Shown one piece after another: positions 1-64,000 of a DNA stretch of 64,000 nucleotides (the stretch's first letter is position 1; each line of letters opens with the position of its first letter). The notes beneath the pieces were generated by a model, which saw only the letters and a program-made list of their open reading frames with translations, was not told the origin of the DNA and made no database searches. The translations under genes and the position numbers were made by a program. The stretch is from Streptomyces albus subsp. albus (GTDB lineage: Bacteria; Actinomycetota; Actinomycetes; Streptomycetales; Streptomycetaceae): the NCBI RefSeq assembly GCF_000719865.1, contig NZ_JOID01000003.1:124001-188000 (forward strand), written 5' to 3'.

Positions 1-459
<459 letters not shown>

Positions 460-532
460 CCGCTGCCGCTCACCGGCGCCCGCACGGGGTCGGCGATACT
501 GGGACGGCAGACCGAACTGGGAAGGGCCAATT

Positions 533-1657
533 GTGACTGAGATCGAGATCGGGCGCGGCAAGCGCGGCCGGAGGGCGTACGCGTTCGACGACATCGCCGT
601 GGTGCCGAGCCGGCGCACCCGCGACCCGAAGGAGGTCTCGATCGCCTGGCAGATCGACGCCTACCGGTTCGAGCTGCCGTTCCTTGCCGCCCCGATGGAC
701 TCGGTGGTCTCCCCGGCCACCGCCATCCGGATCGGCGAGCTGGGCGGCCTGGGCGTGCTCAACCTCGAAGGGCTGTGGACCCGCTACGACGACCCGGAGC
801 CGCTGCTCGCCGAGATCGCGGAGCTGGACGAGCGCACCGCCACCCGCCGGATGCAGGAGATCTACGCGGCCCCGATCCGCGAGGAGCTGATCGGGCAGCG
901 GATCAAGGAGGTGCGCGACTCCGGCGTCATCACCGCCGCCGCGCTCTCCCCGCAGCGCACCGCGCAGTTCTCCAAGGCCGTGGTGGACGCGGGCGTCGAC
1001 ATCTTCGTCATCCGCGGCACGACGGTCTCCGCCGAGCACGTGTCGGGGGCCGCCGAGCCGCTCAACCTCAAGCAGTTCATCTACGAGCTCGACGTGCCGG
1101 TGATCGTCGGCGGCTGCGCCACGTACACGGCCGCGCTGCACCTGATGCGGACCGGCGCGGCCGGTGTGCTGGTGGGCTTCGGCGGCGGCGCCGCGCACAC
1201 CACCCGCAACACGCTCGGCATCCAGGTGCCGATGGCCACCGCGGTCGCCGACGTGGCCGCCGCCCGCCGGGACTACCTCGACGAGTCCGGCGGCCGCTAC
1301 GTCCATGTCATCGCGGACGGCGGCGTGGGCTGGAGCGGCGATCTGCCGAAGGCCGTGGCCTGCGGCGCGGACGCGGTGATGATGGGCTCCCCGCTGGCAC
1401 GGGCGGAGGACGCCCCGGGCCGCGGCCACCACTGGGGCATGGAGGCCGTCCACGAGGACGTGCCGCGCGGCAAGGTCATGAACCTCGGCACGGTCGGCTC
1501 CACCGAGGAGATCCTGCTGGGCCCCTCGCACACCCCGGACGGCTCGATGAACTTCTTCGGCGCGCTGCGCCGGGCGATGGCCACCACCGGCTACTCCGAC
1601 CTCAAGGAGTTCCAGCGGGTCGAGGTGACGGTCGCGCCCTCGCGCCACGACCGCTGA
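533..1657 (+). CDS. guaB3: GuaB3-type IMP dehydrogenase family protein
   Basis: A 374-residue member of the IMP dehydrogenase/GMP reductase TIM-barrel family, the shorter actinobacterial paralogue called GuaB3. It lacks the CBS-pair insertion of true GuaB. Visible motifs are FLAAPMDSVVSP near residue 50, GVLVGFGGGAAHTTR around residue 215 and GADAVMMGSPLARAEDAPG near residue 280. The start is GTG 533, behind GGGAAGGG with about 6 bases of spacing. It follows guaB by 73 bases in the same direction, the order also found in mycobacteria (guaB2-guaB3). Its catalytic role is less certain than that of GuaB: the loop sequence ...TTRNTLGIQVP does not contain the usual Cys-containing IMPDH loop, so a role other than IMP oxidation is possible. 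Confidence 0.93.
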   Translation: MTEIEIGRGKRGRRAYAFDDIAVVPSRRTRDPKEVSIAWQIDAYRFELPFLAAPMDSVVSPATAIRIGELGGLGVLNLEGLWTRYDDPEPLLAEIAELDERTATRRMQEIYAAPIREELIGQRIKEVRDSGVITAAALSPQRTAQFSKAVVDAGVDIFVIRGTTVSAEHVSGAAEPLNLKQFIYELDVPVIVGGCATYTAALHLMRTGAAGVLVGFGGGAAHTTRNTLGIQVPMATAVADVAAARRDYLDESGGRYVHVIADGGVGWSGDLPKAVACGADAVMMGSPLARAEDAPGRGHHWGMEAVHEDVPRGKVMNLGTVGSTEEILLGPSHTPDGSMNFFGALRRAMATTGYSDLKEFQRVEVTVAPSRHDR

Positions 1658-1697
1658 ACGCGCGGGCGGCCGGGCCCGGCCGCCGATGGTGCACACC

Positions 1698-1734
1698 CCG
1701 AAGGCCCGGACCAGTCACTGGTCCGGGCCTTCGG
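1698..1734. terminator. Bidirectional terminator hairpin
   Basis: A perfect 18-base inverted repeat (arms 1698-1715 and 1717-1734, centre base 1716) lies between the convergent guaB3 and the Pro-rich membrane protein gene. The centre will open to a small loop in RNA. It is GC-rich and lacks a long U tract, which is usual for Streptomyces terminators. Confidence 0.85.
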
Positions 1735-1781
1735 GATGATGCCGTGGGGTGCCGGGGCGTGCGCTCCGGTTCCCGGGTGGG

Positions 1782-2375
1782 TCAGCTGAACTTCTTGGTG
1801 AGGCTGAAGCCCGCCGCGCCGGAGAGGGCGTAGAAGAGGTAGTCGATGGCCTCCAGGTTCTCCTTCAGCGCCTGGTTGATGTCACCGAAGTGCTGGGTGA
1901 GGACCTCGAAGAAGCCCGGGGCGCCCGGGAAGTCGGCGAAGGCCATGGCCACGCCGAACACCTGGCCGAGGTAGACCCCCAGCAGGCCGAGAACGATGCC
2001 CACGAACGGCAGGACCGGGTTGTGGCCGCCCAGCTTGCCGAGCGCCAGGCCGATCAGGGCGCCGACACCGACGGCGATGTAACCGATCTGCATCTCGGCC
2101 TCTTTGAGGATGAGGCCGTAGATCGCCGAGCCGACGAGCATGAGGACGACCGCCGCGACGATCGCGAGGGCCACGTTGCCGCTCCGCCCGGCGGGCGGCG
2201 GGGGCGGCGGGAAACCGCCGGGCATGCCGCCGGGCGCGCCGCCCGGCTGCGGCTGCTGGGGCGGGTAGCCGTAGCCGCCCTGCGGGGGCACGCCCTGCTG
2301 CGGGGCACCCGGCTGGGGCTGCTGGGCGTAAGGGTTCTGGCCGGGCTGCTGTTGCTGCCAGGGCTCGGTGCTCAT
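1782..2375 (-). CDS. Pro/Gln-rich small membrane protein
   Basis: A 197-residue protein of unknown function. Residues 1-70 are rich in Pro, Gln and Gly (repeated QQPQPG, PPQGGYGYP, a run of six prolines) and are probably cytoplasmic. They are followed by three hydrophobic stretches: VALAIVAAVVLMLVGSAIYG, a Gly-rich IGYIAVGVGALIGLALG, and LPFVGIVLGLLGVYLGQVFGVAMA. The C-terminus ends in LTKKFS. I start it at ATG 2375 because GGGGGA precedes it closely and the N-terminus then has the MSTEPW(Q)n form common in such Streptomyces proteins; the longer upstream reading frame has no coding character. It is convergent with guaB3 across a strong hairpin. No catalytic motif was seen. Confidence 0.8.
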   Translation of the reverse strand: MSTEPWQQQQPGQNPYAQQPQPGAPQQGVPPQGGYGYPPQQPQPGGAPGGMPGGFPPPPPPAGRSGNVALAIVAAVVLMLVGSAIYGLILKEAEMQIGYIAVGVGALIGLALGKLGGHNPVLPFVGIVLGLLGVYLGQVFGVAMAFADFPGAPGFFEVLTQHFGDINQALKENLEAIDYLFYALSGAAGFSLTKKFS

Positions 2376-2538
2376 GGATCCCCCGTGATGAAGTTCTGGG
2401 AAAGGCGGGAAGCTTGTCCGACGGCCGGAAAGCGCCCTGAGGCTAACAGCCCCCGCCGCCGGCCCGGCAGGTGTTTTCCATGTCCGTGACAAGGCTGGGA
2501 CCTGTCCGGTACACCGCGGAGGCGGGCGGGCGCCGCGG

Positions 2539-3801
2539 TCAGAGGCGGTGCGCCGTGCCCGCCGGGATCGCGCCGCGGGTGTCCAGCAGCAACCGCGCCT
2601 TCACCGACAGCCCTTGCAGATCGTAGAAGCGGTGCGGCTGGAGCAGCACCGTCAGATCGGCGTCGGCCGCGGCCTCGTAGGGGAAGCCGGCCCGGGGCAC
2701 CGGGCGGCCCAGGACGCTCCACTGCGGCACATGCGGATCGTGGTAGCCGATCCGGGCCCCCAACTCCATGAGCCGCGCGGCGATTTCGCCGGCGGGCGAG
2801 CCGGTCCGGTCGCCGGTGTCCGGCTTGTACGTGACGCCGAGCAGCAGCACCCGGGCGCCGCGGGCGGACTTGCCGTGCTCGTTGAGGAGGATCGCGCAGC
2901 GCTGCACCACGTAGCGGGGCATCCGGTCGTTGACCTCCTTGGCGAGCTCCACCATCCGCAGCGGATAGCCGAGGCTGCGCCGCCGGTGCGCCAGGTAGGT
3001 GGGGTCGACGGGGACGCCGTGGCCGCCCGCCCCGGGCCCCGGCCGGAAGGCCTGGAAGCCGAACGGCTTGGTCTCGGCGCAGCGGATGACGTCCCACAGG
3101 TCGACGCCGATGTCGTGGCAGAAGACCGCCATCTCGTTGGCCAGCGCGATGTTGACGTGCCGGTAGTTGGTCTCCAGGACCTTGACGGTCTCGGCCTCGC
3201 GCGGGCCGCGGGCGCGGACCACGCGGTCGGTGATCCTGCCGTAGAAGGCGGCGGCCGCCTCGGTGCAGGCGGAGGTCAGACCGCCGACGACCTTGGGGGT
3301 GTTGGCGCAGCCGAAGGCGCGGTTGCCCGGGTCGAGGCGGCTGGGCGAGTAGGCGAGGTGGAAGTCGTGGCCGGCGCGCAGCCCGGACCCCTCCTCCAGC
3401 AGCGGGCGGAGGTATTCCTCCGTGGTGCCCGGGTACACGGTCGATTCCAGCAACACGGTGCTGCGGGGCCGCAGATGGGGGGCGAGGGTGCGGGCGGCCC
3501 GGCCGACGGCGCGCAGATCGAGCGCGGAGTCCTCGCCGAGCGGCGTGGGGGCGCAGATGACGGCGGTGCGGACCCGGCCGAGTCCGGCCGGGTCGGTGGT
3601 GGCGCGGAAGCCGGCGGAGAGCATCCGGCGCAGCCCGGCGGCGGTGAGCGAGCCGTCCGCGGGCGGCCGGCCGGCCATGAGGCCGTCGGCGCGGCCGCTG
3701 TCGGTGTCGTATCCGACGGTGGCGATGCCGGCCCCCGCGGCGGCCCGGGCGAGAGGGAGGCCCAGCGGGCCGAGACCGAGGACGGCGAGGTCTGCGGGCA
3801 T
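2539..3801 (-). CDS. Nucleotide-sugar dehydrogenase family protein with altered active site
   Basis: A 420-residue protein of the UDP-glucose/UDP-N-acetylmannosamine dehydrogenase family, NAD-dependent enzymes that oxidise the C6 of a UDP-sugar to a uronic acid for polysaccharide synthesis. The N-terminal Rossmann motif is VLGLGPLGLPLA. The central helix ETNYRHVNIALANEMA and the C-terminal UDP-binding half (GVTYKPDTGDRTGSP, YHDPHVP) are all present. At the active-site loop, where relatives have GGHC(I/L)PVDP, this protein reads GGHGVPVDP: the nucleophilic Cys codon is GGC (Gly). ATG 3801 is the likely start; AAGGAC lies upstream. It is divergent from glpD across about 200 bases. It may be inactive as a dehydrogenase, or act on a different chemistry. 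Confidence 0.88.
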   Translation of the reverse strand: MPADLAVLGLGPLGLPLARAAAGAGIATVGYDTDSGRADGLMAGRPPADGSLTAAGLRRMLSAGFRATTDPAGLGRVRTAVICAPTPLGEDSALDLRAVGRAARTLAPHLRPRSTVLLESTVYPGTTEEYLRPLLEEGSGLRAGHDFHLAYSPSRLDPGNRAFGCANTPKVVGGLTSACTEAAAAFYGRITDRVVRARGPREAETVKVLETNYRHVNIALANEMAVFCHDIGVDLWDVIRCAETKPFGFQAFRPGPGAGGHGVPVDPTYLAHRRRSLGYPLRMVELAKEVNDRMPRYVVQRCAILLNEHGKSARGARVLLLGVTYKPDTGDRTGSPAGEIAARLMELGARIGYHDPHVPQWSVLGRPVPRAGFPYEAAADADLTVLLQPHRFYDLQGLSVKARLLLDTRGAIPAGTAHRL

Positions 3802-3997
3802 GGCTGGGGGCCGTCCTTCCCGGGGCGCGTCTTGATGGATCTATGTAAGGCTAAACAGACATATTGCTGATAGGGAGTATTGCCCGCGTCGCCACGGTCC
3901 GGTGTTGCCGTGTGGGGACGCCCAGGGTTGCGTGCCCGCCGGGCGGTGAGAATCGCTGAGAGGGGAACGCGCGACCCGACCACGACGGGAGGCAGCG
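3802..3997. promoter_or_regulatory. Divergent promoter region between sugar dehydrogenase and glpD
   Basis: A 196-base divergent region. It contains the only AT-rich patch in the area (about 3836-3884, including CTATGTAAGGCTAAAC and GACATATTGCTGATAG), so promoters for one or both genes most likely lie here. No operator could be assigned with confidence. Confidence 0.5.
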
Positions 3998-5707
3998 GTG
4001 AGGACAGCGACACTGGGACCGGCCGAGCGTGCCGAGGCACTCGCCCGGATGGCCGAACACGAACTCGACATTCTGGTGGTGGGCGGGGGAGTGGTCGGCG
4101 CGGGCACCGCCCTGGACGCCGCCACCCGCGGACTGTCCACCGGCCTGGTCGAGGGCCGGGACTGGGCCTCCGGCACCTCCAGCCGGTCCAGCAAACTGAT
4201 CCACGGCGGGCTGCGCTATCTGGAGATGCTCGACTTCGCGCTCGTCCGGGAGGCGCTGAAGGAGCGCGGCCTGCTGCTGGAACGGCTCGCCCCGCACCTC
4301 GTCAAGCCGGTGCCGTTCCTCTACCCGCTGCGCCGCAAGGGCTTCGAACGCTGGTACGCCGGCGCGGGCGTGGCGATGTACGACGCCATGTCCGTCTCCT
4401 CCGGGCACGGCCGCGGCCTGCCGGTGCACCGCCACCTCAGCCGCGGCCGGGCCCTGCGGGTGGCCCCCGCGCTCAGGAAGGAGTCCCTGGTCGGGGCGTT
4501 GCAGTACTACGACGCGCAGGTGGACGACGCCCGCTTCGTGGCCACCCTGGTCCGCACCGCCGCCGCCTACGGCGCCGACGTCGCCAACCGCGCCCGCGTC
4601 ATCGGCTTCCTGCGCGAGGGCGAACGCGTCGTGGGCGCCCGGGTGCGGGACGTGGAGGCCGGCGGCGAGTACGAGATCCGGGCCCGTCAGGTCGTCAACG
4701 CCACCGGCGTCTGGACGGACGACACCCAGGGGCTCATCGCCGAGCGCGGGCAGTTCAAGGTCCGCGCCTCCAAGGGCATCCACCTGGTGGTGCCCAAGGA
4801 CCGCATCCACTCCACCACCGGGCTGATCCTGCGCACCGAGAAGAGCGTCCTCTTCGTCATCCCCTGGGGACGGCACTGGATCGTCGGCACCACGGACACC
4901 GACTGGGACCTGGACAAGGCCCACCCGGCCGCCTCCAGCGCCGACATCGACTACCTGCTGGAGCGCGTCAACTCGGTGCTGGCGGTGCCGCTCACACGGG
5001 ACGACGTGGAGGGCGTCTACGCCGGGCTGCGCCCGCTGCTGGCCGGCGAGTCCGACGCGACGAGCAAGCTGTCCCGGGAGCACACCGTCGCGCACCCGGT
5101 GCCGGGGCTGGTCGTCGTCGCCGGCGGAAAGTACACGACGTACCGGGTGATGGCCAAGGACGCGGTGGACGAGGCGGTGCACGGGCTGGACCAGCGCGTC
5201 GCGGAGTGCGTCACCGAGGACATCCGGCTGGTCGGCGCCGAGGGCTACCGGGCGATGTGGAACGCGCGCAACCGGCTCGCGGCGCGCACCGGCCTGCACG
5301 TCGTCCGCGTCGAACACCTGCTCAACCGGTACGGGGCGCTGGCGGAGGAGGTCTTCCGGCTCGTCGAGGAGCAGCCGTCGCTGGGCGAACCGCTGGCCTG
5401 TGCCGACGACTACCTGCGCGCTGAGATCGTCTACGGCGCCTCCCACGAGGGCGCCCGGCACCTGGACGACGTGCTCACCCGGCGCACCCGCATCTCCATC
5501 GAGACCTTCGACCGCGGCACGCGCAGCGCGCGGGAGTGCGCCGAGCTGATGGCCCCCGTGCTCGGCTGGGACGAGGGCCAGATCGAGAAGGAGGTCGAGC
5601 ACTACGAGAAGCGGGTGGAGGCCGAACGGGAGTCGCAGCGCCAGCCGGACGACCAGACGGCGGACGCGGCCCGGCTGGGAGCGCCCGACATCGTGCCGCT
5701 GAGCTGA
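3998..5707 (+). CDS. glpD: Aerobic glycerol-3-phosphate dehydrogenase
   Basis: A 569-residue FAD-dependent sn-glycerol-3-phosphate dehydrogenase of the GlpA/GlpD family, which oxidises glycerol-3-phosphate to dihydroxyacetone phosphate at the membrane and passes electrons to quinone. The FAD-binding motif VVGGGVVGAG is at about residues 28-37, followed by the family hallmark SRSSKLIHGGLRYLE and, further on, VIPWGRHWIVGTTDTDWD and the C-terminal DAO_C-type domain. The start is GTG 3998 with GGGAGG at 3987-3992. Length and motifs are normal. It stands alone, without glpF or glpK next to it; the neighbour upstream is divergent and the one downstream is convergent. Confidence 0.96.
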   Translation: MRTATLGPAERAEALARMAEHELDILVVGGGVVGAGTALDAATRGLSTGLVEGRDWASGTSSRSSKLIHGGLRYLEMLDFALVREALKERGLLLERLAPHLVKPVPFLYPLRRKGFERWYAGAGVAMYDAMSVSSGHGRGLPVHRHLSRGRALRVAPALRKESLVGALQYYDAQVDDARFVATLVRTAAAYGADVANRARVIGFLREGERVVGARVRDVEAGGEYEIRARQVVNATGVWTDDTQGLIAERGQFKVRASKGIHLVVPKDRIHSTTGLILRTEKSVLFVIPWGRHWIVGTTDTDWDLDKAHPAASSADIDYLLERVNSVLAVPLTRDDVEGVYAGLRPLLAGESDATSKLSREHTVAHPVPGLVVVAGGKYTTYRVMAKDAVDEAVHGLDQRVAECVTEDIRLVGAEGYRAMWNARNRLAARTGLHVVRVEHLLNRYGALAEEVFRLVEEQPSLGEPLACADDYLRAEIVYGASHEGARHLDDVLTRRTRISIETFDRGTRSARECAELMAPVLGWDEGQIEKEVEHYEKRVEAERESQRQPDDQTADAARLGAPDIVPLS

Positions 5708-5888
5708 GTCGTGCTGCGCTCAGTCGCGCCGGGCCGGGCTGTGCCGGGCCGGGCTGAGCCGGCTGTGCCGGGCCGCCGCTGAGCTGAGTGGTGTTCAGGC
5801 CGGAGCGGCCGCCGTGCGGAGCCGGGGTCGGTACGGGCAGTGACCCGGCCGGGACGGACGCCCGGGCCGGGGCAGGCCCCGGCTCCCG
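5708..5888. repeat. Short direct duplication after glpD
   Basis: The sequence over the glpD stop, GCCGCTGAGCTGAGT followed by CGTG, recurs at about 5774-5792 as the same 15 bases followed by GGTG. Between the two copies lie iterated GCCGGGCCGGGCTG units. The region separates convergent glpD and the serine hydrolase gene and holds no gene. Confidence 0.6.
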
Positions 5889-7079
5889 TCACCCGCGGCC
5901 GCAGAACGCCGCGTTCAGCAGCCGCCGTTCGGCCTCCGCGTCCCCCACCTCGTCGGTGTTGACCCGGTACCCGAGCACCCGGCCGCCCCCGGCGGTGGCG
6001 GTGATCCGTACGTACGAGCCGCTGATGCTGCCGTTGTGCCCCCACACCGTCACCCCGCACGGCAGCCGCTCCGGGAAGAGCCCGTAGCCGTACCGGCCGT
6101 GGGTCACCGAGGTGTCCCGCATGCGGCGCAGCTCCGGCTCGGGCAGCAGTTCGCCGCGCAGCAGCGCGCGGAGGAAGCGGTCCAGGTCGCCGAGGGTGGA
6201 GACCATCTCGCCGGCGGCGCCGGCCGTCGAGGGGTTCAGCTCCGTCACGTCCACCAGCGCGCCGGAGCGGGAGCCGCCGGGCGCGGCCGCCGCCGAATAG
6301 GCCCGGCCGTGCGGGCGCGGCAGTGCGTGCCGGGTGCCGGGGAAGGACGTGCCGCTGAGGTCCAGCGGCCGGATGATTCGCTCCTCCACCGCACGGGCGT
6401 ACGGGCGGCCGGTGACGCGCTCCACGACCAGCCCCAGCAGGATGTAGTCGGTGTTGGAGTAGCGGTAGCCGGTGCCGGGCGCGAAGTACGGCCGGTGCCG
6501 CAGCGCCGCGCGCACCAGTTCGCGGGGCGAGCGGGTGTCGTAGCGGTGTGTGCTGAAGCCCGGGCCGAAGGACTCCGCCGCGAGCCGCGGATCGCGTACG
6601 TAGTCGAAGAGCCCGCTGGTGTGGGTGAGCAGCTGACGGAGCGTGACGCGCGTGCCGTCGTAGCCCCGTCCGCGCAGCAGGCCGGGCAGATATCTCTCCA
6701 CCGGGTCGGAGAGGCGCAGGGCGCCCTCGGCACGCAACTGGAGCACCACGGTGGCGATGAACACCTTGGTGACGCTGCCCGCGCGGAAGCGGTCGGCCGG
6801 GCCGATCCGCCGGTCGCTGCGCCGGTCCGCGACCCCCGCCGTGGCGAACCGGGCCCGGCCGCCCTCGCGGGTGTACGCGGCGGCGCCCGGGGCGTCCGCC
6901 GCGTCGGCCAGCCGTTCGACGGCCGCCGCCAGCCGGTCCGTCCGGGCCATCTGGCGTCTCGCCGCCGCGCCCGCCGTGCCGTACTGGCCGGACGGTAGCG
7001 CGCACCCCGCCAGCAGGGCCGCGCACAGGACCCCCACCACCCAGACCAGCGGGCGCGGGCGCACTCCGCGAACCGGCAA
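5889..7079 (-). CDS. Secreted serine hydrolase (beta-lactamase / DD-peptidase fold), lipoprotein
   Basis: A 396-residue class C beta-lactamase/DD-carboxypeptidase-fold protein. The three active-site motifs are visible: the SxxK box SVTK (in GSVTKVFIATV), YSN (in YRYSNTDYILLG) and HNG (in VWGHNGSISGSY). The N-terminus has a hydrophobic segment ending in the lipobox LAGC, so it is predicted to be exported and lipid-anchored outside the membrane. I chose TTG 7079 because GGGAGGGAGG at 7086-7095 is well placed; GTG 7064 is the alternative. The longer open frame upstream is non-coding in character. Substrate is unknown; it could be a peptidoglycan peptidase or an esterase. It is convergent with glpD. 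Confidence 0.88.
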   Translation of the reverse strand: MPVRGVRPRPLVWVVGVLCAALLAGCALPSGQYGTAGAAARRQMARTDRLAAAVERLADAADAPGAAAYTREGGRARFATAGVADRRSDRRIGPADRFRAGSVTKVFIATVVLQLRAEGALRLSDPVERYLPGLLRGRGYDGTRVTLRQLLTHTSGLFDYVRDPRLAAESFGPGFSTHRYDTRSPRELVRAALRHRPYFAPGTGYRYSNTDYILLGLVVERVTGRPYARAVEERIIRPLDLSGTSFPGTRHALPRPHGRAYSAAAAPGGSRSGALVDVTELNPSTAGAAGEMVSTLGDLDRFLRALLRGELLPEPELRRMRDTSVTHGRYGYGLFPERLPCGVTVWGHNGSISGSYVRITATAGGGRVLGYRVNTDEVGDAEAERRLLNAAFCGRG

Positions 7080-7306
7080 CTCCGGCCTCCCTCCCGGCTC
7101 CGCTCCGTGTACGCGCCCATGATGACCTGCGGCGGCGCGAGGCGTCAGCGCGGGGCATGAGGCGCCGGACCCCGGGCATGGGCATGGCGGGGCATGGGGG
7201 AGAATGGAGACTCTGCCGGGGCGGACCACCGCGGTTGCGACAGAGGCGCGGTGAGCCACTGCCAACTCGGCGCCACCGCCTGGACATCGCAGCGCTGAGG
7301 GGACAC

Positions 7307-9475
7307 ATGTCGGAGCCGGAGCAGACACAGGGCGCCACCGGACGGATCCTGGCCGGCCGCTACCGGCTGGGCGAGGTGCTGGGGCGCGGCGGCATGGGCA
7401 CGGTCTGGCGCGCGGTCGACGAGACGCTGGGGCGTCAGGTCGCGGTCAAGGAACTGCGTTTCCCGTCGGCCGTCGACGAGGACGAGAAGCGCCGGCTGAT
7501 CACCCGGACCCTGCGCGAGGCGAAGGCCATCGCCCGGATCCGCGCCCAGGGCGGCATCACCGTCTACGACGTCGTCGACGAGGACGACCGCCCCTGGATC
7601 GTCATGGAGCTGATCGAGGGCTCCTCGCTCGCCGAGGTCATCCGCGACAAGGGCCGGCTCTCCCCGCGCCGGGCCGCCGAGGTCGGACTCGCCGTCCTCG
7701 ACGTGCTGCGCGCCGCGCACCGCGAGGGCATCCTGCACCGCGACGTGAAGCCGTCCAATGTGCTGATCTCCGGCGACGACAGCCGGGTGGTGCTCACCGA
7801 CTTCGGCATCGCGCAGGTCGAGGGCGACCCGTCGGTCACCTCGACCGGCATGCTCGTCGGCGCCCCCTCGTACATCTCGCCCGAGCGGGCCCGCGGCCAC
7901 AAGCCCGGCCCGCCCGCCGACCTGTGGTCGCTCGGCGGACTGCTGTACGCGTGCGTGGAGGGCGTGCCGCCGTACGACAAGGGCAACGGGCTCGCCACGC
8001 TGACGGCCGTGATGACGGAGCCGGTGCCCCCGCCGGAGCACGCGGGGCCGCTGGCGGACGTCATCTACGGCCTGCTGGAGAAGGACCCGGGCCGGCGCCT
8101 CGACGACGCGGGCGCGCGGGCGCTGCTCACCAAGGTGCTCGCGGAGACCGACGAATCCCAGCGGGTCGCGAAGACCAGGACGATGGCGGTGCCGGGGGAG
8201 TCGTCCGGCGCGAAGGCGGGGAAGGCCGGCGGCGCGGGCGCGGCCGGTGCCGCCGCGGCCGGTGCCTCCGCGACCGGGAGCGGGAGCGGGAAGGGGAGCG
8301 GGACCGGAAAGGGAGGCGGACGCAAGCCGGAGCCGTCGCCGGGCGGAGCGCCCGGGGACGGCGGGAAGGCCCGGACGGACTCCGGGGCGGGCTCCTCCGC
8401 GGGCTCCCCGGCGGACTCCGCGCCGGGGACCGACGGCCGCGGCACCAAGGAGGGGCGGGTGCGCGCCGCGCTGCGCTCGGTACGGGCCGCGGCGGCCGCG
8501 GGCGCCGCGGCCTCGGCGTCGTCCTCCCCGTCATCCTCCCCGGCGTCCGCGCCGGCGGAGCCGTCCTCCGGCGCACCGGCCGCCGCCTCCGGCCCGTCCT
8601 CCACCCCGGCCACCGCCGTCAACGCCTCGCCCTCGGCGGTGACGGGCACCGGCAGCCGGCGGCCCGTCACGGCCGCGCTCACGGACGTCGTGCCGAGACG
8701 AGTGCTGGCTCTCGTCGCGGGTGTGGTGGTCCTCGCCGTGCTCGGCGTGGTGCTGGCCTTCACCCTCGACGGCGACGACGGCGGATCCGCGGGCGGCGCC
8801 AAGGGCGACAAGGCGGCCGCCGGGGGTACCGGCGGCGGCAAGGACGACTCCGCGGACGCCGGCAAGGACGCCGGGCCGTCGGCCGAACCCTCGGGCGACG
8901 CGCATGACGGCCAGGGCGAGGGGAAGCCGGACGGCGAAGGCTCCGCCGGCAAGGACGGCGGACAGGACGGCGAGAGCGGCAAGGACGGCGGCAAGGATGC
9001 CGGAGACGCGGACGAGATCCCCGAGGGCTACGCGACCAGGACCGACAAGCGCTTCCGCTTCTCCATGGCCATGCCCGAGAACTGGAAGCTGACGCGGATA
9101 GCGGGCCAGAACTCCGGCGGCGTCTACAGCGAGTCCGGCGGAGTGCCGCGGATACAGGTCGACTTCAGCTCCCAGCCGAAGGACGACGCGGTCGCGGCCT
9201 GGCGCGCCCAGGAGCAGGCGTCGCGCGGATCGTTCCCCGGATACTCGTCGCGGGGCATCGACAGCGCGGAGTACCGGGACTATCCGACGGTCGCCGACTG
9301 GGAGTTCGAGTACACCCGGAGCGGTGAGCGGGTGCGGGTGCTCAACCGCGGCTTCAAGGTGGACGACGGCCATGCCTACTCGATCATGATCACGTGCGTG
9401 GCGGACGAGTGGGACGGCAAGGAGTGCACCACGCTGCGCGAGACGGCGTTCCGGACGTTCAAGCCCGTGGACTGA
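7307..9475 (+). CDS. Transmembrane Ser/Thr protein kinase (kinase 1 of 4)
   Basis: A 722-residue Hanks-type kinase. Residues about 15-280 form the kinase domain, with Gly loop GRGGMG, VAVKEL (catalytic Lys), HRDVKPSN near residue 144, DFGIAQ at residue 165 and SPERARG. A Ser/Ala/Gly/Pro-rich juxtamembrane linker (about 290-460) leads to a single membrane segment, VLALVAGVVVLAVLGVVLAF, near residues 466-486. Outside is a Gly/Asp/Lys-rich stalk and a 140-residue globular domain beginning DKRFRFSMAMPENW. No PASTA repeats are present. ATG 7307 follows GAGGGG by 5 bases; the longer frame from 7157 is not favoured. It heads a run of four co-directional kinase genes; S. coelicolor has, from memory, five (SCO4775-4779) at the equivalent place, linked to spore-wall synthesis. 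Confidence 0.95.
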   Translation: MSEPEQTQGATGRILAGRYRLGEVLGRGGMGTVWRAVDETLGRQVAVKELRFPSAVDEDEKRRLITRTLREAKAIARIRAQGGITVYDVVDEDDRPWIVMELIEGSSLAEVIRDKGRLSPRRAAEVGLAVLDVLRAAHREGILHRDVKPSNVLISGDDSRVVLTDFGIAQVEGDPSVTSTGMLVGAPSYISPERARGHKPGPPADLWSLGGLLYACVEGVPPYDKGNGLATLTAVMTEPVPPPEHAGPLADVIYGLLEKDPGRRLDDAGARALLTKVLAETDESQRVAKTRTMAVPGESSGAKAGKAGGAGAAGAAAAGASATGSGSGKGSGTGKGGGRKPEPSPGGAPGDGGKARTDSGAGSSAGSPADSAPGTDGRGTKEGRVRAALRSVRAAAAAGAAASASSSPSSSPASAPAEPSSGAPAAASGPSSTPATAVNASPSAVTGTGSRRPVTAALTDVVPRRVLALVAGVVVLAVLGVVLAFTLDGDDGGSAGGAKGDKAAAGGTGGGKDDSADAGKDAGPSAEPSGDAHDGQGEGKPDGEGSAGKDGGQDGESGKDGGKDAGDADEIPEGYATRTDKRFRFSMAMPENWKLTRIAGQNSGGVYSESGGVPRIQVDFSSQPKDDAVAAWRAQEQASRGSFPGYSSRGIDSAEYRDYPTVADWEFEYTRSGERVRVLNRGFKVDDGHAYSIMITCVADEWDGKECTTLRETAFRTFKPVD

Positions 9476-9783
9476 ACGTCCGGACGCGGCGGGGCCGGCG
9501 GGAACGGCGCGCGCGGGGCGGTGTGACGGCGGCGCGCGAGCGGTGCGCGAGCGGCGCGCGAGCGGTGCGCGAGCGGCGCGCGAGCGGTGCGCGCGCCCGC
9601 TCGGCCCGTGCCCCGGGCCCGCTCCGCGCCGGGTGCGGAAACCGGTTACGCCGTCCGCTCCGCACCGCCCCGCCGGGGCACGTATCGTGAAACGGTGCGG
9701 ACGCTACGCAGCCGCAACGGGTCGGTGGGCGGACAGGGTTGACTGTTCCGGGTGGATGCGGAACGCGCGCTTGGGGAGGCGTC
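9476..9783. repeat. Intergenic region with 11-bp tandem repeats
   Basis: Between kinase genes 1 and 2 lie five perfect tandem copies of the 11-mer YGCGCGAGCGG at 9533-9587, with the first base alternating C and T, so the strict unit is 22 bases. The rest of the interval is GC-rich. A more AT-containing patch, CGTATCGTGAAACGGTGCGGACGCTACG (about 9680-9707, written in part), may hold a promoter for the next gene. Confidence 0.75.
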
Positions 9784-12700
9784 GTGGAGGACTACGCGGG
9801 CCGGGTGCTGGCCGGCCGGTACCGCCTGCCCCGAACCGCCGACGAGACGTTCGACGCCGCCGAGACCCGCGCCTTCGACACCTACAGTGGCCAGGAAGTC
9901 CTGATCCGGCACATACCCCTGCCGGAGACCGTCGAGGCCGAGATCGTCGGCGACGACGGCCGTTACGGGCCCGGCGCGCCCGGCGGCCCGGCACGCGGTG
10001 CCGGTGACCCGGCGGTGCGGCGCGCCCTCGCGGCCGCGCGGGCCGCGGCGGCGGTCCCGGATCACCCGCGCTACGACCAGGTGTTCGACGTATTCGCCGA
10101 GGGCGGCGGTCTGTGGATCGTCAGCGAGCTGGTGGCCGGCCGGCCGCTGGCCGAGCTGCTCGCCGACCGCACGCTCTCCCCGCATCGCGCGGCGGAGGTC
10201 GCGGCCGACGTCCTGACCGCCCTGTCGGCGTTGCACGCCCAGGGCTGGATCCACCGCAACATCACCGCCCGCACGGTGCTCGTCTGCGAGGACGGCCGGG
10301 CCATGCTGACGGGACTGGCGTCCGGCGCGGCGGAGGAAGCGCTCTGCGGCTACGACCCGACCCCGCCCCCGGAGGGCGGGCCGGGCGGTCCGGGCGGTCC
10401 GGGCGGTCCGGGCCGAGACTTCGGCGGTCCGGGCGAGCCGGGGGCTCCGGGCGGAGACTTCGACAGTCCGGGTGGCCCGGGTGGCCCGGGTGGCCCGGGT
10501 GGCCCGGACGGTCCGGGCGGTTCGGGCGGGCCGGGTGGTTTCGGCGGGGAGGACCGGGGCGGCTTCGACGGCGGTCGGGGCGGCCGGAGCGATGGCTTCG
10601 GCGGTCCGGGCAGGCAGGGCAGTCCGGGCAGCCCGGGTGAGCCGGGCGGCTTCGGTGGTGGTCCGGGCGGCTTCGGGGGCGGCCCGGACGGTTCGGACGG
10701 TCCGGGTCCCGGCGGCGGTGAGCCGGGCACCGCACACGCACAGATCAACGGCCCTTATGACGACGGCGGTTCCGGCCGGTACCCCGGCGACGGCTCCAGT
10801 TCGCCGCACGGCCCCGGGGGCACGGCGGGCCCGGCCGGCCCGGCCGGCCCGGGGCACGAGGCCCCGGGGCGTGCCCCGCACACCGGTTCCGGCCCTTGGC
10901 AGGACCCCGATCCGCACCGCGCCTTCCGGCGCCCGCCCCCGTCCCCGTCCCCGGCCCCGTCCGGCCACGGACCGGAGCAGGAGCCCGGCCCGGCCGGCCG
11001 CGGGCAGAGGCAGAACCCCGGCCCGGACGCGCCCGCGGACCGGCCCGCCCCTGACGGCAGGCAGCCCCGATCCCGTGCGATCGCCGCCTACTCGGCGGGT
11101 GCCCGGGCCGCGGCCCGGGCCCAGATCCGGCCCGCCGACCAGCCCCGGGTCCGTCCGCTGTCCGCGCTGCCGGGCCCGGCCGGAGACCGCACCGGCGAGC
11201 CCGGGCTGCCCGGACCGTCCGAGGACCCCGCCGCCCGGCCCGGCGGGCCCCGTACCGGGGAGGGGAACGGCACGGCACCGGGTCTTCCGGGGCCCGCGCT
11301 TCCGGGCCGCCTCCTGGGGCCCGCCGTGCCCGGCCCCGCCCTCGGCCCGGCTCTGCCCGGCGGCACCGCATCCGGTTCTTCCGCGCCGGGCGGCACCGTG
11401 CCCGGTCCCGCGGTGCCGGGTTTTTCCGCGCCGGGCCCCGCAGCCCTCGGTCCTTCCGTGCCGGGCGGTGCCGCGCCCGGTCCTGCGGTGCCGGGCTCCG
11501 CCGTATCCGGTCCCGCCGTGCCGGGTGGTCTTGTGCCCGGCTCCACCGCGCCCGGAGCCGACGACTCCGGTTCCGCTGAACCCCGTTGGCCGGGTGCGGA
11601 ATCCGCCCCGGGGCCCGCCGGCCCCTCCGCGCCGCGCTGGGGCGGACTGCCCGAGGCCCCGGTGCCGGCGGAGTCGAGCTGGCACGGCAGTACGGGGCGG
11701 CCCGGCCGACCGGGCATGCCCCCCGGCTCTCCCGGCTCTCCCGGCGGCGGGAAGCAGGGCGGGGGCGGACGCCCGGACCCGGCCGGACGCCCCTCCGGTG
11801 ACGGCGGCGAGCCGGACCGCGAGGCCGGGGGCACGGACCGCCCGGGCCGGACGCCGGCCTCCCTGCCGCCCGCCGACCGGCCCATCGGCGGCCCCGAGCT
11901 TCCCCCAGGAACAGGCCGTCGCGCGGAACAACCCCGGTATCCGGGGCGGTCCGGGGAACTGGAGCCGTCCCGGGAGTCCGGACGCCCCGGAGGGCCCCAA
12001 CAGCCGTACTCCGGCGAGCAGTCGGGCCGGTCCGGTGCGGTGGAGACGCCCTGGCGGCCGGACGACGAGCCCGCCCGGCGCACGGGGGCCGCAAGCGGCA
12101 CCGACGCCGACCGGCGGTCCGGCGCCACGGAGCCGGATGACCGCTCCGGCGGCCACGGCCCCGGCCGCTCGCCCGGTGGGTACGGCTCACCGGGACCGTA
12201 CGACCGGGAAGCCGGGCCTCCGCAGGGCCCGCCTGCGTACGGCGCCGCCGGCCGGCCGCCGCATCACACCGGTGCCGTCGCACAGGTCCGGCGTCCCGGG
12301 GCTGTCGAGCCGGTCCGCCGGGAGAGCGGCGAACGGCCCGGCGGTACGGCACCGGCCGGTGGCCCCGCGGGCGAGCACCGGCCCGCCGTGCCCGGGCAGC
12401 AGTCTGCCGGCCGCACCCCGTCCGCCGGCCGCACCCCGTCCGCCGGCCGTGACGGCGCCCCGCCCCGTGCCGACCGGTACGCCGCCCCGTCCACCGGAGG
12501 CTGGGACGAGACGCCCGGGGACGGCCCGGCGGCCGGCCGGTACCAGCGCGGCCCCGGCACCCCGCTGGCCGCCGAGCGGGCCCGCCAGGCCCGCATCCTC
12601 GTCGTCGGCGCCGTCACCGAGCGCTGGGCGCCCGAACAGGCCGGTCCCGTGCACGCCAACTGGCAGCTCGCACCGCCCATCGGCCCCGCAACCGACCTGT

Positions 12701-13848
12701 GGGCCGTCGGCGCGCTGCTCTTCCGCGCGGTGCAGGGACACGCGCCCTACCCCGAGGAGAACGCGGCCGAGCTGGTGCAGCTCGTCTGCACCGAGGCGCC
12801 CGCGTTCGCCGAGGAGTGCGGCGCGCTGCGTCCCGTCGTCGAGTCGCTGCTGCGCCAGGACCCCACCGAGCGCCCGGAGTTCGAGGAGCTGCGCGGCTGG
12901 CTGCGGTCGCTCATCCGTACGGCCCCGGAGCCGGATGTCGGCGCGCGCACGGTCACCGTCCCCTCCCTGGGCCCCGGTGCGGACGCCGACCCGCGGCGGC
13001 TGCCGGTGATACGCCGCCGGGGCGAACTGGTGCGCCGGCGCCGCGGCGGCGGGGCCGTGGTGCACGGCCGGCACAAGCGGGCGAAGGAGCACCGGCACGG
13101 TCCGCGCCGTCTGGGACGGCTGCTGCTTCTGCTGATCCTGCTGGCGCTGGCCGGTGCCGTCGCCTACGCGATGCTCTTCATGCCCCGCGCCGGGGACACG
13201 GCGGGCGGCTCCACCGGCCGCGCCGGCACGGCCGGAGCCCCGAGCGCGGCCCCCTCCGCCGACGCCTCCCCCGGTGAGGGGGAGCGGGACACCGCGGGCG
13301 ACGGTGACGGCGAGCAGGGCGGAAACGGAAGCGACAAGGAGAACGAGAAGGAGAGCGAGAAAGAGCAGGACGGCTCGGGCGACAGTGCCGGTCTCGCCAA
13401 GGGCTTCGAACTCCGCACCGACCCGGAGGGCTTCCGGATCGCCGTGCACGAGAGCTGGGAGCGGCGTGGTGGCAATGCCCTCGGCCAGGTCCGCTACGGA
13501 AAAGGCGACTTCGAGCTGACCGTCGTTCCGGGGCGGGACACCGTGGAGGAGTTCGGCAGCGACCCGATGGCCTATCAGCAGGATGCCGAACGGGAGTTGG
13601 CCCCGTTCCGGGAGTCGCAGTGGTCCTCGGCCTCCGGGCTGCGGCGGATCGAGGTCGGGCAGACCTCCATGGCCGAGGGGGTCTTCAACTGGCGGGACGA
13701 CGCCGACCGGCAGATTCACACCCGCAATCTGGCGATGATCATCGACGGCCGCTACCACCTCGTCCTGGTCTCCGGACCGATCGCGGACAAACAGGAAGTG
13801 GCCCGCTTCTTCGAGCAGGCGACCGCCACCTACCGCCCCACGGACTGA
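9784..13848 (+). CDS. Transmembrane pseudokinase with a giant Gly/Pro-rich insertion
   Basis: A 1354-residue protein with a kinase fold split in two. Residues 1-185 match the N-lobe and catalytic-loop region, but the catalytic residues are gone: no GxGxxG loop, Arg42 (LIRHI) where VAIK has Lys, HRN instead of HRD at 157-159, and LTG at 175-177 where DFG should be. Residues about 190-930 are low-complexity: (GGP)n collagen-like blocks, PGPAVPG-type repeats, SAGRTP repeats. The C-lobe resumes at APEQAGP and TDLWAVGALL (about residue 970) and ends near 1060. A membrane segment (LGRLLLLLILLALAGAVAYAM, about 1107-1130) and a 150-residue external domain related to that of kinase 1 follow. The start is GTG 9784, with GGGGAGG at 9773-9779. 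Probably a regulatory, non-catalytic partner of the flanking kinases. Confidence 0.9.
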   Translation: MEDYAGRVLAGRYRLPRTADETFDAAETRAFDTYSGQEVLIRHIPLPETVEAEIVGDDGRYGPGAPGGPARGAGDPAVRRALAAARAAAAVPDHPRYDQVFDVFAEGGGLWIVSELVAGRPLAELLADRTLSPHRAAEVAADVLTALSALHAQGWIHRNITARTVLVCEDGRAMLTGLASGAAEEALCGYDPTPPPEGGPGGPGGPGGPGRDFGGPGEPGAPGGDFDSPGGPGGPGGPGGPDGPGGSGGPGGFGGEDRGGFDGGRGGRSDGFGGPGRQGSPGSPGEPGGFGGGPGGFGGGPDGSDGPGPGGGEPGTAHAQINGPYDDGGSGRYPGDGSSSPHGPGGTAGPAGPAGPGHEAPGRAPHTGSGPWQDPDPHRAFRRPPPSPSPAPSGHGPEQEPGPAGRGQRQNPGPDAPADRPAPDGRQPRSRAIAAYSAGARAAARAQIRPADQPRVRPLSALPGPAGDRTGEPGLPGPSEDPAARPGGPRTGEGNGTAPGLPGPALPGRLLGPAVPGPALGPALPGGTASGSSAPGGTVPGPAVPGFSAPGPAALGPSVPGGAAPGPAVPGSAVSGPAVPGGLVPGSTAPGADDSGSAEPRWPGAESAPGPAGPSAPRWGGLPEAPVPAESSWHGSTGRPGRPGMPPGSPGSPGGGKQGGGGRPDPAGRPSGDGGEPDREAGGTDRPGRTPASLPPADRPIGGPELPPGTGRRAEQPRYPGRSGELEPSRESGRPGGPQQPYSGEQSGRSGAVETPWRPDDEPARRTGAASGTDADRRSGATEPDDRSGGHGPGRSPGGYGSPGPYDREAGPPQGPPAYGAAGRPPHHTGAVAQVRRPGAVEPVRRESGERPGGTAPAGGPAGEHRPAVPGQQSAGRTPSAGRTPSAGRDGAPPRADRYAAPSTGGWDETPGDGPAAGRYQRGPGTPLAAERARQARILVVGAVTERWAPEQAGPVHANWQLAPPIGPATDLWAVGALLFRAVQGHAPYPEENAAELVQLVCTEAPAFAEECGALRPVVESLLRQDPTERPEFEELRGWLRSLIRTAPEPDVGARTVTVPSLGPGADADPRRLPVIRRRGELVRRRRGGGAVVHGRHKRAKEHRHGPRRLGRLLLLLILLALAGAVAYAMLFMPRAGDTAGGSTGRAGTAGAPSAAPSADASPGEGERDTAGDGDGEQGGNGSDKENEKESEKEQDGSGDSAGLAKGFELRTDPEGFRIAVHESWERRGGNALGQVRYGKGDFELTVVPGRDTVEEFGSDPMAYQQDAERELAPFRESQWSSASGLRRIEVGQTSMAEGVFNWRDDADRQIHTRNLAMIIDGRYHLVLVSGPIADKQEVARFFEQATATYRPTD

Positions 13849-13996
13849 ACGGCCGGGCCGGGCGGCGGGCCCCGGCCGGGCGGCGCGGGGCGCAGTCCGG
13901 CAGTGCCGAGGTCTGGCCGAAAGACGTTCCCGGCCGGGAAGTTTAAACGGAACCGGCGGGCGAACACCCTCGGATCGCCCGAAAACCTGGGGCACC

Positions 13997-15721
13997 ATGG
14001 GCGTCATGGGGAGCTTCGGGGCGGAGAGCCCACTCATCGCCGGCCGCTACCGCCTGGACTTCCGGCTCGGCCGGGGCGGCATGGGGACCGTGTGGCGCGC
14101 CACCGATGAACTGCTCAGGCGGCACGTCGCCGTGAAGGAGGTCCACGTCGGCGAGGGGCTCCCGGAGAGCGACGCGCGGTCGCAGCGGGAGCGCACGCTG
14201 CGCGAGGCCCGTACGCTCGCGCAACTGCGGCATCCCAGTGTGGTCGTCGTGCACGACGTGGTGGAGGAGGACGAACGGCCATGGATCGTCATGGAGTTGA
14301 TTGTCGGTCAGTCACTCGCCGACCGGATCGCCGCCGAGGGCCCCGTACCGCCGCGCGAGGCCGCCCGGATCGGGATCGCCCTGCTGGGCGCGCTCCGCGA
14401 GGCGCACCGGCACGGTGTGCTGCACCGGGACCTCAAACCCGCCAACGTCGTGCTGGAGGCCGCGGCGGGGCGGGTGGTGCTGACGGACTTCGGCGTCGCG
14501 CGGATGGACGGCGGCACGACGATCACCGAGAGCGGCACCTTCGTCGGCTCCCCGGAGTACACGGCCCCCGAGCGGATGGCGGGCACCGGGGCGGGCCCGG
14601 AGTCCGACCTGTGGTCGCTGGGCGTGCTGTTGTGCGAGGCGCTCAGCGGCCGCACCCCGTTCCACCAGGACTCGCTGGGCGGAGTGCTGCACGCCGTCAT
14701 GGCGGGCGACATCCGGCCGCCGGAGGCCGCCGGCCCGCTGCTCCCCGCCGTCCTCGGGCTGCTGGAGCGCGATCCGGCGCGCCGGATGGTCGCGGCCGAG
14801 GCCGAGGCGCTGCTGACGGAGTATCTGCGCACCGGCCGGATGCCGGAGGTGCCGCGGTTCGCACGGGCGGAGGGGGGACGACGTGCCGGGGCGGGCGGCG
14901 GTGCCGGTGCGGAAGCCGCCGCGCGGGCCGGCTACGCGGGGCCGCCGCCGGACGGCGTCCGCCCGGGGGACGGCCACCCCGGCGGGCCGCCGCTCGGTCC
15001 GCTGCTGCCACCGCGCGGGAGCAGGCACCGGGGGCGCACGGCGCTGGCGGCGGCCCTGATGGTCGCGGCGGCCGGCGGCACGGGCGTGGCCGCGTTGGCG
15101 ATGCTGGTGAACGGCGAGACCCCGCTGGACGAACGGCCGACCTCGACCTCGCGCCCGGACGGGACGGCGGACGGCGACGGCGACGGCGACGGTGAAGGGG
15201 ACGGCGGCGGCAGCGGCGGGCCCGCGCGCCCGACGGCGACGCCCAGCGCGTCCCGCACCTCCCCGTCGCCCGGGCCGTCCGGCAGCGGGCCGTCGGCTTC
15301 CGGACCGTCCGCTTCCGGCCGCCCGACGGCGGGCCCGTCCGGGTTCGGACGGAGACCGGGACGCGGTCCCTCGGCCTCCGCTTCCGCCTCCCCCTCCGCC
15401 GCGCCCTCCGCGCCGAGCCGCCTGTCCGGGGTATCCGGGGTGTCCGGGCTGTCCGAGGCGTCCCGGGCGCCAGGGGCGTCCGACGGGACCGGGCCGGTCC
15501 CGGTCGGCGGCCGGCTCGCGGCAGAGGCCGCGTCCCGGTCGGCTCCGGCCTCTGAGCGGTCCCTTCCGGAGACGTCCGTCCCGCCGCTCGCCGGCCGGCT
15601 CCCGGCCGGGGCCGGTCCCGGCCCGGCGGCGGTGGACGGCGACGGGGCGCCGGAGCGCCTGCGGGCGGACGAGGAGGCGGCGGCGGGCCGCGAACGCGAA
15701 CACCCGCGCGCACCCTGGTAG
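13997..15721 (+). CDS. Transmembrane Ser/Thr protein kinase (kinase 3 of 4)
   Basis: A 574-residue Hanks-type kinase with an intact catalytic core: GRGGMG, VAVKEV, HRDLKPAN near residue 143, DFGVARMDGG, APERMAG and DLWSLGVLL. The kinase domain covers about residues 12-275. A Gly/Ala-rich linker precedes one membrane segment (TALAAALMVAAAGGTGVAALAM, about 350-372). The external part is about 200 residues of Ser/Pro/Gly-rich, low-complexity sequence (PSASGPSASGRPTAGPSG, SGVSGVSGLSEAS) with no recognised sensor domain, unlike kinases 1, 2 and 4. Start ATG 13997 follows TGGGG by 4 bases; ATG 14006 is possible. It is separated from the pseudokinase gene by 148 bases. Confidence 0.93.
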   Translation: MGVMGSFGAESPLIAGRYRLDFRLGRGGMGTVWRATDELLRRHVAVKEVHVGEGLPESDARSQRERTLREARTLAQLRHPSVVVVHDVVEEDERPWIVMELIVGQSLADRIAAEGPVPPREAARIGIALLGALREAHRHGVLHRDLKPANVVLEAAAGRVVLTDFGVARMDGGTTITESGTFVGSPEYTAPERMAGTGAGPESDLWSLGVLLCEALSGRTPFHQDSLGGVLHAVMAGDIRPPEAAGPLLPAVLGLLERDPARRMVAAEAEALLTEYLRTGRMPEVPRFARAEGGRRAGAGGGAGAEAAARAGYAGPPPDGVRPGDGHPGGPPLGPLLPPRGSRHRGRTALAAALMVAAAGGTGVAALAMLVNGETPLDERPTSTSRPDGTADGDGDGDGEGDGGGSGGPARPTATPSASRTSPSPGPSGSGPSASGPSASGRPTAGPSGFGRRPGRGPSASASASPSAAPSAPSRLSGVSGVSGLSEASRAPGASDGTGPVPVGGRLAAEAASRSAPASERSLPETSVPPLAGRLPAGAGPGPAAVDGDGAPERLRADEEAAAGREREHPRAPW

Positions 15722-15936
15722 CCGGGCAGGCCGTGCCGGGTGCCGGAGGCCGCGGGCCGGCTCCCGTGTGGCGGCTGCCGCGCCGCCGCGCGCCGGGTGC
15801 CCGCGGGCCGCGGCCGCGCGGGCCGTTCCTCCGGGCCGTGCCGGTTCGCCCGTCCCGGCGTCCGCTGTGTCACGGTGCTGCACCGCCCCGGTGGCCCGAC
15901 TGGAACCGGGCGCCGGAGGGCGGCCATGATGGGGAC

Positions 15937-17820
15937 ATGAAGAACGACGGGGGACGGGCCGACGAGCCCACCAGCTATCTGATCCCGCCTCCGGGCGCGC
16001 CCGCCGCCGGTCCCGCCGGTGCCCCCGCGCCCGGGCAGGACGGGGCGCCCGGGACGCCGCGCCCCGGCGCCGCGCCTCAGCAGGAGCCCGGGCAGGAGCC
16101 CGCGCAGGAGCCCGCGCAGGCATCCGCGCCCCACCAGGCGTCCGCGCAGGAACCCGCAGCCCGGCAGGCGCCCGCGCCCCGCCATCCACTCGCGCCGCAC
16201 CCGGCGCCGGGGGCCCCGGCCCCCGCGTCCGGGGCCCCGCACCCGGAACCCGGAACCCCGGCGCCCGTGCCCACCGAGGTGGTCGCCACCCCGCCGCCCC
16301 GGGCTGCGCACGGAGCCGGTGCGGGCACCGCAGGCCCCGCGCCCGGCCGGACGATCGGCGGCCGCTACCGCCTCCTGTCCCGGCTCGGCCACGGCGGCAT
16401 GGGCACCGTCTGGCGGGCCCGGGACGAGGTGGTCGACCGTGATGTGGCGGTCAAGGAGCCCCGGGTTCCCGACCAGTTGAGCGAGCAGGAGCGGCAGACC
16501 GTCTACCAGCGGATGCGGCGCGAGGCCCGCTCCGCGGCCGCCATCGACCACCCGTCCGTCGTCACCGTGCACGACGTCGTGGTGGAGGACGGCCGCCCCT
16601 GGATCGTCATGGAGCTGGTCCGCGGCCAGTCGCTCGGGGACCGGCTCGGCGAGGGCACCCTGGACCCGCGCGAGGCGGCCCGGATCGGCCTGGCCGTGCT
16701 CGGCGCGCTGACCGCCGCGCACGAGGCGGGGGTGCTGCACCGGGACGTCAAGCCGGACAACGTCCTGCTGGGGAGGCACGACCGGGTGGTGCTCACCGAC
16801 TTCGGCATCGCGCAGGTCGAGGGGGAGCAGCGGCTCACCGAGACCGGCGCGTTCCTCGGCTCCCCGGAGTACATCGCGCCCGAACGGGTGCTCGGGCAGC
16901 TCCCCGGGCCGGAGTCCGACCTCTGGTCGCTTGGCGTGCTGCTGTACGCGGCGGTGGAGGGCATGTCCCCGTACCGGCGTTCCAACACCCCCGCGACGCT
17001 GCAGGCCGTGCTCTCCGCCGAGCCGCCCGCGCCGGCGCGCGGGGCGGGCGCGCTCGGCCACCTCGTCATGCAGTTGCTGCGGAAGGACCCGGCGGCGCGC
17101 CCCGCGCCGGCCGAGATCCGGCAGACCCTGGAGAGCGTCGCCCGCCCGCCGCAGCCGCCAGCCCTGCCGCAGACCCGCGCCATGACGACGGGCGGCCCCG
17201 GCGGACCGCGCGGCCTGCTCCGCACCACCCGCGGCCGGGCCGGCCTGGGCGGCGGACTGCTGGCGGCGGTGCTCGCCCTGGTGCTCGTCATCGCCAATCC
17301 CTTCGCCGCCGACGGGCCTCCGGAGGACTGGCGGGTCCGGGAGGAGGGCGAGATCGTCAAGGCCTCCCTGTTCCTGCCGCCCGACTACGAGCGCACCGAC
17401 TCCGAGGAGGGGTACGTCACCTTCGCCGACCCCAGCGGCGTCTACACCGTCGAGCTGTGGCGGGACCAGGACACCGGGGAGCCGGGCGACACCCCGAACG
17501 CGGACTCGGCGGAGAAGGCGGCCGAGGAGCTGGTGACGTACTACGGGTCCGGGGCCGAGAACTCCGTGCAGGAAGCCCGCAGCACCACGCGCCAGGCCTC
17601 CCAGCAGGAGCGGAAGGCGGTGCAGGTCTTCACCACCTTCCGGGACTACGGCGCGCGGGAGGACGACATCACCCGGCACTTCCGGGAGCACGTCTACGTC
17701 AACGCGGACAAGGTCGTCTGGCGGCTCCGGGTGCGGATGCCCGCCGAGGGGCACGCGCGCCCGGAGGGCGAGAAGCTCTTCGACGAGATCGTGCGCCACC
17801 TGGAGATCCAGGAACTCTGA
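15937..17820 (+). CDS. Transmembrane Ser/Thr protein kinase (kinase 4 of 4)
   Basis: A 627-residue Hanks-type kinase. Residues 1-140 are an Ala/Pro/Gln-rich extension placed before the kinase domain, which is unusual; the QEPGQEPAQEPAQ block is repetitive. The kinase domain (about 141-405) has GHGGMG, VAVKEP, HRDVKPDN, DFGIAQVEG, APERVLG and DLWSLGVLL. A membrane segment (GLGGGLLAAVLALVLVIA, about 430-450) is followed by a 170-residue external domain (VKASLFLPPDYERTDS...) whose size and position parallel the tails of kinase 1 and the pseudokinase. ATG 15937 gives the natural N-terminus; the ribosome site is weak (GGGGA just upstream). Likely the last gene of the kinase run, since a terminator hairpin follows. 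Confidence 0.94.
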   Translation: MKNDGGRADEPTSYLIPPPGAPAAGPAGAPAPGQDGAPGTPRPGAAPQQEPGQEPAQEPAQASAPHQASAQEPAARQAPAPRHPLAPHPAPGAPAPASGAPHPEPGTPAPVPTEVVATPPPRAAHGAGAGTAGPAPGRTIGGRYRLLSRLGHGGMGTVWRARDEVVDRDVAVKEPRVPDQLSEQERQTVYQRMRREARSAAAIDHPSVVTVHDVVVEDGRPWIVMELVRGQSLGDRLGEGTLDPREAARIGLAVLGALTAAHEAGVLHRDVKPDNVLLGRHDRVVLTDFGIAQVEGEQRLTETGAFLGSPEYIAPERVLGQLPGPESDLWSLGVLLYAAVEGMSPYRRSNTPATLQAVLSAEPPAPARGAGALGHLVMQLLRKDPAARPAPAEIRQTLESVARPPQPPALPQTRAMTTGGPGGPRGLLRTTRGRAGLGGGLLAAVLALVLVIANPFAADGPPEDWRVREEGEIVKASLFLPPDYERTDSEEGYVTFADPSGVYTVELWRDQDTGEPGDTPNADSAEKAAEELVTYYGSGAENSVQEARSTTRQASQQERKAVQVFTTFRDYGAREDDITRHFREHVYVNADKVVWRLRVRMPAEGHARPEGEKLFDEIVRHLEIQEL

Positions 17821-17824
17821 GCGC

Positions 17825-17848
17825 GGCAGCGGCAGCGGCAGCGGCAGC
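17825..17848. repeat. 6-bp GGCAGC tandem repeat
   Basis: Four to five uninterrupted copies of GGCAGC directly after the kinase 4 stop codon; no function evident. Confidence 0.6.
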
Positions 17849-17872
17849 CGGCGGCGAAAGCGACAGCGCGAG

Positions 17873-17913
17873 GGCGGTGGCCCGGCGTCCCCATCGGGCA
17901 CCGGGCCACCGCC
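17873..17913 (+). terminator. Terminator after the kinase cluster
   Basis: A 13-bp perfect stem (17873-17885 with 17901-17913) with a 15-base loop, followed by AAGATCTTT. It lies 52 bases after the kinase 4 stop and before the aldehyde dehydrogenase promoter region. Confidence 0.75.
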
Positions 17914-17979
17914 AAGATCTTTCCCGGGCACACTTCCCTCACCGGTCGGCCATGAGAACTCCCTGACCAGGACCTATTT

Positions 17980-17995
17980 GCCAGTAATCACTGGC
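17980..17995. promoter_or_regulatory. Palindrome upstream of aldehyde dehydrogenase
   Basis: GCCAGT-AATC-ACTGGC, a perfect 6-bp inverted repeat in the AT-richer patch about 90 bases upstream of the aldehyde dehydrogenase start. It is a plausible operator for a dimeric repressor; the regulator is unknown. A related CAGTAA/TTACTG pair spans it and position 18034. Confidence 0.45.
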
Positions 17996-18081
17996 GCGAT
18001 CTCATCTTTTCGTTCCACCGCGGTGAAATCGGTGTTACTGCCGGGTACACAAACGAGGCGCACCGGCATACCCTCACCCGC

Positions 18082-19755
18082 ATGACGGAGACGCAGGCCA
18101 CCCCGCAGGACACCGCAGCACCCGCCACGACCGGAGGCACCCCGGTCCCGGCCGCCCCGGCGGACGTGACCGGCGGCAACCCGGTCTTCACCGCCCCGGC
18201 GGGCACCCGCACCGCCGCCGAGGTGGTGACCCCCGAACTCGTCGCCCGGCTCACCGACGGCCTCACCGGCTCCGGCCGGACCGCCAACCACACGCCGTTC
18301 ACCGGCGAGCGGCTGGCCGAGCTGCCCGAGTCCACCCCCGAGGACGTGGCCTCCGCGTTCGAGCGGGCCCGCGAGGCCCAGCGGGCCTGGGCCGCCGTCC
18401 CCGCGCGGAAGCGGGCCGCAGTGCTGCTCCGCTTCCACGACCTGGTGCTGGCCCGGCAGGACGAGGTTCTCGACCTCATCCAGCTGGAGACCGGCAAGGC
18501 CCGGATGCACGCCCACGAGGAGGTGCAGGCCGTGGCCATGGCCGCCCGCCACTACGGCCGCCGCGGCCCGGCGTACCTGCGGCCCAAGCGGCACACCGGC
18601 GCCGTCCCCGTCCTGACCAAGGTCACCGAGCTGCGCCAGCCGCGCGGCGTCGTCGGCCAGATCGCCCCGTGGAACTACCCGCTGGAGCTCTCCGTCGGCG
18701 ACGCGCTGCCCGCCTTCGCCGCCGGCAACGCCGTCGTGATGAAGCCGGACACCGAGACCGCGCTCACCGCGCTGTGGGCCCGGCGGCAGCTGATCGAGGC
18801 CGGACTGCCCGAGCAGCTGTGGCAGGTCGTCATCGGCGAGGGCCCCGTGGTCGGCCCGGCCGTCGTCGAGCACGCCGACTACGTCTCCTTCACCGGCTCC
18901 ACCCGCACCGGCCGCACCGTCGCCCAGAGCGCGGCCGCCCGGCTCGTCGGCTGCTCGCTCGAACTGGGCGGCAAGAACGCCATGCTGGTGCTCCGCGACG
19001 CCGATCTGGACAAGGCCGCCGAGGGAGCCGTCCGCGCCTGCTTCTCCTCCAGCGGCCAGCTCTGCATCTCCATCGAGCGCCTCTTCGTCCACGAGTCGGT
19101 CGCCGACGACTTCCTGGAGCGCTTCGCCGCCCGCACGAAAGCCATGAAGCTCGGCACCGCCCTCGCCTACGGCGCCGACATGGGCTCCCTCGTCTCCGAC
19201 CGTCAGCTGGAGACGGTCAGCCGCCACGTGGACGACGCCGTGGCACGCGGCGCCAAGGTCGTCGCCGGCGGCCGCGCCCGCCCCGACGTCGGCCCGCTGT
19301 TCTACGAGCCGACCATCCTGGACGGCGTCGCCGACCCGATGGCCGTCTGCTCCGAGGAGACCTTCGGCCCCGTCGTCTCCGTCTACCGCTTCACCGACGA
19401 GGACGAGGCGATCGAGCGCGCCAACGCCACCACCTACGGCCTCAACTCCAGCGTCTGGACCAAGGACGGCCGCCGCGGCCGCGCCGTCGCCGCCCGGCTG
19501 CGCACCGGCACCGTCAACGTCAACGAGGGCTACGCCGCCGGCTACGGCAGCGTCCAGGCGCCGATGGGCGGCATGGGCGACTCCGGGCTCGGCCGCCGGC
19601 ACGGCTCCGAGGGCATCCTCAAGTACACCGAGGCGCAGACCGTCGCCCACCAGCGGCTGATGCCGCTCGCCCCTTCCTTCGGACTGACGGACGAGAAGTA
19701 CGCGGCGCTGATGTCGGTGAGCCTGCGCGCCATGAAGGCGTTCCGGCTCCGCTGA
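18082..19755 (+). CDS. Succinate-semialdehyde dehydrogenase (NADP+), GabD2-like
   Basis: A 557-residue NAD(P)-dependent aldehyde dehydrogenase most like actinobacterial succinate-semialdehyde dehydrogenases, which oxidise succinic semialdehyde to succinate in the GABA shunt. Catalytic Glu294 lies in LELGGKN and nucleophile Cys328 in SSGQLCIS; the cofactor-binding GQIAPWNYP and the C-terminal EETFGPVVSVYRF and GLNSSVWTKD motifs are intact. The first 45 residues are an Ala/Thr/Pro-rich extension. Start ATG 18082. The GMC oxidoreductase gene follows 221 bases later. No gabT is nearby, so the GABA link is by family only; other semialdehydes are possible. Confidence 0.9.
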   Translation: MTETQATPQDTAAPATTGGTPVPAAPADVTGGNPVFTAPAGTRTAAEVVTPELVARLTDGLTGSGRTANHTPFTGERLAELPESTPEDVASAFERAREAQRAWAAVPARKRAAVLLRFHDLVLARQDEVLDLIQLETGKARMHAHEEVQAVAMAARHYGRRGPAYLRPKRHTGAVPVLTKVTELRQPRGVVGQIAPWNYPLELSVGDALPAFAAGNAVVMKPDTETALTALWARRQLIEAGLPEQLWQVVIGEGPVVGPAVVEHADYVSFTGSTRTGRTVAQSAAARLVGCSLELGGKNAMLVLRDADLDKAAEGAVRACFSSSGQLCISIERLFVHESVADDFLERFAARTKAMKLGTALAYGADMGSLVSDRQLETVSRHVDDAVARGAKVVAGGRARPDVGPLFYEPTILDGVADPMAVCSEETFGPVVSVYRFTDEDEAIERANATTYGLNSSVWTKDGRRGRAVAARLRTGTVNVNEGYAAGYGSVQAPMGGMGDSGLGRRHGSEGILKYTEAQTVAHQRLMPLAPSFGLTDEKYAALMSVSLRAMKAFRLR

Positions 19756-19976
19756 CCACCGGTCGGGGCCGCCCGCGAGCCCGCACCGCGCACGCCCCGG
19801 CCGCCCGCGACCCCCCACCCCCCACCCCCGTCCCCCGACCCCGGCACCGCCGGCACCGCGCCCGCCCCGCGGACCGGCGCCGCCGGCCGCACGACCCCAC
19901 ACCGCACCGCACCCGCCCCGCGACGGCACCCGGGCGCGGCCGGAACAGAACCTCACAGCATGGGAGGGCCGACACC

Positions 19977-21902
19977 GTGGCCGAAGGCAAGTACGACTAC
20001 GACGTGATCGTCGTGGGCTCCGGCTTCGGCGGATCCGTATCCGCCCTGCGGCTGACCGAGAAGGGCTACCGCGTCGGCGTCCTGGAAGCCGGCCGCCGCT
20101 TCACCCGCGACAGCCTCCCCAAGACCTCCTGGGACCTCAAGAACTTCCTGTGGGCCCCCGCGCTCGGCCTCTACGGCCTCCAGCGCATCCATCTCCTCAA
20201 CAACGTGATGATCCTGGCCGGCGCCGGGGTCGGCGGCGGCTCGCTCAACTACGCCAACACCCTCTACGTACCGCCGCGTCCGTTCTTCGAGGACCGCCAG
20301 TGGGGCCACATCACCGACTGGCAGGAGGAGCTGAGGCCCTACTACGAGCAGGCCCAGCGCATGCTCGGCGTCCGCCTCAACCCGACCACCACCCCCTCCG
20401 ACGTCCATCTCAAGGCCGCGGCCGAGAGGATGGGCGTGGGCGACACCTTCCATCTCGCGCCGGTCGGCGTCTTCTTCGGCGACGGCAAGGACGCGGACGG
20501 CAAGACCCTGGCCGAGCCGGGCGCCGAGGTCCCCGATCCGTACTTCGGCGGCGCCGGGCCCGACCGCAAGGCGTGCACCGAGTGCGGCGAGTGCATGACG
20601 GGCTGCCGCCACGGCGCCAAGAACACCCTCAACGAGAACTACCTCTTCCTCGCCGAGAAGGCCGGCGCCGTCGTCCACCCGATGACCTCGGTCACCGCCG
20701 TCACGGAGGACGGGGAGGGCGGTTACGCGGTCTCCACCGTCCCGACGAACAAGCGCCGCCGGCTCCGGAAGAAGCCGAAGGTGCTCCGCGCCCGGCAGGT
20801 CGTCATCGCCGCCGGCACCTACGGCACCCAGACCCTGCTGCACACCATGCGCGACCAGGGCCTGCTGCCGCGCGTCTCGGACCGCCTCGGCGCGCTCACC
20901 CGCACCAACTCCGAGGCCCTCGTCGGCTCCATGACCTCACCGGCCCGCTACCGCAAGAAGTACGGCCAGGACCCGGACTTCACCAAGGGCGTCGCGATCA
21001 CCTCCTCGATCCACCCGGACGAGAACACCCACATCGAGCCCGTCCGCTACGGCAAGGGCTCCAACGCGATGGGCCTGATGACCACCCTCCAGGTGCCGCA
21101 CGGCTCCGGGCTGCCGACCGCCCTCGCGCACGCGCTGCACTGCCTGCGCCACCCCGTGCTGCTGCTCCGCTCGCTCTCCAACTACCGCTGGTCCGAGCGG
21201 ACCATCATCGGCCTCGTCATGCAGTCCCTGGACAACTCCCTGACGACGTACCGCAAGCCGAAGGGCCCGGGCAAGGGCCTGCTCACCGCCCGCCAGGGCC
21301 ACGGCGCGCCCAACCCGGTCTTCCTGCCGGAGGGCGCCGAGGCCGCCCGGCACATCGCCGAGGACATCAACGGCTTCGCCGGCACCAACATCGGCGAGGT
21401 GATGGGGACTCCCCTCACCGCCCACTTCCTCGGCGGCTGCCCGATCGGCGAGGACGCGGACCACGGCGTCATCGACCCGTACCACCGGCTCTACGGCCAC
21501 CCCGGCATCCACGTCGTGGACGGCGCCGCGGTCTCGGCGAACCTGGGCGTCAACCCGTCGCTGACGATCACGGCGCAGGCCGAACGCGCCATGTCCCTCT
21601 GGCCGAACAAGGGTGACGCCGACTCCCGCCCGGCCCAGGGCGAGGAGTACGTACGGCTGCCCGCCGTCGAGCCGCGCTCCCCGGCCGTCCCGGAGGGCGC
21701 CTTCGCGGAACTGCGGCTGCCGGTGATGCTGCCGGTGCCGTCCGTGCCGCCGAAGGCGAAGGTGCCGGAGCCGCGGACGGAGGAGGCGGTCCCCGCCGAG
21801 CCCGCCGCGCCTGCCGCACCGGCCGAGCCGGTGGCTCCGGCGGCCGACGGGGCCGCGACGGCGCCGGAGCCGTCACCGAACGGCCGCCCGGCCGAGGCGT
21901 AA
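19977..21902 (+). CDS. GMC-family oxidoreductase, ChoD (cholesterol oxidase)-like
   Basis: A 641-residue FAD-dependent GMC oxidoreductase. The FAD motif VVGSGFGGSVSA is at residues 10-21, the GMC signature GAGVGGGSLNYANTLY near 84, and the C-terminal catalytic region TAHFLGGCPIG and VSANLGVNPSLTITA near 480-530. A four-Cys motif, CxxCxxCxxxC (Cys200, 203, 206, 210 in CTECGECMTGC), precedes RHGAKNTLNENYL, as in the ChoD subgroup. Residues after 560 form an Ala/Pro/Glu-rich tail. The start is GTG 19977, with GGGAGGG at 19962-19968. In mycobacteria choD lies beside guaB2-guaB3 with guaA nearby, and the same neighbours occur here. The substrate is not established; sterol oxidation is an inference from the family. 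Confidence 0.9.
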   Translation: MAEGKYDYDVIVVGSGFGGSVSALRLTEKGYRVGVLEAGRRFTRDSLPKTSWDLKNFLWAPALGLYGLQRIHLLNNVMILAGAGVGGGSLNYANTLYVPPRPFFEDRQWGHITDWQEELRPYYEQAQRMLGVRLNPTTTPSDVHLKAAAERMGVGDTFHLAPVGVFFGDGKDADGKTLAEPGAEVPDPYFGGAGPDRKACTECGECMTGCRHGAKNTLNENYLFLAEKAGAVVHPMTSVTAVTEDGEGGYAVSTVPTNKRRRLRKKPKVLRARQVVIAAGTYGTQTLLHTMRDQGLLPRVSDRLGALTRTNSEALVGSMTSPARYRKKYGQDPDFTKGVAITSSIHPDENTHIEPVRYGKGSNAMGLMTTLQVPHGSGLPTALAHALHCLRHPVLLLRSLSNYRWSERTIIGLVMQSLDNSLTTYRKPKGPGKGLLTARQGHGAPNPVFLPEGAEAARHIAEDINGFAGTNIGEVMGTPLTAHFLGGCPIGEDADHGVIDPYHRLYGHPGIHVVDGAAVSANLGVNPSLTITAQAERAMSLWPNKGDADSRPAQGEEYVRLPAVEPRSPAVPEGAFAELRLPVMLPVPSVPPKAKVPEPRTEEAVPAEPAAPAAPAEPVAPAADGAATAPEPSPNGRPAEA

Positions 21903-21946
21903 CCGCCCGGGCCCGCCGCCGCTCGAAACGCCGCCGGGGACACGAG

Positions 21947-21976
21947 GAAGGGCCGCACCCCGGGGTGCGGCCCTTC
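21947..21976. terminator. Bidirectional terminator hairpin
   Basis: Perfect 15-bp inverted repeat with no spacer (21947-21961 with 21962-21976), GC-rich, followed by T-containing CTCGTCGTGT. It separates the convergent GMC oxidoreductase and LAETG surface protein genes. Confidence 0.85.
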
Positions 21977-22040
21977 TCGTCGTGTCGCGGCCGTGCCGTG
22001 TTCCGGCCGTGCCGTTTGTCTGCCCTGGGAGCGCGGAGCC

Positions 22041-23198
22041 TTACGCGGCGGCGCCCATGTCCTCGGTCCGGCGGCGGCGGACGACGAAGATCGCACCCGC
22101 GCCGGCCACCATGGCGACGCCACCGATCATGGCGATCACCGGCAGCATGGAGGACGAACCGGTCTCGGCGAGGTTGCCGGTCACCGGCTGCTTCTCGACA
22201 CCGCCCTGCGGCTTCGGGCCCGTACCGGCGCCCGGCTTGGCCTCGTTGCCGGGCTTCGGCTTGGCCTCCCCCGGGTCCGGAACGCTCGTGCCCGGCTTGA
22301 CGACGGTGAACTCGTAGTCGTCCCAGCCCTCGGCGATGCAGTCCTGGCCCTCGACGTTGTCGAGGAAGGCACCGGAACCGAAGGTGTAGCCGTCACCGGC
22401 CGGAGCGTTCTTGTTGATGTTGACGCGGAGGTCGATGGCGACGTAGTCCTTCGCCTTCATCTCCTCGACACCCCAGAAGTAGGCCCCGGCCCACTCCTTG
22501 TCGCCGATCGCCACCCACTCGTTCGTGCCCGGCACCCGGAACTGGAGCTGCACGAAGCGGCTGAGGTACTTGTCCTCGTCCATTTCGTAGTTCTCCACCT
22601 CGGCGTAGAAGGCGACCTCCTTGAGGTCCTTCTCCGAGGTGTTGGTGACGGTCAGCTTGAAGCCGTGCCAGCCGCTGCCGGCCTCGATCTTGCCCGGCAG
22701 CCCGCCCAGCTCGGCCGTGACCGCCTGGGTGTAGTTCTCGTCGACCTCTTCGCAGAACAGCGGGGGCTCGAACTCTTCTTCCTCGCCCTCGCCCGGCTCG
22801 GTGGCGGGGTCCTCGCCCGGCTCGGCCGGCTTGTCCTCCTCGCCGGAGGACTCCTCGTCCTCACCCGCGGCCTCGTCCCCGGCCCCGTCGCCGGCTCCAT
22901 CGCCGTTCTCACCCTCGGCGGGGGGCACGTCGGATCCGGTGTCCTCCCCTTCGGTGTTCTCGTCCGCGGGCTGGTCGTCCCCGGCGGGGGGCTGGTCGTC
23001 CCCGGGCTCCTGCGCGGTGTCCCCCGACTCGTCGCCGGACGTGGAGCCGGCCGTCTCGGTGCTCCCGGGAGACGGGCTGTCCGCGGCGGTGACCGTGGTC
23101 TCGTTCTCGTTCGCGTACGCGGCCGGAGCCGCCATCAGCGCTGCCGGGGCGATGACAGCCGTCGCGGCAGCGGTCGCCAGAACGCGGCGAATTCTCAT
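22041..23198 (-). CDS. Sortase-anchored (LAETG) surface protein
   Basis: A 385-residue secreted protein. A signal peptide (MRIRRVLATAAATAV... ending AYA) is followed by about 140 residues rich in Glu, Asp, Gly, Pro and Ser, then a globular domain (FCEEVDENYTQAVTAELG... to GAFLDNVEGQDC) rich in aromatic and charged residues, then a Pro/Lys-rich spacer. The C-terminus is a classic cell-wall sorting signal: LAETG, a hydrophobic segment (MLPVIAMIGGVAMVAGAGAIFV) and RRRR. LAxTG motifs are the substrates of Streptomyces class E sortases. ATG 23198 has AGAGGT at good spacing; the longer frame is rejected since the signal peptide starts here. The globular domain is not recognised. Confidence 0.9.
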   Translation of the reverse strand: MRIRRVLATAAATAVIAPAALMAAPAAYANENETTVTAADSPSPGSTETAGSTSGDESGDTAQEPGDDQPPAGDDQPADENTEGEDTGSDVPPAEGENGDGAGDGAGDEAAGEDEESSGEEDKPAEPGEDPATEPGEGEEEEFEPPLFCEEVDENYTQAVTAELGGLPGKIEAGSGWHGFKLTVTNTSEKDLKEVAFYAEVENYEMDEDKYLSRFVQLQFRVPGTNEWVAIGDKEWAGAYFWGVEEMKAKDYVAIDLRVNINKNAPAGDGYTFGSGAFLDNVEGQDCIAEGWDDYEFTVVKPGTSVPDPGEAKPKPGNEAKPGAGTGPKPQGGVEKQPVTGNLAETGSSSMLPVIAMIGGVAMVAGAGAIFVVRRRRTEDMGAAA

Positions 23199-23297
23199 GC
23201 AGACCTCTTCGGTCAGCGGTGCCGTGACAACGCGGCACCGGAAAGAAAGAAAATGGGGCCCTGCCGTCGCGGTGGGGCGCGTTATGGCGGAGCGATC

Positions 23298-23325
23298 GTC
23301 ATAAGTGACCGGTAAAGATCGCCAA
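23298..23325 (-). promoter_or_regulatory. Candidate promoter of the LAETG protein gene
   Basis: Read on the minus strand: TTGGCG (23325-23320), 16 bases, TATGAC (23303-23298). It lies about 100 bases upstream of the start codon in an AT-richer patch. This is a consensus-style guess only. Confidence 0.35.
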
Positions 23326-23377
23326 TGGTTGTATCCGGACCGGCGCAGCACGGAGTGACTCGCGTCACAGGCATATG

Positions 23378-23428
23378 CCGAAGGGCCTCACGGGGCGGGA
23401 GGTGCGGGGCGGCCGTGAGGCCCTTCGG
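23378..23428 (-). terminator. Terminator hairpin, probably for a minus-strand transcript
   Basis: Perfect 16-bp inverted repeat (23378-23393 with 23413-23428) with a 19-base loop. On the minus strand it is followed by CATATGCC. No protein gene ends here on either strand, so it may end a small RNA transcribed leftward from about 23700. Confidence 0.6.
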
Positions 23429-23583
23429 CGGCCGGCCCGCGCGTCAGGGGTGCGCGGGCCGGGAGGGGGCGGGCGCCGGGGGAACGCCTGCCCGCGGAGG
23501 AAAGTCGGGGTGGACCGGACACGGCCGGCTCCGGGCGTCCCCGGAGCCGACCGCTTCGGCAGTGACCGGGCTGCTGTCCCCTG

Positions 23584-23666
23584 CTGTCCGGTCACGCACT
23601 GAAGCGCGGTCCCACGACGTGCACCGCTTGTCCCCAAGCCAATCGGCACGCCACACGCTTCAGTGA
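23584..23666 (-). ncRNA. Candidate structured RNA
   Basis: A 10-bp closing stem (CACTGAAGCG near 23597-23606 with CGCTTCAGTG near 23656-23665) encloses three small hairpins: GCGGT...ACCGC, CTTG-N4-CAAG (on the minus strand the loop is GGGA, a GNRA-type tetraloop) and GCC-N4-GGC. A second 8-bp stem, GTGACCGG/CCGGTCAC (about 23562-23594), lies just to the left and a terminator follows at 23378-23428. No known family was recognised. The strand is inferred from the tetraloop and terminator. Confidence 0.35.
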
Positions 23667-23977
23667 GATCCGTCCCTGCCGCACCCGGCGCCCCGAGGGG
23701 GCTGGGCGGAAACCGCGACGCAACGCCCTCTGGATCGGGCCGCCCGGTCGGCACGGACAACGGGCTCAACGAGGGACCGTGGGAACGGTCACGGCCTTCC
23801 CGGCAACCCGGGACGACGCCCGGGCCGGGTTCGCGCCCGCGCGCCGTCGGCCGCCCGGGCGAAGCCATGACCGGTCCCCGGACACGACGGCTGGGTGCTC
23901 CCGCCGGATGAGTCCGTGCGGCCGGACGACCGCCACGTGATGTGCGGCGCCCGCGGGCGGACGGGACCGCGCGCGCG
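23667..23977. other. Intergenic, no gene seen
   Basis: About 310 bases downstream of the chorismate mutase stop codon. Open frames cross it but their composition is not coding, and nothing else is evident. Confidence 0.5.
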
Positions 23978-24385
23978 TCAGACCCGCCCGCGGCAGAGCT
24001 CCAGGATGGTCATCGCCAGCGCCGTGCCCGGCTTGCCGAGCTGGTCGCGGTAGTGGTGGAGGACCTCCATCTCGCGGGAGAGGTTCACCCGGCGGCCGCC
24101 GGAGGTGATCCGGGCCTCCTGGATGGTGGCCGAGACGGCCATCCGTTCGCGCACCAGGCCGATGATCCGGGCGTCCAGATCGTCGATCCGCTCGCGGGCC
24201 CCGGCGATGAGGGCCGCGGCCTCGTCGGTTCGGGCGCCCGTGTCCGGCGCGGCCTGGCCGGGCACCCGCGCGGCCGGCGCGGGGACGCCGCCCGTACCCG
24301 TGCCCGCAGCCGTGCCCGTACCCGTGCCCGCAGCCGTGCCCGTGCCCGTGCCGGTGTTCGTGCCGGTGTTCGTGTCCGTGTTCAT
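23978..24385 (-). CDS. Chorismate mutase (AroQ type)
   Basis: A 135-residue protein whose C-terminal 90 residues are an all-helical AroQ chorismate mutase, converting chorismate to prephenate, the branch point to Phe and Tyr. Visible family features: ARERIDDLDARIIGLVRERM, followed by AVSATIQEARI and SREMEVLHHYRDQLG. Residues 1-32 are an odd Thr/Gly-rich repeat (TNTGTNTGTGTGTAAGTGTG) encoded by 6-bp DNA repeats, probably a flexible tail. ATG 24385 opens the frame; given the repeat, a shorter start cannot be excluded. A leader peptide and competing hairpins upstream (24446-24570) suggest attenuation by Phe/Tyr supply. guaA is divergent from the leader. Confidence 0.9.
   Translation of the reverse strand: MNTDTNTGTNTGTGTGTAAGTGTGTAAGTGTGGVPAPAARVPGQAAPDTGARTDEAAALIAGARERIDDLDARIIGLVRERMAVSATIQEARITSGGRRVNLSREMEVLHHYRDQLGKPGTALAMTILELCRGRV
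24277..24385. repeat. GTGCCC/GTACCC hexamer repeats at the 5' end of chorismate mutase
   Basis: Tandem, imperfect 6-bp units (on the plus strand CCGTGC, CCGTAC, CCGCAG, GTTCGT variants) run for about 100 bases inside the coding sequence and give the Gly-Thr repeat at the protein N-terminus. Such repeats vary in copy number by slippage. Confidence 0.65.
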
Positions 24386-24445
24386 GTCCGTGTCTCCTCG
24401 GGGCCGTTGGGCCCCGGTACCGCCGCCGCCCGGACCGAACGCGAA

Positions 24446-24475
24446 GCGCCCCGGGCCTTGACCGGCCCGGGGCGC
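24446..24475 (-). terminator. Attenuator terminator upstream of chorismate mutase
   Basis: A perfect 12-bp GC stem (24475-24464 with 24457-24446) with loop GGTCAA, between the leader ORF and the chorismate mutase start. On the minus strand the left arm plus loop contains CGGGCCGGT (24469-24461), which can instead pair with ACCGGCCCG in the leader ORF (24534-24526), giving a mutually exclusive antiterminator. Confidence 0.7.
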
Positions 24476-24498
24476 CTGGAAAGTCGCGTGTCAGTGGT

Positions 24499-24570
24499 TC
24501 ACGCAGCGCGACCATGGCAGCCGGACGGGCCGGTGCCATAGGTAAAGCGGAAGGTGAGCTGCGCGAACAT
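24499..24570 (-). CDS. Phe/Tyr leader peptide of the chorismate mutase attenuator
   Basis: A 23-codon ORF: MFAQLTFRFTY, then GTGPSGCHGRAA and TGA. Three Phe codons (2, 7, 9) and one Tyr (11) fall within the first eleven. Phe and Tyr are the end products of the pathway started by the downstream enzyme, chorismate mutase. It begins like the known Streptomyces trp leader (MFAH..., from memory), which is also read from a leaderless mRNA. No ribosome site is visible; instead a -10-like CATACT (24582-24577) ends 6 bases before the ATG, predicting a transcript starting at or next to the A of the start codon. Ribosome stalling at the Phe/Tyr codons would alter folding of the following hairpins. Too short for ordinary gene callers. 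Confidence 0.72.
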   Translation of the reverse strand: MFAQLTFRFTYGTGPSGCHGRAA

Positions 24571-24576
24571 GCGGCC

Positions 24577-24582
24577 AGTATG
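24577..24582 (-). promoter_or_regulatory. -10 element of the leaderless leader-peptide transcript
   Basis: CATACT on the minus strand, 6 bases before the ATG of the leader peptide. A -35-like CTGGCA lies about 19 bases further upstream. Confidence 0.45.
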
Positions 24583-24652
24583 ACCCGGCCGGGACGGGCG
24601 GTGCCAGGGCGGGCCGGATGCTGAGACGGACGGGGGCGGTGCCCCGCCCCGT

Positions 24653-24658
24653 TAGAAT
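24653..24658 (+). promoter_or_regulatory. Candidate -10 element for guaA
   Basis: TAGAAT about 45 bases upstream of the guaA start, fitting the Streptomyces TAGRRT form. No convincing -35 element was seen. Confidence 0.4.
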
Positions 24659-24702
24659 CGGGATCCAGCCAGCTCCACCGTCCACGCCGGAAGGCCGCCG
24701 CA

Positions 24703-26307
24703 GTGCCCTCAGCGACCCCCGCTTCCGCTCCCGACGCCGACCACTCCCCGGACACGGTCCTCGTCGTCGATTTCGGTGCGCAGTACGCCCAGCTCATCGC
24801 CCGCCGCGTCCGCGAGGCCCGGGTCTACAGCGAGATCGTCCCGCACACCACGCCGGTGTCCGAGATCCTCGCCCGCAACCCCAAGGCGATCATCCTCTCC
24901 GGCGGACCCTCCTCGGTCTACGCCGAGGACGCCCCGCACGTCGGCCCCGAGCTGTTCGAGGCCGGCGTCCCCGTCTTCGGCATCTGCTACGGCTTCCAGG
25001 CCATGGCCAAGGCGCTCGGCGGCACGGTGGCCCGCACCGGCACCCGTGAGTACGGCGGCACGGACCTGACCGTCTCCCGCCCCGGCTCCACCCTCTTCGA
25101 GGGCACCCCCGCCGAGCAGTCGGTGTGGATGTCGCACGGCGACTCGGTCGCGGAGGCCCCCGAGGGCTTCACCGTCACCGCCTCCACGCCGGGCACCCCC
25201 GTCGCCGCCTTCGAGAGCGACGAGAAGAAGCTCTACGGCGTGCAGCACCACCCCGAGGTGATGCACTCCACCCACGGCCAGCTCGTCCTGGAGCACTTCC
25301 TCTACCGGGGCGCCGGCCTCAGCCCGGACTGGACGATGGCGAACGTCGTCGACGAGTCCGTCGCCGCCATCCGCGAGCGCATCGGTGACAAGCGCGCCAT
25401 CTGCGGCCTCTCCGGCGGCGTGGACTCCGCGGTCGCCGCGGCCCTGGTGCAGAAGGCCATCGGGGACAGGCTCACCTGCGTCTACGTCGACCACGGACTG
25501 ATGCGCAAGGGCGAGTCCGAGCAGGTCGAGAAGGACTTCGTGGCGGCGACCGGCGTCAAGCTCAAGGTCGTCGACGCCGAGGAGCGCTTCCTCACGGCGC
25601 TGGCCGGGGTCTCCGACCCCGAGCAGAAGCGGAAGATCATCGGCCGGGAGTTCATCCGGGTCTTCGAGCAGGCCGCGTCCGAGATCGTCGCCGAGGCGGG
25701 GGAACACGGCGAGTCCGTGGAGTTCCTGGTGCAGGGCACCCTCTACCCGGACGTCGTCGAGTCCGGCGGCGGCACCGGCACCGCCAACATCAAGTCCCAC
25801 CACAACGTGGGCGGGCTCCCCGAGGACCTGCAGTTCCAGCTCGTGGAGCCGCTGCGCCGGCTCTTCAAGGACGAGGTCCGGATGGTCGGCCAGGAGCTGG
25901 GCCTCCCCGAGGAGATCGTCCAGCGCCAGCCCTTCCCGGGGCCGGGCCTCGCCATCCGCATCGTCGGCGACATCACCAAGGAGCGGCTGGACCTGCTCCG
26001 CGAGGCCGACGCCATCGCCCGCCAGGAGCTGACCGCCGCCGGCCTGGACCGCGAGATCTGGCAGTGCCCGGTCGTGCTGCTGGCGGACGTCCGCTCGGTC
26101 GGCGTCCAGGGCGACGGCCGGACGTACGGGCACCCGGTCGTACTCCGCCCGGTCTCCTCGGAGGACGCCATGACGGCGGACTGGACCCGGCTGCCGTACG
26201 ACGTGCTCGCGCGGATCTCCACGCGGATCACCAACGAGGTCGACGAGGTCAACCGCGTGGTCCTCGACGTGACCAGCAAGCCGCCGGGCACCATCGAGTG
26301 GGAGTGA
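24703..26307 (+). CDS. guaA: GMP synthase (glutamine-hydrolysing)
   Basis: A 534-residue GMP synthetase that aminates XMP to GMP using glutamine and ATP, the last step of the pathway begun by guaB. The N-terminal class I amidotransferase has the nucleophile motif [11 protein letters not shown] and the His/Glu motif QHHPEV. The ATP-pyrophosphatase domain has the PP-loop [12 protein letters not shown] near residue 230, and the dimerisation domain has [13 protein letters not shown] and ends KPPGTIEWE. The start is GTG 24703, with GGAAGG at 24689-24694. All catalytic motifs are intact and length is normal. A terminator follows at 26344. Confidence 0.98.
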
Positions 26308-26343
26308 CCCCTCCGGGTCCCGCTCCTGCCTCCGTCGCACGTC

Positions 26344-26389
26344 AACCCCGGCGCCGCCGCTCACACGGATGAGTGGCGGCGTCGGGGTT
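26344..26389 (+). terminator. Terminator after guaA
   Basis: A 20-bp stem (26344-26363 with 26370-26389) containing two G-U pairs, with loop CACGGA and a trailing T run (GGGGTTT), 37 bases after the guaA stop. Confidence 0.85.
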
Positions 26390-26420
26390 TGCGACGGGTG
26401 GGCTGTTCAGGTCGGCAACG

Positions 26421-27029
26421 ATGGGTCCCATGGGAGCGTCACGGACCGGTGCCGAACCACAGTGGCGGCACACCTGGCCGCAGCCGCCACCCGGTGGCTA
26501 CACAGCCGACCACCTGGACCGGCTCCCCGGCCTGCCTCCGCACACGGAGTTGATCGACGGAAGCCTTGTCTTCCGCAGCCCGCAGACGGTTTTCCACACG
26601 CGGACCCTGCGTCTGCTGGAGCACAGCCTGCTGCGCACCGTGCCCGAGGACATGGAGGTCCTCAGGGAGATGACCATCGTCCTGGACGACCGGCAGCGGC
26701 CGGAGCCCGATGTGATGGTCGCGCGCGCGGACGCCGACACGGGGCCGGACCAGACGGCTTACCGTCCGCAGGACGTGATCCTCGCCGTCGAGGTCGTCTC
26801 CGACGACTCCAAGGCGCGGGACCTGGAGACCAAGCCGCAGAAGTACGCCAAGGCCGGCATCCCGCACTTCTGGCGGGTGGAGAGCGACAACGGCCGCCCA
26901 GTCGTCTACGTCTACGAGCGCGACCCCGCCACCGGCGCCTATGTGGCGACCGGCATCCACCACAACCGGCTGAAGCTGTCCGTTCCGTTCACGATCGACA
27001 TCGACCTGACCGGGGCCGCCCGCCCCTGA
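26421..27029 (+). CDS. Uma2-type PD-(D/E)XK nuclease-fold protein
   Basis: A 202-residue protein of the Uma2 (DUF820) family, restriction-endonuclease-like proteins very common in Streptomyces and cyanobacteria with no settled function. Visible motifs: ELIDGSLV near residue 45, the acidic PEPDVMVAR, ILAVEVVSDDSKARDLETK and KYAKAGIPHFWRV, which together give the usual D...ExV...K arrangement of the nuclease fold. ATG 26421 is chosen; ATG 26430 is equally possible and no strong ribosome site is seen. It follows guaA in the same direction after a terminator, so it should be transcribed separately. Confidence 0.85.
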   Translation: MGPMGASRTGAEPQWRHTWPQPPPGGYTADHLDRLPGLPPHTELIDGSLVFRSPQTVFHTRTLRLLEHSLLRTVPEDMEVLREMTIVLDDRQRPEPDVMVARADADTGPDQTAYRPQDVILAVEVVSDDSKARDLETKPQKYAKAGIPHFWRVESDNGRPVVYVYERDPATGAYVATGIHHNRLKLSVPFTIDIDLTGAARP

Positions 27030-27196
27030 GCGGTCCGTCCTTGTTCGGCCCGCCGCCGGGGCCCGTGTCCGGAGATGGCCTGCTCGAAGATGATTGGATC
27101 TGCTCAATTTATTTGATTGTTGATGTACCTCGTCTCCCGTAATCGGTCCGGATCGGAGAGAATTCTGCCCCCGGCAGCGATCGAGAGGCGGACCTC

Positions 27197-27718
27197 ATGG
27201 CGCACGGGCTCCACCGGGCACACACGCCGGAGCCGGCGGGAGCACGGGCCACCGCTGCCCGCTACGCCCTGCTCCCGCTGCGTATCTTCCTCGGCGTCAC
27301 CTTCGTCTACGCGGGCATCGACAAGCTCACCGATTCTGCCTTCATCGCCGACTCCGGAGCGGGGTCGATCGGCCGGCTCATGAACTCCGTGCGGGACAAC
27401 TCCGCGATCCCGGCCCTGGTGGACCTCGGTCTCCGCGACCCCTCGCTCATGGGCTACGCCATCGCGGGCGGCGAGATCGCGGTCGGCCTCGGCACGCTGT
27501 TCGGGCTCCTCGCCCGGCTCGCGGCGTTCGGCGGCGCCCTGATCTCGCTGAGCCTGTGGCTGACGGTCAGCTGGCCGTCCGACCCCTACTACTACGGCAA
27601 CGACCTGGCCTATCTGATGGCCTGGCTGCCGCTGGTGCTGGCGGGCGCCCCGTATCTGTCGCTCGACTCGGTCCTGACCAAGCGCCGCGCCCGCCACGGA
27701 CAGCAGCTCTACGGCTGA
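27197..27718 (+). CDS. DoxX-family membrane protein
   Basis: A 173-residue integral membrane protein of the DoxX/TQO-DoxD family. Four hydrophobic segments are visible: LLPLRIFLGVTFVYAGIDKL, YAIAGGEIAVGLGTLFGLLA, LAAFGGALISLSLWLTV and LAYLMAWLPLVLAGAPYL. The family motif RIFLGVxFxYAGIDKL and GGEIAVGLG are clear. In mycobacteria DoxX partners oxidative-stress functions; here no partner is adjacent. ATG 27197 with GAGAGG upstream. An AT-rich patch (27094-27125) probably carries its promoter. It is convergent with the PspC operon. Confidence 0.88.
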   Translation: MAHGLHRAHTPEPAGARATAARYALLPLRIFLGVTFVYAGIDKLTDSAFIADSGAGSIGRLMNSVRDNSAIPALVDLGLRDPSLMGYAIAGGEIAVGLGTLFGLLARLAAFGGALISLSLWLTVSWPSDPYYYGNDLAYLMAWLPLVLAGAPYLSLDSVLTKRRARHGQQLYG

Positions 27719-27740
27719 CACGGGCGCCCGGCCGCGCGCG

Positions 27741-28022
27741 TCACCCCTGGGCGCCCGGCGGTTCCCCGCCGCCCGGGAGCCCTCGGCGCGTCCGGTGCCT
27801 CGCGCGCCGACGGCGGACGCCGTAGGAGACCGCCCCCACGACCCCCGCGGCGCACAGGCCGAGGAGGACGGCGGGCAGCAGCCGCGGGCCCGGCCCGGGC
27901 TCCACGGCGCCGGCCGAGGCCAGCAGGGCCACGACGCCCGCGGCGAGCAGGACCAGTCCGGCGACGAGCTTCGCCGGTTCGAACGCGTGACGGCCGCGGC
28001 CGCCGTGCTCACGGGGCGGCAC
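27741..28022 (-). CDS. Small two-helix membrane protein coupled to the PspC protein
   Basis: A 93-residue protein with two hydrophobic helices (LVAGLVLLAAGVVALLASAGAV and LLPAVLLGLCAAGVVGAVSYGV) and an Arg-rich, Gly/Pro-rich C-terminus. The start is GTG 28022, overlapping the end of the upstream PspC gene by 14 bases, which implies translational coupling and a shared job in the envelope-stress module. No family recognised. Confidence 0.8.
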   Translation of the reverse strand: MPPREHGGRGRHAFEPAKLVAGLVLLAAGVVALLASAGAVEPGPGPRLLPAVLLGLCAAGVVGAVSYGVRRRRARHRTRRGLPGGGEPPGAQG

Positions 28023-29361
28023 GTTCCACCTCCACCCGGCCCACGCCGGCTTCGAGTTCCAGGACGAGGGTGCCGGACGGGGCGCGCCCGTCCTCCGGCC
28101 GCAGGGTCACGGTCCGCCGGGCGCCGGGCTCGACGTCGATGTCGTCCGGCGGGTCGCCGGGCAGCCGGCTGTCGCCGAGGCCGATGTCCAGGGTCAGATC
28201 CAGGACGGCGTCCGGCGGGACGAGGACCAAGAGTTCGCCCGCGCCGACGCTGGCGCGGGTGGCGACCTTCTCGTCCTTCCCCAAGTCGAGCGCGCTGAGG
28301 TCGAGTTCGGCCCGTCCCGTGCCGAGTCCGTACGCCGGGCGCACGTCGGCCGCCGAGGCCGGGCGCCACGTGCTCCGCTGCCAGTGGGTGGTGACGCCCT
28401 CCGGGAGGCTGCCCGCGCCCACCAGCAGCCCGCAGGTCAGGACCGCCGCGACGACCGTGCCGCCGCCGGCGCGGCCGTAGAAGGCGGACACCGCCAGCCC
28501 GAGCCCGAACACCGCAAGGGCGGCGGCGAGTCCGGTCTGCAGGCTGGTGGTCAGCGGACCCCGCTCCCAGGTCGCCAGGGTGCCGGTGACGGCAGCGAGC
28601 ACCGCCGCCAGGAACGTCCAGCCGCCGGTCCACGGGCCGGACGGGCCGCGACGGCCGCCGTACGGCGCTCCGGCGGCCGTCGCCCGCGGGTCGTACGGGC
28701 CGGAGTCCCGCCCGTCGTCCGGGCCCCAGAGATAGCCGGTCGCGAGGGGGCCCGTGGTGCCGTCCTTGACGATCGGATCGCGCCACCAGGACGGTCCGCC
28801 GGGGGAGGGCGGGGCCGTCGTCTCGGGGGGCGCGTCCGCGACGGCCTGCGCCGCCGCCGCGTCCACCGCGGCGCCCGCCCGCTCCAGCCGCCGTCTCCGC
28901 AGCGACCAGGAGCAGACGCCGGCCAGCGCGGACGACAGCAGCACGGCGAAGAAGAGCACCGACCCGTTGTTGAGCATGGACAGCAGCAGACCGGAGCCGA
29001 CCAGCGCGAAGAGCAGAGCGGTCAGCGCCGTGCCCTCGACGCGGCCGGAGAGCAGCCGCCGCAACTCGTTCTCGTCCTCCCCGTCGAGCGGGATCAGCAG
29101 CCAGGCGAAGCCGTAGGCGATGAGGCCGATGCCCCCGGCCATGGCGAGCACGGTGAGCACGATCCGGAAGATCACCGGGTCCAGGTCGAACTGCCGGCCG
29201 AGGCCGCCGCAGACTCCGGCGATCGTCTTCGTACGGCGGCTGCGCCGCAGCCGGGGCAGCACGGGCGGGACACCGGAGGCGGGATCGGCGGTGCTGCCGG
29301 TGGGTCCGCCGGCTCCCGCCGCGTCCGCCGCCGGGCCCGGGGTGGGCTGCTGATCGGTCAT
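28009..29361 (-). CDS. PspC-domain / LiaF-like envelope stress protein
   Basis: A 450-residue membrane protein. Residues 35-95 are a PspC domain (TKTIAGVCGGLGRQFDLDPVIFRIVLTVLAM followed by WLLIPLD, shown here in two parts). Several further membrane helices (ALTALLFALVGSGLLLSM, VLFFAVLLSSALAGVC, FLAAVLAAVTGTLATW, GLAAALAVFGLGLAVSAFYG, VVAAVLTCGLLVGAG) follow. The C-terminal 110 residues (LDLSALDL...VGAGELLVLVPPDAVLDL) resemble the LiaF-type C-terminal domain. ATG 29361. It is divergent from a histidine kinase that also begins with a PspC domain, and shares TCAGGGT-type sites with it. LiaF proteins inhibit their LiaS kinase, so a LiaFSR-like circuit is likely. Confidence 0.9.
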   Translation of the reverse strand: MTDQQPTPGPAADAAGAGGPTGSTADPASGVPPVLPRLRRSRRTKTIAGVCGGLGRQFDLDPVIFRIVLTVLAMAGGIGLIAYGFAWLLIPLDGEDENELRRLLSGRVEGTALTALLFALVGSGLLLSMLNNGSVLFFAVLLSSALAGVCSWSLRRRRLERAGAAVDAAAAQAVADAPPETTAPPSPGGPSWWRDPIVKDGTTGPLATGYLWGPDDGRDSGPYDPRATAAGAPYGGRRGPSGPWTGGWTFLAAVLAAVTGTLATWERGPLTTSLQTGLAAALAVFGLGLAVSAFYGRAGGGTVVAAVLTCGLLVGAGSLPEGVTTHWQRSTWRPASAADVRPAYGLGTGRAELDLSALDLGKDEKVATRASVGAGELLVLVPPDAVLDLTLDIGLGDSRLPGDPPDDIDVEPGARRTVTLRPEDGRAPSGTLVLELEAGVGRVEVERAAP

Positions 29362-29684
29362 GCGTCCATGGTGACGGCCCGGCGGCCCCGGCAGCACCCG
29401 TGACGACCCTGGCGGAACCCTGACCTTTCCCGGAGGCGGGCCGCCCGCGGGGCCCGGCCGCGGAGCCCCGCACACCGACGGCCTTCCCGGGATGACGGGG
29501 CCCACACGCGCTCCGGGGCTCCGGAGGCACCGGGGAGCCCGCGTACCGGAGCCCGCGCCGCCCGGGCCTCGTTCCCCCGGAACGAACCCGGGACTCCCGG
29601 ACCCCCTGAACCCCCCGGACCCCCGGGACCGTTCAGGGTCCGACCCTGATGCCCGGGCACCCGCTCCCGTGTGACCATCGGTTC
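29362..29684. promoter_or_regulatory. Divergent control region with TCAGGGT sites
   Basis: The 323-base gap between the divergent PspC genes contains a perfect palindrome TCAGGGTC-C-GACCCTGA at 29633-29649 near the kinase start, and two more copies of the half-site (ACCCTGG 29406-29412, ACCCTGA 29417-29423, 11 bases apart) near the other gene. These are plausible binding sites for the NarL/LuxR-type regulator encoded downstream. The middle is C-rich low-complexity sequence. Confidence 0.6.
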
Positions 29685-31058
29685 ATGACCGCCGCCGCGC
29701 CCCGCGCCGGGACTCCCCGCGCGGGCAGTCCCCCCGTCCCCGGACCCGAGGTCCCCGAGGAGCCACCGGTCCGCAAGCTCTACCGGAGCGCCGAGGGCCG
29801 GCTGCTGGGCGGCGTGGCGCGCGGCCTCGCCGGGCATCTCGGGCTGCCGGTGTCCTGGGTGCGGATCTTCTTCGTGGCGCTCTTCATGGTGGAGGGGCTC
29901 GGCGCGCTGCTGTACGCGGCCTTCTGGTTCGTGGTGCCGCTCGGCGTCGGCGGCGTGGAGGCACCGCGCGGCGCGGGCGGTGGCCCCGCGGCGGCCAGGG
30001 GCGGGGCCGGCGCGGCGACCGGGCCGGGCACCGAGGCCGCCACCGGTCCGGACGGCCGGCGCCGGCTCCTCGTCCGCAAGCCGGACCGCGGGCAGATCAT
30101 CGCGCTGCTCGCCATGGTCGTCGGCGTGGCCGTGTTCGTGGACAACCTGCAGCTCGGCCGCCGGGCCAACGCCTACCTCTGGCCGACGCTGCTGATCGGC
30201 GCGGGCGTGGTCCTCGTCTGGCGGCAGGCCGACAACGCGCGCCGCGCCCACTGGGCCGCCGTCACCCGCCGCACGCGGGTGCTGCCGTTGGTGCGCGGGG
30301 CGGCCGGGGTGCTGCTCGTGGGCGTCGGCGTGAGCGCCATCGTCGTGATGCAGGGCTCCGCGCGGCATCTGGGCGCGGTCCTGCAGGCGTCGCTCGCGGT
30401 GCTGGTCGGCATCGCGCTGCTCGCGGGCCCGTATCTGATCCGGATGACGCAGGACCTGTCGGAGGAGCGGCTGATGCGCATCCGCGCCCAGGAGCGCGCG
30501 GAGGTCGCGGCCCACGTCCACGACTCGGTGCTGCACACCCTGACGCTGATCCAGCGCAACGCGGACAACTCCCGCGAGGTGGCCCGTCTCGCGCGCGCCC
30601 AGGAGCGGGAGTTGCGGGCCTGGCTCTACAAGCCGGAGGGCCGCGGCAAGGACGAGGAGACGGAGCCGGACACCCTCGCCGAGGCGGTGAAGGCCACGGC
30701 GGCGGAGGTCGAGGACCACCACGGGGTCCCGGTGGAGGTCGTCTGTGTCGGCGACTGCCCGCTGGACGAGAAGCTGGGCGCCCAGCTCCAGGCCGCGCGG
30801 GAGGCGATGGTCAACGCGGCCAAGTACGGTGGCGAGGGCGGGGCGGTGCAGGTCTACGCCGAGGTCGAGAGGGCGACCGTGTTCATCTCCGTACGGGACC
30901 GGGGCCCGGGCTTCGACCTGGACGCGGTACCGGCGGACCGGATGGGCGTCCGGGAGTCGATCATCGGCCGGATGCAGCGCAACGGCGGTACGGCGAGGCT
31001 CCGTTCGGCACCGGACGGGGGCACCGAGGTGGAACTCGAAATGGAACGCTCGGCATGA
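29685..31058 (+). CDS. PspC-domain sensor histidine kinase (NarL/LiaS type)
   Basis: A 457-residue membrane histidine kinase. An N-terminal PspC domain (KLYRSAEGRLLGGVARGLAG and following, residues 28-95) replaces the usual sensor; more membrane helices follow (IIALLAMVVGVAVFVDNL, WPTLLIGAGVVLVW, GVLLVGVGVSAIVVM, AVLVGIALLAGPYLI). The HisKA_3-type dimerisation region is RAEVAAHVHDSVLHTLTLIQ with phosphoacceptor His279, and the ATPase domain shows the N box NAAKYGG and DRGPGFDL. ATG 29685; the ribosome site is weak. Its response-regulator gene follows 163 bases later. In the LiaFSR scheme it would sense cell-wall damage and be held in check by the PspC/LiaF-like protein. Confidence 0.93.
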   Translation: MTAAAPRAGTPRAGSPPVPGPEVPEEPPVRKLYRSAEGRLLGGVARGLAGHLGLPVSWVRIFFVALFMVEGLGALLYAAFWFVVPLGVGGVEAPRGAGGGPAAARGGAGAATGPGTEAATGPDGRRRLLVRKPDRGQIIALLAMVVGVAVFVDNLQLGRRANAYLWPTLLIGAGVVLVWRQADNARRAHWAAVTRRTRVLPLVRGAAGVLLVGVGVSAIVVMQGSARHLGAVLQASLAVLVGIALLAGPYLIRMTQDLSEERLMRIRAQERAEVAAHVHDSVLHTLTLIQRNADNSREVARLARAQERELRAWLYKPEGRGKDEETEPDTLAEAVKATAAEVEDHHGVPVEVVCVGDCPLDEKLGAQLQAAREAMVNAAKYGGEGGAVQVYAEVERATVFISVRDRGPGFDLDAVPADRMGVRESIIGRMQRNGGTARLRSAPDGGTEVELEMERSA

Positions 31059-31221
31059 CGGGCGCGAGGCTCCGCACGGACGCGTCCCCACCCGGAGCGG
31101 ACCCGGCGGCTCTCAGCCGCCGATGCGCCCCCGCGCCTACGCTGGGGCAGTACAGGGACCGGGGCGACGACGACACGACCGCGGGCGCGGCCGGGCGGTA
31201 CGGACGAGGGACGGACGGGCG

Positions 31222-32004
31222 ATGAACGACGGAACGCGGAACACGGGCGGCACCGGCGGGGCAGGTGGCGCCGGGGCCTTCGACACCCCTGCGAATAGCG
31301 GCCCACACGCCGCCGACGCCACCAACGGCCCGGAGACGGCCGACCGCCACGCGCGGGTCGTCCTGGTCGACGACCATCGCATGTTCCGCACCGGCGTCCA
31401 GGCCGAGATCGGGCAGACGGAGACCACCGGGGTGGAGGTCGTCGGCGAGGCCGCGGACGTCGACCAGGCGGTCACGGTGATCACGGCGACCCGGCCCGAG
31501 GTCGTCCTGCTGGACGTCCACCTCCCGGGCGGCGGCGGCGTCGAGGTGCTGCGCCGGTGCGCCCCGCTGATGGCGGACCAGGAGCGGCCGGTGCGCTTCC
31601 TCGCCCTCTCCGTCTCCGACGCGGCCGAGGACGTGATCGGCGTGATCCGCGGCGGCGCCCGCGGCTACGTCACCAAGACCATCACCGGCGCCGACCTGGT
31701 CAACGCGGTCTTCCGGGTCAAGGAGGGCGACGCCGTCTTCTCCCCGCGCCTGGCCGGCTTCGTCCTGGACGCCTTCGCCTCCACGGACGCCCCGCCGGTG
31801 GACGAGGACCTGGACCGCCTGACCCAGCGGGAGCGCGAGGTGCTGCGCCTGATCGCGCGCGGCTATGCCTACAAGGAGATCGCGAAGCAGCTCTTCATCT
31901 CCGTCAAGACGGTCGAGTCCCACGTCTCGGCGGTCCTCCGCAAACTCCAGCTCAGCAACCGCCACGAACTCACCCGCTGGGCCACGGCCCGTCGCCTCGT
32001 CTGA
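31222..32004 (+). CDS. LuxR/NarL-type response regulator
   Basis: A 260-residue two-component regulator. The receiver domain starts at ARVVLVDDHRMFR; the phosphoacceptor Asp98 lies in VVLLDVHLPGGGG and the conserved Lys in GYVTKTITG. The C-terminal LuxR-type helix-turn-helix (LTQREREVLRLIARGYAYKE, then IAKQLFISVKTVESHVSAVL) binds DNA. The first 45 residues are a Gly/Ala/Thr-rich, probably disordered extension, unusual for NarL-type regulators. ATG 31222. It is the natural partner of the PspC-histidine kinase just upstream, and the TCAGGGT sites at 29406-29649 are its likely targets. Confidence 0.95.
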   Translation: MNDGTRNTGGTGGAGGAGAFDTPANSGPHAADATNGPETADRHARVVLVDDHRMFRTGVQAEIGQTETTGVEVVGEAADVDQAVTVITATRPEVVLLDVHLPGGGGVEVLRRCAPLMADQERPVRFLALSVSDAAEDVIGVIRGGARGYVTKTITGADLVNAVFRVKEGDAVFSPRLAGFVLDAFASTDAPPVDEDLDRLTQREREVLRLIARGYAYKEIAKQLFISVKTVESHVSAVLRKLQLSNRHELTRWATARRLV

Positions 32005-32116
32005 TCCAGGGGTGTGACGCGCCGGTCCCGAACCGGCCCGGCCGGGTCCTGCCACTGCCACTGGAGAGGCGTACACGTGATCACCCCGCTACTCTGTGCG
32101 CGGTGAGGAGGGTGGC

Positions 32117-33373
32117 GTGCTGCTGAGATTCCGCGTGGCGAACTTCCGGTCCCTGCGCGACGAGCAGGAGCTGTCGTTCGTCGCGCCCGCGGACGAGGAG
32201 GACGCCGCCCGCACGCTGCCGCTCTCCGACGGGAAGAGCCTCCGGACCTACCCGGTACTCGGCGTCTTCGGCGCCAACGCCTCCGGCAAGTCCAATGTGA
32301 TCACGGCCATGAAGGAGATGCGCGAGGCCGTTCTCAACTCCTACGCGCACTGGACCTCCTACCGCGGAATCCCCCGGGAGCCCTTCGCCCTCGATGCCAA
32401 GACGGCCGCGGAGAGCACCTTCTACGAAGCCGACTTCGTCATGGCGGACGGCGTCCGCTGGACCTACGGCTTCGAGCTGGGCGACCTCCGCGTCGAGTCC
32501 GAATGGCTGCACTCCTACCCCAAGGGCCGGCGCCAGGTCTGGCTCGACCGCGACGCGACGCGCACGAACCCCTTCGAATTCCCCGGTGACCGCATCCACG
32601 ACCGCGCCCGGCTGGCCCGCACCACACGGCCCAACGCGCTCCTCCTCTCCCGCGCCGCCACCGACAACCACCCGCAACTCACGCCCATCTACCGGTGGTT
32701 CGAGGGAAACCTCTGGGACATCGACCCGGAGACCGAACGCTCCCAGCGCGAGACCTACACCGCCGAGCGTCTCCTCGACGACGCCTTCCGGGCACGGGCC
32801 GAAGAGCTGCTGCGCGTGGCCGACCTGGGCATCAGCGGCCTCGACGTGGAGCAGAAGCCGGGGGAGCCCCCGGCCGTGCGGCTGCGCCACACCGGCGGCG
32901 GCGAACAGCCCGTGCCCCTGGACTGGAGCCGCGAGTCATTCGGCACCCGGTCCTGGTTCGCCCTGCTCGGCCCCCTGCTGCTGGCCCTGGACGAGGGCGC
33001 CGTCCTCCTCATCGACGAACTGGACGCCAGCCTCCATCCCCGCATGGCCGCCGAAGTGGTCCGCCTCTTCCAGGCCCCCTGGGTGAACCCGCGGGGAGCG
33101 CAACTGGTCTTCACCTCGCACGACCCCTCGCTGCTGCGCGCACCGGGCGGCGGCCGGCTGCTCGACCCGGGCCAGGTCTGGCTGACGGAGAAGGACGAGC
33201 GCGGCGGCACCGAGTTGTACCCGCTCACCGACGCGGAGCCGACCGACGACGAAGACCTCACGAAGTCGTACCTGGCTGGAGCCTTCGGAGCCGTCCCACG
33301 GGTGTCCGAGGGCCAGATCGGCCGCAGGCTGCTGATGACGCGGGAGACGGGAACGGAGGCGGAGGGGTCCTGA
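32117..33373 (+). CDS. AAA ATPase, RloA / AAA15-like, probable defence protein
   Basis: A 418-residue ABC/SMC-like ATPase of the AAA15/AAA21 type. N-terminal FRVANFRSLRDEQELSFVA is typical; Walker A is GANASGKSN at about residues 52-60; the signature and Walker B region read VLLIDELDASLHPRMA near residue 297, followed by the switch-His segment VFTSHDPSLL. GTG 32117 is chosen for GGAGGG (32107-32112) and because the family N-terminus LLRFRVANFRSL begins there. The next gene starts within its stop codon (TGATG) and encodes an RloB-like protein. RloA/RloB pairs, like the related AriA/AriB (PARIS) and OLD/Gabija ATPase-TOPRIM pairs, belong to anti-phage defence. Confidence 0.88.
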   Translation: MLLRFRVANFRSLRDEQELSFVAPADEEDAARTLPLSDGKSLRTYPVLGVFGANASGKSNVITAMKEMREAVLNSYAHWTSYRGIPREPFALDAKTAAESTFYEADFVMADGVRWTYGFELGDLRVESEWLHSYPKGRRQVWLDRDATRTNPFEFPGDRIHDRARLARTTRPNALLLSRAATDNHPQLTPIYRWFEGNLWDIDPETERSQRETYTAERLLDDAFRARAEELLRVADLGISGLDVEQKPGEPPAVRLRHTGGGEQPVPLDWSRESFGTRSWFALLGPLLLALDEGAVLLIDELDASLHPRMAAEVVRLFQAPWVNPRGAQLVFTSHDPSLLRAPGGGRLLDPGQVWLTEKDERGGTELYPLTDAEPTDDEDLTKSYLAGAFGAVPRVSEGQIGRRLLMTRETGTEAEGS

Positions 33374-34095
33374 TGGCGAGGTCCAGGGGGCGGGACGACA
33401 CGGCCCGGCGGCGGAGGGACCACGGCCGGAAGCGGTTAAGGCCGCGCGGCGTATACGTCTTCACCGAGGGCGAGGTCACCGAGCCGATGTACATCGACCT
33501 CGTCCTGCAGCACGGTGTCCCGGCCTTCCCGGACCGGCCGGTGGAGATTCATTACCCGGACGAGCACGCCCCCTCGAAGCGCCGCAAGCCGCTGCCCCTG
33601 GTCGAGGCGGCGATCCCCGTCCTGCGCGAGGTCGAGCGCGACGCCAAGAAGGCCGGACTCAAGAAGGACGACTGGAACTGGCCGCAGGTCTGGTGCCTGT
33701 TCGACCGCGACGAGCACGACCAGATCCCCACCGCCTTCGCCAGAGCGAGGCAGGCCGGGGTCCGCATCGCCTACTCCCACCCGTGCTTCGAGCTGTGGCG
33801 GCTGCTGCATTACCAGAACTACACGAGCACCTTCAGCGGCGTCTGCGGCAGCGCGGCGGCCAAGCTCCGGCAGCGCCCCGGCTTCGCGCAGACCTACGGC
33901 CGGAACATCCGGAGCGTGTCCGAGGAGCAGGCGAAGCACGTGATGCCCGGACAGCTTCTCGAGCGGTACGGGAAGGCCAGGGGATACGCACAGCAGATCA
34001 ACGCGGAGCACCGCGGGTCCGATGAGACGGCCTGGGATCCGTTCACCGACGTCTGGCGCTTCGTTGAGGAAGCCGTCGGGATCGCCGACTACTGA
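33373..34095 (+). CDS. RloB-like TOPRIM-type protein
   Basis: A 240-residue protein of the RloB family. After an Arg-rich N-terminus the conserved blocks appear: VYVFTEGEVTEPMYI (the acidic TOPRIM-like strand), VWCLFDRDEHDQI (DxD) and AYSHPCFELWRLLHY (the family's S-x-P-x-FE-W-x-L-H motif). By analogy with AriB and OLD-type TOPRIM effectors, it is probably the nuclease effector of the pair. The ATG shares a base with the ATPase stop (TGATG), so the two are translationally coupled. No restriction-modification genes accompany them, although rloAB were first named in type I RM loci. Confidence 0.85.
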   Translation: MARSRGRDDTARRRRDHGRKRLRPRGVYVFTEGEVTEPMYIDLVLQHGVPAFPDRPVEIHYPDEHAPSKRRKPLPLVEAAIPVLREVERDAKKAGLKKDDWNWPQVWCLFDRDEHDQIPTAFARARQAGVRIAYSHPCFELWRLLHYQNYTSTFSGVCGSAAAKLRQRPGFAQTYGRNIRSVSEEQAKHVMPGQLLERYGKARGYAQQINAEHRGSDETAWDPFTDVWRFVEEAVGIADY

Positions 34096-34475
34096 AGCCG
34101 GCCGGCCCGGCGCCGAGAGTGCGGCATGGCCTTCCGGCCGTTTTCCGGGTCCCGGGGTGCCACGGCGCTCGTACACCTTGAGTTTGTACGCGCTCACGGG
34201 CTGCGACCAGGGCCCGCGCCGCGCCATGATGGCGGAGCCGTGAGGCGGTTGGCGCTCCCCCTGCGCCGTTGCCTCGGCCGTCTCGCGGTGCCCCGTTCCG
34301 GGCGGTGCTTCGCTCCCGCCACCTCCGGCCGCCCGGAACGGGAACCCTGGAAGGGAGCCCGGAACGGGCCTCCCGGAGTGGGCAATCGCGGGCAGGGCAC
34401 GGGCCGGTCACGCTCCGGAGACCATCGGGAGACCTGGCTGCCGGGCGGGAGAGGGCCCCGCATAGGCTCGCGGGC
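34096..34475. other. Intergenic region with competing inverted repeats
   Basis: 380 bases without a credible gene. A 14-base arm at 34292-34305 is complementary to 34329-34342 and, over 12 bases, also to a second copy at 34357-34368 (GCCCGGAACGGG twice), so two alternative hairpins can form. TAGGCT at 34463-34468 may be the -10 element of the next gene. Confidence 0.5.
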
Positions 34476-34829
34476 ATGGACGTACTCATCGATGTCTTCG
34501 TCGGCCTGCACATCATCGGTATCGCCTCGCTGCTGGGCGGCTTCCTCGTCCAGATGAAGGCGATGAGCGCCGGCACCGCGCGCATGGTGCCCGCGATGCT
34601 GCACGGGGCGCTGACCATGCTCGTCACCGGTGTGCTGCTCGTCGGGTTCAACGAGATGAACGACGCGATGGTCAACAACGTCAAGATCGGCGTGAAGCTG
34701 GCGGTGCTGGTCGCCATCCTCGGGCTCGTCTACGTCAAGCGGGACGAGGAGCGGGTGTCGAAGGGCGTCTTCGGTGCCGTCGGACTGCTGACCGTCCTCA
34801 ACATCTTCATCGCCGTTCTCTGGCACTGA
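34476..34829 (+). CDS. Small integral membrane protein
   Basis: A 117-residue protein that is almost all membrane: LIDVFVGLHIIGIASLLGGF, ARMVPAMLHGALTMLVTGVL, IGVKLAVLVAILGLVYV and FGAVGLLTVLNIFIAVLWH, giving four helices with short loops and KRDEER between the last two. Unknown function. ATG 34476. No ribosome site is visible; TAGGCT ends 7 bases upstream, so the mRNA may be leaderless. A strong terminator separates it from the convergent DsrE gene. Confidence 0.82.
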   Translation: MDVLIDVFVGLHIIGIASLLGGFLVQMKAMSAGTARMVPAMLHGALTMLVTGVLLVGFNEMNDAMVNNVKIGVKLAVLVAILGLVYVKRDEERVSKGVFGAVGLLTVLNIFIAVLWH

Positions 34830-34840
34830 CGGCGGCGACC

Positions 34841-34886
34841 GGAGCCCGCCCGTCCCCGGCACCCCTTGCCCGGGCGGGCGGGCTCC
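34841..34886. terminator. Bidirectional terminator hairpin
   Basis: 12-bp perfect stem (34841-34852 with 34875-34886) and 22-base loop between the convergent membrane protein and DsrE genes. Confidence 0.75.
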
Positions 34887-34902
34887 GTACTGCTCGGAAA
34901 GC

Positions 34903-35259
34903 TCAGAACGTGATGACCTGGTCCGCCCACAGGGTCCAGTCGGCCAGCTCCTCCAGGGTGGAGCGGCGGGCCTCGCCCGTGAGGAGGTCCTCGCCGAGGC
35001 CGCGGGCGTCCATGCACGTCCCGCAGCAGCCCACTTCGGCGCCGTGGCGGATACAGGACTCGACCATCCGGTCGAGGTGGTAGTAGCCGTTGGGCACCTG
35101 CTGGCCGGCGATCGCGCAGCCGACCGCGTCCCCCATCAGGAAGATCCGGATCTCCGTGCCCGGCCGCTTGGCCAGGGCTCCGGCCAGGCGCAGGCCGTTG
35201 TAGGAGCGTTCGGTGCCGTAGGGCGGGTCGTTGAGGATGAAGAGGATCTTGTGGTTCAT
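34903..35259 (-). CDS. DsrE-family sulfur-relay protein
   Basis: A 118-residue DsrE/DsrF-like protein, a family of small sulfur carriers. It has the N-terminal strand KILFILNDPPYGTERSYNGL, FLMGDAVGCAIAG and a Cys cluster ESCIRHGAEVGCCGTCMDARG, where the reactive Cys is expected. ATG 35259 overlaps the stop of the TusA-like gene by 4 bases (ATGA). It is the last gene of an overlapping three-gene operon with an ArsR-rhodanese regulator and a TusA-like protein, which points to handling of persulfide or sulfane sulfur in the cytoplasm. Confidence 0.9.
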   Translation of the reverse strand: MNHKILFILNDPPYGTERSYNGLRLAGALAKRPGTEIRIFLMGDAVGCAIAGQQVPNGYYHLDRMVESCIRHGAEVGCCGTCMDARGLGEDLLTGEARRSTLEELADWTLWADQVITF

Positions 35260-35603
35260 GCGGGGCCTCCGGAGTTCGACGGACGGGTCTCATGCCCGGT
35301 GCGCGGCGGGTCCAGTGGGTGCCACGGTGCGTCACGCCGGGTGGGGCGGGCGCCGGGGCTGACCCGCAGGGCGTAGGCCGGCCGGGGCGTACCGGGAACG
35401 GGGCCGAGGTAGGTGTGGCCGGTGAGGTGGCACCAGGCCGCCAGGTCCAGCGGGGCGGCCGGATCGGTGGCGATCAGGCGGACGACCGTGCCGGGTTCGG
35501 TCCGGCCGACCCGGCGGCTCAGTTCGAGGATCAGCTCAACGCACAGCCGGTCGCCGCCGTCGATGACCAGCGGTGCCGGGGAGCCGGGGCGTTCGGTCGT
35601 CAC
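35256..35603 (-). CDS. TusA-like sulfur-carrier protein
   Basis: A 115-residue protein with a TusA-like core: APLVIDGGDRLCVELILELS, then GTVVRLIATDPAAPLDLAAWCHLTGHTYLG. TusA proteins pass sulfur through a Cys in a CPxP motif; here the Cys is kept (RLCVELI) but the following Pro is not. A Pro/Arg-rich tail of about 35 residues follows the domain. GTG 35603 overlaps the upstream stop by 4 bases (GTGA), and its own stop overlaps the DsrE start, so all three proteins are translationally coupled. Assignment rests on fold-like pattern and context. Confidence 0.8.
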   Translation of the reverse strand: MTTERPGSPAPLVIDGGDRLCVELILELSRRVGRTEPGTVVRLIATDPAAPLDLAAWCHLTGHTYLGPVPGTPRPAYALRVSPGARPTRRDAPWHPLDPPRTGHETRPSNSGGPA

Positions 35604-36265
35604 GCGGCGGCCGTTTCGACGGGCAGCCCGTCCAGCCGCCACTCCAGCATCCCGTCGGTGAGCCGTGCGGCCGTGCGGCCCCGTTCGCGCAGCAGGCGCA
35701 CGGCGTCGTGGGCGAGGACGCAGTAGGTGCCGCGGCAGTACGCCACCACGTCGGTGTCCGGCGGCAACTCGGCTATCCGCTCGGGGAGTTCCCCCACCGG
35801 GATGGACACGGCTCCGGGGATGTGTCCCGCCGCGTACTCCTCCGCCGGGCGCACGTCCAGGACGACGACCTCGCCGGCCGCCGCCCGGGCGAGCAGCTCC
35901 TCCCGGCCGACCCCTTCCCCCGTGTCCGTGCCCAGGTAGGCGGCCCGGGCCGGCTCGACTGCGGGCTGGTGGTTCCGGGCGACCTGGCGCAGCAGCGCGT
36001 ACAGGGCGGCGACGTCGTCCCCCGCCAGCCGGTAGTGGACGCGGACCCCCTCGCGGCGCGTGGCCACCAGCCCGGCCTGCTTGAGGGTCTGCAGATGGGC
36101 CGAGGCGGTAGTGAGGTTCAGCCCGGCCGCCCTGGCCAGGGCCTCGACGGGGCGTTCGCCCTGGGCCAGCAGGTCCAGCAGCTCCAGGCGCTTTCCGCTG
36201 CTCAGGGCCTTGCCGGTGCGGGCGAAGGCGTCGTACAGCGCGCTCTTGCGCGTGGCGTCCGCCAT
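35600..36265 (-). CDS. ArsR-family repressor fused to a rhodanese domain
   Basis: A 221-residue fusion. Residues 1-100 form an ArsR-type winged helix (KRLELLDLLAQGERPVEALA, recognition helix NLTTASAHLQTLKQAGLV). Residues 115-215 are a rhodanese domain (VVLDVRPAEEYAAGHIPGAV) with active-site loop YCRGTYC. Rhodanese Cys takes up persulfide sulfur, so the protein probably senses reactive sulfur and relieves repression of its own operon and perhaps of the divergent MFS gene. ATG 36265 has GGAGG at 5 bases; the longer frame is rejected. A palindrome TCCATG-AATC-CATGGA lies just upstream at 36280-36295. Confidence 0.92.
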   Translation of the reverse strand: MADATRKSALYDAFARTGKALSSGKRLELLDLLAQGERPVEALARAAGLNLTTASAHLQTLKQAGLVATRREGVRVHYRLAGDDVAALYALLRQVARNHQPAVEPARAAYLGTDTGEGVGREELLARAAAGEVVVLDVRPAEEYAAGHIPGAVSIPVGELPERIAELPPDTDVVAYCRGTYCVLAHDAVRLLRERGRTAARLTDGMLEWRLDGLPVETAAA

Positions 36266-36279
36266 GCCCACCTCCTTCC

Positions 36280-36304
36280 TCCATGAATCCATGGAATATT
36301 GTAG
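36280..36304 (-). promoter_or_regulatory. Probable operator/promoter of the sulfur operon
   Basis: TCCATG-AATC-CATGGA (36280-36295) abuts a -10-like TACAAT on the minus strand (about 36304-36299), just upstream of the ArsR-rhodanese ribosome site. A repressor bound here would block initiation. It could also act on the divergent MFS gene. Confidence 0.5.
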
Positions 36305-36476
36305 CTTGAGGGAAGGCTGGGGTGTACGGAAGCGGCCCGGCCTCCCGGCAGTACCCGGAACATCCGGCGGCAACCCGGGCCCCGGACCTCGGACCTCACG
36401 GACCCCGCCGCCGTGCCCGGCGGCAGGCCCGCCGACCGGTCCGCCGTCACCGGACACCCCCTGCGAGGAGAAGCGC

Positions 36477-37754
36477 GTGAGCAGCCCCCACACCACCCCG
36501 GCCCCCCACGGCATACGGCTCGGGCTGCGCGCCAACCTCGCCCAGTTCAGCCTGCTCGTCCTCGTCAACGCGCTGGTCGGCGGCATGCTCGGGCAGGAGC
36601 GCACCGTTCTCCCGCTGCTCGCCGAGGACGTCTTCCACCTCTCCGCCTACACCTCCGCCCTCACCTACATCCTCGCCTTTGGCGCGACCAAGGCCGTCAC
36701 CAACTTCTTCGCCGGCACCTGGTCCGACCGCTTCGGCCGCAAGCCGGTCCTGATCGCCGGCTGGCTGATCGCCCTGCCCGTGCCCGCGATGCTGGCCTGG
36801 GGTCCGAGCTGGGGCTGGATCATCGCGGCCAATGTGCTGCTCGGCGTCAACCAGGGCCTCACCTGGTCCACCACCGTGATCATGAAGATCGACCTGGTCG
36901 GGCCCGAACGCCGTGGTCTGGCCATGGGCTTCAACGAGGCCGCGGGCTACGTCGCCGTCGCCGTCACCGCGATGGCCACCGGCGCCATCGCCGACCACGC
37001 CGGGCTGCGGCCCGAGCCGTTCCTGCTCGGCGCCGCCTACGTCGTCCTGGCCCTGGGCCTGTCCACCCTCGCCGTCCGCGAGACCCGCGAGCACGCACGC
37101 TTCGAAGCGGCCCGCCACACCCCGCCGGCGGGCAGCGAGCACCACGGAGAGCTGACCACCGGGCAGATCGCGCGCCTCACCAGCCTGAGCGACAAGGCCC
37201 TCTCCAGTGCCAGCCAGGCCGGCATGGTCAACAACCTCAACGACGCCCTCGCCTGGGGCATCTTCCCGCTGATCTTCGCCGCCCAGGGCCTGTCCATCGC
37301 CCAGATCGGCGTCCTCGCCGCCCTCTATCCGGCGGTCTGGGGCGCGGGCCAGATGCTCACCGGCTGGTGGTCCGACCACATCGGCCGCAAGCACCTCATC
37401 ACCGCGGGGATGCTGCTCCAGGCCGTCGCCATCGCCCTCGTCGCCCTCGGCACCACCTTCGGCGTATGGGCCGGCGCCCAGATCCTGCTCGGCGTCGGCA
37501 CCGCCCTCGTCTACCCGACGCTCCTCGCCGTCATCGGCGACGTGGCCCACCCGGCCTGGCGCGCCCGCGCCGTCGGCGTCTACCGCCTGTGGCGCGACGG
37601 CGGCTTCGCCGTCGGGGCGCTGCTCGCCGGCGTCCTCGCCGACCTCTACGGCCTGAGCGCCGCTCTCTGGGCCGTCGCCGCCCTCACCGCCGCCTCCGGT
37701 TTGGTGGTCGCGGTCCGGATGTACGAGACCCGGCCGCCCCGCGCCGTGACGTGA
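36477..37754 (+). CDS. MFS transporter divergent from the sulfur operon
   Basis: A 425-residue major facilitator with about 12 membrane helices. The signature loop GTWSDRFGRKPVLIAGW lies between helices 2 and 3 and the matching GWWSDHIGRKHLITAGM occurs in the second half. The central loop (EHARFEAARHTPPAG...) is hydrophilic. The start is GTG 36477 with GAGGAG at 36465-36470. It shares a 211-base divergent region with the ArsR-rhodanese gene; export of a sulfur compound or related metabolite is inferred only from that context. A terminator follows at 37871. Confidence 0.92.
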   Translation: MSSPHTTPAPHGIRLGLRANLAQFSLLVLVNALVGGMLGQERTVLPLLAEDVFHLSAYTSALTYILAFGATKAVTNFFAGTWSDRFGRKPVLIAGWLIALPVPAMLAWGPSWGWIIAANVLLGVNQGLTWSTTVIMKIDLVGPERRGLAMGFNEAAGYVAVAVTAMATGAIADHAGLRPEPFLLGAAYVVLALGLSTLAVRETREHARFEAARHTPPAGSEHHGELTTGQIARLTSLSDKALSSASQAGMVNNLNDALAWGIFPLIFAAQGLSIAQIGVLAALYPAVWGAGQMLTGWWSDHIGRKHLITAGMLLQAVAIALVALGTTFGVWAGAQILLGVGTALVYPTLLAVIGDVAHPAWRARAVGVYRLWRDGGFAVGALLAGVLADLYGLSAALWAVAALTAASGLVVAVRMYETRPPRAVT

Positions 37755-37870
37755 CGGCGGGGAACGGCGGCGGCCGCACCCGGCAGCCCTGACGGCGGAG
37801 CCGCCCGCCGGCGGCGTCCGGACCGGGCCCGGCGGTAGGGCGGGACGCCGTGACGCAGCCGGACGCGGCG

Positions 37871-37913
37871 GCGGGCGGTGCCCGGCCTCCCCCCGAGGCC
37901 GGGTACCGCCCGC
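37871..37913. terminator. Bidirectional terminator hairpin
   Basis: 19-bp stem with one G-U pair (37871-37889 with 37895-37913) and a CCCCC loop, between the convergent MFS and NlpC/P60 genes. Confidence 0.85.
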
Positions 37914-38051
37914 GCGTTCGTGTCCCGCACCCGCGCGTCGTCGGCCGCGAGCCCGGAGTTCCTGCCCGGCTGCCCGGCTGCCTCGTTCGCGCTCCGCTTG
38001 AGCCGCGTGGTCCGCGCGAAACGGAGCCCGGGCCGGCCCCGCGGGCGCCCG

Positions 38052-39230
38052 CTACGCGGGGCGCGTCGCCGCGTAGAACGGCATGGTGTCGATCGACTCG
38101 ATGCGCACGTTCGTGCCCGGCTTCGGTGCGTGGATCATCTGGCCGCCGCCGATGTACAGGCCGACGTGGCTGATGTCGTCATAGAAGAAGATCAGGTCAC
38201 CCGGCTGCATGGCCGACTTCGCGATGCGCGTTCCCGTGTTCACCTGGTCATAGGTGGTACGCGGCAGCGTGACACCGGCGGCCTTCCAGGCGGCGCCGGT
38301 GAGACCTGAGCAGTCGTACGAGTTGGGGCCGGTCGCGCCCCAGACGTACGGCTTGCCGATCTGGGCGCGGGCGAACTCGATCGCCTGCTGCGCCTTGGTG
38401 CCGGTGGTCTCCGTCGTGCCGCTTCCGGCCGAGGTGTCCGTGCCGGCGGAGGTGCCGGTGTCCGTGCCGGCCGCGGCCTCCGCCTGCGCCTGCTGCCGCG
38501 CCTCCTCCGCGAGCCGCTGCCGCTCCGCCTCCTGCTGCCGGGCCAGCTCCTCCGCCTTGCGCTGGGCCTCCGCCTCCTTCTTGCGCTCGATCTCCGCCAG
38601 CCGGGCCCGCTCCTCCGCGGTCAGCCGACTGAGCAGCTCGCGCGCCTCGGCCAGCTTGGCCTGGACGGTCCGCTTGCTCTCCCGCAGCTTCTCCTGCGAG
38701 TCGGTGAGCGTGCCGAGGCTCCTGCTCGCCTCCTCGCGCTTCTCCGTGGTCGCGATCTGCTGCTCGCGGAACTCCTCGACGGCCTGCTCCTGCTGGTCCG
38801 TCATCCGGGCCATCACGCGCGTCTGGTCGAAGTAGTCCTGCGGGTCGGAGGCGAGGAGCATGGTGGCGGTGGGGCTCATGCCGCCGCCCCGGTACTGCGC
38901 GGTGGCGAAGCTGCCGAGGGACCTCCGCGCCTCGTTGAGCTTCTCGGTGCGCTTGGCGACCGCGTCCAGAAGACCGTCGACCTTCGAACGCTGTTCCTCC
39001 GTGCGCTCCTTGGCCTGGTTGTACTGCTGGGTCGCGCTCCCCGCCTGGCGGTAGAGCTCGTCGACCTTCTTCTGCACTTCCTCGATCGACTGCTTCGGTT
39101 CACCGTCGCCCGGCGCGGCCTGCGCGCTCTGGAGGAGGGTGACGGAGGCGAGGGCCGCCGTACCGAGTCCGACGGCGGTGCGACGCGAAGCCGGGGTACC
39201 GAGGGGCCGGGATTTGCGGTGCGACGCCAA
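38052..39230 (-). CDS. Secreted NlpC/P60 peptidoglycan endopeptidase
   Basis: A 392-residue cell-wall hydrolase of the RipA type. A signal peptide (about residues 1-38, ending SAQA) precedes a long coiled coil (about 45-245; KKVDELYRQAGSATQQYNQA..., ending in KKEAEAQRKAEELARQQEAE). A Gly/Thr/Ser linker leads to the NlpC/P60 domain (about 280-392) with catalytic Cys in YDCSGL, His in ISHVGLYIGGG and the MIHAP motif. It should cut gamma-D-Glu-mDAP bonds in peptidoglycan. The start is TTG 39230, with GAAGGAG 8 bases upstream. A c-di-AMP riboswitch lies in its leader, matching the Streptomyces theme of c-di-AMP control over wall hydrolases. Confidence 0.95.
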   Translation of the reverse strand: MASHRKSRPLGTPASRRTAVGLGTAALASVTLLQSAQAAPGDGEPKQSIEEVQKKVDELYRQAGSATQQYNQAKERTEEQRSKVDGLLDAVAKRTEKLNEARRSLGSFATAQYRGGGMSPTATMLLASDPQDYFDQTRVMARMTDQQEQAVEEFREQQIATTEKREEASRSLGTLTDSQEKLRESKRTVQAKLAEARELLSRLTAEERARLAEIERKKEAEAQRKAEELARQQEAERQRLAEEARQQAQAEAAAGTDTGTSAGTDTSAGSGTTETTGTKAQQAIEFARAQIGKPYVWGATGPNSYDCSGLTGAAWKAAGVTLPRTTYDQVNTGTRIAKSAMQPGDLIFFYDDISHVGLYIGGGQMIHAPKPGTNVRIESIDTMPFYAATRPA

Positions 39231-39248
39231 GATCGGCGCTCCTTCCGT

Positions 39249-39412
39249 GGACCGCCTACCGGGTTAGCTGTCGGGTTCGGGCGTATCGGAAGGCTGCCCT
39301 ACGGTCGGTGCGAGACGCCGTGCGCGCCGCGCGGAAGACCGATTCACCCCGGTGTCGCGTGTGGGTCCCCGGCTCCGGACTCCCTGGGGAAAGGGCCGGA
39401 TTCGGCGGTGGC
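39249..39412 (-). promoter_or_regulatory. c-di-AMP riboswitch (ydaO/yuaA motif)
   Basis: The minus-strand leader of the NlpC/P60 gene carries the diagnostic blocks of the ydaO motif in the right order: GGGGACCCA (39370-39362), GGTGAATC (39348-39341) and, near the 3' end, GCCCGAACCCGACAGCTAACCC (39282-39261, shown in parts: GCCCGAACCCGACAGC then TAACCC). A P1-like pairing ACCGCC/GGCGGT joins 39409-39404 with 39256-39251. The aptamer ends just before the ribosome site, so high c-di-AMP should lower expression of the hydrolase. Boundaries are approximate. Confidence 0.92.
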
Positions 39413-39717
39413 TGCCCGTGCCGGCGCGGTCGCCGGCGGGGAGTGCGGGCCGCCTGAACGAGCACCGTAGCCATATGTGCGGCTCCTGTGAAGGCCGTTG
39501 TGCGATATGCCCGAAACCATTCCGTTATATTTTTCCGGCAGAGCGGAATTGTGCCCTCCGGGTGGCTGACCGGGCACGGTAAGTAGCGCATAAAGGCTGG
39601 GCGCGGCCGGGGAGTTCGGGTTCGGACTCCCAGGCCCACCGGTGTCCGGACGCGGCGGGGACCGCCGGCGGGAACCCCGTGCCGCATGTCGGCGGGTCCG
39701 CCTAGACTCGGGGGGCG
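39413..39717. other. Divergent promoter region of NlpC/P60 and pcrA
   Basis: Holds an AT-rich core (about 39466-39545, including TATATTTTTCC and ATATGTGCGG), where the riboswitch transcript probably starts on the minus strand. TAGACT at 39703-39708, 9 bases before the pcrA ATG, is a candidate -10 for pcrA. Confidence 0.5.
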
Positions 39718-42327
39718 ATGAGCAGCCTCTTTGACGACAGCTTCCTGGCAGACCTCGGCCCCGCGGACGAGGAGCCCCCGCCGCCCGAGCACGACGCCCC
39801 CCGTGAGGAGATCCCGGCCGATCTCTTCGGCGGCGCGTTCGACGGCCCGCCCCGGGAGGCGTACTACCGCGACGGCGCCCCGCGGCCCGTCACCGACCCC
39901 GCCGCGCTGCTGCACGGTCTCAACGACCAGCAGCGCGCCGCCGTGCTGCACACCGGCTCGCCGCTGCTCATCGTCGCCGGCGCCGGCTCCGGCAAGACCC
40001 GGGTCCTCACGCACCGCATCGCGTATCTGCTCGCCGCCCGCGGCGCGCATCCCGGCTCGATCCTCGCGATCACCTTCACCAACAAGGCTGCGGGCGAGAT
40101 GAAGGAGCGCGTGGAGGAGCTGGTCGGCCCGCGGGCGAACGCCATGTGGGTCTCCACCTTCCACAGCGCCTGCGTGCGCATCCTCCGCCGCGAGAGCAAG
40201 AAGCTGGGCTTCACCTCCAGCTTCTCGATCTACGACGCCGCCGACTCCAAGCGGCTGATGGCCCTGGTCTGCCGCGATCTGGACCTGGACCCCAAGCGCT
40301 TCCCGCCGAAGTCCCTCACCGCCAAGGTCTCGAACCTCAAGAACGAGCTGATCGACGAGGAGGACTTCGCCGCGCAGGCCGCCGCCGAGTCCTCCCCGAG
40401 CAGCTTCGACAAGACGCTCGCCGAGGCGTACACGATGTACCAGCAGCGGCTGCGCGAGGCCAACGCCCTCGACTTCGACGACATCATCATGACCACCGTC
40501 CATCTGCTCCAGGCGTTCCCGGATGTCGCCGAGCACTACCGGCGGCGCTTCCGGCACGTCCTCGTCGACGAGTACCAGGACACCAACCACGCGCAGTACA
40601 CGCTCATCCGCGAACTCGTCGGCACGGCCGGCGGGGCGGAGCGGGGCGGGGCGGAGGGCGAGCAGGGACAGCCGGCCGTCGAACCGGCCGAGCTGTGCGT
40701 CGTCGGCGACGCGGACCAGTCGATCTACGCCTTCCGCGGCGCGACGATCCGCAACATCCTCCAGTTCGAGGAGGACTACCCCGACGCCACCACCATCCTG
40801 CTGGAGCAGAACTACCGCTCCACGCAGACCATCCTGAGCGCCGCCAACGCCGTCATCGAGCGCAACGAGAACCGCCGCCCCAAGAACCTCTGGACCGAGG
40901 CCGGCGCGGGCTCCGCGATCACCGGCTACGTCGCCGACACCGAGCACGACGAGGCCCAGTTCGTCGCCGACGAGATCGACCGGCTGACCGACGCGGGCCA
41001 GGCCAAGGCCGGTGACGTGGCGGTCTTCTACCGCACCAACGCCCAGTCCCGGGTGTTCGAGGAGATCTTCATCCGGGTCGGGCTGCCGTACAAGGTCGTC
41101 GGCGGCGTGCGCTTCTACGAGCGCAAGGAGGTCCGGGACGTCCTCGCCTATCTGCGGGTGCTGGCCAACCCGGAGGACTCCGTCCCGCTGCGGCGCATCC
41201 TCAACGTCCCCAAGCGCGGCATCGGCGAGCGCGCCGAGGCGATGATCGACGCCCTCGCCTCCCGGGAGAAGATCAGCTTCTCGCAGGCGCTGCGCCGCGT
41301 CGACGAGGCGTACGGCATGGCCGCGCGCTCTGCCAACGCCGTCAAGCGGTTCAACACGCTGATGGAGGAGCTGCGGACGATCGCCGAATCCGGCGCCGGC
41401 CCGGCCACCGTCCTGGAGGCCGTGCTCGAACGCACCGGCTATCTCGCCGAACTCCAGGCCTCCACCGACCCGCAGGACGAGACCCGCATCGAGAACCTCC
41501 AGGAACTCGCCGCCGTGGCGCTCGAGTTCGAGCAGGAGCGCGGAGCGGCTGCGGCCGCCGCCGGCCCGACGGAGGGCGAGGCCGAGGGCGGGACCCCGGC
41601 AGGAGAAGAGACCGCGGCCGGAGAAGAGACCCCGGCCGAAGCGGAGACCGCTGCCGGAGCGGGAGCCGGGGCGGAGGGCCCGGGCACGCTCGCCGACTTC
41701 CTGGAGAGCGTCGCCCTGGTCGCCGACTCCGACCAGATCCCCGACGAGGACGAGGACGGCGGCGGCGTCATCACCCTCATGACCCTGCACACCGCCAAGG
41801 GACTGGAGTTCCCGGTCGTCTTCCTCACCGGCCTGGAGGACGGCGTCTTCCCGCACATGCGCGCCCTCGGCCAGACCAAGGAGCTGGAGGAGGAACGGCG
41901 CCTGGCGTACGTGGGCATCACCCGTGCCCGCGAGCGGCTCTACCTCACCCGCTCCGTCCTGCGCAGCGCCTGGGGCCAGCCCTCGTACAACCCGCCCTCC
42001 CGCTTCCTGGAGGAGATCCCCGACACCTACGTGGAGTGGCGGCGCACCGGACCGGCCGTCCCCTCCGCGTCGGCGGCCGGGGCGGGCGTGGCCGCGTCGC
42101 TGTCGTCGGCGCGGGCCAAGGGGCCCAGCGGTTTCGCCACCCGGCGGACCACGGACCGGCCGGTGATCGCGCTGGCCGCCGGGGACCGCGTCACCCACGA
42201 CCAGTTCGGGCTGGGCACGGTGCTGTCGGTGGCCGGCAGCGGACACGACGCGAAGGCCACCATCGACTTCGGTGACACGAAGCCGAAGGTGCTGCTGCTG
42301 CGCTACGCCCCGGTCGAGAAGCTGTAG
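39718..42327 (+). CDS. pcrA: ATP-dependent DNA helicase UvrD/PcrA
   Basis: An 869-residue superfamily 1A 3'-5' helicase for DNA repair and replication restart. Motif Q/I: LNDQQRAAVLHTGSPLLIVAGAG, shown in part, with Walker A AGAGSGKT; motif II VDEYQDTN; motif III GDADQSIYAFRG; motif IV LLEQNYRST; motif V TLHTAKGLEFPVVF; motif VI YVGITRARERLYL. The C-terminal 60 residues form the PcrA/UvrD tail ending ATIDFGDTKPKVLLLRYAPV. Two extras lengthen it: a 60-residue acidic N-terminus and an acidic Ala/Glu/Gly insertion of about 50 residues (about 41560-41690) just before the ADFLESVAL segment. ATG 39718. Confidence 0.97.
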   Translation: MSSLFDDSFLADLGPADEEPPPPEHDAPREEIPADLFGGAFDGPPREAYYRDGAPRPVTDPAALLHGLNDQQRAAVLHTGSPLLIVAGAGSGKTRVLTHRIAYLLAARGAHPGSILAITFTNKAAGEMKERVEELVGPRANAMWVSTFHSACVRILRRESKKLGFTSSFSIYDAADSKRLMALVCRDLDLDPKRFPPKSLTAKVSNLKNELIDEEDFAAQAAAESSPSSFDKTLAEAYTMYQQRLREANALDFDDIIMTTVHLLQAFPDVAEHYRRRFRHVLVDEYQDTNHAQYTLIRELVGTAGGAERGGAEGEQGQPAVEPAELCVVGDADQSIYAFRGATIRNILQFEEDYPDATTILLEQNYRSTQTILSAANAVIERNENRRPKNLWTEAGAGSAITGYVADTEHDEAQFVADEIDRLTDAGQAKAGDVAVFYRTNAQSRVFEEIFIRVGLPYKVVGGVRFYERKEVRDVLAYLRVLANPEDSVPLRRILNVPKRGIGERAEAMIDALASREKISFSQALRRVDEAYGMAARSANAVKRFNTLMEELRTIAESGAGPATVLEAVLERTGYLAELQASTDPQDETRIENLQELAAVALEFEQERGAAAAAAGPTEGEAEGGTPAGEETAAGEETPAEAETAAGAGAGAEGPGTLADFLESVALVADSDQIPDEDEDGGGVITLMTLHTAKGLEFPVVFLTGLEDGVFPHMRALGQTKELEEERRLAYVGITRARERLYLTRSVLRSAWGQPSYNPPSRFLEEIPDTYVEWRRTGPAVPSASAAGAGVAASLSSARAKGPSGFATRRTTDRPVIALAAGDRVTHDQFGLGTVLSVAGSGHDAKATIDFGDTKPKVLLLRYAPVEKL

Positions 42328-42520
42328 CGCCGCCGGGGGCCGGCCGTTGGCCTGCCGCTCCGGCGGAGGGCCGCGGTCCGTGGCCTCGTCCCCGCGCCGG
42401 ACCCCTGCGCCGGACCCCTGCGAGCCCGGCCGTGCGCGGTGGCCCGGGCGGCCGGGTGGCCCGGTGGGCTGGCAGCGCGTGGCGGACATCGCGGGTGCCC
42501 GCCCGTACCGGCGTACGGAC

Positions 42521-42563
42521 GGACGCGGGGCCCCGGGAACATGCGTCCGGGGGCCCCGCGTCC
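42521..42563. terminator. Bidirectional terminator hairpin
   Basis: 14-bp perfect stem (42521-42534 with 42550-42563) in the 294-base gap between convergent pcrA and the M23 peptidase. The rest of the gap holds nothing recognisable. Confidence 0.8.
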
Positions 42564-42621
42564 GTCGTCGTATCCGTCCGGCCCGTTCGGCCTGTTCGGT
42601 CCGTCCAGCCGCCCGTGCCCG

Positions 42622-44391
42622 CTACTGCGGGTCGAGGCCGTGGCTCTGGAACCAGCCCAGCGGGTCGATCGCCGAGCCGCCGCCGGGGCGCACCTCGAAG
42701 TGCAGGTGCGGGCCGGTGGAGTTGCCGGAGTTGCCCGCGTAGGCGATGGTGTCGCCGGCCTTGACCGTGCCGGACCGGATCTTGGTGCTGCTGAGGTGGC
42801 AGTACCAGGTCTCGGTGCCGTCGGGGGCCGTCACGATCGCCATGTTGCCGTAGGCGAGGTTGTACTGCGTGCGGACCGTGCCGTCGGTGGCCGCCATCAC
42901 GGGGGTGCCGTAGGCGACGGGGAAGTCGATGCCGCTGTGCACGGACATCCAGTTGACGCCCGCCTGGCCGTAGTAGGCGCTGAGCCCCTGCTGCGCCACG
43001 GGGAGCGCGAACTTGGGGCGCAGGGCCTCCTTGCGCGCCGCCTCCGCCTCCTTGCGCCGCTTCTCCTCGGCCTGGCGCTCCCGGAGGTCGATGCGCTCCT
43101 GGGTGCGGCTGGCGCGGTCGGCGAAGTCGCCGGCGTCGGCGGTGAGCGTGGCGAGCTGGGTGTCCAGCTTGTTGTTGGCCAGGGCCGGCTTCACCGCGTC
43201 CTTGTCGGGGGCGGCCTGGGTGGTCGTGGAGTCGTCCGCGGAGGTTCCGCCGACGGAGGCGGCGGCGATCCCGGCCACGCCCATCACGGCGACGGAGGGG
43301 ACGGCCACGGTGAGCAGCGCGGACCGCTTGGCGGGGGCCCGGCGGCGGCTGCGGTTCCCGGAACCGGCGCGGCGCGAGGGCGGGCCGGCGTAGGGAGTGG
43401 CGGGGACGGCGGCGGAGACGACGGTGTCGAGGACGGCGATCTCCTCGGCGTCCGGGTGGCCGGTCTCGTGGTGGCCGTCGGCGTCCGCGTCGATGCCGGC
43501 GCCGGTGGTGTACGGATCGGCGGTGTACGGCTCGCCGTCGTGTGTTTCGGAGGTGTACGCGTCGGTGCTGTACGCGTCGCTGCTGTACGCGTCGGTCCCG
43601 GGGGAGCCGGCGGAGGCATGGCCGTCGCCGGTGGTCTCGGCGGGATGGGCGTGGCCGGGTCCGTCGAAGCCGTGGTACCCGCCATAGGGGTCGTAACCGT
43701 CGTGACCCGGGTCGTGCTCGGCATGGGCGGCCGTCTCGGGCAGCGGCTCGAAGACGGCCGTGCGTTCGTGCTCCGCCTCGGGGGCGGCGTCGTGGGCCCC
43801 GCCGGCGGCCGAGCCGTCGGTCTGCCACGCGGTGGCGTCCCACTGGCCGGAGCCGTCGAAGCCCCCGGCGGTCTCGAAGGAGCCGGTGTCGTGGCCGGCG
43901 GTGGCGTACTGGCCCGTGTCGTACGGGCCGGAGGCGTCATAGCCCTGTGTCCCGGCGGCGTACTGGCCGGCCGTCGCATAGGTGCCGGTGGCGGCGTTCG
44001 GGCCGTGGCCTTCCGCGCTCTCCCAGGACCCGGTGTCCCACTGGCCGGTGGCCGGAGCGGCGGGCTGGTGCTGCCCCTCCGGTGTCCAGTGCGCGCCCGT
44101 GTCGTACCCGCCGGTGGCCCAACCGCCGGTGTCGAAACCGGAGTTGTCATACGCGCCGGTGTCCCACTGGGGGGTGAGCTGCTGCTCACCGCCCGGGGCC
44201 GCGCCGAAGAGCGGGTCGCCGTCCCCGTAGGAGGAGGCGTCGTGGTGCCCGGGCACGCCCGGGGTGTGGTCGCTGTAGCCGGCGTAACCGATCTGGGTGT
44301 CCTGCTGGGCGTAGGGGGCGTAATACCCGTACGAGGCATCAGGAGCGTGGGCCGTCTGGATGGGGGTACCAGACGGGTGACGATCGTTCAC
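42622..44391 (-). CDS. M23 metallopeptidase with a repetitive cytoplasmic N-terminus
   Basis: A 589-residue type II membrane protein. Residues 1-345 are low-complexity and rich in Tyr, Trp, Gly, Thr and Asp with repeated WDTG/YDTG/FDTG units. One membrane segment (SALLTVAVPSVAVMGVAGIA, about 355-375) is followed by a coiled coil (RIDLRERQAEEKRRKEAEAA) and an M23/LytM domain (about 485-589) with zinc ligands in HSGIDFP and HLHFEV, which should cut peptidoglycan cross-links or act as an amidase activator. TTG 44397, GTG 44394 and GTG 44391 are all in frame; GTG 44391 has the best spacing to GAGAAG (44398-44403). It is convergent with pcrA. Confidence 0.92.
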   Translation of the reverse strand: MNDRHPSGTPIQTAHAPDASYGYYAPYAQQDTQIGYAGYSDHTPGVPGHHDASSYGDGDPLFGAAPGGEQQLTPQWDTGAYDNSGFDTGGWATGGYDTGAHWTPEGQHQPAAPATGQWDTGSWESAEGHGPNAATGTYATAGQYAAGTQGYDASGPYDTGQYATAGHDTGSFETAGGFDGSGQWDATAWQTDGSAAGGAHDAAPEAEHERTAVFEPLPETAAHAEHDPGHDGYDPYGGYHGFDGPGHAHPAETTGDGHASAGSPGTDAYSSDAYSTDAYTSETHDGEPYTADPYTTGAGIDADADGHHETGHPDAEEIAVLDTVVSAAVPATPYAGPPSRRAGSGNRSRRRAPAKRSALLTVAVPSVAVMGVAGIAAASVGGTSADDSTTTQAAPDKDAVKPALANNKLDTQLATLTADAGDFADRASRTQERIDLRERQAEEKRRKEAEAARKEALRPKFALPVAQQGLSAYYGQAGVNWMSVHSGIDFPVAYGTPVMAATDGTVRTQYNLAYGNMAIVTAPDGTETWYCHLSSTKIRSGTVKAGDTIAYAGNSGNSTGPHLHFEVRPGGGSAIDPLGWFQSHGLDPQ

Positions 44392-44544
44392 CACCAACTT
44401 CTCTTTCGCCTCGACAGCAGGAGAATTAGCGGCGACTGTACCCGGCGGTACGCGACGGCGACAATCTTCCCCGGGTTTCCGGCCGCCCCGCGACGGGCAT
44501 TTGGATACCTTTCGGCGAACTGTCGGCCGTGGTTTGGCTCTGCG

Positions 44545-44561
44545 TTCGAATAATGTTCGAA
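44545..44561. promoter_or_regulatory. TTCGAA-N5-TTCGAA palindrome upstream of the M23 gene
   Basis: TTCGAA-TAATG-TTCGAA, also readable as two direct GTTCGAA copies 11 bases apart. It sits about 155 bases upstream of the M23 start in an AT-rich patch, so it is a candidate operator. It resembles but does not match the actinobacterial SOS box (GAAC-N4-GTTC). Confidence 0.5.
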
Positions 44562-44586
44562 AGATAATCGGTTGCGCTCCCGGCTG

Positions 44587-45549
44587 TCAGGCCACCGAAC
44601 CGGCCTCTCCGGCGTCCGCGTTGGCCTCCCGCGCGTCCAGCATCCGCAGGATCTCCGCGGCCACGGCGCCGTGCACGGGCAGCGCGAGATGTCCGATTCC
44701 GCTGACCCTGATATTGACAACGGCCAGATCCGGATGCTCGATTCGGGCGGTCGCGGGCGGCAGCACCACCTGGTCCAAGTCGCTCCAGAAGCAGACGAAA
44801 CGCGTCCCGCATTCCGGCGCGGGAGCGGACAATTCCTCGATGACGGGGGAGTCCGGGCGCATCTGCCGGACGACCGGGTGCGCGCTCAGCCAGGGCGCGG
44901 CGGTGGTGCCGGAATGCGGGGTGCCCAGCGTGACCAGGGTGCGGACCCGGGCGTGGCCGCCCAGCCGCTGGACGTAGTAGCGGGCGATGAGCCCCCCGAG
45001 GCTGTGGCCCACCACATCGATCCGGGCGTGGCCGGTGCGCCCGCAGATCTCCTCGACCCGTTCCGCGAGCGCCGCCGCAGCCGACCGGATGTCGCAGGTC
45101 AGCGGTGAGTAATTGAGCGCTTCCACCTGGTGGTGTCCGTGCCGCCGCAGGGAGCGGCGGAGAAGGACGAAGACGGAGCGGTTGTCGATGAAGCCGTGGA
45201 GCAGCAGGACGGGGGGCCGGCCCCGCCCGCCCGCCGGAGCGGGCAGGCGCGGAGCCCGGGTGTCCGTTGCGTTCGGGGAACCGGAGGCGCGGGACGGACC
45301 GGGCTCCTCGGCGCCGGCGGGCCCCGGATGGCGCGGAGGAGCCGTAAGCCCGGGGGCCGTGCGGCGCTCCTGGGTGAGGCCCATCGGATAGAGCAGGGTG
45401 TGGCCGGCGAGGACCAGCAGTTCCAGGACGGAGGCCCGTACCAGCGCGCCGGAGGGCGGCCGCGGCAGCGGTGGAAGAGGCAGCGCGGGGAAGGGAGGCA
45501 GGGAAGGCCGGGGCAGGGCCCCCAGCGCTCTGCGGGTGAACGCCTTCAT
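44587..45549 (-). CDS. Alpha/beta hydrolase, lipase-like
   Basis: A 320-residue alpha/beta hydrolase of the bacterial triacylglycerol lipase/esterase type. The oxyanion-hole strand PVLLLHGFIDNRSVF is followed by the nucleophile elbow VVGHSLGGLIARYY. A C-terminal catalytic His is expected in IRVSGIGHLALPVH. The N-terminus is Pro-rich with a hydrophobic stretch (GALVRASVLELLVLAG) that may anchor or export the protein. ATG 45549 has GGAGGT 7 bases upstream. A longer form from a GTG at about 45822 (with GGGAGGGGG) is possible but less likely, since the added sequence is low-complexity. Substrate unknown. Confidence 0.9.
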   Translation of the reverse strand: MKAFTRRALGALPRPSLPPFPALPLPPLPRPPSGALVRASVLELLVLAGHTLLYPMGLTQERRTAPGLTAPPRHPGPAGAEEPGPSRASGSPNATDTRAPRLPAPAGGRGRPPVLLLHGFIDNRSVFVLLRRSLRRHGHHQVEALNYSPLTCDIRSAAAALAERVEEICGRTGHARIDVVGHSLGGLIARYYVQRLGGHARVRTLVTLGTPHSGTTAAPWLSAHPVVRQMRPDSPVIEELSAPAPECGTRFVCFWSDLDQVVLPPATARIEHPDLAVVNIRVSGIGHLALPVHGAVAAEILRMLDAREANADAGEAGSVA

Positions 45550-45955
45550 CGGCAGACCTCCGGATCGCACACGGCGGCGGCCGCGGGCCGCGGCCCGTGT
45601 GCTCTGAAGGGGTGGCCGCGGTGACGGGGGCACCCGGCGTCGCTGAGCGGGCACACTGCTCCCCGCTGCTGCGATGACGGCTGCGGCTCGCTGCGGCGGC
45701 CCCGCTCCGACCGCCCCGGCGGCCGCCCGGCGGATCGGCCCGCCCACCGGGCTTCCGTGGGGAAGTGGCCGGCCGGGGCCCGGGCAGCCGGGGCGGCACG
45801 CGAAGCGAATATGTCCCACGTGTGATTTCCCCCTCCCTGGTGGCCGTGAAACTGCTGTGCGCGCCATGCTGGGGATAACGTTCGTTCACTCCCCTGCCGC
45901 GGGCGGCGGGGGAGCACCACAGGGCCGGTGACGGCATGCGTACAGGAGGCAGATG
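45550..45955. other. Divergent intergenic region, lipase and icmB
   Basis: 406 bases without a clear gene. GGGATAACGTTCGTTCACTCCC (about 45872-45893, in part) is the most promoter-like segment and points toward icmB or the lipase. Confidence 0.4.
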
Positions 45956-46366
<411 letters not shown>

Positions 46367-46383
46367 CCGCCCGGCCCCGCGCG

Positions 46384-46432
46384 CCCCGGGCGGTCCCCTG
46401 CCGTCCGCCTTCCGGCGGCGGGGGACCCGGGG
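46384..46432. terminator. Imperfect bidirectional terminator hairpin
   Basis: Two-part stem (46384-46390 with 46426-46432, and 46393-46398 with 46421-46426) plus an inner GCC-rich helix, between convergent icmB and the DUF5691 gene. Confidence 0.55.
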
Positions 46433-46434
46433 CC

Positions 46435-48294
46435 TCAGGGGTCTCCCGGGTCTCCGGCGGGCTCGGGGCATTCGGCGAGTCCGGCGAGTTCGTCGAGCAT
46501 CGTCCGGCGCAGCCGGAGGGTGCGGACCAGGCGCTGGAAGGCCTCGGACCAGTAGGCCCCCGCGCCCGGCGAGGCACCCTCCGGCTCGTCGGTGGCGGCC
46601 GTCAGCAGCTCCAGCCGGCCGGCCTCGACCGGGTCCAGACAGCGCTCGGCCAGGCCCATCACGCCGCTGAAACTCCAGGGATAGCTGCCCGCCTCCCGCG
46701 CGATGTCGAGCGCGTCCACCACGGCCCGGCCGAGGGGCGCCGCCCAGGGCACCGCGCAGACCCCCAGCAGCTGGAAGGCCTCCGGCAGACCGTGGGCCGC
46801 GATGAACCCGGCCACCCAGCGGGCGCGTTCCTCCGGGGGCAGCACCGACAGCAGCCGGGTCCGCTCACCGGGTGAGGCCGTACCGGGGTCCGCCGCCCGG
46901 ACCGCCGCGGGGGAGCCGAGCAGTGCCCGCGACCACTCCGCGTTCCGCTGCCGCACCGCCGCCCGGCACCAAGCGGCGTGCAGCTCGGGCTGCCAGCCGT
47001 CGGCCACCGGGAGCGCCGTGACCTCCGCGGCGGAGCGCCCGCCGAAGCGCTCCGTCCAGCAGCTCAGCGGGGCCGCCTCCACCAACTGCCCCAGCCACCA
47101 GGCCCGTTCTCCGCGTCCTGACGGCGGCCTCGGCAGGACACCGTCGCGCTGCATCGCCGCGTCGCACACCCGCGGGGGCACGACGGTGATGAGCGGGACG
47201 GGCGCGTCCGGGGCCGGGAGGACACAGGAGACCGCTCGGGCGGCCATCCGGGCGGCGAACGCCGAACCGGGAAGGGCGGACAGCAACTCGGCGGCCGTCG
47301 CCCGCACATTGCGGCTGCGGTCCGCCAACGCCCGCTCCAGAAAGGGCTCGTCGGCGGCGGACAGGCCGGTCCGCAGCGAGTCGAGGAACATCAGCCGGTC
47401 CTCCGCCCGCTCGGTCCGCCACGTGGCGTCGAGCAGCGCCAGCGCCGCGGCCGGTTCGCGGCGGCGCATGGTCTCCAGCAGCGCGACGCGCTCCGCGAAC
47501 AGCCCTTCCTCCCAGAGGCGGCGGACCGCCGCCGGCGCGGTGGCCCCGGTGGCCCCGGCGGCGGCCGGAGCGGTGCCCGCGGTCTTCGCTTCGGCCGGCC
47601 CGGACGGGTCCTGCGGGCCGGATGACGAGTGGTCCGGCCCGGGCGGTGTGTCCGGTCCGGACGGCTCCGGCGCGGCCGGGGGGACCGCGCCGCGCAGGGC
47701 GAACCTCCAGTCCGGGTTGGCCCGGGCCAGCCACAGCGCCCGGGGACCGGCCAGGGTGAGGGCCGCCGACCGCAGATCGGTCCTGGCCCGCGCCGCGTCC
47801 AGCAGGGCGGGCAGCAGGGCGGCGGGCGCCCGGTAGCCGTGGCGGTTGGCGGCGGACAGCCACTGCGGCAGCAGTTCCGTGAGATCCGGGGCCGTGCCCC
47901 GGCGGCCCCCGCCGCTCCCCGGCTCCAGGCGGTCGGCGAGCAGCAGGGTCAGCCGGCGGTGGGCGGCCGCCGGCAGCGGCGGCCGCGGGTCGGCCGGGGC
48001 GGGCGCCGGCCGGGGCCGGGCGGCGGCGGGCCGCAGTCCGGCCCGCCGCCGTAGCGTGGCGACCGCCGCCGCGTCCAGCAGCGCGGCCGCCGGCTCGGCC
48101 CCCGGCGCCGCGCCGGGCGGGGTGCGCCGCTCCGTGCCCAGCAGGGCGGCGGCCACCAGGTCGTCCCAGTGGACGGTCGCGTGGTTGTCGGTCGACGTCG
48201 TGCGGTACTCGGCCGGGTGGGGGCCGGTGGCCGTGGTGACGTGGTGGTCGGAGACATCGTTGGTGGTCGTCATGTGAGCGTCGGCCGTCATCAT
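46435..48294 (-). CDS. DUF5691-type protein
   Basis: A 619-residue protein of unknown function. After a His/Thr-rich N-terminus, the conserved opening WDDLVAAALLGTERR is the mark of DUF5691 proteins as I recall them. Much of the rest is Ala/Leu/Arg-rich and helical with repeat character (AAALALLDATWRTERAEDRL, FLDSLRTGLSAADEPFLERA, LADRSRNVRATAAELLSALP), suggesting HEAT-like repeats. ATG 48294 or 48291 both follow AGGGGG closely. In many bacteria this gene sits next to a SWIM protein and a MoxR/DUF5682/VWA set; all are here within 10 kb. It may be a scaffold for that system. Confidence 0.85.
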   Translation of the reverse strand: MMTADAHMTTTNDVSDHHVTTATGPHPAEYRTTSTDNHATVHWDDLVAAALLGTERRTPPGAAPGAEPAAALLDAAAVATLRRRAGLRPAAARPRPAPAPADPRPPLPAAAHRRLTLLLADRLEPGSGGGRRGTAPDLTELLPQWLSAANRHGYRAPAALLPALLDAARARTDLRSAALTLAGPRALWLARANPDWRFALRGAVPPAAPEPSGPDTPPGPDHSSSGPQDPSGPAEAKTAGTAPAAAGATGATAPAAVRRLWEEGLFAERVALLETMRRREPAAALALLDATWRTERAEDRLMFLDSLRTGLSAADEPFLERALADRSRNVRATAAELLSALPGSAFAARMAARAVSCVLPAPDAPVPLITVVPPRVCDAAMQRDGVLPRPPSGRGERAWWLGQLVEAAPLSCWTERFGGRSAAEVTALPVADGWQPELHAAWCRAAVRQRNAEWSRALLGSPAAVRAADPGTASPGERTRLLSVLPPEERARWVAGFIAAHGLPEAFQLLGVCAVPWAAPLGRAVVDALDIAREAGSYPWSFSGVMGLAERCLDPVEAGRLELLTAATDEPEGASPGAGAYWSEAFQRLVRTLRLRRTMLDELAGLAECPEPAGDPGDP

Positions 48295-48749
48295 GAATCC
48301 CCCTGTACGCGGATCATCCGGACCCGAGCGGGCCGAATGCTCACGCTGTTCGGCTGTTCCCGTTGTTCTGGCCGTTCGTTGACGGCTGTGGTGCCGGGGC
48401 CGGTCGTGGCCGTGGTCGTCTTCGCAGTCGCAGTCGCAGCAGTCTTCTTCGCGTCGTCTTCGCGTCGTCTTCGCGTCGTCTTCGTGGTCGTGGTCGGGAC
48501 GTGTGGGCCGGGCGGGTGTGCGCCGCCCCGCACGGGTGCGTGGCGGGCTGTCCAGGGGCGTCTCCGTCCGCACCCGGTCCGTGCGGTCGGTCCGTCCGGA
48601 CCGTGGGCCGGTACCGCCCACGGGTGTGGCCGGTGCGCGTCGCCGGGCGCGTGGTCGTCCGGCAGCCGGGCCTCCTCACCGGTGGTGGGGAAGGACGCTC
48701 CGGAGACGGCGGTGGTTCAGCGGCGGTTCGGGAGCGGTTCAGCGGCGGT
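48295..48749. repeat. Intergenic region with 11-bp and 6-bp tandem repeats
   Basis: Three perfect copies of the 11-mer GCGTCGTCTTC at 48451-48483, next to a (CAGTCG)n hexamer patch (about 48426-48440). As 11 is not a multiple of 3, coding use is unlikely. The region lies between the SWIM and DUF5691 genes and no gene was found. Confidence 0.65.
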
Positions 48750-50192
48750 TCACAGCGGTATCGCCTCGCCGGTCTCCGGCGACCAGGCGGTGTACGGCAG
48801 AAAGCCGCGGTGGCCGCACTCGCCGAAGACGGTCACCGGATGGCCGCCGGAGACGGCGAGCAGCCGCCACAGCCCCGGCCTCTCCGCGGCTCGCGGGTCC
48901 ACCGGGAGGGCGGTGCCGCCGTCCGCGTCGGCCAACTGCCAGCCCGAGTCGGAGTGTTCGGCCTGCGGCCCACCGCCCCCCGCGTTCGCGGCGGGGCCGG
49001 CGCCCGGTACGGGGACCACCTCGGCCAGGACCGCCGGCCAGGCGTCGAGCCACGGGTCCCCGCACAGGGCGCGGCCGTAGGCGGCGAGAGCCGCGCCGGT
49101 GTCCGAGCCGGGCGGGCAGCCGCCCTCCCGGGGCGGGGAGAACCGTTCGCCGAGCGCGACCCGCAGCGGCGGCGAGCCGGGGTAGAGGGAGAGCTCGGCG
49201 TCCAGCGAGGCCCCGGTGGGCAGATCCACCTCGGGAGCACGGCCCAGGGAACCGAAGCTCAGCAGCAGCGCCGTCCGGCCCGTCCGCGCCCCGCGCAGCC
49301 AGGTGCGCCGGGTCGTCAGCGAACCGTCGGAGCCGTCCCGTTGGGCCAGGACCAGCCAGTCGTCCCGGACCGCCGCCCCTTCGGCGGCCAGCACCTCGGC
49401 CGCCCGCACCGGGAGCCCGGCCCGCGCCCGCACCGTCGCGGCCGGCGGATCGGGCAGAGCGGAGACGCCGAGCAGAGCCCGGTTCAGCAGATGGAGCAGC
49501 GCGCACTCCTCCAGCAGCCGCCCCGGCCAACCCGGACCCGAGCCCGCGGCGGCCGCCAACTCCCGTACTCTCGAAGCCAGTCCGGGAGCCTGGGCATCGA
49601 CCATACGGGCCGCGGTCTCCTCCCATGCCCCGTATCCCGCGCGGTCGGCTCCCGCCAGCCCGCCCCGGAGCAAATCCAGCAGCCTGCGCTCCAGCTCCGC
49701 GGCACCGGCGGCCATCCGCTCCGCCCGCTGTCCGGCCCGCCGCCGGGCCGCTTCGGCGTCCTTCGGGCCCGCCCCGCCCACGGCCGGACCGGCGGTCCGG
49801 CGCTCCTCCCGCCGCTCCCGCTCCGCCAGCCGGCGCCGCGCCCAGTCCGGCGGCTCCCCGCCCGGCACGGAGCGGGCACCGGACGGGACCTCGCCGTCGG
49901 ACGCCCACAGCAGCAGCAATCCCAGCGCGTGCTTGCAGGGCACCTTGTGGCTCGGGCAGCCGCAGTGGAACTCCGGCGCCGCCCCCGGCCGCTCCGTGCC
50001 CCGCAGCGCCACGACCGTGCGGTACGAGGCGCCTCCGCTGCCCTCGCACAGCCCCCACACCGCCTCCTCTCCCGCGCCCGTCCCCGACCACGGGCCGGGC
50101 GTACCGAGCCGGCCGCCCGCCTTCTGTGACGCGGTGTCGGATGCCAGTGCCAGCACCCGCTCCACCGTCCAGCGCACCCCCTGCTGAGTCAT
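48750..50192 (-). CDS. SWIM zinc-finger protein
   Basis: A 480-residue protein. The SWIM motif CxC-x(n)-CxH is explicit: FHCGCPSHKVPCKHALGL near residues 74-91, a zinc-binding site for DNA or protein contact. An Arg/Glu-rich helical stretch (RRRLAERERREERR) and a long Ala/Leu-rich region follow, and the C-terminus has beta character (WRLLAVSGGHPVTVFGECGH). ATG 50192 starts MTQQGVRWTVERVLALASD, typical of these SWIM proteins. It is divergent from the MmpS-like and MoxR operon and upstream of the DUF5691 gene, completing the conserved set. Confidence 0.9.
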   Translation of the reverse strand: MTQQGVRWTVERVLALASDTASQKAGGRLGTPGPWSGTGAGEEAVWGLCEGSGGASYRTVVALRGTERPGAAPEFHCGCPSHKVPCKHALGLLLLWASDGEVPSGARSVPGGEPPDWARRRLAERERREERRTAGPAVGGAGPKDAEAARRRAGQRAERMAAGAAELERRLLDLLRGGLAGADRAGYGAWEETAARMVDAQAPGLASRVRELAAAAGSGPGWPGRLLEECALLHLLNRALLGVSALPDPPAATVRARAGLPVRAAEVLAAEGAAVRDDWLVLAQRDGSDGSLTTRRTWLRGARTGRTALLLSFGSLGRAPEVDLPTGASLDAELSLYPGSPPLRVALGERFSPPREGGCPPGSDTGAALAAYGRALCGDPWLDAWPAVLAEVVPVPGAGPAANAGGGGPQAEHSDSGWQLADADGGTALPVDPRAAERPGLWRLLAVSGGHPVTVFGECGHRGFLPYTAWSPETGEAIPL

Positions 50193-50349
50193 GTCCCCGA
50201 CCGTACGGGCGGGGACTGACAATGCCCTCCGGAGCCGGGCGGGACCGGGCCCGCCGCCCGCTCCGCTGCCCGCGGGGACCGTTTGCCGCCGGAGCCGTCC
50301 TGCGGTTGTATCTGCCTTCCCCCGCCACGGAACCGGAGGCATACCCGAC

Positions 50350-50796
50350 GTGAAGCGCTCAGTCCGCACCGTCCTTCCCGCCCTCGCCGCGGCCCTGGCC
50401 GCGCTCACCGCGTCCGGCTGTTCCGGAGACGCGCCGGCCGCCGCCGGGGACCGGGCCGCGGACAAGATCACCGACGAGATCGACCGGGCCGTCGACGAGA
50501 CGTACGAGGTCACCTACGAGGTCTCCGGCGAGGGCCTGGAGGCGATCGAGTACAACGCGGGCGAGGGGACGGCCACCGAGCCCGAACTCGAGGCCGTGGA
50601 AAAGCCGCGGACCCCGTGGCGGAAGACCGTCGAGCTCAAGGGCATCGCCGCGCCGACCGTGCTGGCCGTGCCCGGCCCCGAGGGCTCCGAAGTGACCTGC
50701 ACGATCACCCATAAGGGGGAAGTCATCGAGGAGCGGACCAGCGAGGGCGCCACGGCCCCGGCCTCCTGCGTCGCCCTGTCGCCCATCGCCGGGTAG
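50350..50796 (+). CDS. MmpS-like lipoprotein
   Basis: A 148-residue exported lipoprotein: signal peptide with lipobox LTASGC (Cys near residue 25), then a short linker and a beta-sandwich-like domain. The domain matches the MmpS pattern: YEVTYEVSGEGLEAIEYNAG, then PWRKTVELKG and VTCTITHKGEVIEERTSEGA. Mycobacterial MmpS proteins assist MmpL transporters, but no MmpL is in the window. GTG 50350 with GGAGG at 50335-50339; the longer frame is rejected because the signal peptide starts here. It lies between the two arms of the MoxR/SWIM system; a functional link is unproven. Confidence 0.85.
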   Translation: MKRSVRTVLPALAAALAALTASGCSGDAPAAAGDRAADKITDEIDRAVDETYEVTYEVSGEGLEAIEYNAGEGTATEPELEAVEKPRTPWRKTVELKGIAAPTVLAVPGPEGSEVTCTITHKGEVIEERTSEGATAPASCVALSPIAG

Positions 50797-51157
50797 CGAA
50801 CCGGGGGGAGAGGGCCGGGCGGCCCGCCGGAGGCTGTCTCCCCGGCCGGGCCGATCGGACCGTTCACACGGTGAGGTTTCGGGGGAGGCGCCGGGTGCGG
50901 CCGTCGGGTACGGCCGCCGGGGGCGGCGCGGACACGCCGCCGCGCGGGGCGAGCCCGGGCAGGGCCCGTCGCGACACGGACGACCGCCTCCGTCCCAGGG
51001 CATGCGCGCCGGCGAACGTGCGGCTCAGCGGTGGAGCAGCGCTCGCCGGAGCCCGCGTTCCCTGAGCGGTGTCAGTGCCCTCGTGCAGGGTGGACGACGA
51101 CGCAAACGGCCCGCGGTCTCGGCGGTGGGCCGTCCGTTCCTGCGCGGAGGGGGAGCC
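50797..51157. other. Intergenic region upstream of MoxR operon
   Basis: 361 bases without a credible gene. Probably contains the MoxR operon promoter; nothing specific was recognised. Confidence 0.4.
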
Positions 51158-52300
51158 ATGACCACGGACGCCACCACGACCACGGACGCCACGACCACGG
51201 ACACCACCACGGTCGGCACGGGAGAGGCGCTGAGGCCGCACGCCGAGGACGCCTTCGCCGCGGAGCTGCGGGCTCTCGCGGCCGCCGACGACCGGCCCCG
51301 GCCGGAGCGCTGGCGGCTGTCGCCCCGGTCCGTCGCCACCTATCTGCTGGGCGGCACGCTGCCGGACGGCACCGTCATCACACCCAAGTACGTCGGTCCG
51401 CGCCGGATCGTCGAGGTCGCCGTCACCACACTCGCCACCGACCGGGCGCTGCTCCTGCTCGGCGTGCCCGGCACCGCCAAGACCTGGGTGTCCGAGCATC
51501 TGGCGGCGGCCGTCAGCGGCGACTCCACCCTGCTGGTGCAGGGCACCGCAGGCACGCCGGAGGAGGCCATCCGCTACGGCTGGAACTACGCCCGGCTGCT
51601 GGCCCACGGGCCGAGCCGGGAGGCGCTGGTGCCCAGCCCCGTGATGCGCGCGATGGCCGAGGGGATGACGGCGCGGGTCGAGGAGCTGACCCGTATCCCC
51701 GCCGACGTCCAGGACACGCTCATCACGGTGCTCTCCGAGAAGACGCTGCCCATCCCCGAGCTGGGCCAGGAGGTGCAGGCCGTCCGCGGTTTCAACCTCA
51801 TCGCCACCGCCAACGACCGCGACCGGGGCGTCAACGAGCTGTCCAGCGCCCTGCGCCGCCGCTTCAACACGGTGGTGCTGCCGCTGCCGGCCACCGCCGA
51901 GGCGGAGGTCGAGATCGTCTCCCGCCGCGTCGACCAGATCGGCGGCTCCCTCGATCTGCCGCCCGCCACCGACGGCCTGGCCGAGATACGGCGTGTGGTC
52001 ACGGTCTTCCGCGAACTCCGCGACGGGGTCACGGCGGACGGCCGCACCAAGCTCAAGTCGCCCTCGGGCACGCTCTCCACGGCCGAGGCGATCTCCGTCG
52101 TCACCGGCGGGCTGGCCCTGGCCGCCCACTTCGGTGACGGGGTGCTGCGCCCGTCCGACGTGGCGGCCGGGCTGCTGGGGGCGGTGGTGCGCGATCCGTC
52201 CGCCGACCGGGTGGTCTGGCAGGAGTATCTGGAGGCGGTGGTCCGGGAGCGCGAGGGCTGGAAGGACTTCTACCGCGCCTGCCGGGAGGTGGCCGCCTGA
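51158..52300 (+). CDS. MoxR-family AAA+ ATPase
   Basis: A 380-residue MoxR-type AAA+ ATPase. After a Thr/Asp-rich N-terminus (TTTTDATTTD), Walker A reads LLLLGVPGTAKTWVSEHL near residue 103. The Walker B region is ARVEELTRIPADVQDTLITV with Glu-Glu in place of Asp-Glu, followed by sensor 1 FNLIATANDRDRGV and the Arg finger segment SSALRRRFNTVVLPLP. MoxR ATPases act as chaperones or remodellers with VWA partners, and a VWA gene is two genes downstream. ATG 51158 follows GGAGGGGGAG. It is followed by the DUF5682-type gene after 111 bases. Confidence 0.93.
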   Translation: MTTDATTTTDATTTDTTTVGTGEALRPHAEDAFAAELRALAAADDRPRPERWRLSPRSVATYLLGGTLPDGTVITPKYVGPRRIVEVAVTTLATDRALLLLGVPGTAKTWVSEHLAAAVSGDSTLLVQGTAGTPEEAIRYGWNYARLLAHGPSREALVPSPVMRAMAEGMTARVEELTRIPADVQDTLITVLSEKTLPIPELGQEVQAVRGFNLIATANDRDRGVNELSSALRRRFNTVVLPLPATAEAEVEIVSRRVDQIGGSLDLPPATDGLAEIRRVVTVFRELRDGVTADGRTKLKSPSGTLSTAEAISVVTGGLALAAHFGDGVLRPSDVAAGLLGAVVRDPSADRVVWQEYLEAVVREREGWKDFYRACREVAA

Positions 52301-52411
52301 TGGCCGCGACGCAGCCGGGCGGAGCGGCTGAACTCCGGGGCAGTGTCCGGCCGGTGGGGTCTCGCCGGGTCGGGCCGGTGGGGTCTTCTCGGGGCCGGGG
52401 GGTGGGGTGGC

Positions 52412-54874
52412 ATGGCACGGCCCGATGAGCCGCTGCTGCTGGGCGTGCGGCACCACGGGCCCGGCTCGGCGCGGGCCGTCCGCGCGGTGCTGGACGCCTG
52501 CGAGCCGTCCGCGGTGCTGATCGAGGGCCCGCCCGAGGCGGACGGCCTCGCCCCGCTGGTGTGCGAAGAGGGCATGCGGCCGCCCGTCGCCCTGCTCGCG
52601 CACGTCGCGGGGGATCCGGCGCGCTCGGCGTTCTGGCCGCTGGCCGAGTTCTCCCCGGAGTGGGTGGCGCTCCGCTGGGCGGTGGAGCGCGGGGCCCCGG
52701 TCCGCTTCATCGACCTTCCGGCAGCCCACGTGCTGGCGTGGGAGGAGACCGGCGGTGCCCCGGGGAACGGCGGGCCGGAAGACGGCGCGCCCGGTCCGGC
52801 CGGGAGCGGCGGGGAGCCGGCGGATACGGAGGAGGCGCGGATCGACCCGATCGCCCTTCTCGCCGGGGCCGCCGGATACGACGATCCGGAGCGCTGGTGG
52901 GAGGACGTCGTCGAGCATCGGGCGTCCGTCCCGCGGGCGGTGGCGGGCGGCGCGGAGGCCGCGCTGGCGCCGTTCACCGCGCTCGCCGAGGCGATGAGCG
53001 TGCTGCGAGAGGTCTACGGAGACGGCGGACACGCCCGCGACCGGGTGCGCGAGGCCCATATGCGGCTGCGGCTGCGGGAGGCCCGGCGGGAGTTCGGCGG
53101 GCGGGTGGCCGTGGTGTGCGGGGCCTGGCACGTCCCCGCCCTCGCCGCCCGGACGACCGTGACGGCGGACCGGCGGCTGCTCCGCGGACTGCGGAAGGCC
53201 AAGCCGGAGATCACCTGGGTGCCCTGGACCCACCGGCGGCTCTCCCGGTACAGCGGCTACGGCGCCGGGATCTCCTCCCCGGGCTGGTACGAGCATCTCT
53301 TCCGGGCGTCGGACCGTCCCGTGGAGCGGTGGATGACGAAGGTGGCCCGGCTGCTGCGGGACGAGGACCACCCGGTGTCCTCCGCCCACGTCATCGAGGC
53401 GGTGCGGCTCGCGGGCGCCCTCGCCGTCCTGCGCGGCCGTCCGCTCGCCGGGCTCACCGAGGCGACCGACGCCGTCCGGGCCGTGATGTGCGAGGGCTCC
53501 GACGTGCCGCTGGAACTGGTCGCGCGGCGCCTGGTGGTGGGGGACGCGCTGGGAGAGGTGCCCCGGGCCGCCCCGGCCGTGCCCCTGCAGCGCGATCTCG
53601 GCGCGGAGCAGCGCCGGCTGCGTCTCAAGCCGGAGGCGGCGGAGCGGGAGCTCGACCTCGATCTGCGCCGGGAGACCGACGCCGGGCGGAGCAGGCTGCT
53701 GCACCGGCTGCGGCTCCTCGGCATCGACTGGGGCGAGCCGGTGCCCGTGCGCGGCGGCCTGGGCACGTTCAGGGAACGCTGGCGGCTGCGCTGGGAGCCG
53801 GAGCTCTCCGTCCGGGTCTCCGAGGCGGGGGTGTGGGGCACCACCGTGCTGTCCGCGGCCACGGCCCGGGCGGAGTCGGAGGCGGTGTCGGCCGCCTCGC
53901 TGCCGGAGGTCACGGCCCTGGCCGAACGGTGCCTGCGGGCCGCGCTGTCCGGCGCGCTGCCCGCCGTGCTGCGGGCGCTCGCCGACCGCGCCGCGCTCGA
54001 CGCGGACGTCGGCCGGCTCGCGGAGGCCCTGCCGGCCCTGGCGCGCTCGGTCCGCTACGGGGACGTGCGCGGTACGGACGCCTCGGCGCTGACCGGGGTG
54101 GCGGCCGGCCTGGCCGACCGGGTGTTCGTCGGCCTGCCCCCGGCCTGTGCGGGGCTGGACGCGGACGGTGCCGCGGTGATGCGCGGCCATGTGGACGCGG
54201 TGCACGGGGCGGTGAGCCTGCTCGCGAGCACCCCGGCGGAGAGCGGTGGACCCGGGCCGGATCCCGGCGTCGCCGCGCCCGCTCCCGGCGAGGGGATGCG
54301 GGACCGGTGGGCCGGGGTGCTGCGGAACCTCGCCGGGCGGGAGAGCGCGGCGCCCGGCATCCGGGGCCGGGCGGTGCGGCTGCTGCTGGACGACGGGCGG
54401 CTGGACGAGGGGGAGGCGGCCCGGCTGATGGGCCTCGCCCTCTCACCGGGCACCCCGCCCGCGGCGGGCGCCGCCTGGATCGAGGGGTTCGTCGGCGGTG
54501 AGTCGGGGGGCGGTCTGCTGCTGGTGCACGACGCGCGGCTGCTCGCCCTGGTCGACGGCTGGCTGACCGGAGTGCCGGACGCCGCCTTCACGGACGTCCT
54601 GCCGCTGCTGCGGCGCACCTTCGCGGCGTACGAGCCCGGCGTCCGGCGCACCCTCGGGGAGCTGGTCCGCCGGGGGCCGGCGGCCGGACGCGGCGGCGCG
54701 GACCGGTCGGCGGACCCGGGCGCGCCCGGTTTCGGGCCCGGCCTGGACGAGGAGCGGGCCTCGGCGGTCCTCCCGGTCCTGCGGCTGCTGCTCGGAGGCG
54801 ATGACAACGGCCCGGGTGACAACGGCCCGGGTGACAACGGCCCTGGTGACGGTCCGATGGAGGTGGCCTCGTGA
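52412..54874 (+). CDS. DUF5682-type protein
   Basis: An 820-residue protein of unknown function, assigned from recall to DUF5682. The opening LLLGVRHHGPGSARAVRAVL and IEGPPEADGLAPLV are characteristic. Further conserved-looking blocks are HVAGDPARSAFWPLAEFSPE, VVCGAWHVPALA and WVPWTHRRLSRYSGYGAGI. The HHGPGS and GAWHVPAL motifs recall TraB/PrgY/GumN-type or esterase-like active sites, but this is only a resemblance. ATG 52412 is preferred; a longer GTG start at 52343 is possible. The last residues before the stop are encoded by three 15-bp repeats (DNGPG)3. It overlaps the VWA gene by 4 bases. Confidence 0.85.
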   Translation: MARPDEPLLLGVRHHGPGSARAVRAVLDACEPSAVLIEGPPEADGLAPLVCEEGMRPPVALLAHVAGDPARSAFWPLAEFSPEWVALRWAVERGAPVRFIDLPAAHVLAWEETGGAPGNGGPEDGAPGPAGSGGEPADTEEARIDPIALLAGAAGYDDPERWWEDVVEHRASVPRAVAGGAEAALAPFTALAEAMSVLREVYGDGGHARDRVREAHMRLRLREARREFGGRVAVVCGAWHVPALAARTTVTADRRLLRGLRKAKPEITWVPWTHRRLSRYSGYGAGISSPGWYEHLFRASDRPVERWMTKVARLLRDEDHPVSSAHVIEAVRLAGALAVLRGRPLAGLTEATDAVRAVMCEGSDVPLELVARRLVVGDALGEVPRAAPAVPLQRDLGAEQRRLRLKPEAAERELDLDLRRETDAGRSRLLHRLRLLGIDWGEPVPVRGGLGTFRERWRLRWEPELSVRVSEAGVWGTTVLSAATARAESEAVSAASLPEVTALAERCLRAALSGALPAVLRALADRAALDADVGRLAEALPALARSVRYGDVRGTDASALTGVAAGLADRVFVGLPPACAGLDADGAAVMRGHVDAVHGAVSLLASTPAESGGPGPDPGVAAPAPGEGMRDRWAGVLRNLAGRESAAPGIRGRAVRLLLDDGRLDEGEAARLMGLALSPGTPPAAGAAWIEGFVGGESGGGLLLVHDARLLALVDGWLTGVPDAAFTDVLPLLRRTFAAYEPGVRRTLGELVRRGPAAGRGGADRSADPGAPGFGPGLDEERASAVLPVLRLLLGGDDNGPGDNGPGDNGPGDGPMEVAS
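54803..54847. repeat. Three 15-bp tandem repeats near the end of the DUF5682 gene
   Basis: GACAACGGCCCGGGT repeated three times in frame (the last with one change), encoding DNGPG repeats at the protein C-terminus. Confidence 0.8.
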
Positions 54875-56238
54875 ACGTGGTGGGCGACGGAGCCGTGGCG
54901 GGCGGCTGGACCGCGGTCGGTGACGGAGCGGTGGTCGGTGACGGAGCCGTGGCGGGGGACGGGACTGCGGTGGGCGGCGAGGCCGTGGTGGGTGACGGAG
55001 CCGGGGCGGGCGGCGGAGCGGTGGTCGGTGACGGGGTCGTGGTGGGTGACGGGGCCGTGGCGGCGGTCGTGCCGGTGGGGGGCGAGGAGCGGTTGCGGCG
55101 GTGGCGGATGGTCCTCGGCGGGGAGGGAGCGGACGGCACGGGATACGAACCGGCAGGCCGGGACGCCGCGATGGACCGCACCCTCGCCGCCCTCTACGGC
55201 GGCGGGGGCACGGGCTCCGGAGCCGGCGCGGAGGGCGGCGGCCGGGAGGGCGGGCTCGGCGGCTCCGCGCCGCGGATGGCGCGCTGGCTCGGGGACATCC
55301 GCACCTACTTCCCCACCTCCGTCGTGCAGGTCATGCAGCGGGACGCCATCGACCGGCTCGGGCTGTCCGCGCTGCTGCTGGAGCCGGAGATGCTGGAGGC
55401 CGTCGAGGCGGACGTCCATCTGGTCGGCACGCTGCTGTCGCTGCACCGGGCCATGCCGGAGACGACGCGGACCACCGCCCGGGCCGTCGTCCGCAAGGTC
55501 GTCGACCGGCTGGAGCGGCGGCTGGCCTCGCGGACCCGGGCCGCGGTCACCGGCGCGCTCGACCGGTCCGCCCGCACCAGCCGCCCGCGCCACCGCGACA
55601 TCGACTGGGACCGCACCGTCCGGGCCAACCTCCGCACCTACCTGCCCGAGTACGGCACCGTCATACCGGAACGGCTGGTCGGCCACGGGCGCGCGGCGCA
55701 CGGTGTGAAGAAGGACGTCGTGCTGTGCGTGGACCAGTCCGGGTCGATGGCGTCCTCCGTGGTGCACGCCTCCGTCTTCGGCGCGGTGCTGGCCTCGATG
55801 CGCTCGGTCTCCACCCGGCTCGTCGTCTTCGACACCTCGGTCGTGGATCTCAGCGAGCAACTGGACGATCCGGTGGACGTGCTGTTCGGCACCCAGCTCG
55901 GCGGCGGTACGGACATCAACCGGGCGCTGGCGTACTGCCAGTCCCGCATCACCCGGCCCGCGGAGACCGTCGTCGTGCTCATCAGCGACCTCTACGAGGG
56001 CGGGATACGTGACGAGATGCTGGGGCGGGTGGCCGCGATGAAGAAGTCCGGGGTGCAGTTCGTGGCACTGCTGGCGCTCTCCGACGAGGGGGCCCCGGCC
56101 TACGACCGGGAGCACGCCGCCGCGCTGGCGGCCCTCGGGGCACCGGCGTTCGCCTGCACCCCGGACCTCTTCCCGGAGGTGATGGCCGCGGCTCTCGAGA
56201 AGCGGCCGCTGCCCGTCCCGGAGCCGGACGGGCGATGA
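54871..56238 (+). CDS. VWA-domain protein, MoxR partner
   Basis: A 455-residue protein with a C-terminal von Willebrand A domain. The MIDAS metal site is complete: DQSGS in VVLCVDQSGSMASS, Thr in GTQLGGGTDINRAL and Asp in VVVLISDLYEGG. Upstream of it are helical blocks (RWLGDIRTYFPTSVVQVMQR and the HRDIDWDRTVRANLRTYLPE segment) typical of this CoxE-like group. The first 70 residues are a near-perfect VVGDGA/AVAGDG hexapeptide-like repeat, which is odd. GTG 54871 overlaps the DUF5682 stop (GTGA), so the pair is coupled. It forms the third member of the MoxR-DUF5682-VWA operon. Confidence 0.9.
   Translation: MNVVGDGAVAGGWTAVGDGAVVGDGAVAGDGTAVGGEAVVGDGAGAGGGAVVGDGVVVGDGAVAAVVPVGGEERLRRWRMVLGGEGADGTGYEPAGRDAAMDRTLAALYGGGGTGSGAGAEGGGREGGLGGSAPRMARWLGDIRTYFPTSVVQVMQRDAIDRLGLSALLLEPEMLEAVEADVHLVGTLLSLHRAMPETTRTTARAVVRKVVDRLERRLASRTRAAVTGALDRSARTSRPRHRDIDWDRTVRANLRTYLPEYGTVIPERLVGHGRAAHGVKKDVVLCVDQSGSMASSVVHASVFGAVLASMRSVSTRLVVFDTSVVDLSEQLDDPVDVLFGTQLGGGTDINRALAYCQSRITRPAETVVVLISDLYEGGIRDEMLGRVAAMKKSGVQFVALLALSDEGAPAYDREHAAALAALGAPAFACTPDLFPEVMAAALEKRPLPVPEPDGR
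54880..55080. repeat. GGTGACGGAGC-type repeats encoding VGDGAV units
   Basis: About 200 bases of imperfect 18-bp and related in-frame repeats (GTGGTCGGTGACGGAGCC and variants) at the 5' end of the VWA gene. Confidence 0.75.
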
Positions 56239-56877
56239 CGGCCGGGAGCGTGACGCGCCGGGGGCGGCGAGGGCCGGGGGGACGGCCGGTCCGGTGACGG
56301 CCGGGGGGCTCCGGCAGGGGACGGCTGGGGCCGGGTGCGTTCGGTTCGGGGCCGGCCGGGGGCTCTGGCGCACCGGGGGCGGCTGCGTCCGGTGACGGCC
56401 GGTTCCGGTGTCGGCCGGGGCGCCGCGGCTCGTGGTGACCGCTGGGTGCGGTGACCGGCCGGGCGGGGCCCTGTCAGGTGGGCTCCGCCCGGCCGGCGTC
56501 TCATGATTTCACCAACCCGCCCGCACGTAAGGGCTGTTGGCCGGAACGCTGCGCAGGGTGGCGGGATGCCGGTCCTGTCCGGGCGTTTCCCCGGCGTGTC
56601 TCCCCGGCGTGTCTCCGCGCTGCCTTCGGGCTGTCTCCCGGGGCATCTCTCGGCGACCCCTCGGGCGTCTTCCGGGCGTCCTCCTCGGCCGTTCGCCCGG
56701 GCCGTTCCGCCGGCCGTCGGGACCGAACGGAGCCGAACGCACCCGAACGCACCCGACCGTCCCGTCCGCTCGCTCCGTCGGCCGCCCCTCCGGTTGCGCT
56801 GTCCGGCTGTCCGGACCGAACGCACCCGGCCAACCCGTCCTGCCGCCCTCTCCGGCCGCGCGGTGCCTCCGAGGATG
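56239..56877. other. GC-rich intergenic region left of the IS element
   Basis: About 640 bases. Iterated GGTGACGGCCGG-like and GAACGCACCC motifs (the latter three times between about 56727 and 56828), and T/C-rich stretches. Long open frames exist but their composition is not coding. No gene or remnant was recognised. Confidence 0.5.
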
Positions 56878-56955
56878 CCCCGGCCTTCAGGCCGGGGTGG
56901 GGGTACCTCCCGCTTGCGGGGGAGAATCGGACTCCTGCGGAGCAGGGCATGGAAA

Positions 56956-56982
56956 GCCGAATCGCCGTCAGGGCGATTCGGC
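56956..56982 (-). terminator. Hairpin over the stop codon of the RHH gene
   Basis: Perfect 11-bp stem (56956-56966 with 56972-56982) and 5-base loop containing the TGA of the small gene. Probably its terminator. Confidence 0.65.
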
Positions 56983-57126
56983 GTCGGCCACGGCGGCGTC
57001 GCGCTCGGCCTCCAGCCGGTAGACGATCTCGGAGTTGAGGGACCTGCGGGCGGACCTGGCCTGAGCGACAAGCCACTCATGCAGGTCGGCGGGCAGGCGG
57101 AGCGTGATGCGCTTCTCTTCATCCAT
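56968..57126 (-). CDS. Arc/CopG-like ribbon-helix-helix protein of the IS element
   Basis: A 52-residue protein, MDEEKRITLRLPADLHEWLV followed by AQARSARRSLNSEIVYRLEA and a short acidic tail. ITLRLPADLHEWL is the DNA-contacting strand plus first helix of a ribbon-helix-helix repressor, and SLNSEIVYRLE the second helix. Such proteins dimerise and bind short repeats. ATG 57126; GGGG lies just upstream. It is divergent from tnpB across 50 bases containing two AGTGGTAG repeats 11 bases apart, its probable operator, so it likely represses itself and tnpB. It is below the usual length cutoff of gene finders. Confidence 0.82.
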   Translation of the reverse strand: MDEEKRITLRLPADLHEWLVAQARSARRSLNSEIVYRLEAERDAAVADAESP

Positions 57127-57148
57127 GACCCCAGAGTAGTGGGCTTCG

Positions 57149-57167
57149 AGTGGTAGGTCAGTGGTAG
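57149..57167. promoter_or_regulatory. AGTGGTAG direct repeats, probable RHH operator
   Basis: AGTGGTAG at 57149-57156 and again at 57160-57167, spaced by one helical turn, between the divergent RHH and tnpB starts. A degenerate third copy (AGTAGTGG) is near 57135. Confidence 0.55.
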
Positions 57168-57176
57168 CGTGGTGTC

Positions 57177-58403
57177 ATGGCGGCACGAGAGAAGGTTTCG
57201 GGGGATGCCGGGCATGCCCGGTACACCTACCGGCTCCGTGTGTCGTCGACCGCCCGTGCGGGCCTGATGACCGAGTGGGCGCGCTGCCGGTGGGTGTGGA
57301 ACGAGTGCGTGGCCATGTCCCGCAAGGTCCACACCGCGAACCGCACCAACCCGGACGGCAAGGTGACGTGCGGTCCGGCGCAGCTCGACAAGATGCTGAC
57401 CGAGGCCCGCACGACGATGTCGTGGCTGCGTCAGGGCGCGTCGGTGCCGCAGCAGCAGACCATCCGCGACTTCGCGAAGTCCCGCGCCAAAGCGCTCAAG
57501 GACATCAAGGCGAAACTGCCCGTGAGGCAGCGCGCCGGGATGCCCCGCATCAAGCGCAAGCGCGAGGCGCTGCCCACGCTGAACTACACCCGGCGCGGAT
57601 TCCGCCTCAAGGACGGCCGCCTCCACCTCGCCGGCGGGACCGTCCTGACGGTCGTCTGGTCCCGGGACCTTTCGGCCGTACCCTCCTCGGTACGCATCTA
57701 CCAGGACAGCCTCGGGCACTGGTACGCGTCGTTCGTCGTCGCCACCGAGGTGCAGCCGCTCCCGGAGACGGGTCGGGTGCTGGGGGTGGACTGGGGCGTC
57801 AAGGAGACCGCCACCACCACGAGCGACGCCCACGACCTCCCCCACGCCGAGCACGGCAAGCGCGCTGCGCAGCGCCTCGCCCGCTACCAGCGGATGATGG
57901 CCCGCCGCCGCCCCGCCAAGGGGCAGGCCGCCTCCAAGGGCTACCGGCAGGCCCAGGCGCAGACCGCGAAGGTGTACAAGAAGGCCGCCCGGCAACGCCA
58001 GGACACCGCCCGCAAATGGGCCAAGCGCGTCGTGACCGACCACGACGCCATCGCGGTCGAGGACTTCCGGCCGAAGTTCCTCGCGAAGACCACCATGGCC
58101 CGTAAAGCCGCAGACGCGGCGATCGGCGCCACGAAGACGGCCCTGACCGAGATGGGCCGCAAGCACGCACGGGATATCCACGTCGTGCATCCCGCGCACA
58201 CCACCATGGACTGCGCGTTGTGCGGAGCGAGAACCAAGCACGCACTTCCTCTTTCGGAACGTACCTACACCTGCACCGCGTGCGGAGTCGTGTCCCCCAG
58301 GGACAAGAACTCCGCCCGCGTGATGCTGGTCCGGGCTGGTCTCAACCCGGCTGGTGCTGAGGGCGTAAGACCTGCGGGAGCGCTGCTCCTGGAGGCAGCC
58401 TGA
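57177..58403 (+). CDS. tnpB: TnpB, RNA-guided nuclease of the IS605 group
   Basis: A 408-residue TnpB, the Cas12-related RNA-guided DNA nuclease of IS200/IS605 elements that favours element retention. The RuvC-like active site is complete: Asp in VLGVDWGVKE, Glu in AIAVEDFRPKF and the final Asp in SPRDKNSARVM. The zinc ribbon is DCALCGARTKH...YTCTACG. The N-terminal helical/REC part carries the usual RWVWNECVA motif. ATG 57177; ribosome site weak. The final coding bases and the following right end would give the guide (omega) RNA. All catalytic residues look intact, so it may be active. Confidence 0.93.
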   Translation: MAAREKVSGDAGHARYTYRLRVSSTARAGLMTEWARCRWVWNECVAMSRKVHTANRTNPDGKVTCGPAQLDKMLTEARTTMSWLRQGASVPQQQTIRDFAKSRAKALKDIKAKLPVRQRAGMPRIKRKREALPTLNYTRRGFRLKDGRLHLAGGTVLTVVWSRDLSAVPSSVRIYQDSLGHWYASFVVATEVQPLPETGRVLGVDWGVKETATTTSDAHDLPHAEHGKRAAQRLARYQRMMARRRPAKGQAASKGYRQAQAQTAKVYKKAARQRQDTARKWAKRVVTDHDAIAVEDFRPKFLAKTTMARKAADAAIGATKTALTEMGRKHARDIHVVHPAHTTMDCALCGARTKHALPLSERTYTCTACGVVSPRDKNSARVMLVRAGLNPAGAEGVRPAGALLLEAA

Positions 58404-58442
58404 GCCAGGAATCCCCTCCCTTCAGGGAGGGGAGGATGTCAA
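58300..58442 (+). ncRNA. Predicted omega RNA (TnpB guide RNA scaffold)
   Basis: By analogy with characterised TnpB systems, the guide scaffold spans the 3' end of tnpB and the right end with its hairpin (58413-58432); the guide would then be the flanking bases starting ACGTCGGGGACC. Inferred, with an approximate 5' limit. Confidence 0.5.
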
Positions 58443-59326
58443 ACGTCGGGGACCTTCAGCTTCTTCCAGCTCGTGGGTCCCGGGATGCCGTCCGCGTCGG
58501 AGCCGGAGTAGCCCAGCTTCCGCTGCCAGGCGGCGTAGGACTGCCGGTCCGCCTCGGACCACCGCGGGCCGGGGCCGACCCGGTAGCGCCCGCAGCCCTC
58601 GGCGACGAGCCGCTTCCCCATCGCCGTAATGATCTTGCTGTTGCGGCCCGCCCGGAAGAAGTCGGCTCCGGGGAAGGGCTCGTGGCTCGGCCGCGGCGGC
58701 GGCTTCGGCGAGGTCTTCGGCGGTCCGTCCGGCTTTTCGCCGAGCCGCCGGGCGATACGGTTCCGCATGGTGTTCATGGAGAACCCCCGCGGGTCGACCT
58801 TGCCCGGCTGCCACTCCAGATGCCCGATCACGGACCGCTGGTTCCAGCCGTGCGCGCGGCAGATGGCCGCCGACACCTTCTCGATCGCCAGCTTCTGCGC
58901 CTCCGGCCACGGGTCGCTGCCGTTGCCGAGGTTGACGCACTCGAAGCCGTAGAAGCGGCGGTTGCCGTCCGTGTCGGCCTCGTTGTCGCGGGGCAGCGCC
59001 GTCTCGTTCATGACGGCGCGCAGGACGTCGCCGTCGCCCAGTCCGGCGTGGTTCGCCCGGCCGTTGCCGACCAGGTGCACCACACCCTTCTTGTCGATGA
59101 CGCCGTGGCAGAGCGGGCCCGGCAGCGAGGAGTGGCCCTCGTAGCAGAGCCGTACCGTGGCGTCCGTTCCCGAGGTCACGGTGTGGTGGATCATCACCCC
59201 GTTGACCGGGCCCCAGGGGCCCTTGTGATTGCGGTTGTGCGAGCGCCAACTGCGGTACTCCCGGACGTCCAGTCCTTCGTCGCGCAGTGCCTTCAGCAGG
59301 CGGGAGGCGCTCAAGGGCGTTGCCAT
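58439..59326 (-). CDS. N-acetylmuramoyl-L-alanine amidase with C-terminal peptidoglycan-binding domain
   Basis: A 295-residue amidase_2/PGRP-type enzyme that cleaves the MurNAc-L-Ala bond. Zinc ligands and catalytic residues fit: GVMIHHTVTSG, the strand CHGVIDKKGVVHLVGNGRANHAG (in two parts CHGVIDKKGVVHL and GNGRANHAG), FYGFECVN and SVIGHLEWQPGKVDP. A Pro/Lys linker leads to a PG-binding-like repeat (AAWQRKLGYSGSDADGIPG, ending KKLKVPDV). No signal peptide is seen, which is more like a phage endolysin than a housekeeping wall enzyme. ATG 59326 with GAGGAG. Its stop codon is made by the right end of the IS element. Confidence 0.93.
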   Translation of the reverse strand: MATPLSASRLLKALRDEGLDVREYRSWRSHNRNHKGPWGPVNGVMIHHTVTSGTDATVRLCYEGHSSLPGPLCHGVIDKKGVVHLVGNGRANHAGLGDGDVLRAVMNETALPRDNEADTDGNRRFYGFECVNLGNGSDPWPEAQKLAIEKVSAAICRAHGWNQRSVIGHLEWQPGKVDPRGFSMNTMRNRIARRLGEKPDGPPKTSPKPPPRPSHEPFPGADFFRAGRNSKIITAMGKRLVAEGCGRYRVGPGPRWSEADRQSYAAWQRKLGYSGSDADGIPGPTSWKKLKVPDV

Positions 59327-59840
59327 CGCCGGTACTCCTCTCGTTCGTCCACCGGATCCCGGATGTCCGGGCCCCGGTTCGGGTGTGGTTCACCGCCCGC
59401 CGCTCACGGCTCCGCTCGGCGCGGAAACCGTTCGCGGTCCTCCGTCGGCGCGGCACGCCTCACCAGGCGGTACGCCTCCTCGTGCGGTTCGGCTCATGGT
59501 CGGTTCGTTGGAATGGATCACGTCCGGTACGCCGAACGAGGCGTCCGGAGGGGAAAGTTGGGGCCGGCCCGAGGGCTCGGGTCGAGGCCGGTTCCGGCGC
59601 CGGCCGCGTCGGGCCGGGCGCCCGGGGCGGGGCCGGTCCGCCGACGGCCCGGTACCGGAGCGGTGGCCGGCGCCGGTACCGGTGCGGTGCAGGCCCCGGC
59701 CCGCGCCGGCCGGACCGGACCGTCCTCGTCCGCAGGCCGGTTCGCGGCCCGGTTCGGGGCCCGGTCGCGACCCGGCCTGTGGGAGGCCGGGCCGCCGGGG
59801 CCGCCCCGGCCGTGCTCGGGGCCGGAGCCCGCCGGGTGGA
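59327..59840. other. Intergenic, no gene seen
   Basis: 514 bases between amidase and DUF6519-type gene. GC-rich with GGCCGGTxCCGG-like repeats around 59580-59780. No credible gene. Confidence 0.5.
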
Positions 59841-61586
59841 TCAGCTCTTCCCCGCCGCCCCGTCGCCCTCTTCGCCGCTGCCCTCCTCCGGGGCCGAGTC
59901 CGGGGCCGAACCCGCCGCGGACGCCGCGCCGCGTCGCCGCCGCGCCGTGGCCCGGCTGCCCGTTCCGGATGCGCCGGAGGCGCCGGGGGTGCCGGATGCG
60001 GCTGAGGAATTGGACTGGTCGCCGCCGCCGTCAGGGCCGTCTGCGTCCCCGGCCCCGGCCCGCGCCGCCTCCGCCCGCGCGTCGGCCTCCTCCGCGGCCT
60101 TCGCCTCCGCCTCCGCCTGTGCCTCGGCCGCCAGTTCGGCCTCGCTCGCGGGCGGCACCGGAACGCCGAGCGGCCCGAAGACCATCCGCAGATCGGCGAT
60201 CGCGCCCTCGCCCGTCACCCAGCCCAGCGGCGCGTAGTGCACGCTGATCCCGGCGGGCGGCCGCAGCAGCGGCCTGCGCGCCGCGTTCACCGGCCACTCC
60301 ACCGAGCCCGTGGCGGTACGGGCCGGGACGATCCAGTGGTCGCCGGACCGGTACCGGCCGCCGGCCTCGAAGTACACCTCGACGCCGTCCTCCAGCGGCA
60401 GCCAGCGGCCCTCCTCGATCCGGGCCGCGCCGCCCCGGAAGCGTCCCGCCGCGCCCTTCCGGCCGCGCGCGGAGCCCTCCTTCTGGTCCCAGCGGCGCAG
60501 GAAGGGGTGCAGCTCCGGCCGCCGCCCGACGCGCGGGTCCGGCTCGCCGGACAGCCGCACGCGCCGCCCCGGCAGGTCCAGCTCCTCCACCCGCAGCAGC
60601 GGCAGCGGTTCGCCGCGGCTGGTGTAGGCGGTGTCCGTGAACTCGACCCAGTCGCCCACGTTCAGATCCAGCTTGTCGTCGCTGCCCAGGGAGGCCAGCT
60701 CGACCCAGGTGCCGTCCAATTCGTCGACGGGGAAGACCACGGAGCCGTTCTCCCGCGACCACTTGAACGTCGCCTCGCCCGCCGCGCCGCCCTCGTGGAC
60801 CTCCACCCGGTAGAGCTGGTTCTCCGGCCCCCGGTACCGGGCGTCCGGCGCGGTGAGGCACGGGTCCTCGTCCGCGCGGGCGGGCCGCTCGCTCCGGGCC
60901 GCCAGCCGGGAGCGGCCGGCGCGCTCCTTCTCCACCCAGGCCCGGAAGGCCTCCCGGACGGCCGGCTTGTCCGGGTCCTCGCCCAGGCCGTCCAGCGCCG
61001 AACCCTCCAGCGGCAGCACCTGCCAGACGACCTTGGTGCGGGCCGCGGTGTCCGGCAGGGCGGAGCCGAGGGCCACCTCGCGCAGCTCCGGGTCCTCTGC
61101 CGCGGTCACCGAGCGCTCCCACACCTTCAGGTACATGAGGTACGGGTAGCGGCCGGGCAGCCGGTCCTCCGGGCACTCAGGGTCCCGGAAGCCGTCCGGC
61201 TGGTCCCAGTACGTCCAGGTGGCGGGCGGTTCCGGCTCGGCCGTCCCGCCGCCGTCCGGGCCGTCCCCGGCGTCGTCCCCGACGGCGTCGCCCGGCCGCG
61301 GGCGGTCCGCGTCGCAGAGGATGCCGTCGACGTAGTAGCGGCCGCCGCCGATCGTCAGGTCGTCCAGCTCGCGGCTGCCGGTCAGCCGGTCCACGGCGAA
61401 ACCGGCGGCACCGGCCGGGCCGCCGTCCGGGCCGATCAGGTCGCGGGCGGTGGTGCGGGCCAACTGGAGCTGGATGGCGGTCTGTTCGTTGGCGTCGGCG
61501 TCGAGCTGCACCCGGCCCTGCTGGGCGATCACGGCCGAGTAGTGGCGGTCCGGGCGGTGGGTGAAGCGGGAGATGTCTGCGTACAT
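59841..61586 (-). CDS. DUF6519-type protein, tail-like locus
   Basis: A 581-residue protein whose N-terminus, MYADISRFTHRPDRHYSAVI then QQGRVQLDADANEQ, is the signature of proteins I recall as DUF6519, found in phage-tail-like and contractile-injection (eCIS) loci. The middle is beta-rich (GGAAGEATFKWSRENGSVVF, VELASLGSDDKLDLNVGDWV). The last 110 residues are Ala/Glu-rich and then Gly/Ser-rich and disordered (AELAAEAQAEAEAKAAEEAD, SASGTPGASGASGTGSR), with an RRRR patch. ATG 61586 follows GAGGGGG. Its neighbours are an endolysin-like amidase and a tail/beta-helix protein, all in the same direction. Confidence 0.8.
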   Translation of the reverse strand: MYADISRFTHRPDRHYSAVIAQQGRVQLDADANEQTAIQLQLARTTARDLIGPDGGPAGAAGFAVDRLTGSRELDDLTIGGGRYYVDGILCDADRPRPGDAVGDDAGDGPDGGGTAEPEPPATWTYWDQPDGFRDPECPEDRLPGRYPYLMYLKVWERSVTAAEDPELREVALGSALPDTAARTKVVWQVLPLEGSALDGLGEDPDKPAVREAFRAWVEKERAGRSRLAARSERPARADEDPCLTAPDARYRGPENQLYRVEVHEGGAAGEATFKWSRENGSVVFPVDELDGTWVELASLGSDDKLDLNVGDWVEFTDTAYTSRGEPLPLLRVEELDLPGRRVRLSGEPDPRVGRRPELHPFLRRWDQKEGSARGRKGAAGRFRGGAARIEEGRWLPLEDGVEVYFEAGGRYRSGDHWIVPARTATGSVEWPVNAARRPLLRPPAGISVHYAPLGWVTGEGAIADLRMVFGPLGVPVPPASEAELAAEAQAEAEAKAAEEADARAEAARAGAGDADGPDGGGDQSNSSAASGTPGASGASGTGSRATARRRRGAASAAGSAPDSAPEEGSGEEGDGAAGKS

Positions 61587-61747
61587 GAAGGGGTCCCCCT
61601 CGGAAAGGTTCGGTGCGGCCGGCCGGGGCGCGGTTCCCCGCGGCCTCCGCCGGCCGCGGTGGCTCTGGTGGCCTCGGCGGCCCCCGGTGGCTCTCTCGTT
61701 GATCAGTGACGGTGACGGTGACGGTGATCCGTGACCGGGATCGGTGC

Positions 61748-64000
61748 TCAGGTGACGGTGATGACCCCCGCGTCGGTGCCCGCGGGCGCGTACTCGGCCA
61801 GCCGCGCCCGGAGGCTGTCCATCCGCTGCGGCTCGTACAGGTCGTGGAAGACGCCCATCTCGGAGCCGTCGTCGGCGCCCCGGCGGATCTCCTCGGCGCA
61901 GGCCGCGGCGAGCCGCGCGTACGCCGGGGTGCCGTACCGCTCGCTCTCGAACAGCGGCCGCACCCGCCCCGCCTCCTCCGGGCCGGCCAGGTCCGGCTGG
62001 CAGCGGTGGCGGCGCGGCGTGCGCGAGCCCGGCGGGACGTAGCTGTACCGCAGACAGCCGATGCCGCGCCGGGCCACGTGCATCCGCCCGGTGAAGACGC
62101 TGTTCTCCGCGATCCGCACGGCGTGGGTGTGGACCTCTCCGATCACCGTGCTGCGGTGTGCGTGCAGCACGGCGTGGGCGTGCCGGCAGTCCGGGGCGGA
62201 GAGGGCGGGCAGGGTGTGGCCGGTGGCGTCCAGGACGCTGTCCCGCAGGTGGATGGCCGGCGGGTCGGTGCTCACCTCGTCCCCGATGACCTCGATGGTT
62301 CCGAGGACGCTCCGCTCGATCTGCAGGCAGGCGGTGGTGCGTTCGAGGACGACGCTGGGCTCCTCGGGGGAGGCCGGTTCGCAGTCCGGCTCCAGGGACC
62401 AGCCGGGCACCAGGGTGCAGTGGCGCAGGACGACCGTGCCGACCGGTCCGGTGACGTTGATGCCGCGGCCGGTGATCAGCAGGCCGTCCAGGACGACGCG
62501 GGAGGGCTCGTGGTGCCGGCAGCCGTGCGGGCCGGGGCGGTGGCCGGGACCGCCGGTACGGTCCGCCGGCTTCGTGCTTGCCGTCGTTCCGTCCGCCGTT
62601 CCCCCGGCCGTTCCCTCCGCTCCTTCCGCCTCCGCCTCCACCGCCGCGCCCGGTCCGCCGTCCCCGTGGCCGTGGCCGCAGTCGCAGCCGTGCGCGCGGA
62701 TGTTGAGCGCGTCCGGCCGGTTGCTGTACCAGTCGAGGAGCCGGATCACGGGCCGGGTGCCCTCGGCCGCGCGCACCTCCAGCCGGTCGCCGGGCCGCAG
62801 GTCGAAGTCCAGCTGCTCCTGGTAGGCGCCGCTGTGGGTGATCTCGATGACGCCCTCGGGGCCCACCCGCCCCTCGCGCCGGTCCTGCCGCCAGCGTTCG
62901 TAGGCGTCCATGATCCGCAGGAAGCTCTGGCCGGGCCCGACCCGGTAGACCTTCGCCGTCGCCGGGGTGTCGCGGTCCCGGTCGTACTCGCCGCCGCCCA
63001 AGTCGTCACCGAAGGCGTAGTGGTAGCTCACCCACACCCCCCGCCGGGGCGCGGAGCGGGAGGCGAACGCGATCCTGCCGAGCTCCGGGTCCACCGCCAC
63101 CTGCCCGCGCTGCGGCCGGTAGCGCCAGTCCGTCAGATCCGCCACGACGATGTCCGACAGCGGCACCGGCTCGTCCCGGCCGTCCCGGTGGATCTCCAGG
63201 CTCTTGCCGGGCCCGTAGTAGTCGGCGAGCCGGTCCGCGAACTGCCGGCGCCGGATGTACGCGGGGACGTTGTCGACGGTCGCGACGTGCGCGGCGGACG
63301 GCTCGGGCTCCGGCTTGGTCACCAGCCGGGTGTCGTTGCCGAGGATCGAGAAGGTGTAGAGGTTGCGGGCCCGGTCGACGCAGTACGCGGGCGCGTTCGT
63401 CACCGGGTACGGCTTCAGCCGCCACACGAACAGGCCGACGCCGGCCGGGGTGAGGCCGCCGGGCCGGCGGGCGGAATCCGCGCGCCGGACATCCGCGGAG
63501 CGGGCCGTCGCGCCGAACGGGCCGCCCGCCAGGTCCAGTTCCGCCGAGTCCCGCAGGTCGGCGAGCCGGCCGCGCCCGGAGCGCCGGGCGCGCACCGCCG
63601 CGGTCTCCGGCCCGTACAGCCGCACCGGCTGGTGGTGGGAGAGCAGCCGGGAGAACTCCACGGCGCGCGCCGGCCAGCCGGCCACCGACTGCGCCAGCTC
63701 CTCCAGCAGCGGCAGGGTGCCCTTGCGGCGCCGGTTGGCGACCGTGGCGGCCACTTCCCGGCGCGGTGAGAGCGCCGCGGCCAGCCGCCGCCGGGAGAGG
63801 TCCGGCCGGCCGCCGTCCTCCGGCCCGGTGGCGAGCAGGTGTTCGTAGCCGGGCAGTGGGCGGTGGCCCACCAGATCGCCGAGGTAGGGCAGCACCCACT
63901 CGGCGGCCGTCTCCACGAACCAGTCGTCGTATTGCTGTTCGACGCCGCTGCGGACCAGGTCGACCTGTTCGGCGATCACCGCGAGCAGCGCGCGCAGCGG
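61748..64000 (-). CDS. Phage-tail-like protein with beta-helix domain (start outside window)
   Basis: At least 750 residues; the frame is open to base 64000 (PLRALLAV before VIAEQVDL), so the start lies beyond the window. The N-terminal region, QYDDWFVETAAEWVLPYLGD, followed by LVGHRPL, is typical of tail/baseplate-associated proteins in phage-tail-like loci. A middle part (LKPYPVTNAPAYCVDRARNL, FSILGND) is also conserved there. After residue 480 a right-handed beta-helix is suggested by regular short strands: VVLDGLLITGRGINVTGPVG, VVLRHCTLVPG, ACLQIERSVLGTIEVIGDEV, AIHLRDSVLDATGH, VRIAENSVFTGRMHV. A role in baseplate or fibre is inferred. Confidence 0.78.
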   Translation of the reverse strand, partial: PLRALLAVIAEQVDLVRSGVEQQYDDWFVETAAEWVLPYLGDLVGHRPLPGYEHLLATGPEDGGRPDLSRRRLAAALSPRREVAATVANRRRKGTLPLLEELAQSVAGWPARAVEFSRLLSHHQPVRLYGPETAAVRARRSGRGRLADLRDSAELDLAGGPFGATARSADVRRADSARRPGGLTPAGVGLFVWRLKPYPVTNAPAYCVDRARNLYTFSILGNDTRLVTKPEPEPSAAHVATVDNVPAYIRRRQFADRLADYYGPGKSLEIHRDGRDEPVPLSDIVVADLTDWRYRPQRGQVAVDPELGRIAFASRSAPRRGVWVSYHYAFGDDLGGGEYDRDRDTPATAKVYRVGPGQSFLRIMDAYERWRQDRREGRVGPEGVIEITHSGAYQEQLDFDLRPGDRLEVRAAEGTRPVIRLLDWYSNRPDALNIRAHGCDCGHGHGDGGPGAAVEAEAEGAEGTAGGTADGTTASTKPADRTGGPGHRPGPHGCRHHEPSRVVLDGLLITGRGINVTGPVGTVVLRHCTLVPGWSLEPDCEPASPEEPSVVLERTTACLQIERSVLGTIEVIGDEVSTDPPAIHLRDSVLDATGHTLPALSAPDCRHAHAVLHAHRSTVIGEVHTHAVRIAENSVFTGRMHVARRGIGCLRYSYVPPGSRTPRRHRCQPDLAGPEEAGRVRPLFESERYGTPAYARLAAACAEEIRRGADDGSEMGVFHDLYEPQRMDSLRARLAEYAPAGTDAGVITVT

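What the first reader, a model, noticed from the sequence alone, without database searches (positions are those of the whole stretch)
9784..13848. Pseudokinase with about 740 residues of Gly/Pro-rich sequence inserted in the activation segment
The kinase fold is recognisable on both sides (catalytic-loop position HRN 157-159; C-lobe TDLWAVGALL near 970), but Lys, catalytic Asp and DFG are all replaced, and a disordered block sits where the activation loop and APE motif should meet. An intact reading frame this long with strong codon bias argues against a dead gene. It may be a scaffold that bridges the three active kinases flanking it, with a very long tether full of potential phosphosites.
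Basis: partly seen in the sequence, partly recalled or inferred. Interest (0 to 1): 0.8.

Follow-up and report, generated by a model that had tools for sequence, protein, structure and literature searches.

The report
Pseudokinase paired with spore-wall kinase
This gene encodes a kinase-like, predicted membrane-anchored protein that has lost the residues needed to phosphorylate and likely steers the active kinase encoded next door, a pair that would help control spore-wall building in Streptomyces; it fits an already described pseudokinase family, but its huge floppy loop keeps one conserved spot that may dock a partner.

Summary
Window 9784-13848 (+) is one intact gene (1354 aa): kinase halves at residues 1-190 and 933-1046 around a 742-residue Gly/Pro/Ala-rich insert. 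The Gly-rich loop, beta3 Lys (Arg42), alphaC Glu, catalytic Asp (HRN) and DFG (two residues deleted) are gone. The gene is not dead: its kinase halves are as constrained as the neighbouring active kinase. Its anatomy matches the published ActPs2 pseudokinases (review 2025; loop function 'unclear'), so the kind is known. New here: by gene order it is the SCO4776-type gene of the spore-wall kinase cluster. It directly follows the PkaH-type kinase in 96 of 97 genus genomes holding both (the other is split at a contig end), while other kinases come and go. Other genera have insert-less orthologues; one models as a complete kinase fold (pLDDT 82). Loops run from 23 to 757 residues; a roughly 19-residue island occurs in 238 of 241 parsed proteins with loops of 144 or more and in none of 53 with loops up to 100. 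Most likely it is a non-catalytic regulator or docking platform for PkaH; that step is inferred.

The parts
9784..13848 (+). Pseudokinase gene (PSK), 1354 aa, GTG start
   Evidence: the relatives aligned begin at about the same residue
9784..10353 (+). N-lobe, catalytic-loop and beta8 part of the kinase fold (residues 1-190); Gly-rich loop and alphaC Glu absent
   Evidence: homologous region in the model of an insert-less orthologue
9907..9909 (+). Arg42 in place of the beta3 Lys (VLIR)
   Evidence: R in 208 of 208 proteins where the site was parsed (30 of 238 not parsed there)
10252..10260 (+). HRN (residues 157-159) in place of HRD
   Evidence: N in 238 of 238
10309..10317 (+). TGL (176-178) where DFG is expected; two residues deleted relative to the neighbouring kinases
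10354..12579 (+). Activation-segment insert, residues 191-932, low-complexity with short tandem repeats
   Evidence: longest loop of 238 parsed close relatives
11068..11124 (+). Conserved island in the insert (RSRAIAAYSAGARAAARAQ, residues 429-447)
12616..12639 (+). TERWAPEQ (945-952), APE motif kept
12580..12921 (+). C-lobe of the kinase fold (residues 933-1046)
13117..13182 (+). Predicted transmembrane helix (about 1112-1133), Arg-rich on the kinase side, so kinase and insert are predicted cytosolic
   Evidence: by eye; helix at the same place in the model of orthologue P0059
13402..13845 (+). Predicted extracytoplasmic domain (1207-1354), PsbP/Mog1/LpqN-like fold
   Evidence: on orthologue P0059; no Pfam family
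7157..9475 (+). K1, active-type Ser/Thr kinase (HRDVKPSN, DFG), PkaH-type by gene order; ORF as listed, true start probably downstream
13997..15721 (+). Active-type Ser/Thr kinase (HRDLKPAN, DFG)
15733..17820 (+). Active-type Ser/Thr kinase (HRDVKPDN, DFG); ORF as listed
18082..19755 (+). Succinic semialdehyde dehydrogenase, the gene that follows the kinase cluster
   Evidence: NF006916, above its cut-off

Best explanation
The gene encodes a predicted membrane-anchored pseudokinase of the ActPs2 type that has lost the catalytic residues, and it likely works as a non-catalytic regulator or docking platform for the active PkaH-type kinase encoded directly upstream of it. Shown by sequence: catalytic residues lost, residues that hold the fold kept, both halves under purifying selection, near-invariant neighbourhood with one kinase. 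Inferred: the pseudokinase domain pairs with PkaH, probably back to back as the MviN pseudokinase and some canonical bacterial kinases do; its activation segment, freed from catalysis, has become a cytosolic arm whose conserved island (AIAAYxAGxRAAA) binds a third partner; the ectodomain, probably the same fold as that of PkaH, adds a sensing or pairing surface. Inferred from literature: the pair acts on the Streptomyces spore-wall synthesising complex, because the S. coelicolor cluster SCO4775-4779 controls spore-wall integrity and a second copy of SCO4776, taken here from gene order as this gene's orthologue, disturbs it, which dosage of a non-catalytic partner would explain better than extra phosphorylation. 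The bulk length of the insert is probably not itself important.
Against: No direct evidence of binding between pseudokinase and PkaH; adjacency may reflect common descent of a cluster. PMC4416010 section 5: by RT-PCR pkaH RNA was not detected in any growth phase while SCO4776 was expressed throughout (its discussion says microarrays disagree for pkaH), and each gene is transcribed separately. Its two-hybrid screen with PkaI names PkaA and PkaD, not SCO4776 (text of section 11; the supplementary table was not seen). One genome (G121, 5.4 Mb) has the PkaH-type kinase without the pseudokinase. Identity with SCO4776 rests on gene order; no S. coelicolor sequence was held (nearest: S. anthocyanicus P0356). 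Ectodomain kinship of the pair is weak (hhalign probability 44%, E 2.4e-4). Insert-less orthologues lack ectodomain and island, so neither is needed for the basic pairing.
Confidence: 0.5

Rival explanations
1. The pseudokinase domain matters, but the activation-segment insert is functionally idle low-complexity sequence that grew by repeat slippage because a dead kinase tolerates it.
For: Loop length 23 to 757 between orthologues; 0 of 53 parsed proteins with loops up to 100 carry the island; insert dN/dS 0.47 against 0.08-0.13 in the halves; tandem repeats; in protein P0074 and locus L081 the insert looks frame-shifted and the gene goes on.
Against: A ~19-residue island is present in 238 of 241 parsed proteins with loops of 144 or more, inside sequence that is otherwise poorly conserved (49% identity over the alignable codons). 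Of 87 occurrences in the 2.06 Mb held (overlapping loci included), 86 lie in pseudokinase frames; the other lies out of frame inside the same gene of L081.
Confidence: 0.35
2. One reading: a scaffold that bridges all the active kinases of the cluster through its long tether.
For: Cluster neighbourhood; five-fold deletion is worse than deletion of pkaI alone (PMC4416010, abstract and section 7).
Against: 18 of 65 loci with 9 kb or more of downstream DNA held show no further active kinase there, yet keep the gene (in 17 of the 18 the dehydrogenase is not there either); insert-less orthologues exist beside the same kinase.
Confidence: 0.15
3. It still binds nucleotide, or catalyses something else, with Arg42 and another Arg in place of the lost residues, as an AlphaFold3 model in the 2025 review suggested for ActPs2.
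For: Arg at the beta3 position in 208 of 208 parsed; the review reports a modelled ATP complex (PMC12599244 section 7).
Against: Gly-rich loop, alphaC Glu, catalytic-loop Lys/Asn and DFG Asp are all missing; insert-less orthologues go further, with HGN and, in L146, HLA.
Confidence: 0.15
4. A decaying gene or an assembly or frameshift artefact.
For: Extreme length (longest loop of 238) and repeats in a draft assembly of 126 contigs.
Against: Same architecture in the 238 parsed relatives, purifying selection, SCO4776 protein reported in a proteome (PMC9739823). The exact repeat number here could still be off.
Confidence: 0.02

Closest known systems
ActPs2 bacterial pseudokinases (O'Boyle et al. 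2025 review, PMC12599244)
   Same: beta3 Lys to Arg, HRD to HRN, deletion in DFG, insert between beta3 and alphaC, long disordered activation-loop extension, C-terminal transmembrane segment, actinobacterial
   Different: Loop here is 742 residues against about 250 described; the section read (7) gives no gene neighbourhood, gene name or function (the word Streptomyces does not occur in the main text), calls the insertions disordered, and mentions no conserved island or ectodomain
S. coelicolor SCO4776, in the spore-wall kinase cluster SCO4775-4779 (PMC4416010)
   Same: Same position: second gene, behind pkaH, before the other kinases; in the named loci read here the cluster is usually followed by the dehydrogenase
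   Different: Treated in that paper as a kinase; sequence not compared here, and the window's cluster has four kinase-like genes, not five
MviN pseudokinase of M. tuberculosis (ActPs3)
   Same: Pseudokinase domain of a transmembrane cell-wall protein, phosphorylated by PknB, reported to lack ATP and Mg binding
   Different: ActPs3 has a deletion, not an extension, in the activation loop, and MviN is itself essential for peptidoglycan synthesis
PknA/PknB-type active Ser/Thr kinases
   Different: Catalytic and metal-binding residues lost; ectodomain of another kind (PASTA domains of PknB recalled)

Membership tests
ActPs2 pseudokinase | beta3 Lys replaced by Arg | tested here: met
   Arg42; 208 of 208 parsed relatives, 30 of 238 not parsed at this site
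ActPs2 pseudokinase | HRD Asp replaced by Asn | tested here: met
   HRN 157-159; Asn in 238 of 238
ActPs2 pseudokinase | Deletion in the DFG motif | tested here: met
   LTGLA against LTDFGIA of the neighbouring kinases; the alignment program places the gap differently, so the exact residues are my reading
ActPs2 pseudokinase | About 32-residue insert between beta3 and alphaC | tested here: met
   An insert is there, but shorter: about 19 extra residues in the window protein in the alignment; length varies among relatives
ActPs2 pseudokinase | Long disordered extension of the activation loop | tested here: met
   742 residues here; pLDDT under 50 over nearly all of the 129-residue insert of P0059
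ActPs2 pseudokinase | Transmembrane segment C-terminal to the kinase | tested here: met
   Residues about 1112-1133, predicted
ActPs2 pseudokinase | Match to the authors' family profile or reference protein | not testable with these tools
   Profile and reference accession not held; filed by motif anatomy
Active PknB-like Ser/Thr kinase | Catalytic Asp, beta3 Lys and DFG Asp present | tested here: not met
[quoted passage not shown]
   Extension instead (definition)
PsbP/Mog1/LpqN-like domain | Same fold for the C-terminal ectodomain | tested here: met
PsbP/Mog1/LpqN-like domain | Sequence match to a named family | tested here: inconclusive
   No Pfam hit up to E 1

The most novel reading that the evidence does not exclude
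The PkaH-type kinase and this pseudokinase form a conserved kinase-pseudokinase receptor pair of the Streptomyces family, comparable to a HER2/HER3-type pair (comparison recalled), in which the pseudokinase's activation segment has been rebuilt into a free docking arm: once the loop is long its length drifts freely while one short conserved island captures the partner that the pair regulates during spore-wall assembly. Then the 'overbalanced kinase activity' phenotype of a second SCO4776 copy was the dosage effect of a dead kinase.
Probability: 0.27. Interest if true: 0.75.

Novelty: new member of a known kind. Interest (0 to 1): 0.48.

Why it matters
ActPs2 is a bacterial pseudokinase family whose function the 2025 review leaves open. 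Tying it, by gene order, to SCO4776, to one near-invariant partner kinase and to a phenotype already published in a tractable organism makes its function directly testable. It also questions a published reading: one of the five 'kinases' whose second copy was taken to overbalance phosphorylation is very probably not a kinase. A conserved island inside a freely drifting activation segment would show how a dead enzyme's catalytic loop can be reused as an interaction arm.

Tried and rejected

Supplementary files of the papers were not seen.
Full report
What is there. The frame 9784-13848 (+) is open over 1354 residues. Pfam recognises a kinase in residues 94-176 only (47.2 bits); the C half is found separately in the same frame by a six-frame search of the genome (E 3e-4, below the family's cut-off). 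Between residue 190 (EEALCGY) and 933 (ARQARI) lie 742 residues, 26% Gly, 20.5% Pro, 11.6% Ala, built partly of short tandem repeats. Aligned with active kinases of the same window, the protein lacks the Gly-rich loop, the beta3 Lys (Arg42), the alphaC Glu, the catalytic Asp, the catalytic-loop Lys and Asn and two residues of DFG, but keeps APE (TERWAPEQ, 945-952), the alphaF Asp-Leu-Trp and the C-lobe Arg (the names of the kinase landmarks are recalled).

A living gene. Two protein searches listed 240 relatives, those (the best 120 of 2512 and the best 120 of 2691). With the window protein that makes 241; 238 could be parsed: Asn at the catalytic position in 238 of 238, Arg at beta3 in 208 of 208 where that site was parsed, loop (EAL to TERW) 144-757 residues, median 331, the window's being the longest. 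In 105 pairs among 15 loci that I chose of the 80 fetched, median dN/dS was 0.132 for the N half, 0.077 for the C half, 0.471 for the alignable insert codons and 0.153 for the upstream kinase domain.

One constant partner. Among 101 genomes of the genus, 100 have the upstream kinase K1. A strong pseudokinase match (E 6e-55 or better) is present in 96, with a fragment in one more, G081, at a contig end. In the 97 with both, 96 have the pair on one strand with starts 1.4-3.0 kb apart; in the other, G014, K1 lies at a contig end. Three genomes show K1 alone, each running to a contig end (G028, G050, G073). One genome in 740 contigs, G008, showed neither. In named loci, 68 of 68 with upstream DNA held have K1 directly upstream (67 of the 68 show its HRDVKPSN); 80 loci were fetched and 12 dropped for lack of a match, of a recognised frame or of upstream DNA. 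All 20 regions chosen from other genera have it too. Of 8 family genomes without the pseudokinase, 7 have only kinases 53-56% identical to K1 at best, whereas the 8 positives tested have 64-84%. The eighth, G121, keeps K1 and has no pseudokinase in the DNA behind it: a genuine exception. Outside the family, 0 of 15 genomes of the order have a match at E 1e-22. By contrast, active kinases downstream of the pair number 0, 1, 2, 3 and 4 in 18, 13, 9, 16 and 9 of 65 loci with 9 kb or more held (frames may merge, so these are approximate, and in 17 of the 18 loci with none the dehydrogenase is not there either).

The conserved island. Inside the insert, many of these proteins share a stretch around AIAAYxAGARAAA (residues 429-447 here). 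A strict form was found in 98 of 115 parsed proteins, a loose form in 118 of 121 and in 235 of 238. Over all 361 proteins held, 305 could be parsed: the island is in 238 of 241 with loops of 144 or more, 6 of 11 with loops of 101-143, 0 of 8 with 44-100 and 0 of 45 with 43 or fewer. So it came with the long loop, and several proteins named Streptomyces with short loops lack it. Its distance from the ends of the insert varies: 33-281 residues on one side, 45-491 on the other. In 2.06 Mb of held sequence (overlapping loci included) read in six frames, 86 of 87 occurrences lie in pseudokinase frames; the other, in L081, lies in another frame inside that gene. It is not notably amphipathic, and the model of P0059 gives no structure there. 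It is the best candidate for a function of the insert, and nothing more is shown.

What is known. The review PMC12599244 (sections 7 and 8 read whole, outline, abstract and passages elsewhere) describes ActPs2: beta3 Arg (R42 in its example too), HRN, DFG deletion, an insert before alphaC and a 250-residue disordered activation-loop extension in about 90% of members, and a transmembrane segment, with function unclear. The window protein meets each feature that I could test, so the kind is known. S. coelicolor has a cluster of five kinase genes, SCO4775 (pkaH), SCO4776, SCO4777 (pkaD), SCO4778 (pkaI) and SCO4779 (pkaJ) (PMC4416010; sections 5, 7, 11 and 12 whole, abstract and passages elsewhere). 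In the named loci with five kinases the pseudokinase is second, so by order it is SCO4776, the one without a pka name. The nearest sequence that I could name is S. anthocyanicus P0356 (978 aa; that this species is close to S. coelicolor is recalled), with HRN, a long loop, the island and TERWAPEQ. [quoted passage not shown] SCO4776 RNA was found throughout the life cycle, pkaH RNA in no phase by RT-PCR, although the discussion notes that microarrays show pkaH highly expressed; that speaks against a simple pair unless the RT-PCR missed it. A proteome study detected four of the five proteins, all but PkaI (PMC9739823, section 15). A third paper (PMC9600765, passages only) does not mention SCO4776. 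I found no paper that links ActPs2 with SCO4776: 'SCO4776' and its neighbours gave 2 papers, 'ActPs2' gave 4, 1 of them on kinases, a further family search 1, and cluster names 25, of which 10 were listed and the same 2 were on Streptomyces; 'pseudokinase' with 'Streptomyces' gave 82, of which 20 titles were seen. The library holds open-licence papers only.

Mechanism. Shown: lost catalysis residues, kept fold, selection, near-invariant neighbour. Inferred: non-catalytic partner of PkaH, by analogy with the back-to-back pairing of the MviN pseudokinase and some canonical bacterial kinases; the loop as an arm with one docking spot; action on the spore-wall complex. The strongest rival is that the insert is idle filler and only the pseudokinase domain matters; island-only removal would decide.

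Noticed in passing
L081 (Streptomyces philanthi), about 9968-12598: The pseudokinase frame is open through the insert, but the island sits in another frame there, as if two compensating frameshifts lie in the insert.
   Followed up: partly
Named loci: Of 70 loci whose catalytic loop was parsed, 69 read HRN and one HCN.
   Followed up: no
L146 (G114), PSK frame 3217-4542: An even more degenerate relative: HLA instead of HRN and almost no activation segment, still directly behind K1.
   Followed up: no
L172 (G121): A 5.4 Mb genome of the family keeps the PkaH-type kinase but shows no pseudokinase behind it; an unrelated frame follows instead.
   Followed up: yes
window 9509-9593: Tandem array of 11/22-bp units (GCGCGCGAGCGGTGCGCGAGCG) in the gap between K1 and the pseudokinase gene.
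   Followed up: no
window 39238-39417 (-): c-di-AMP riboswitch (ydaO/yuaA leader), 61.6 bits, just upstream of a minus-strand frame at 38052-39230.
   Followed up: no
P0074: This relative has an insert of altered, Arg-rich composition that looks frame-shifted and then returns to frame.
   Followed up: no
G023:C1:7100346-7100900: One genus genome has a second, 50% identical copy of the N half elsewhere on the chromosome.
   Followed up: no
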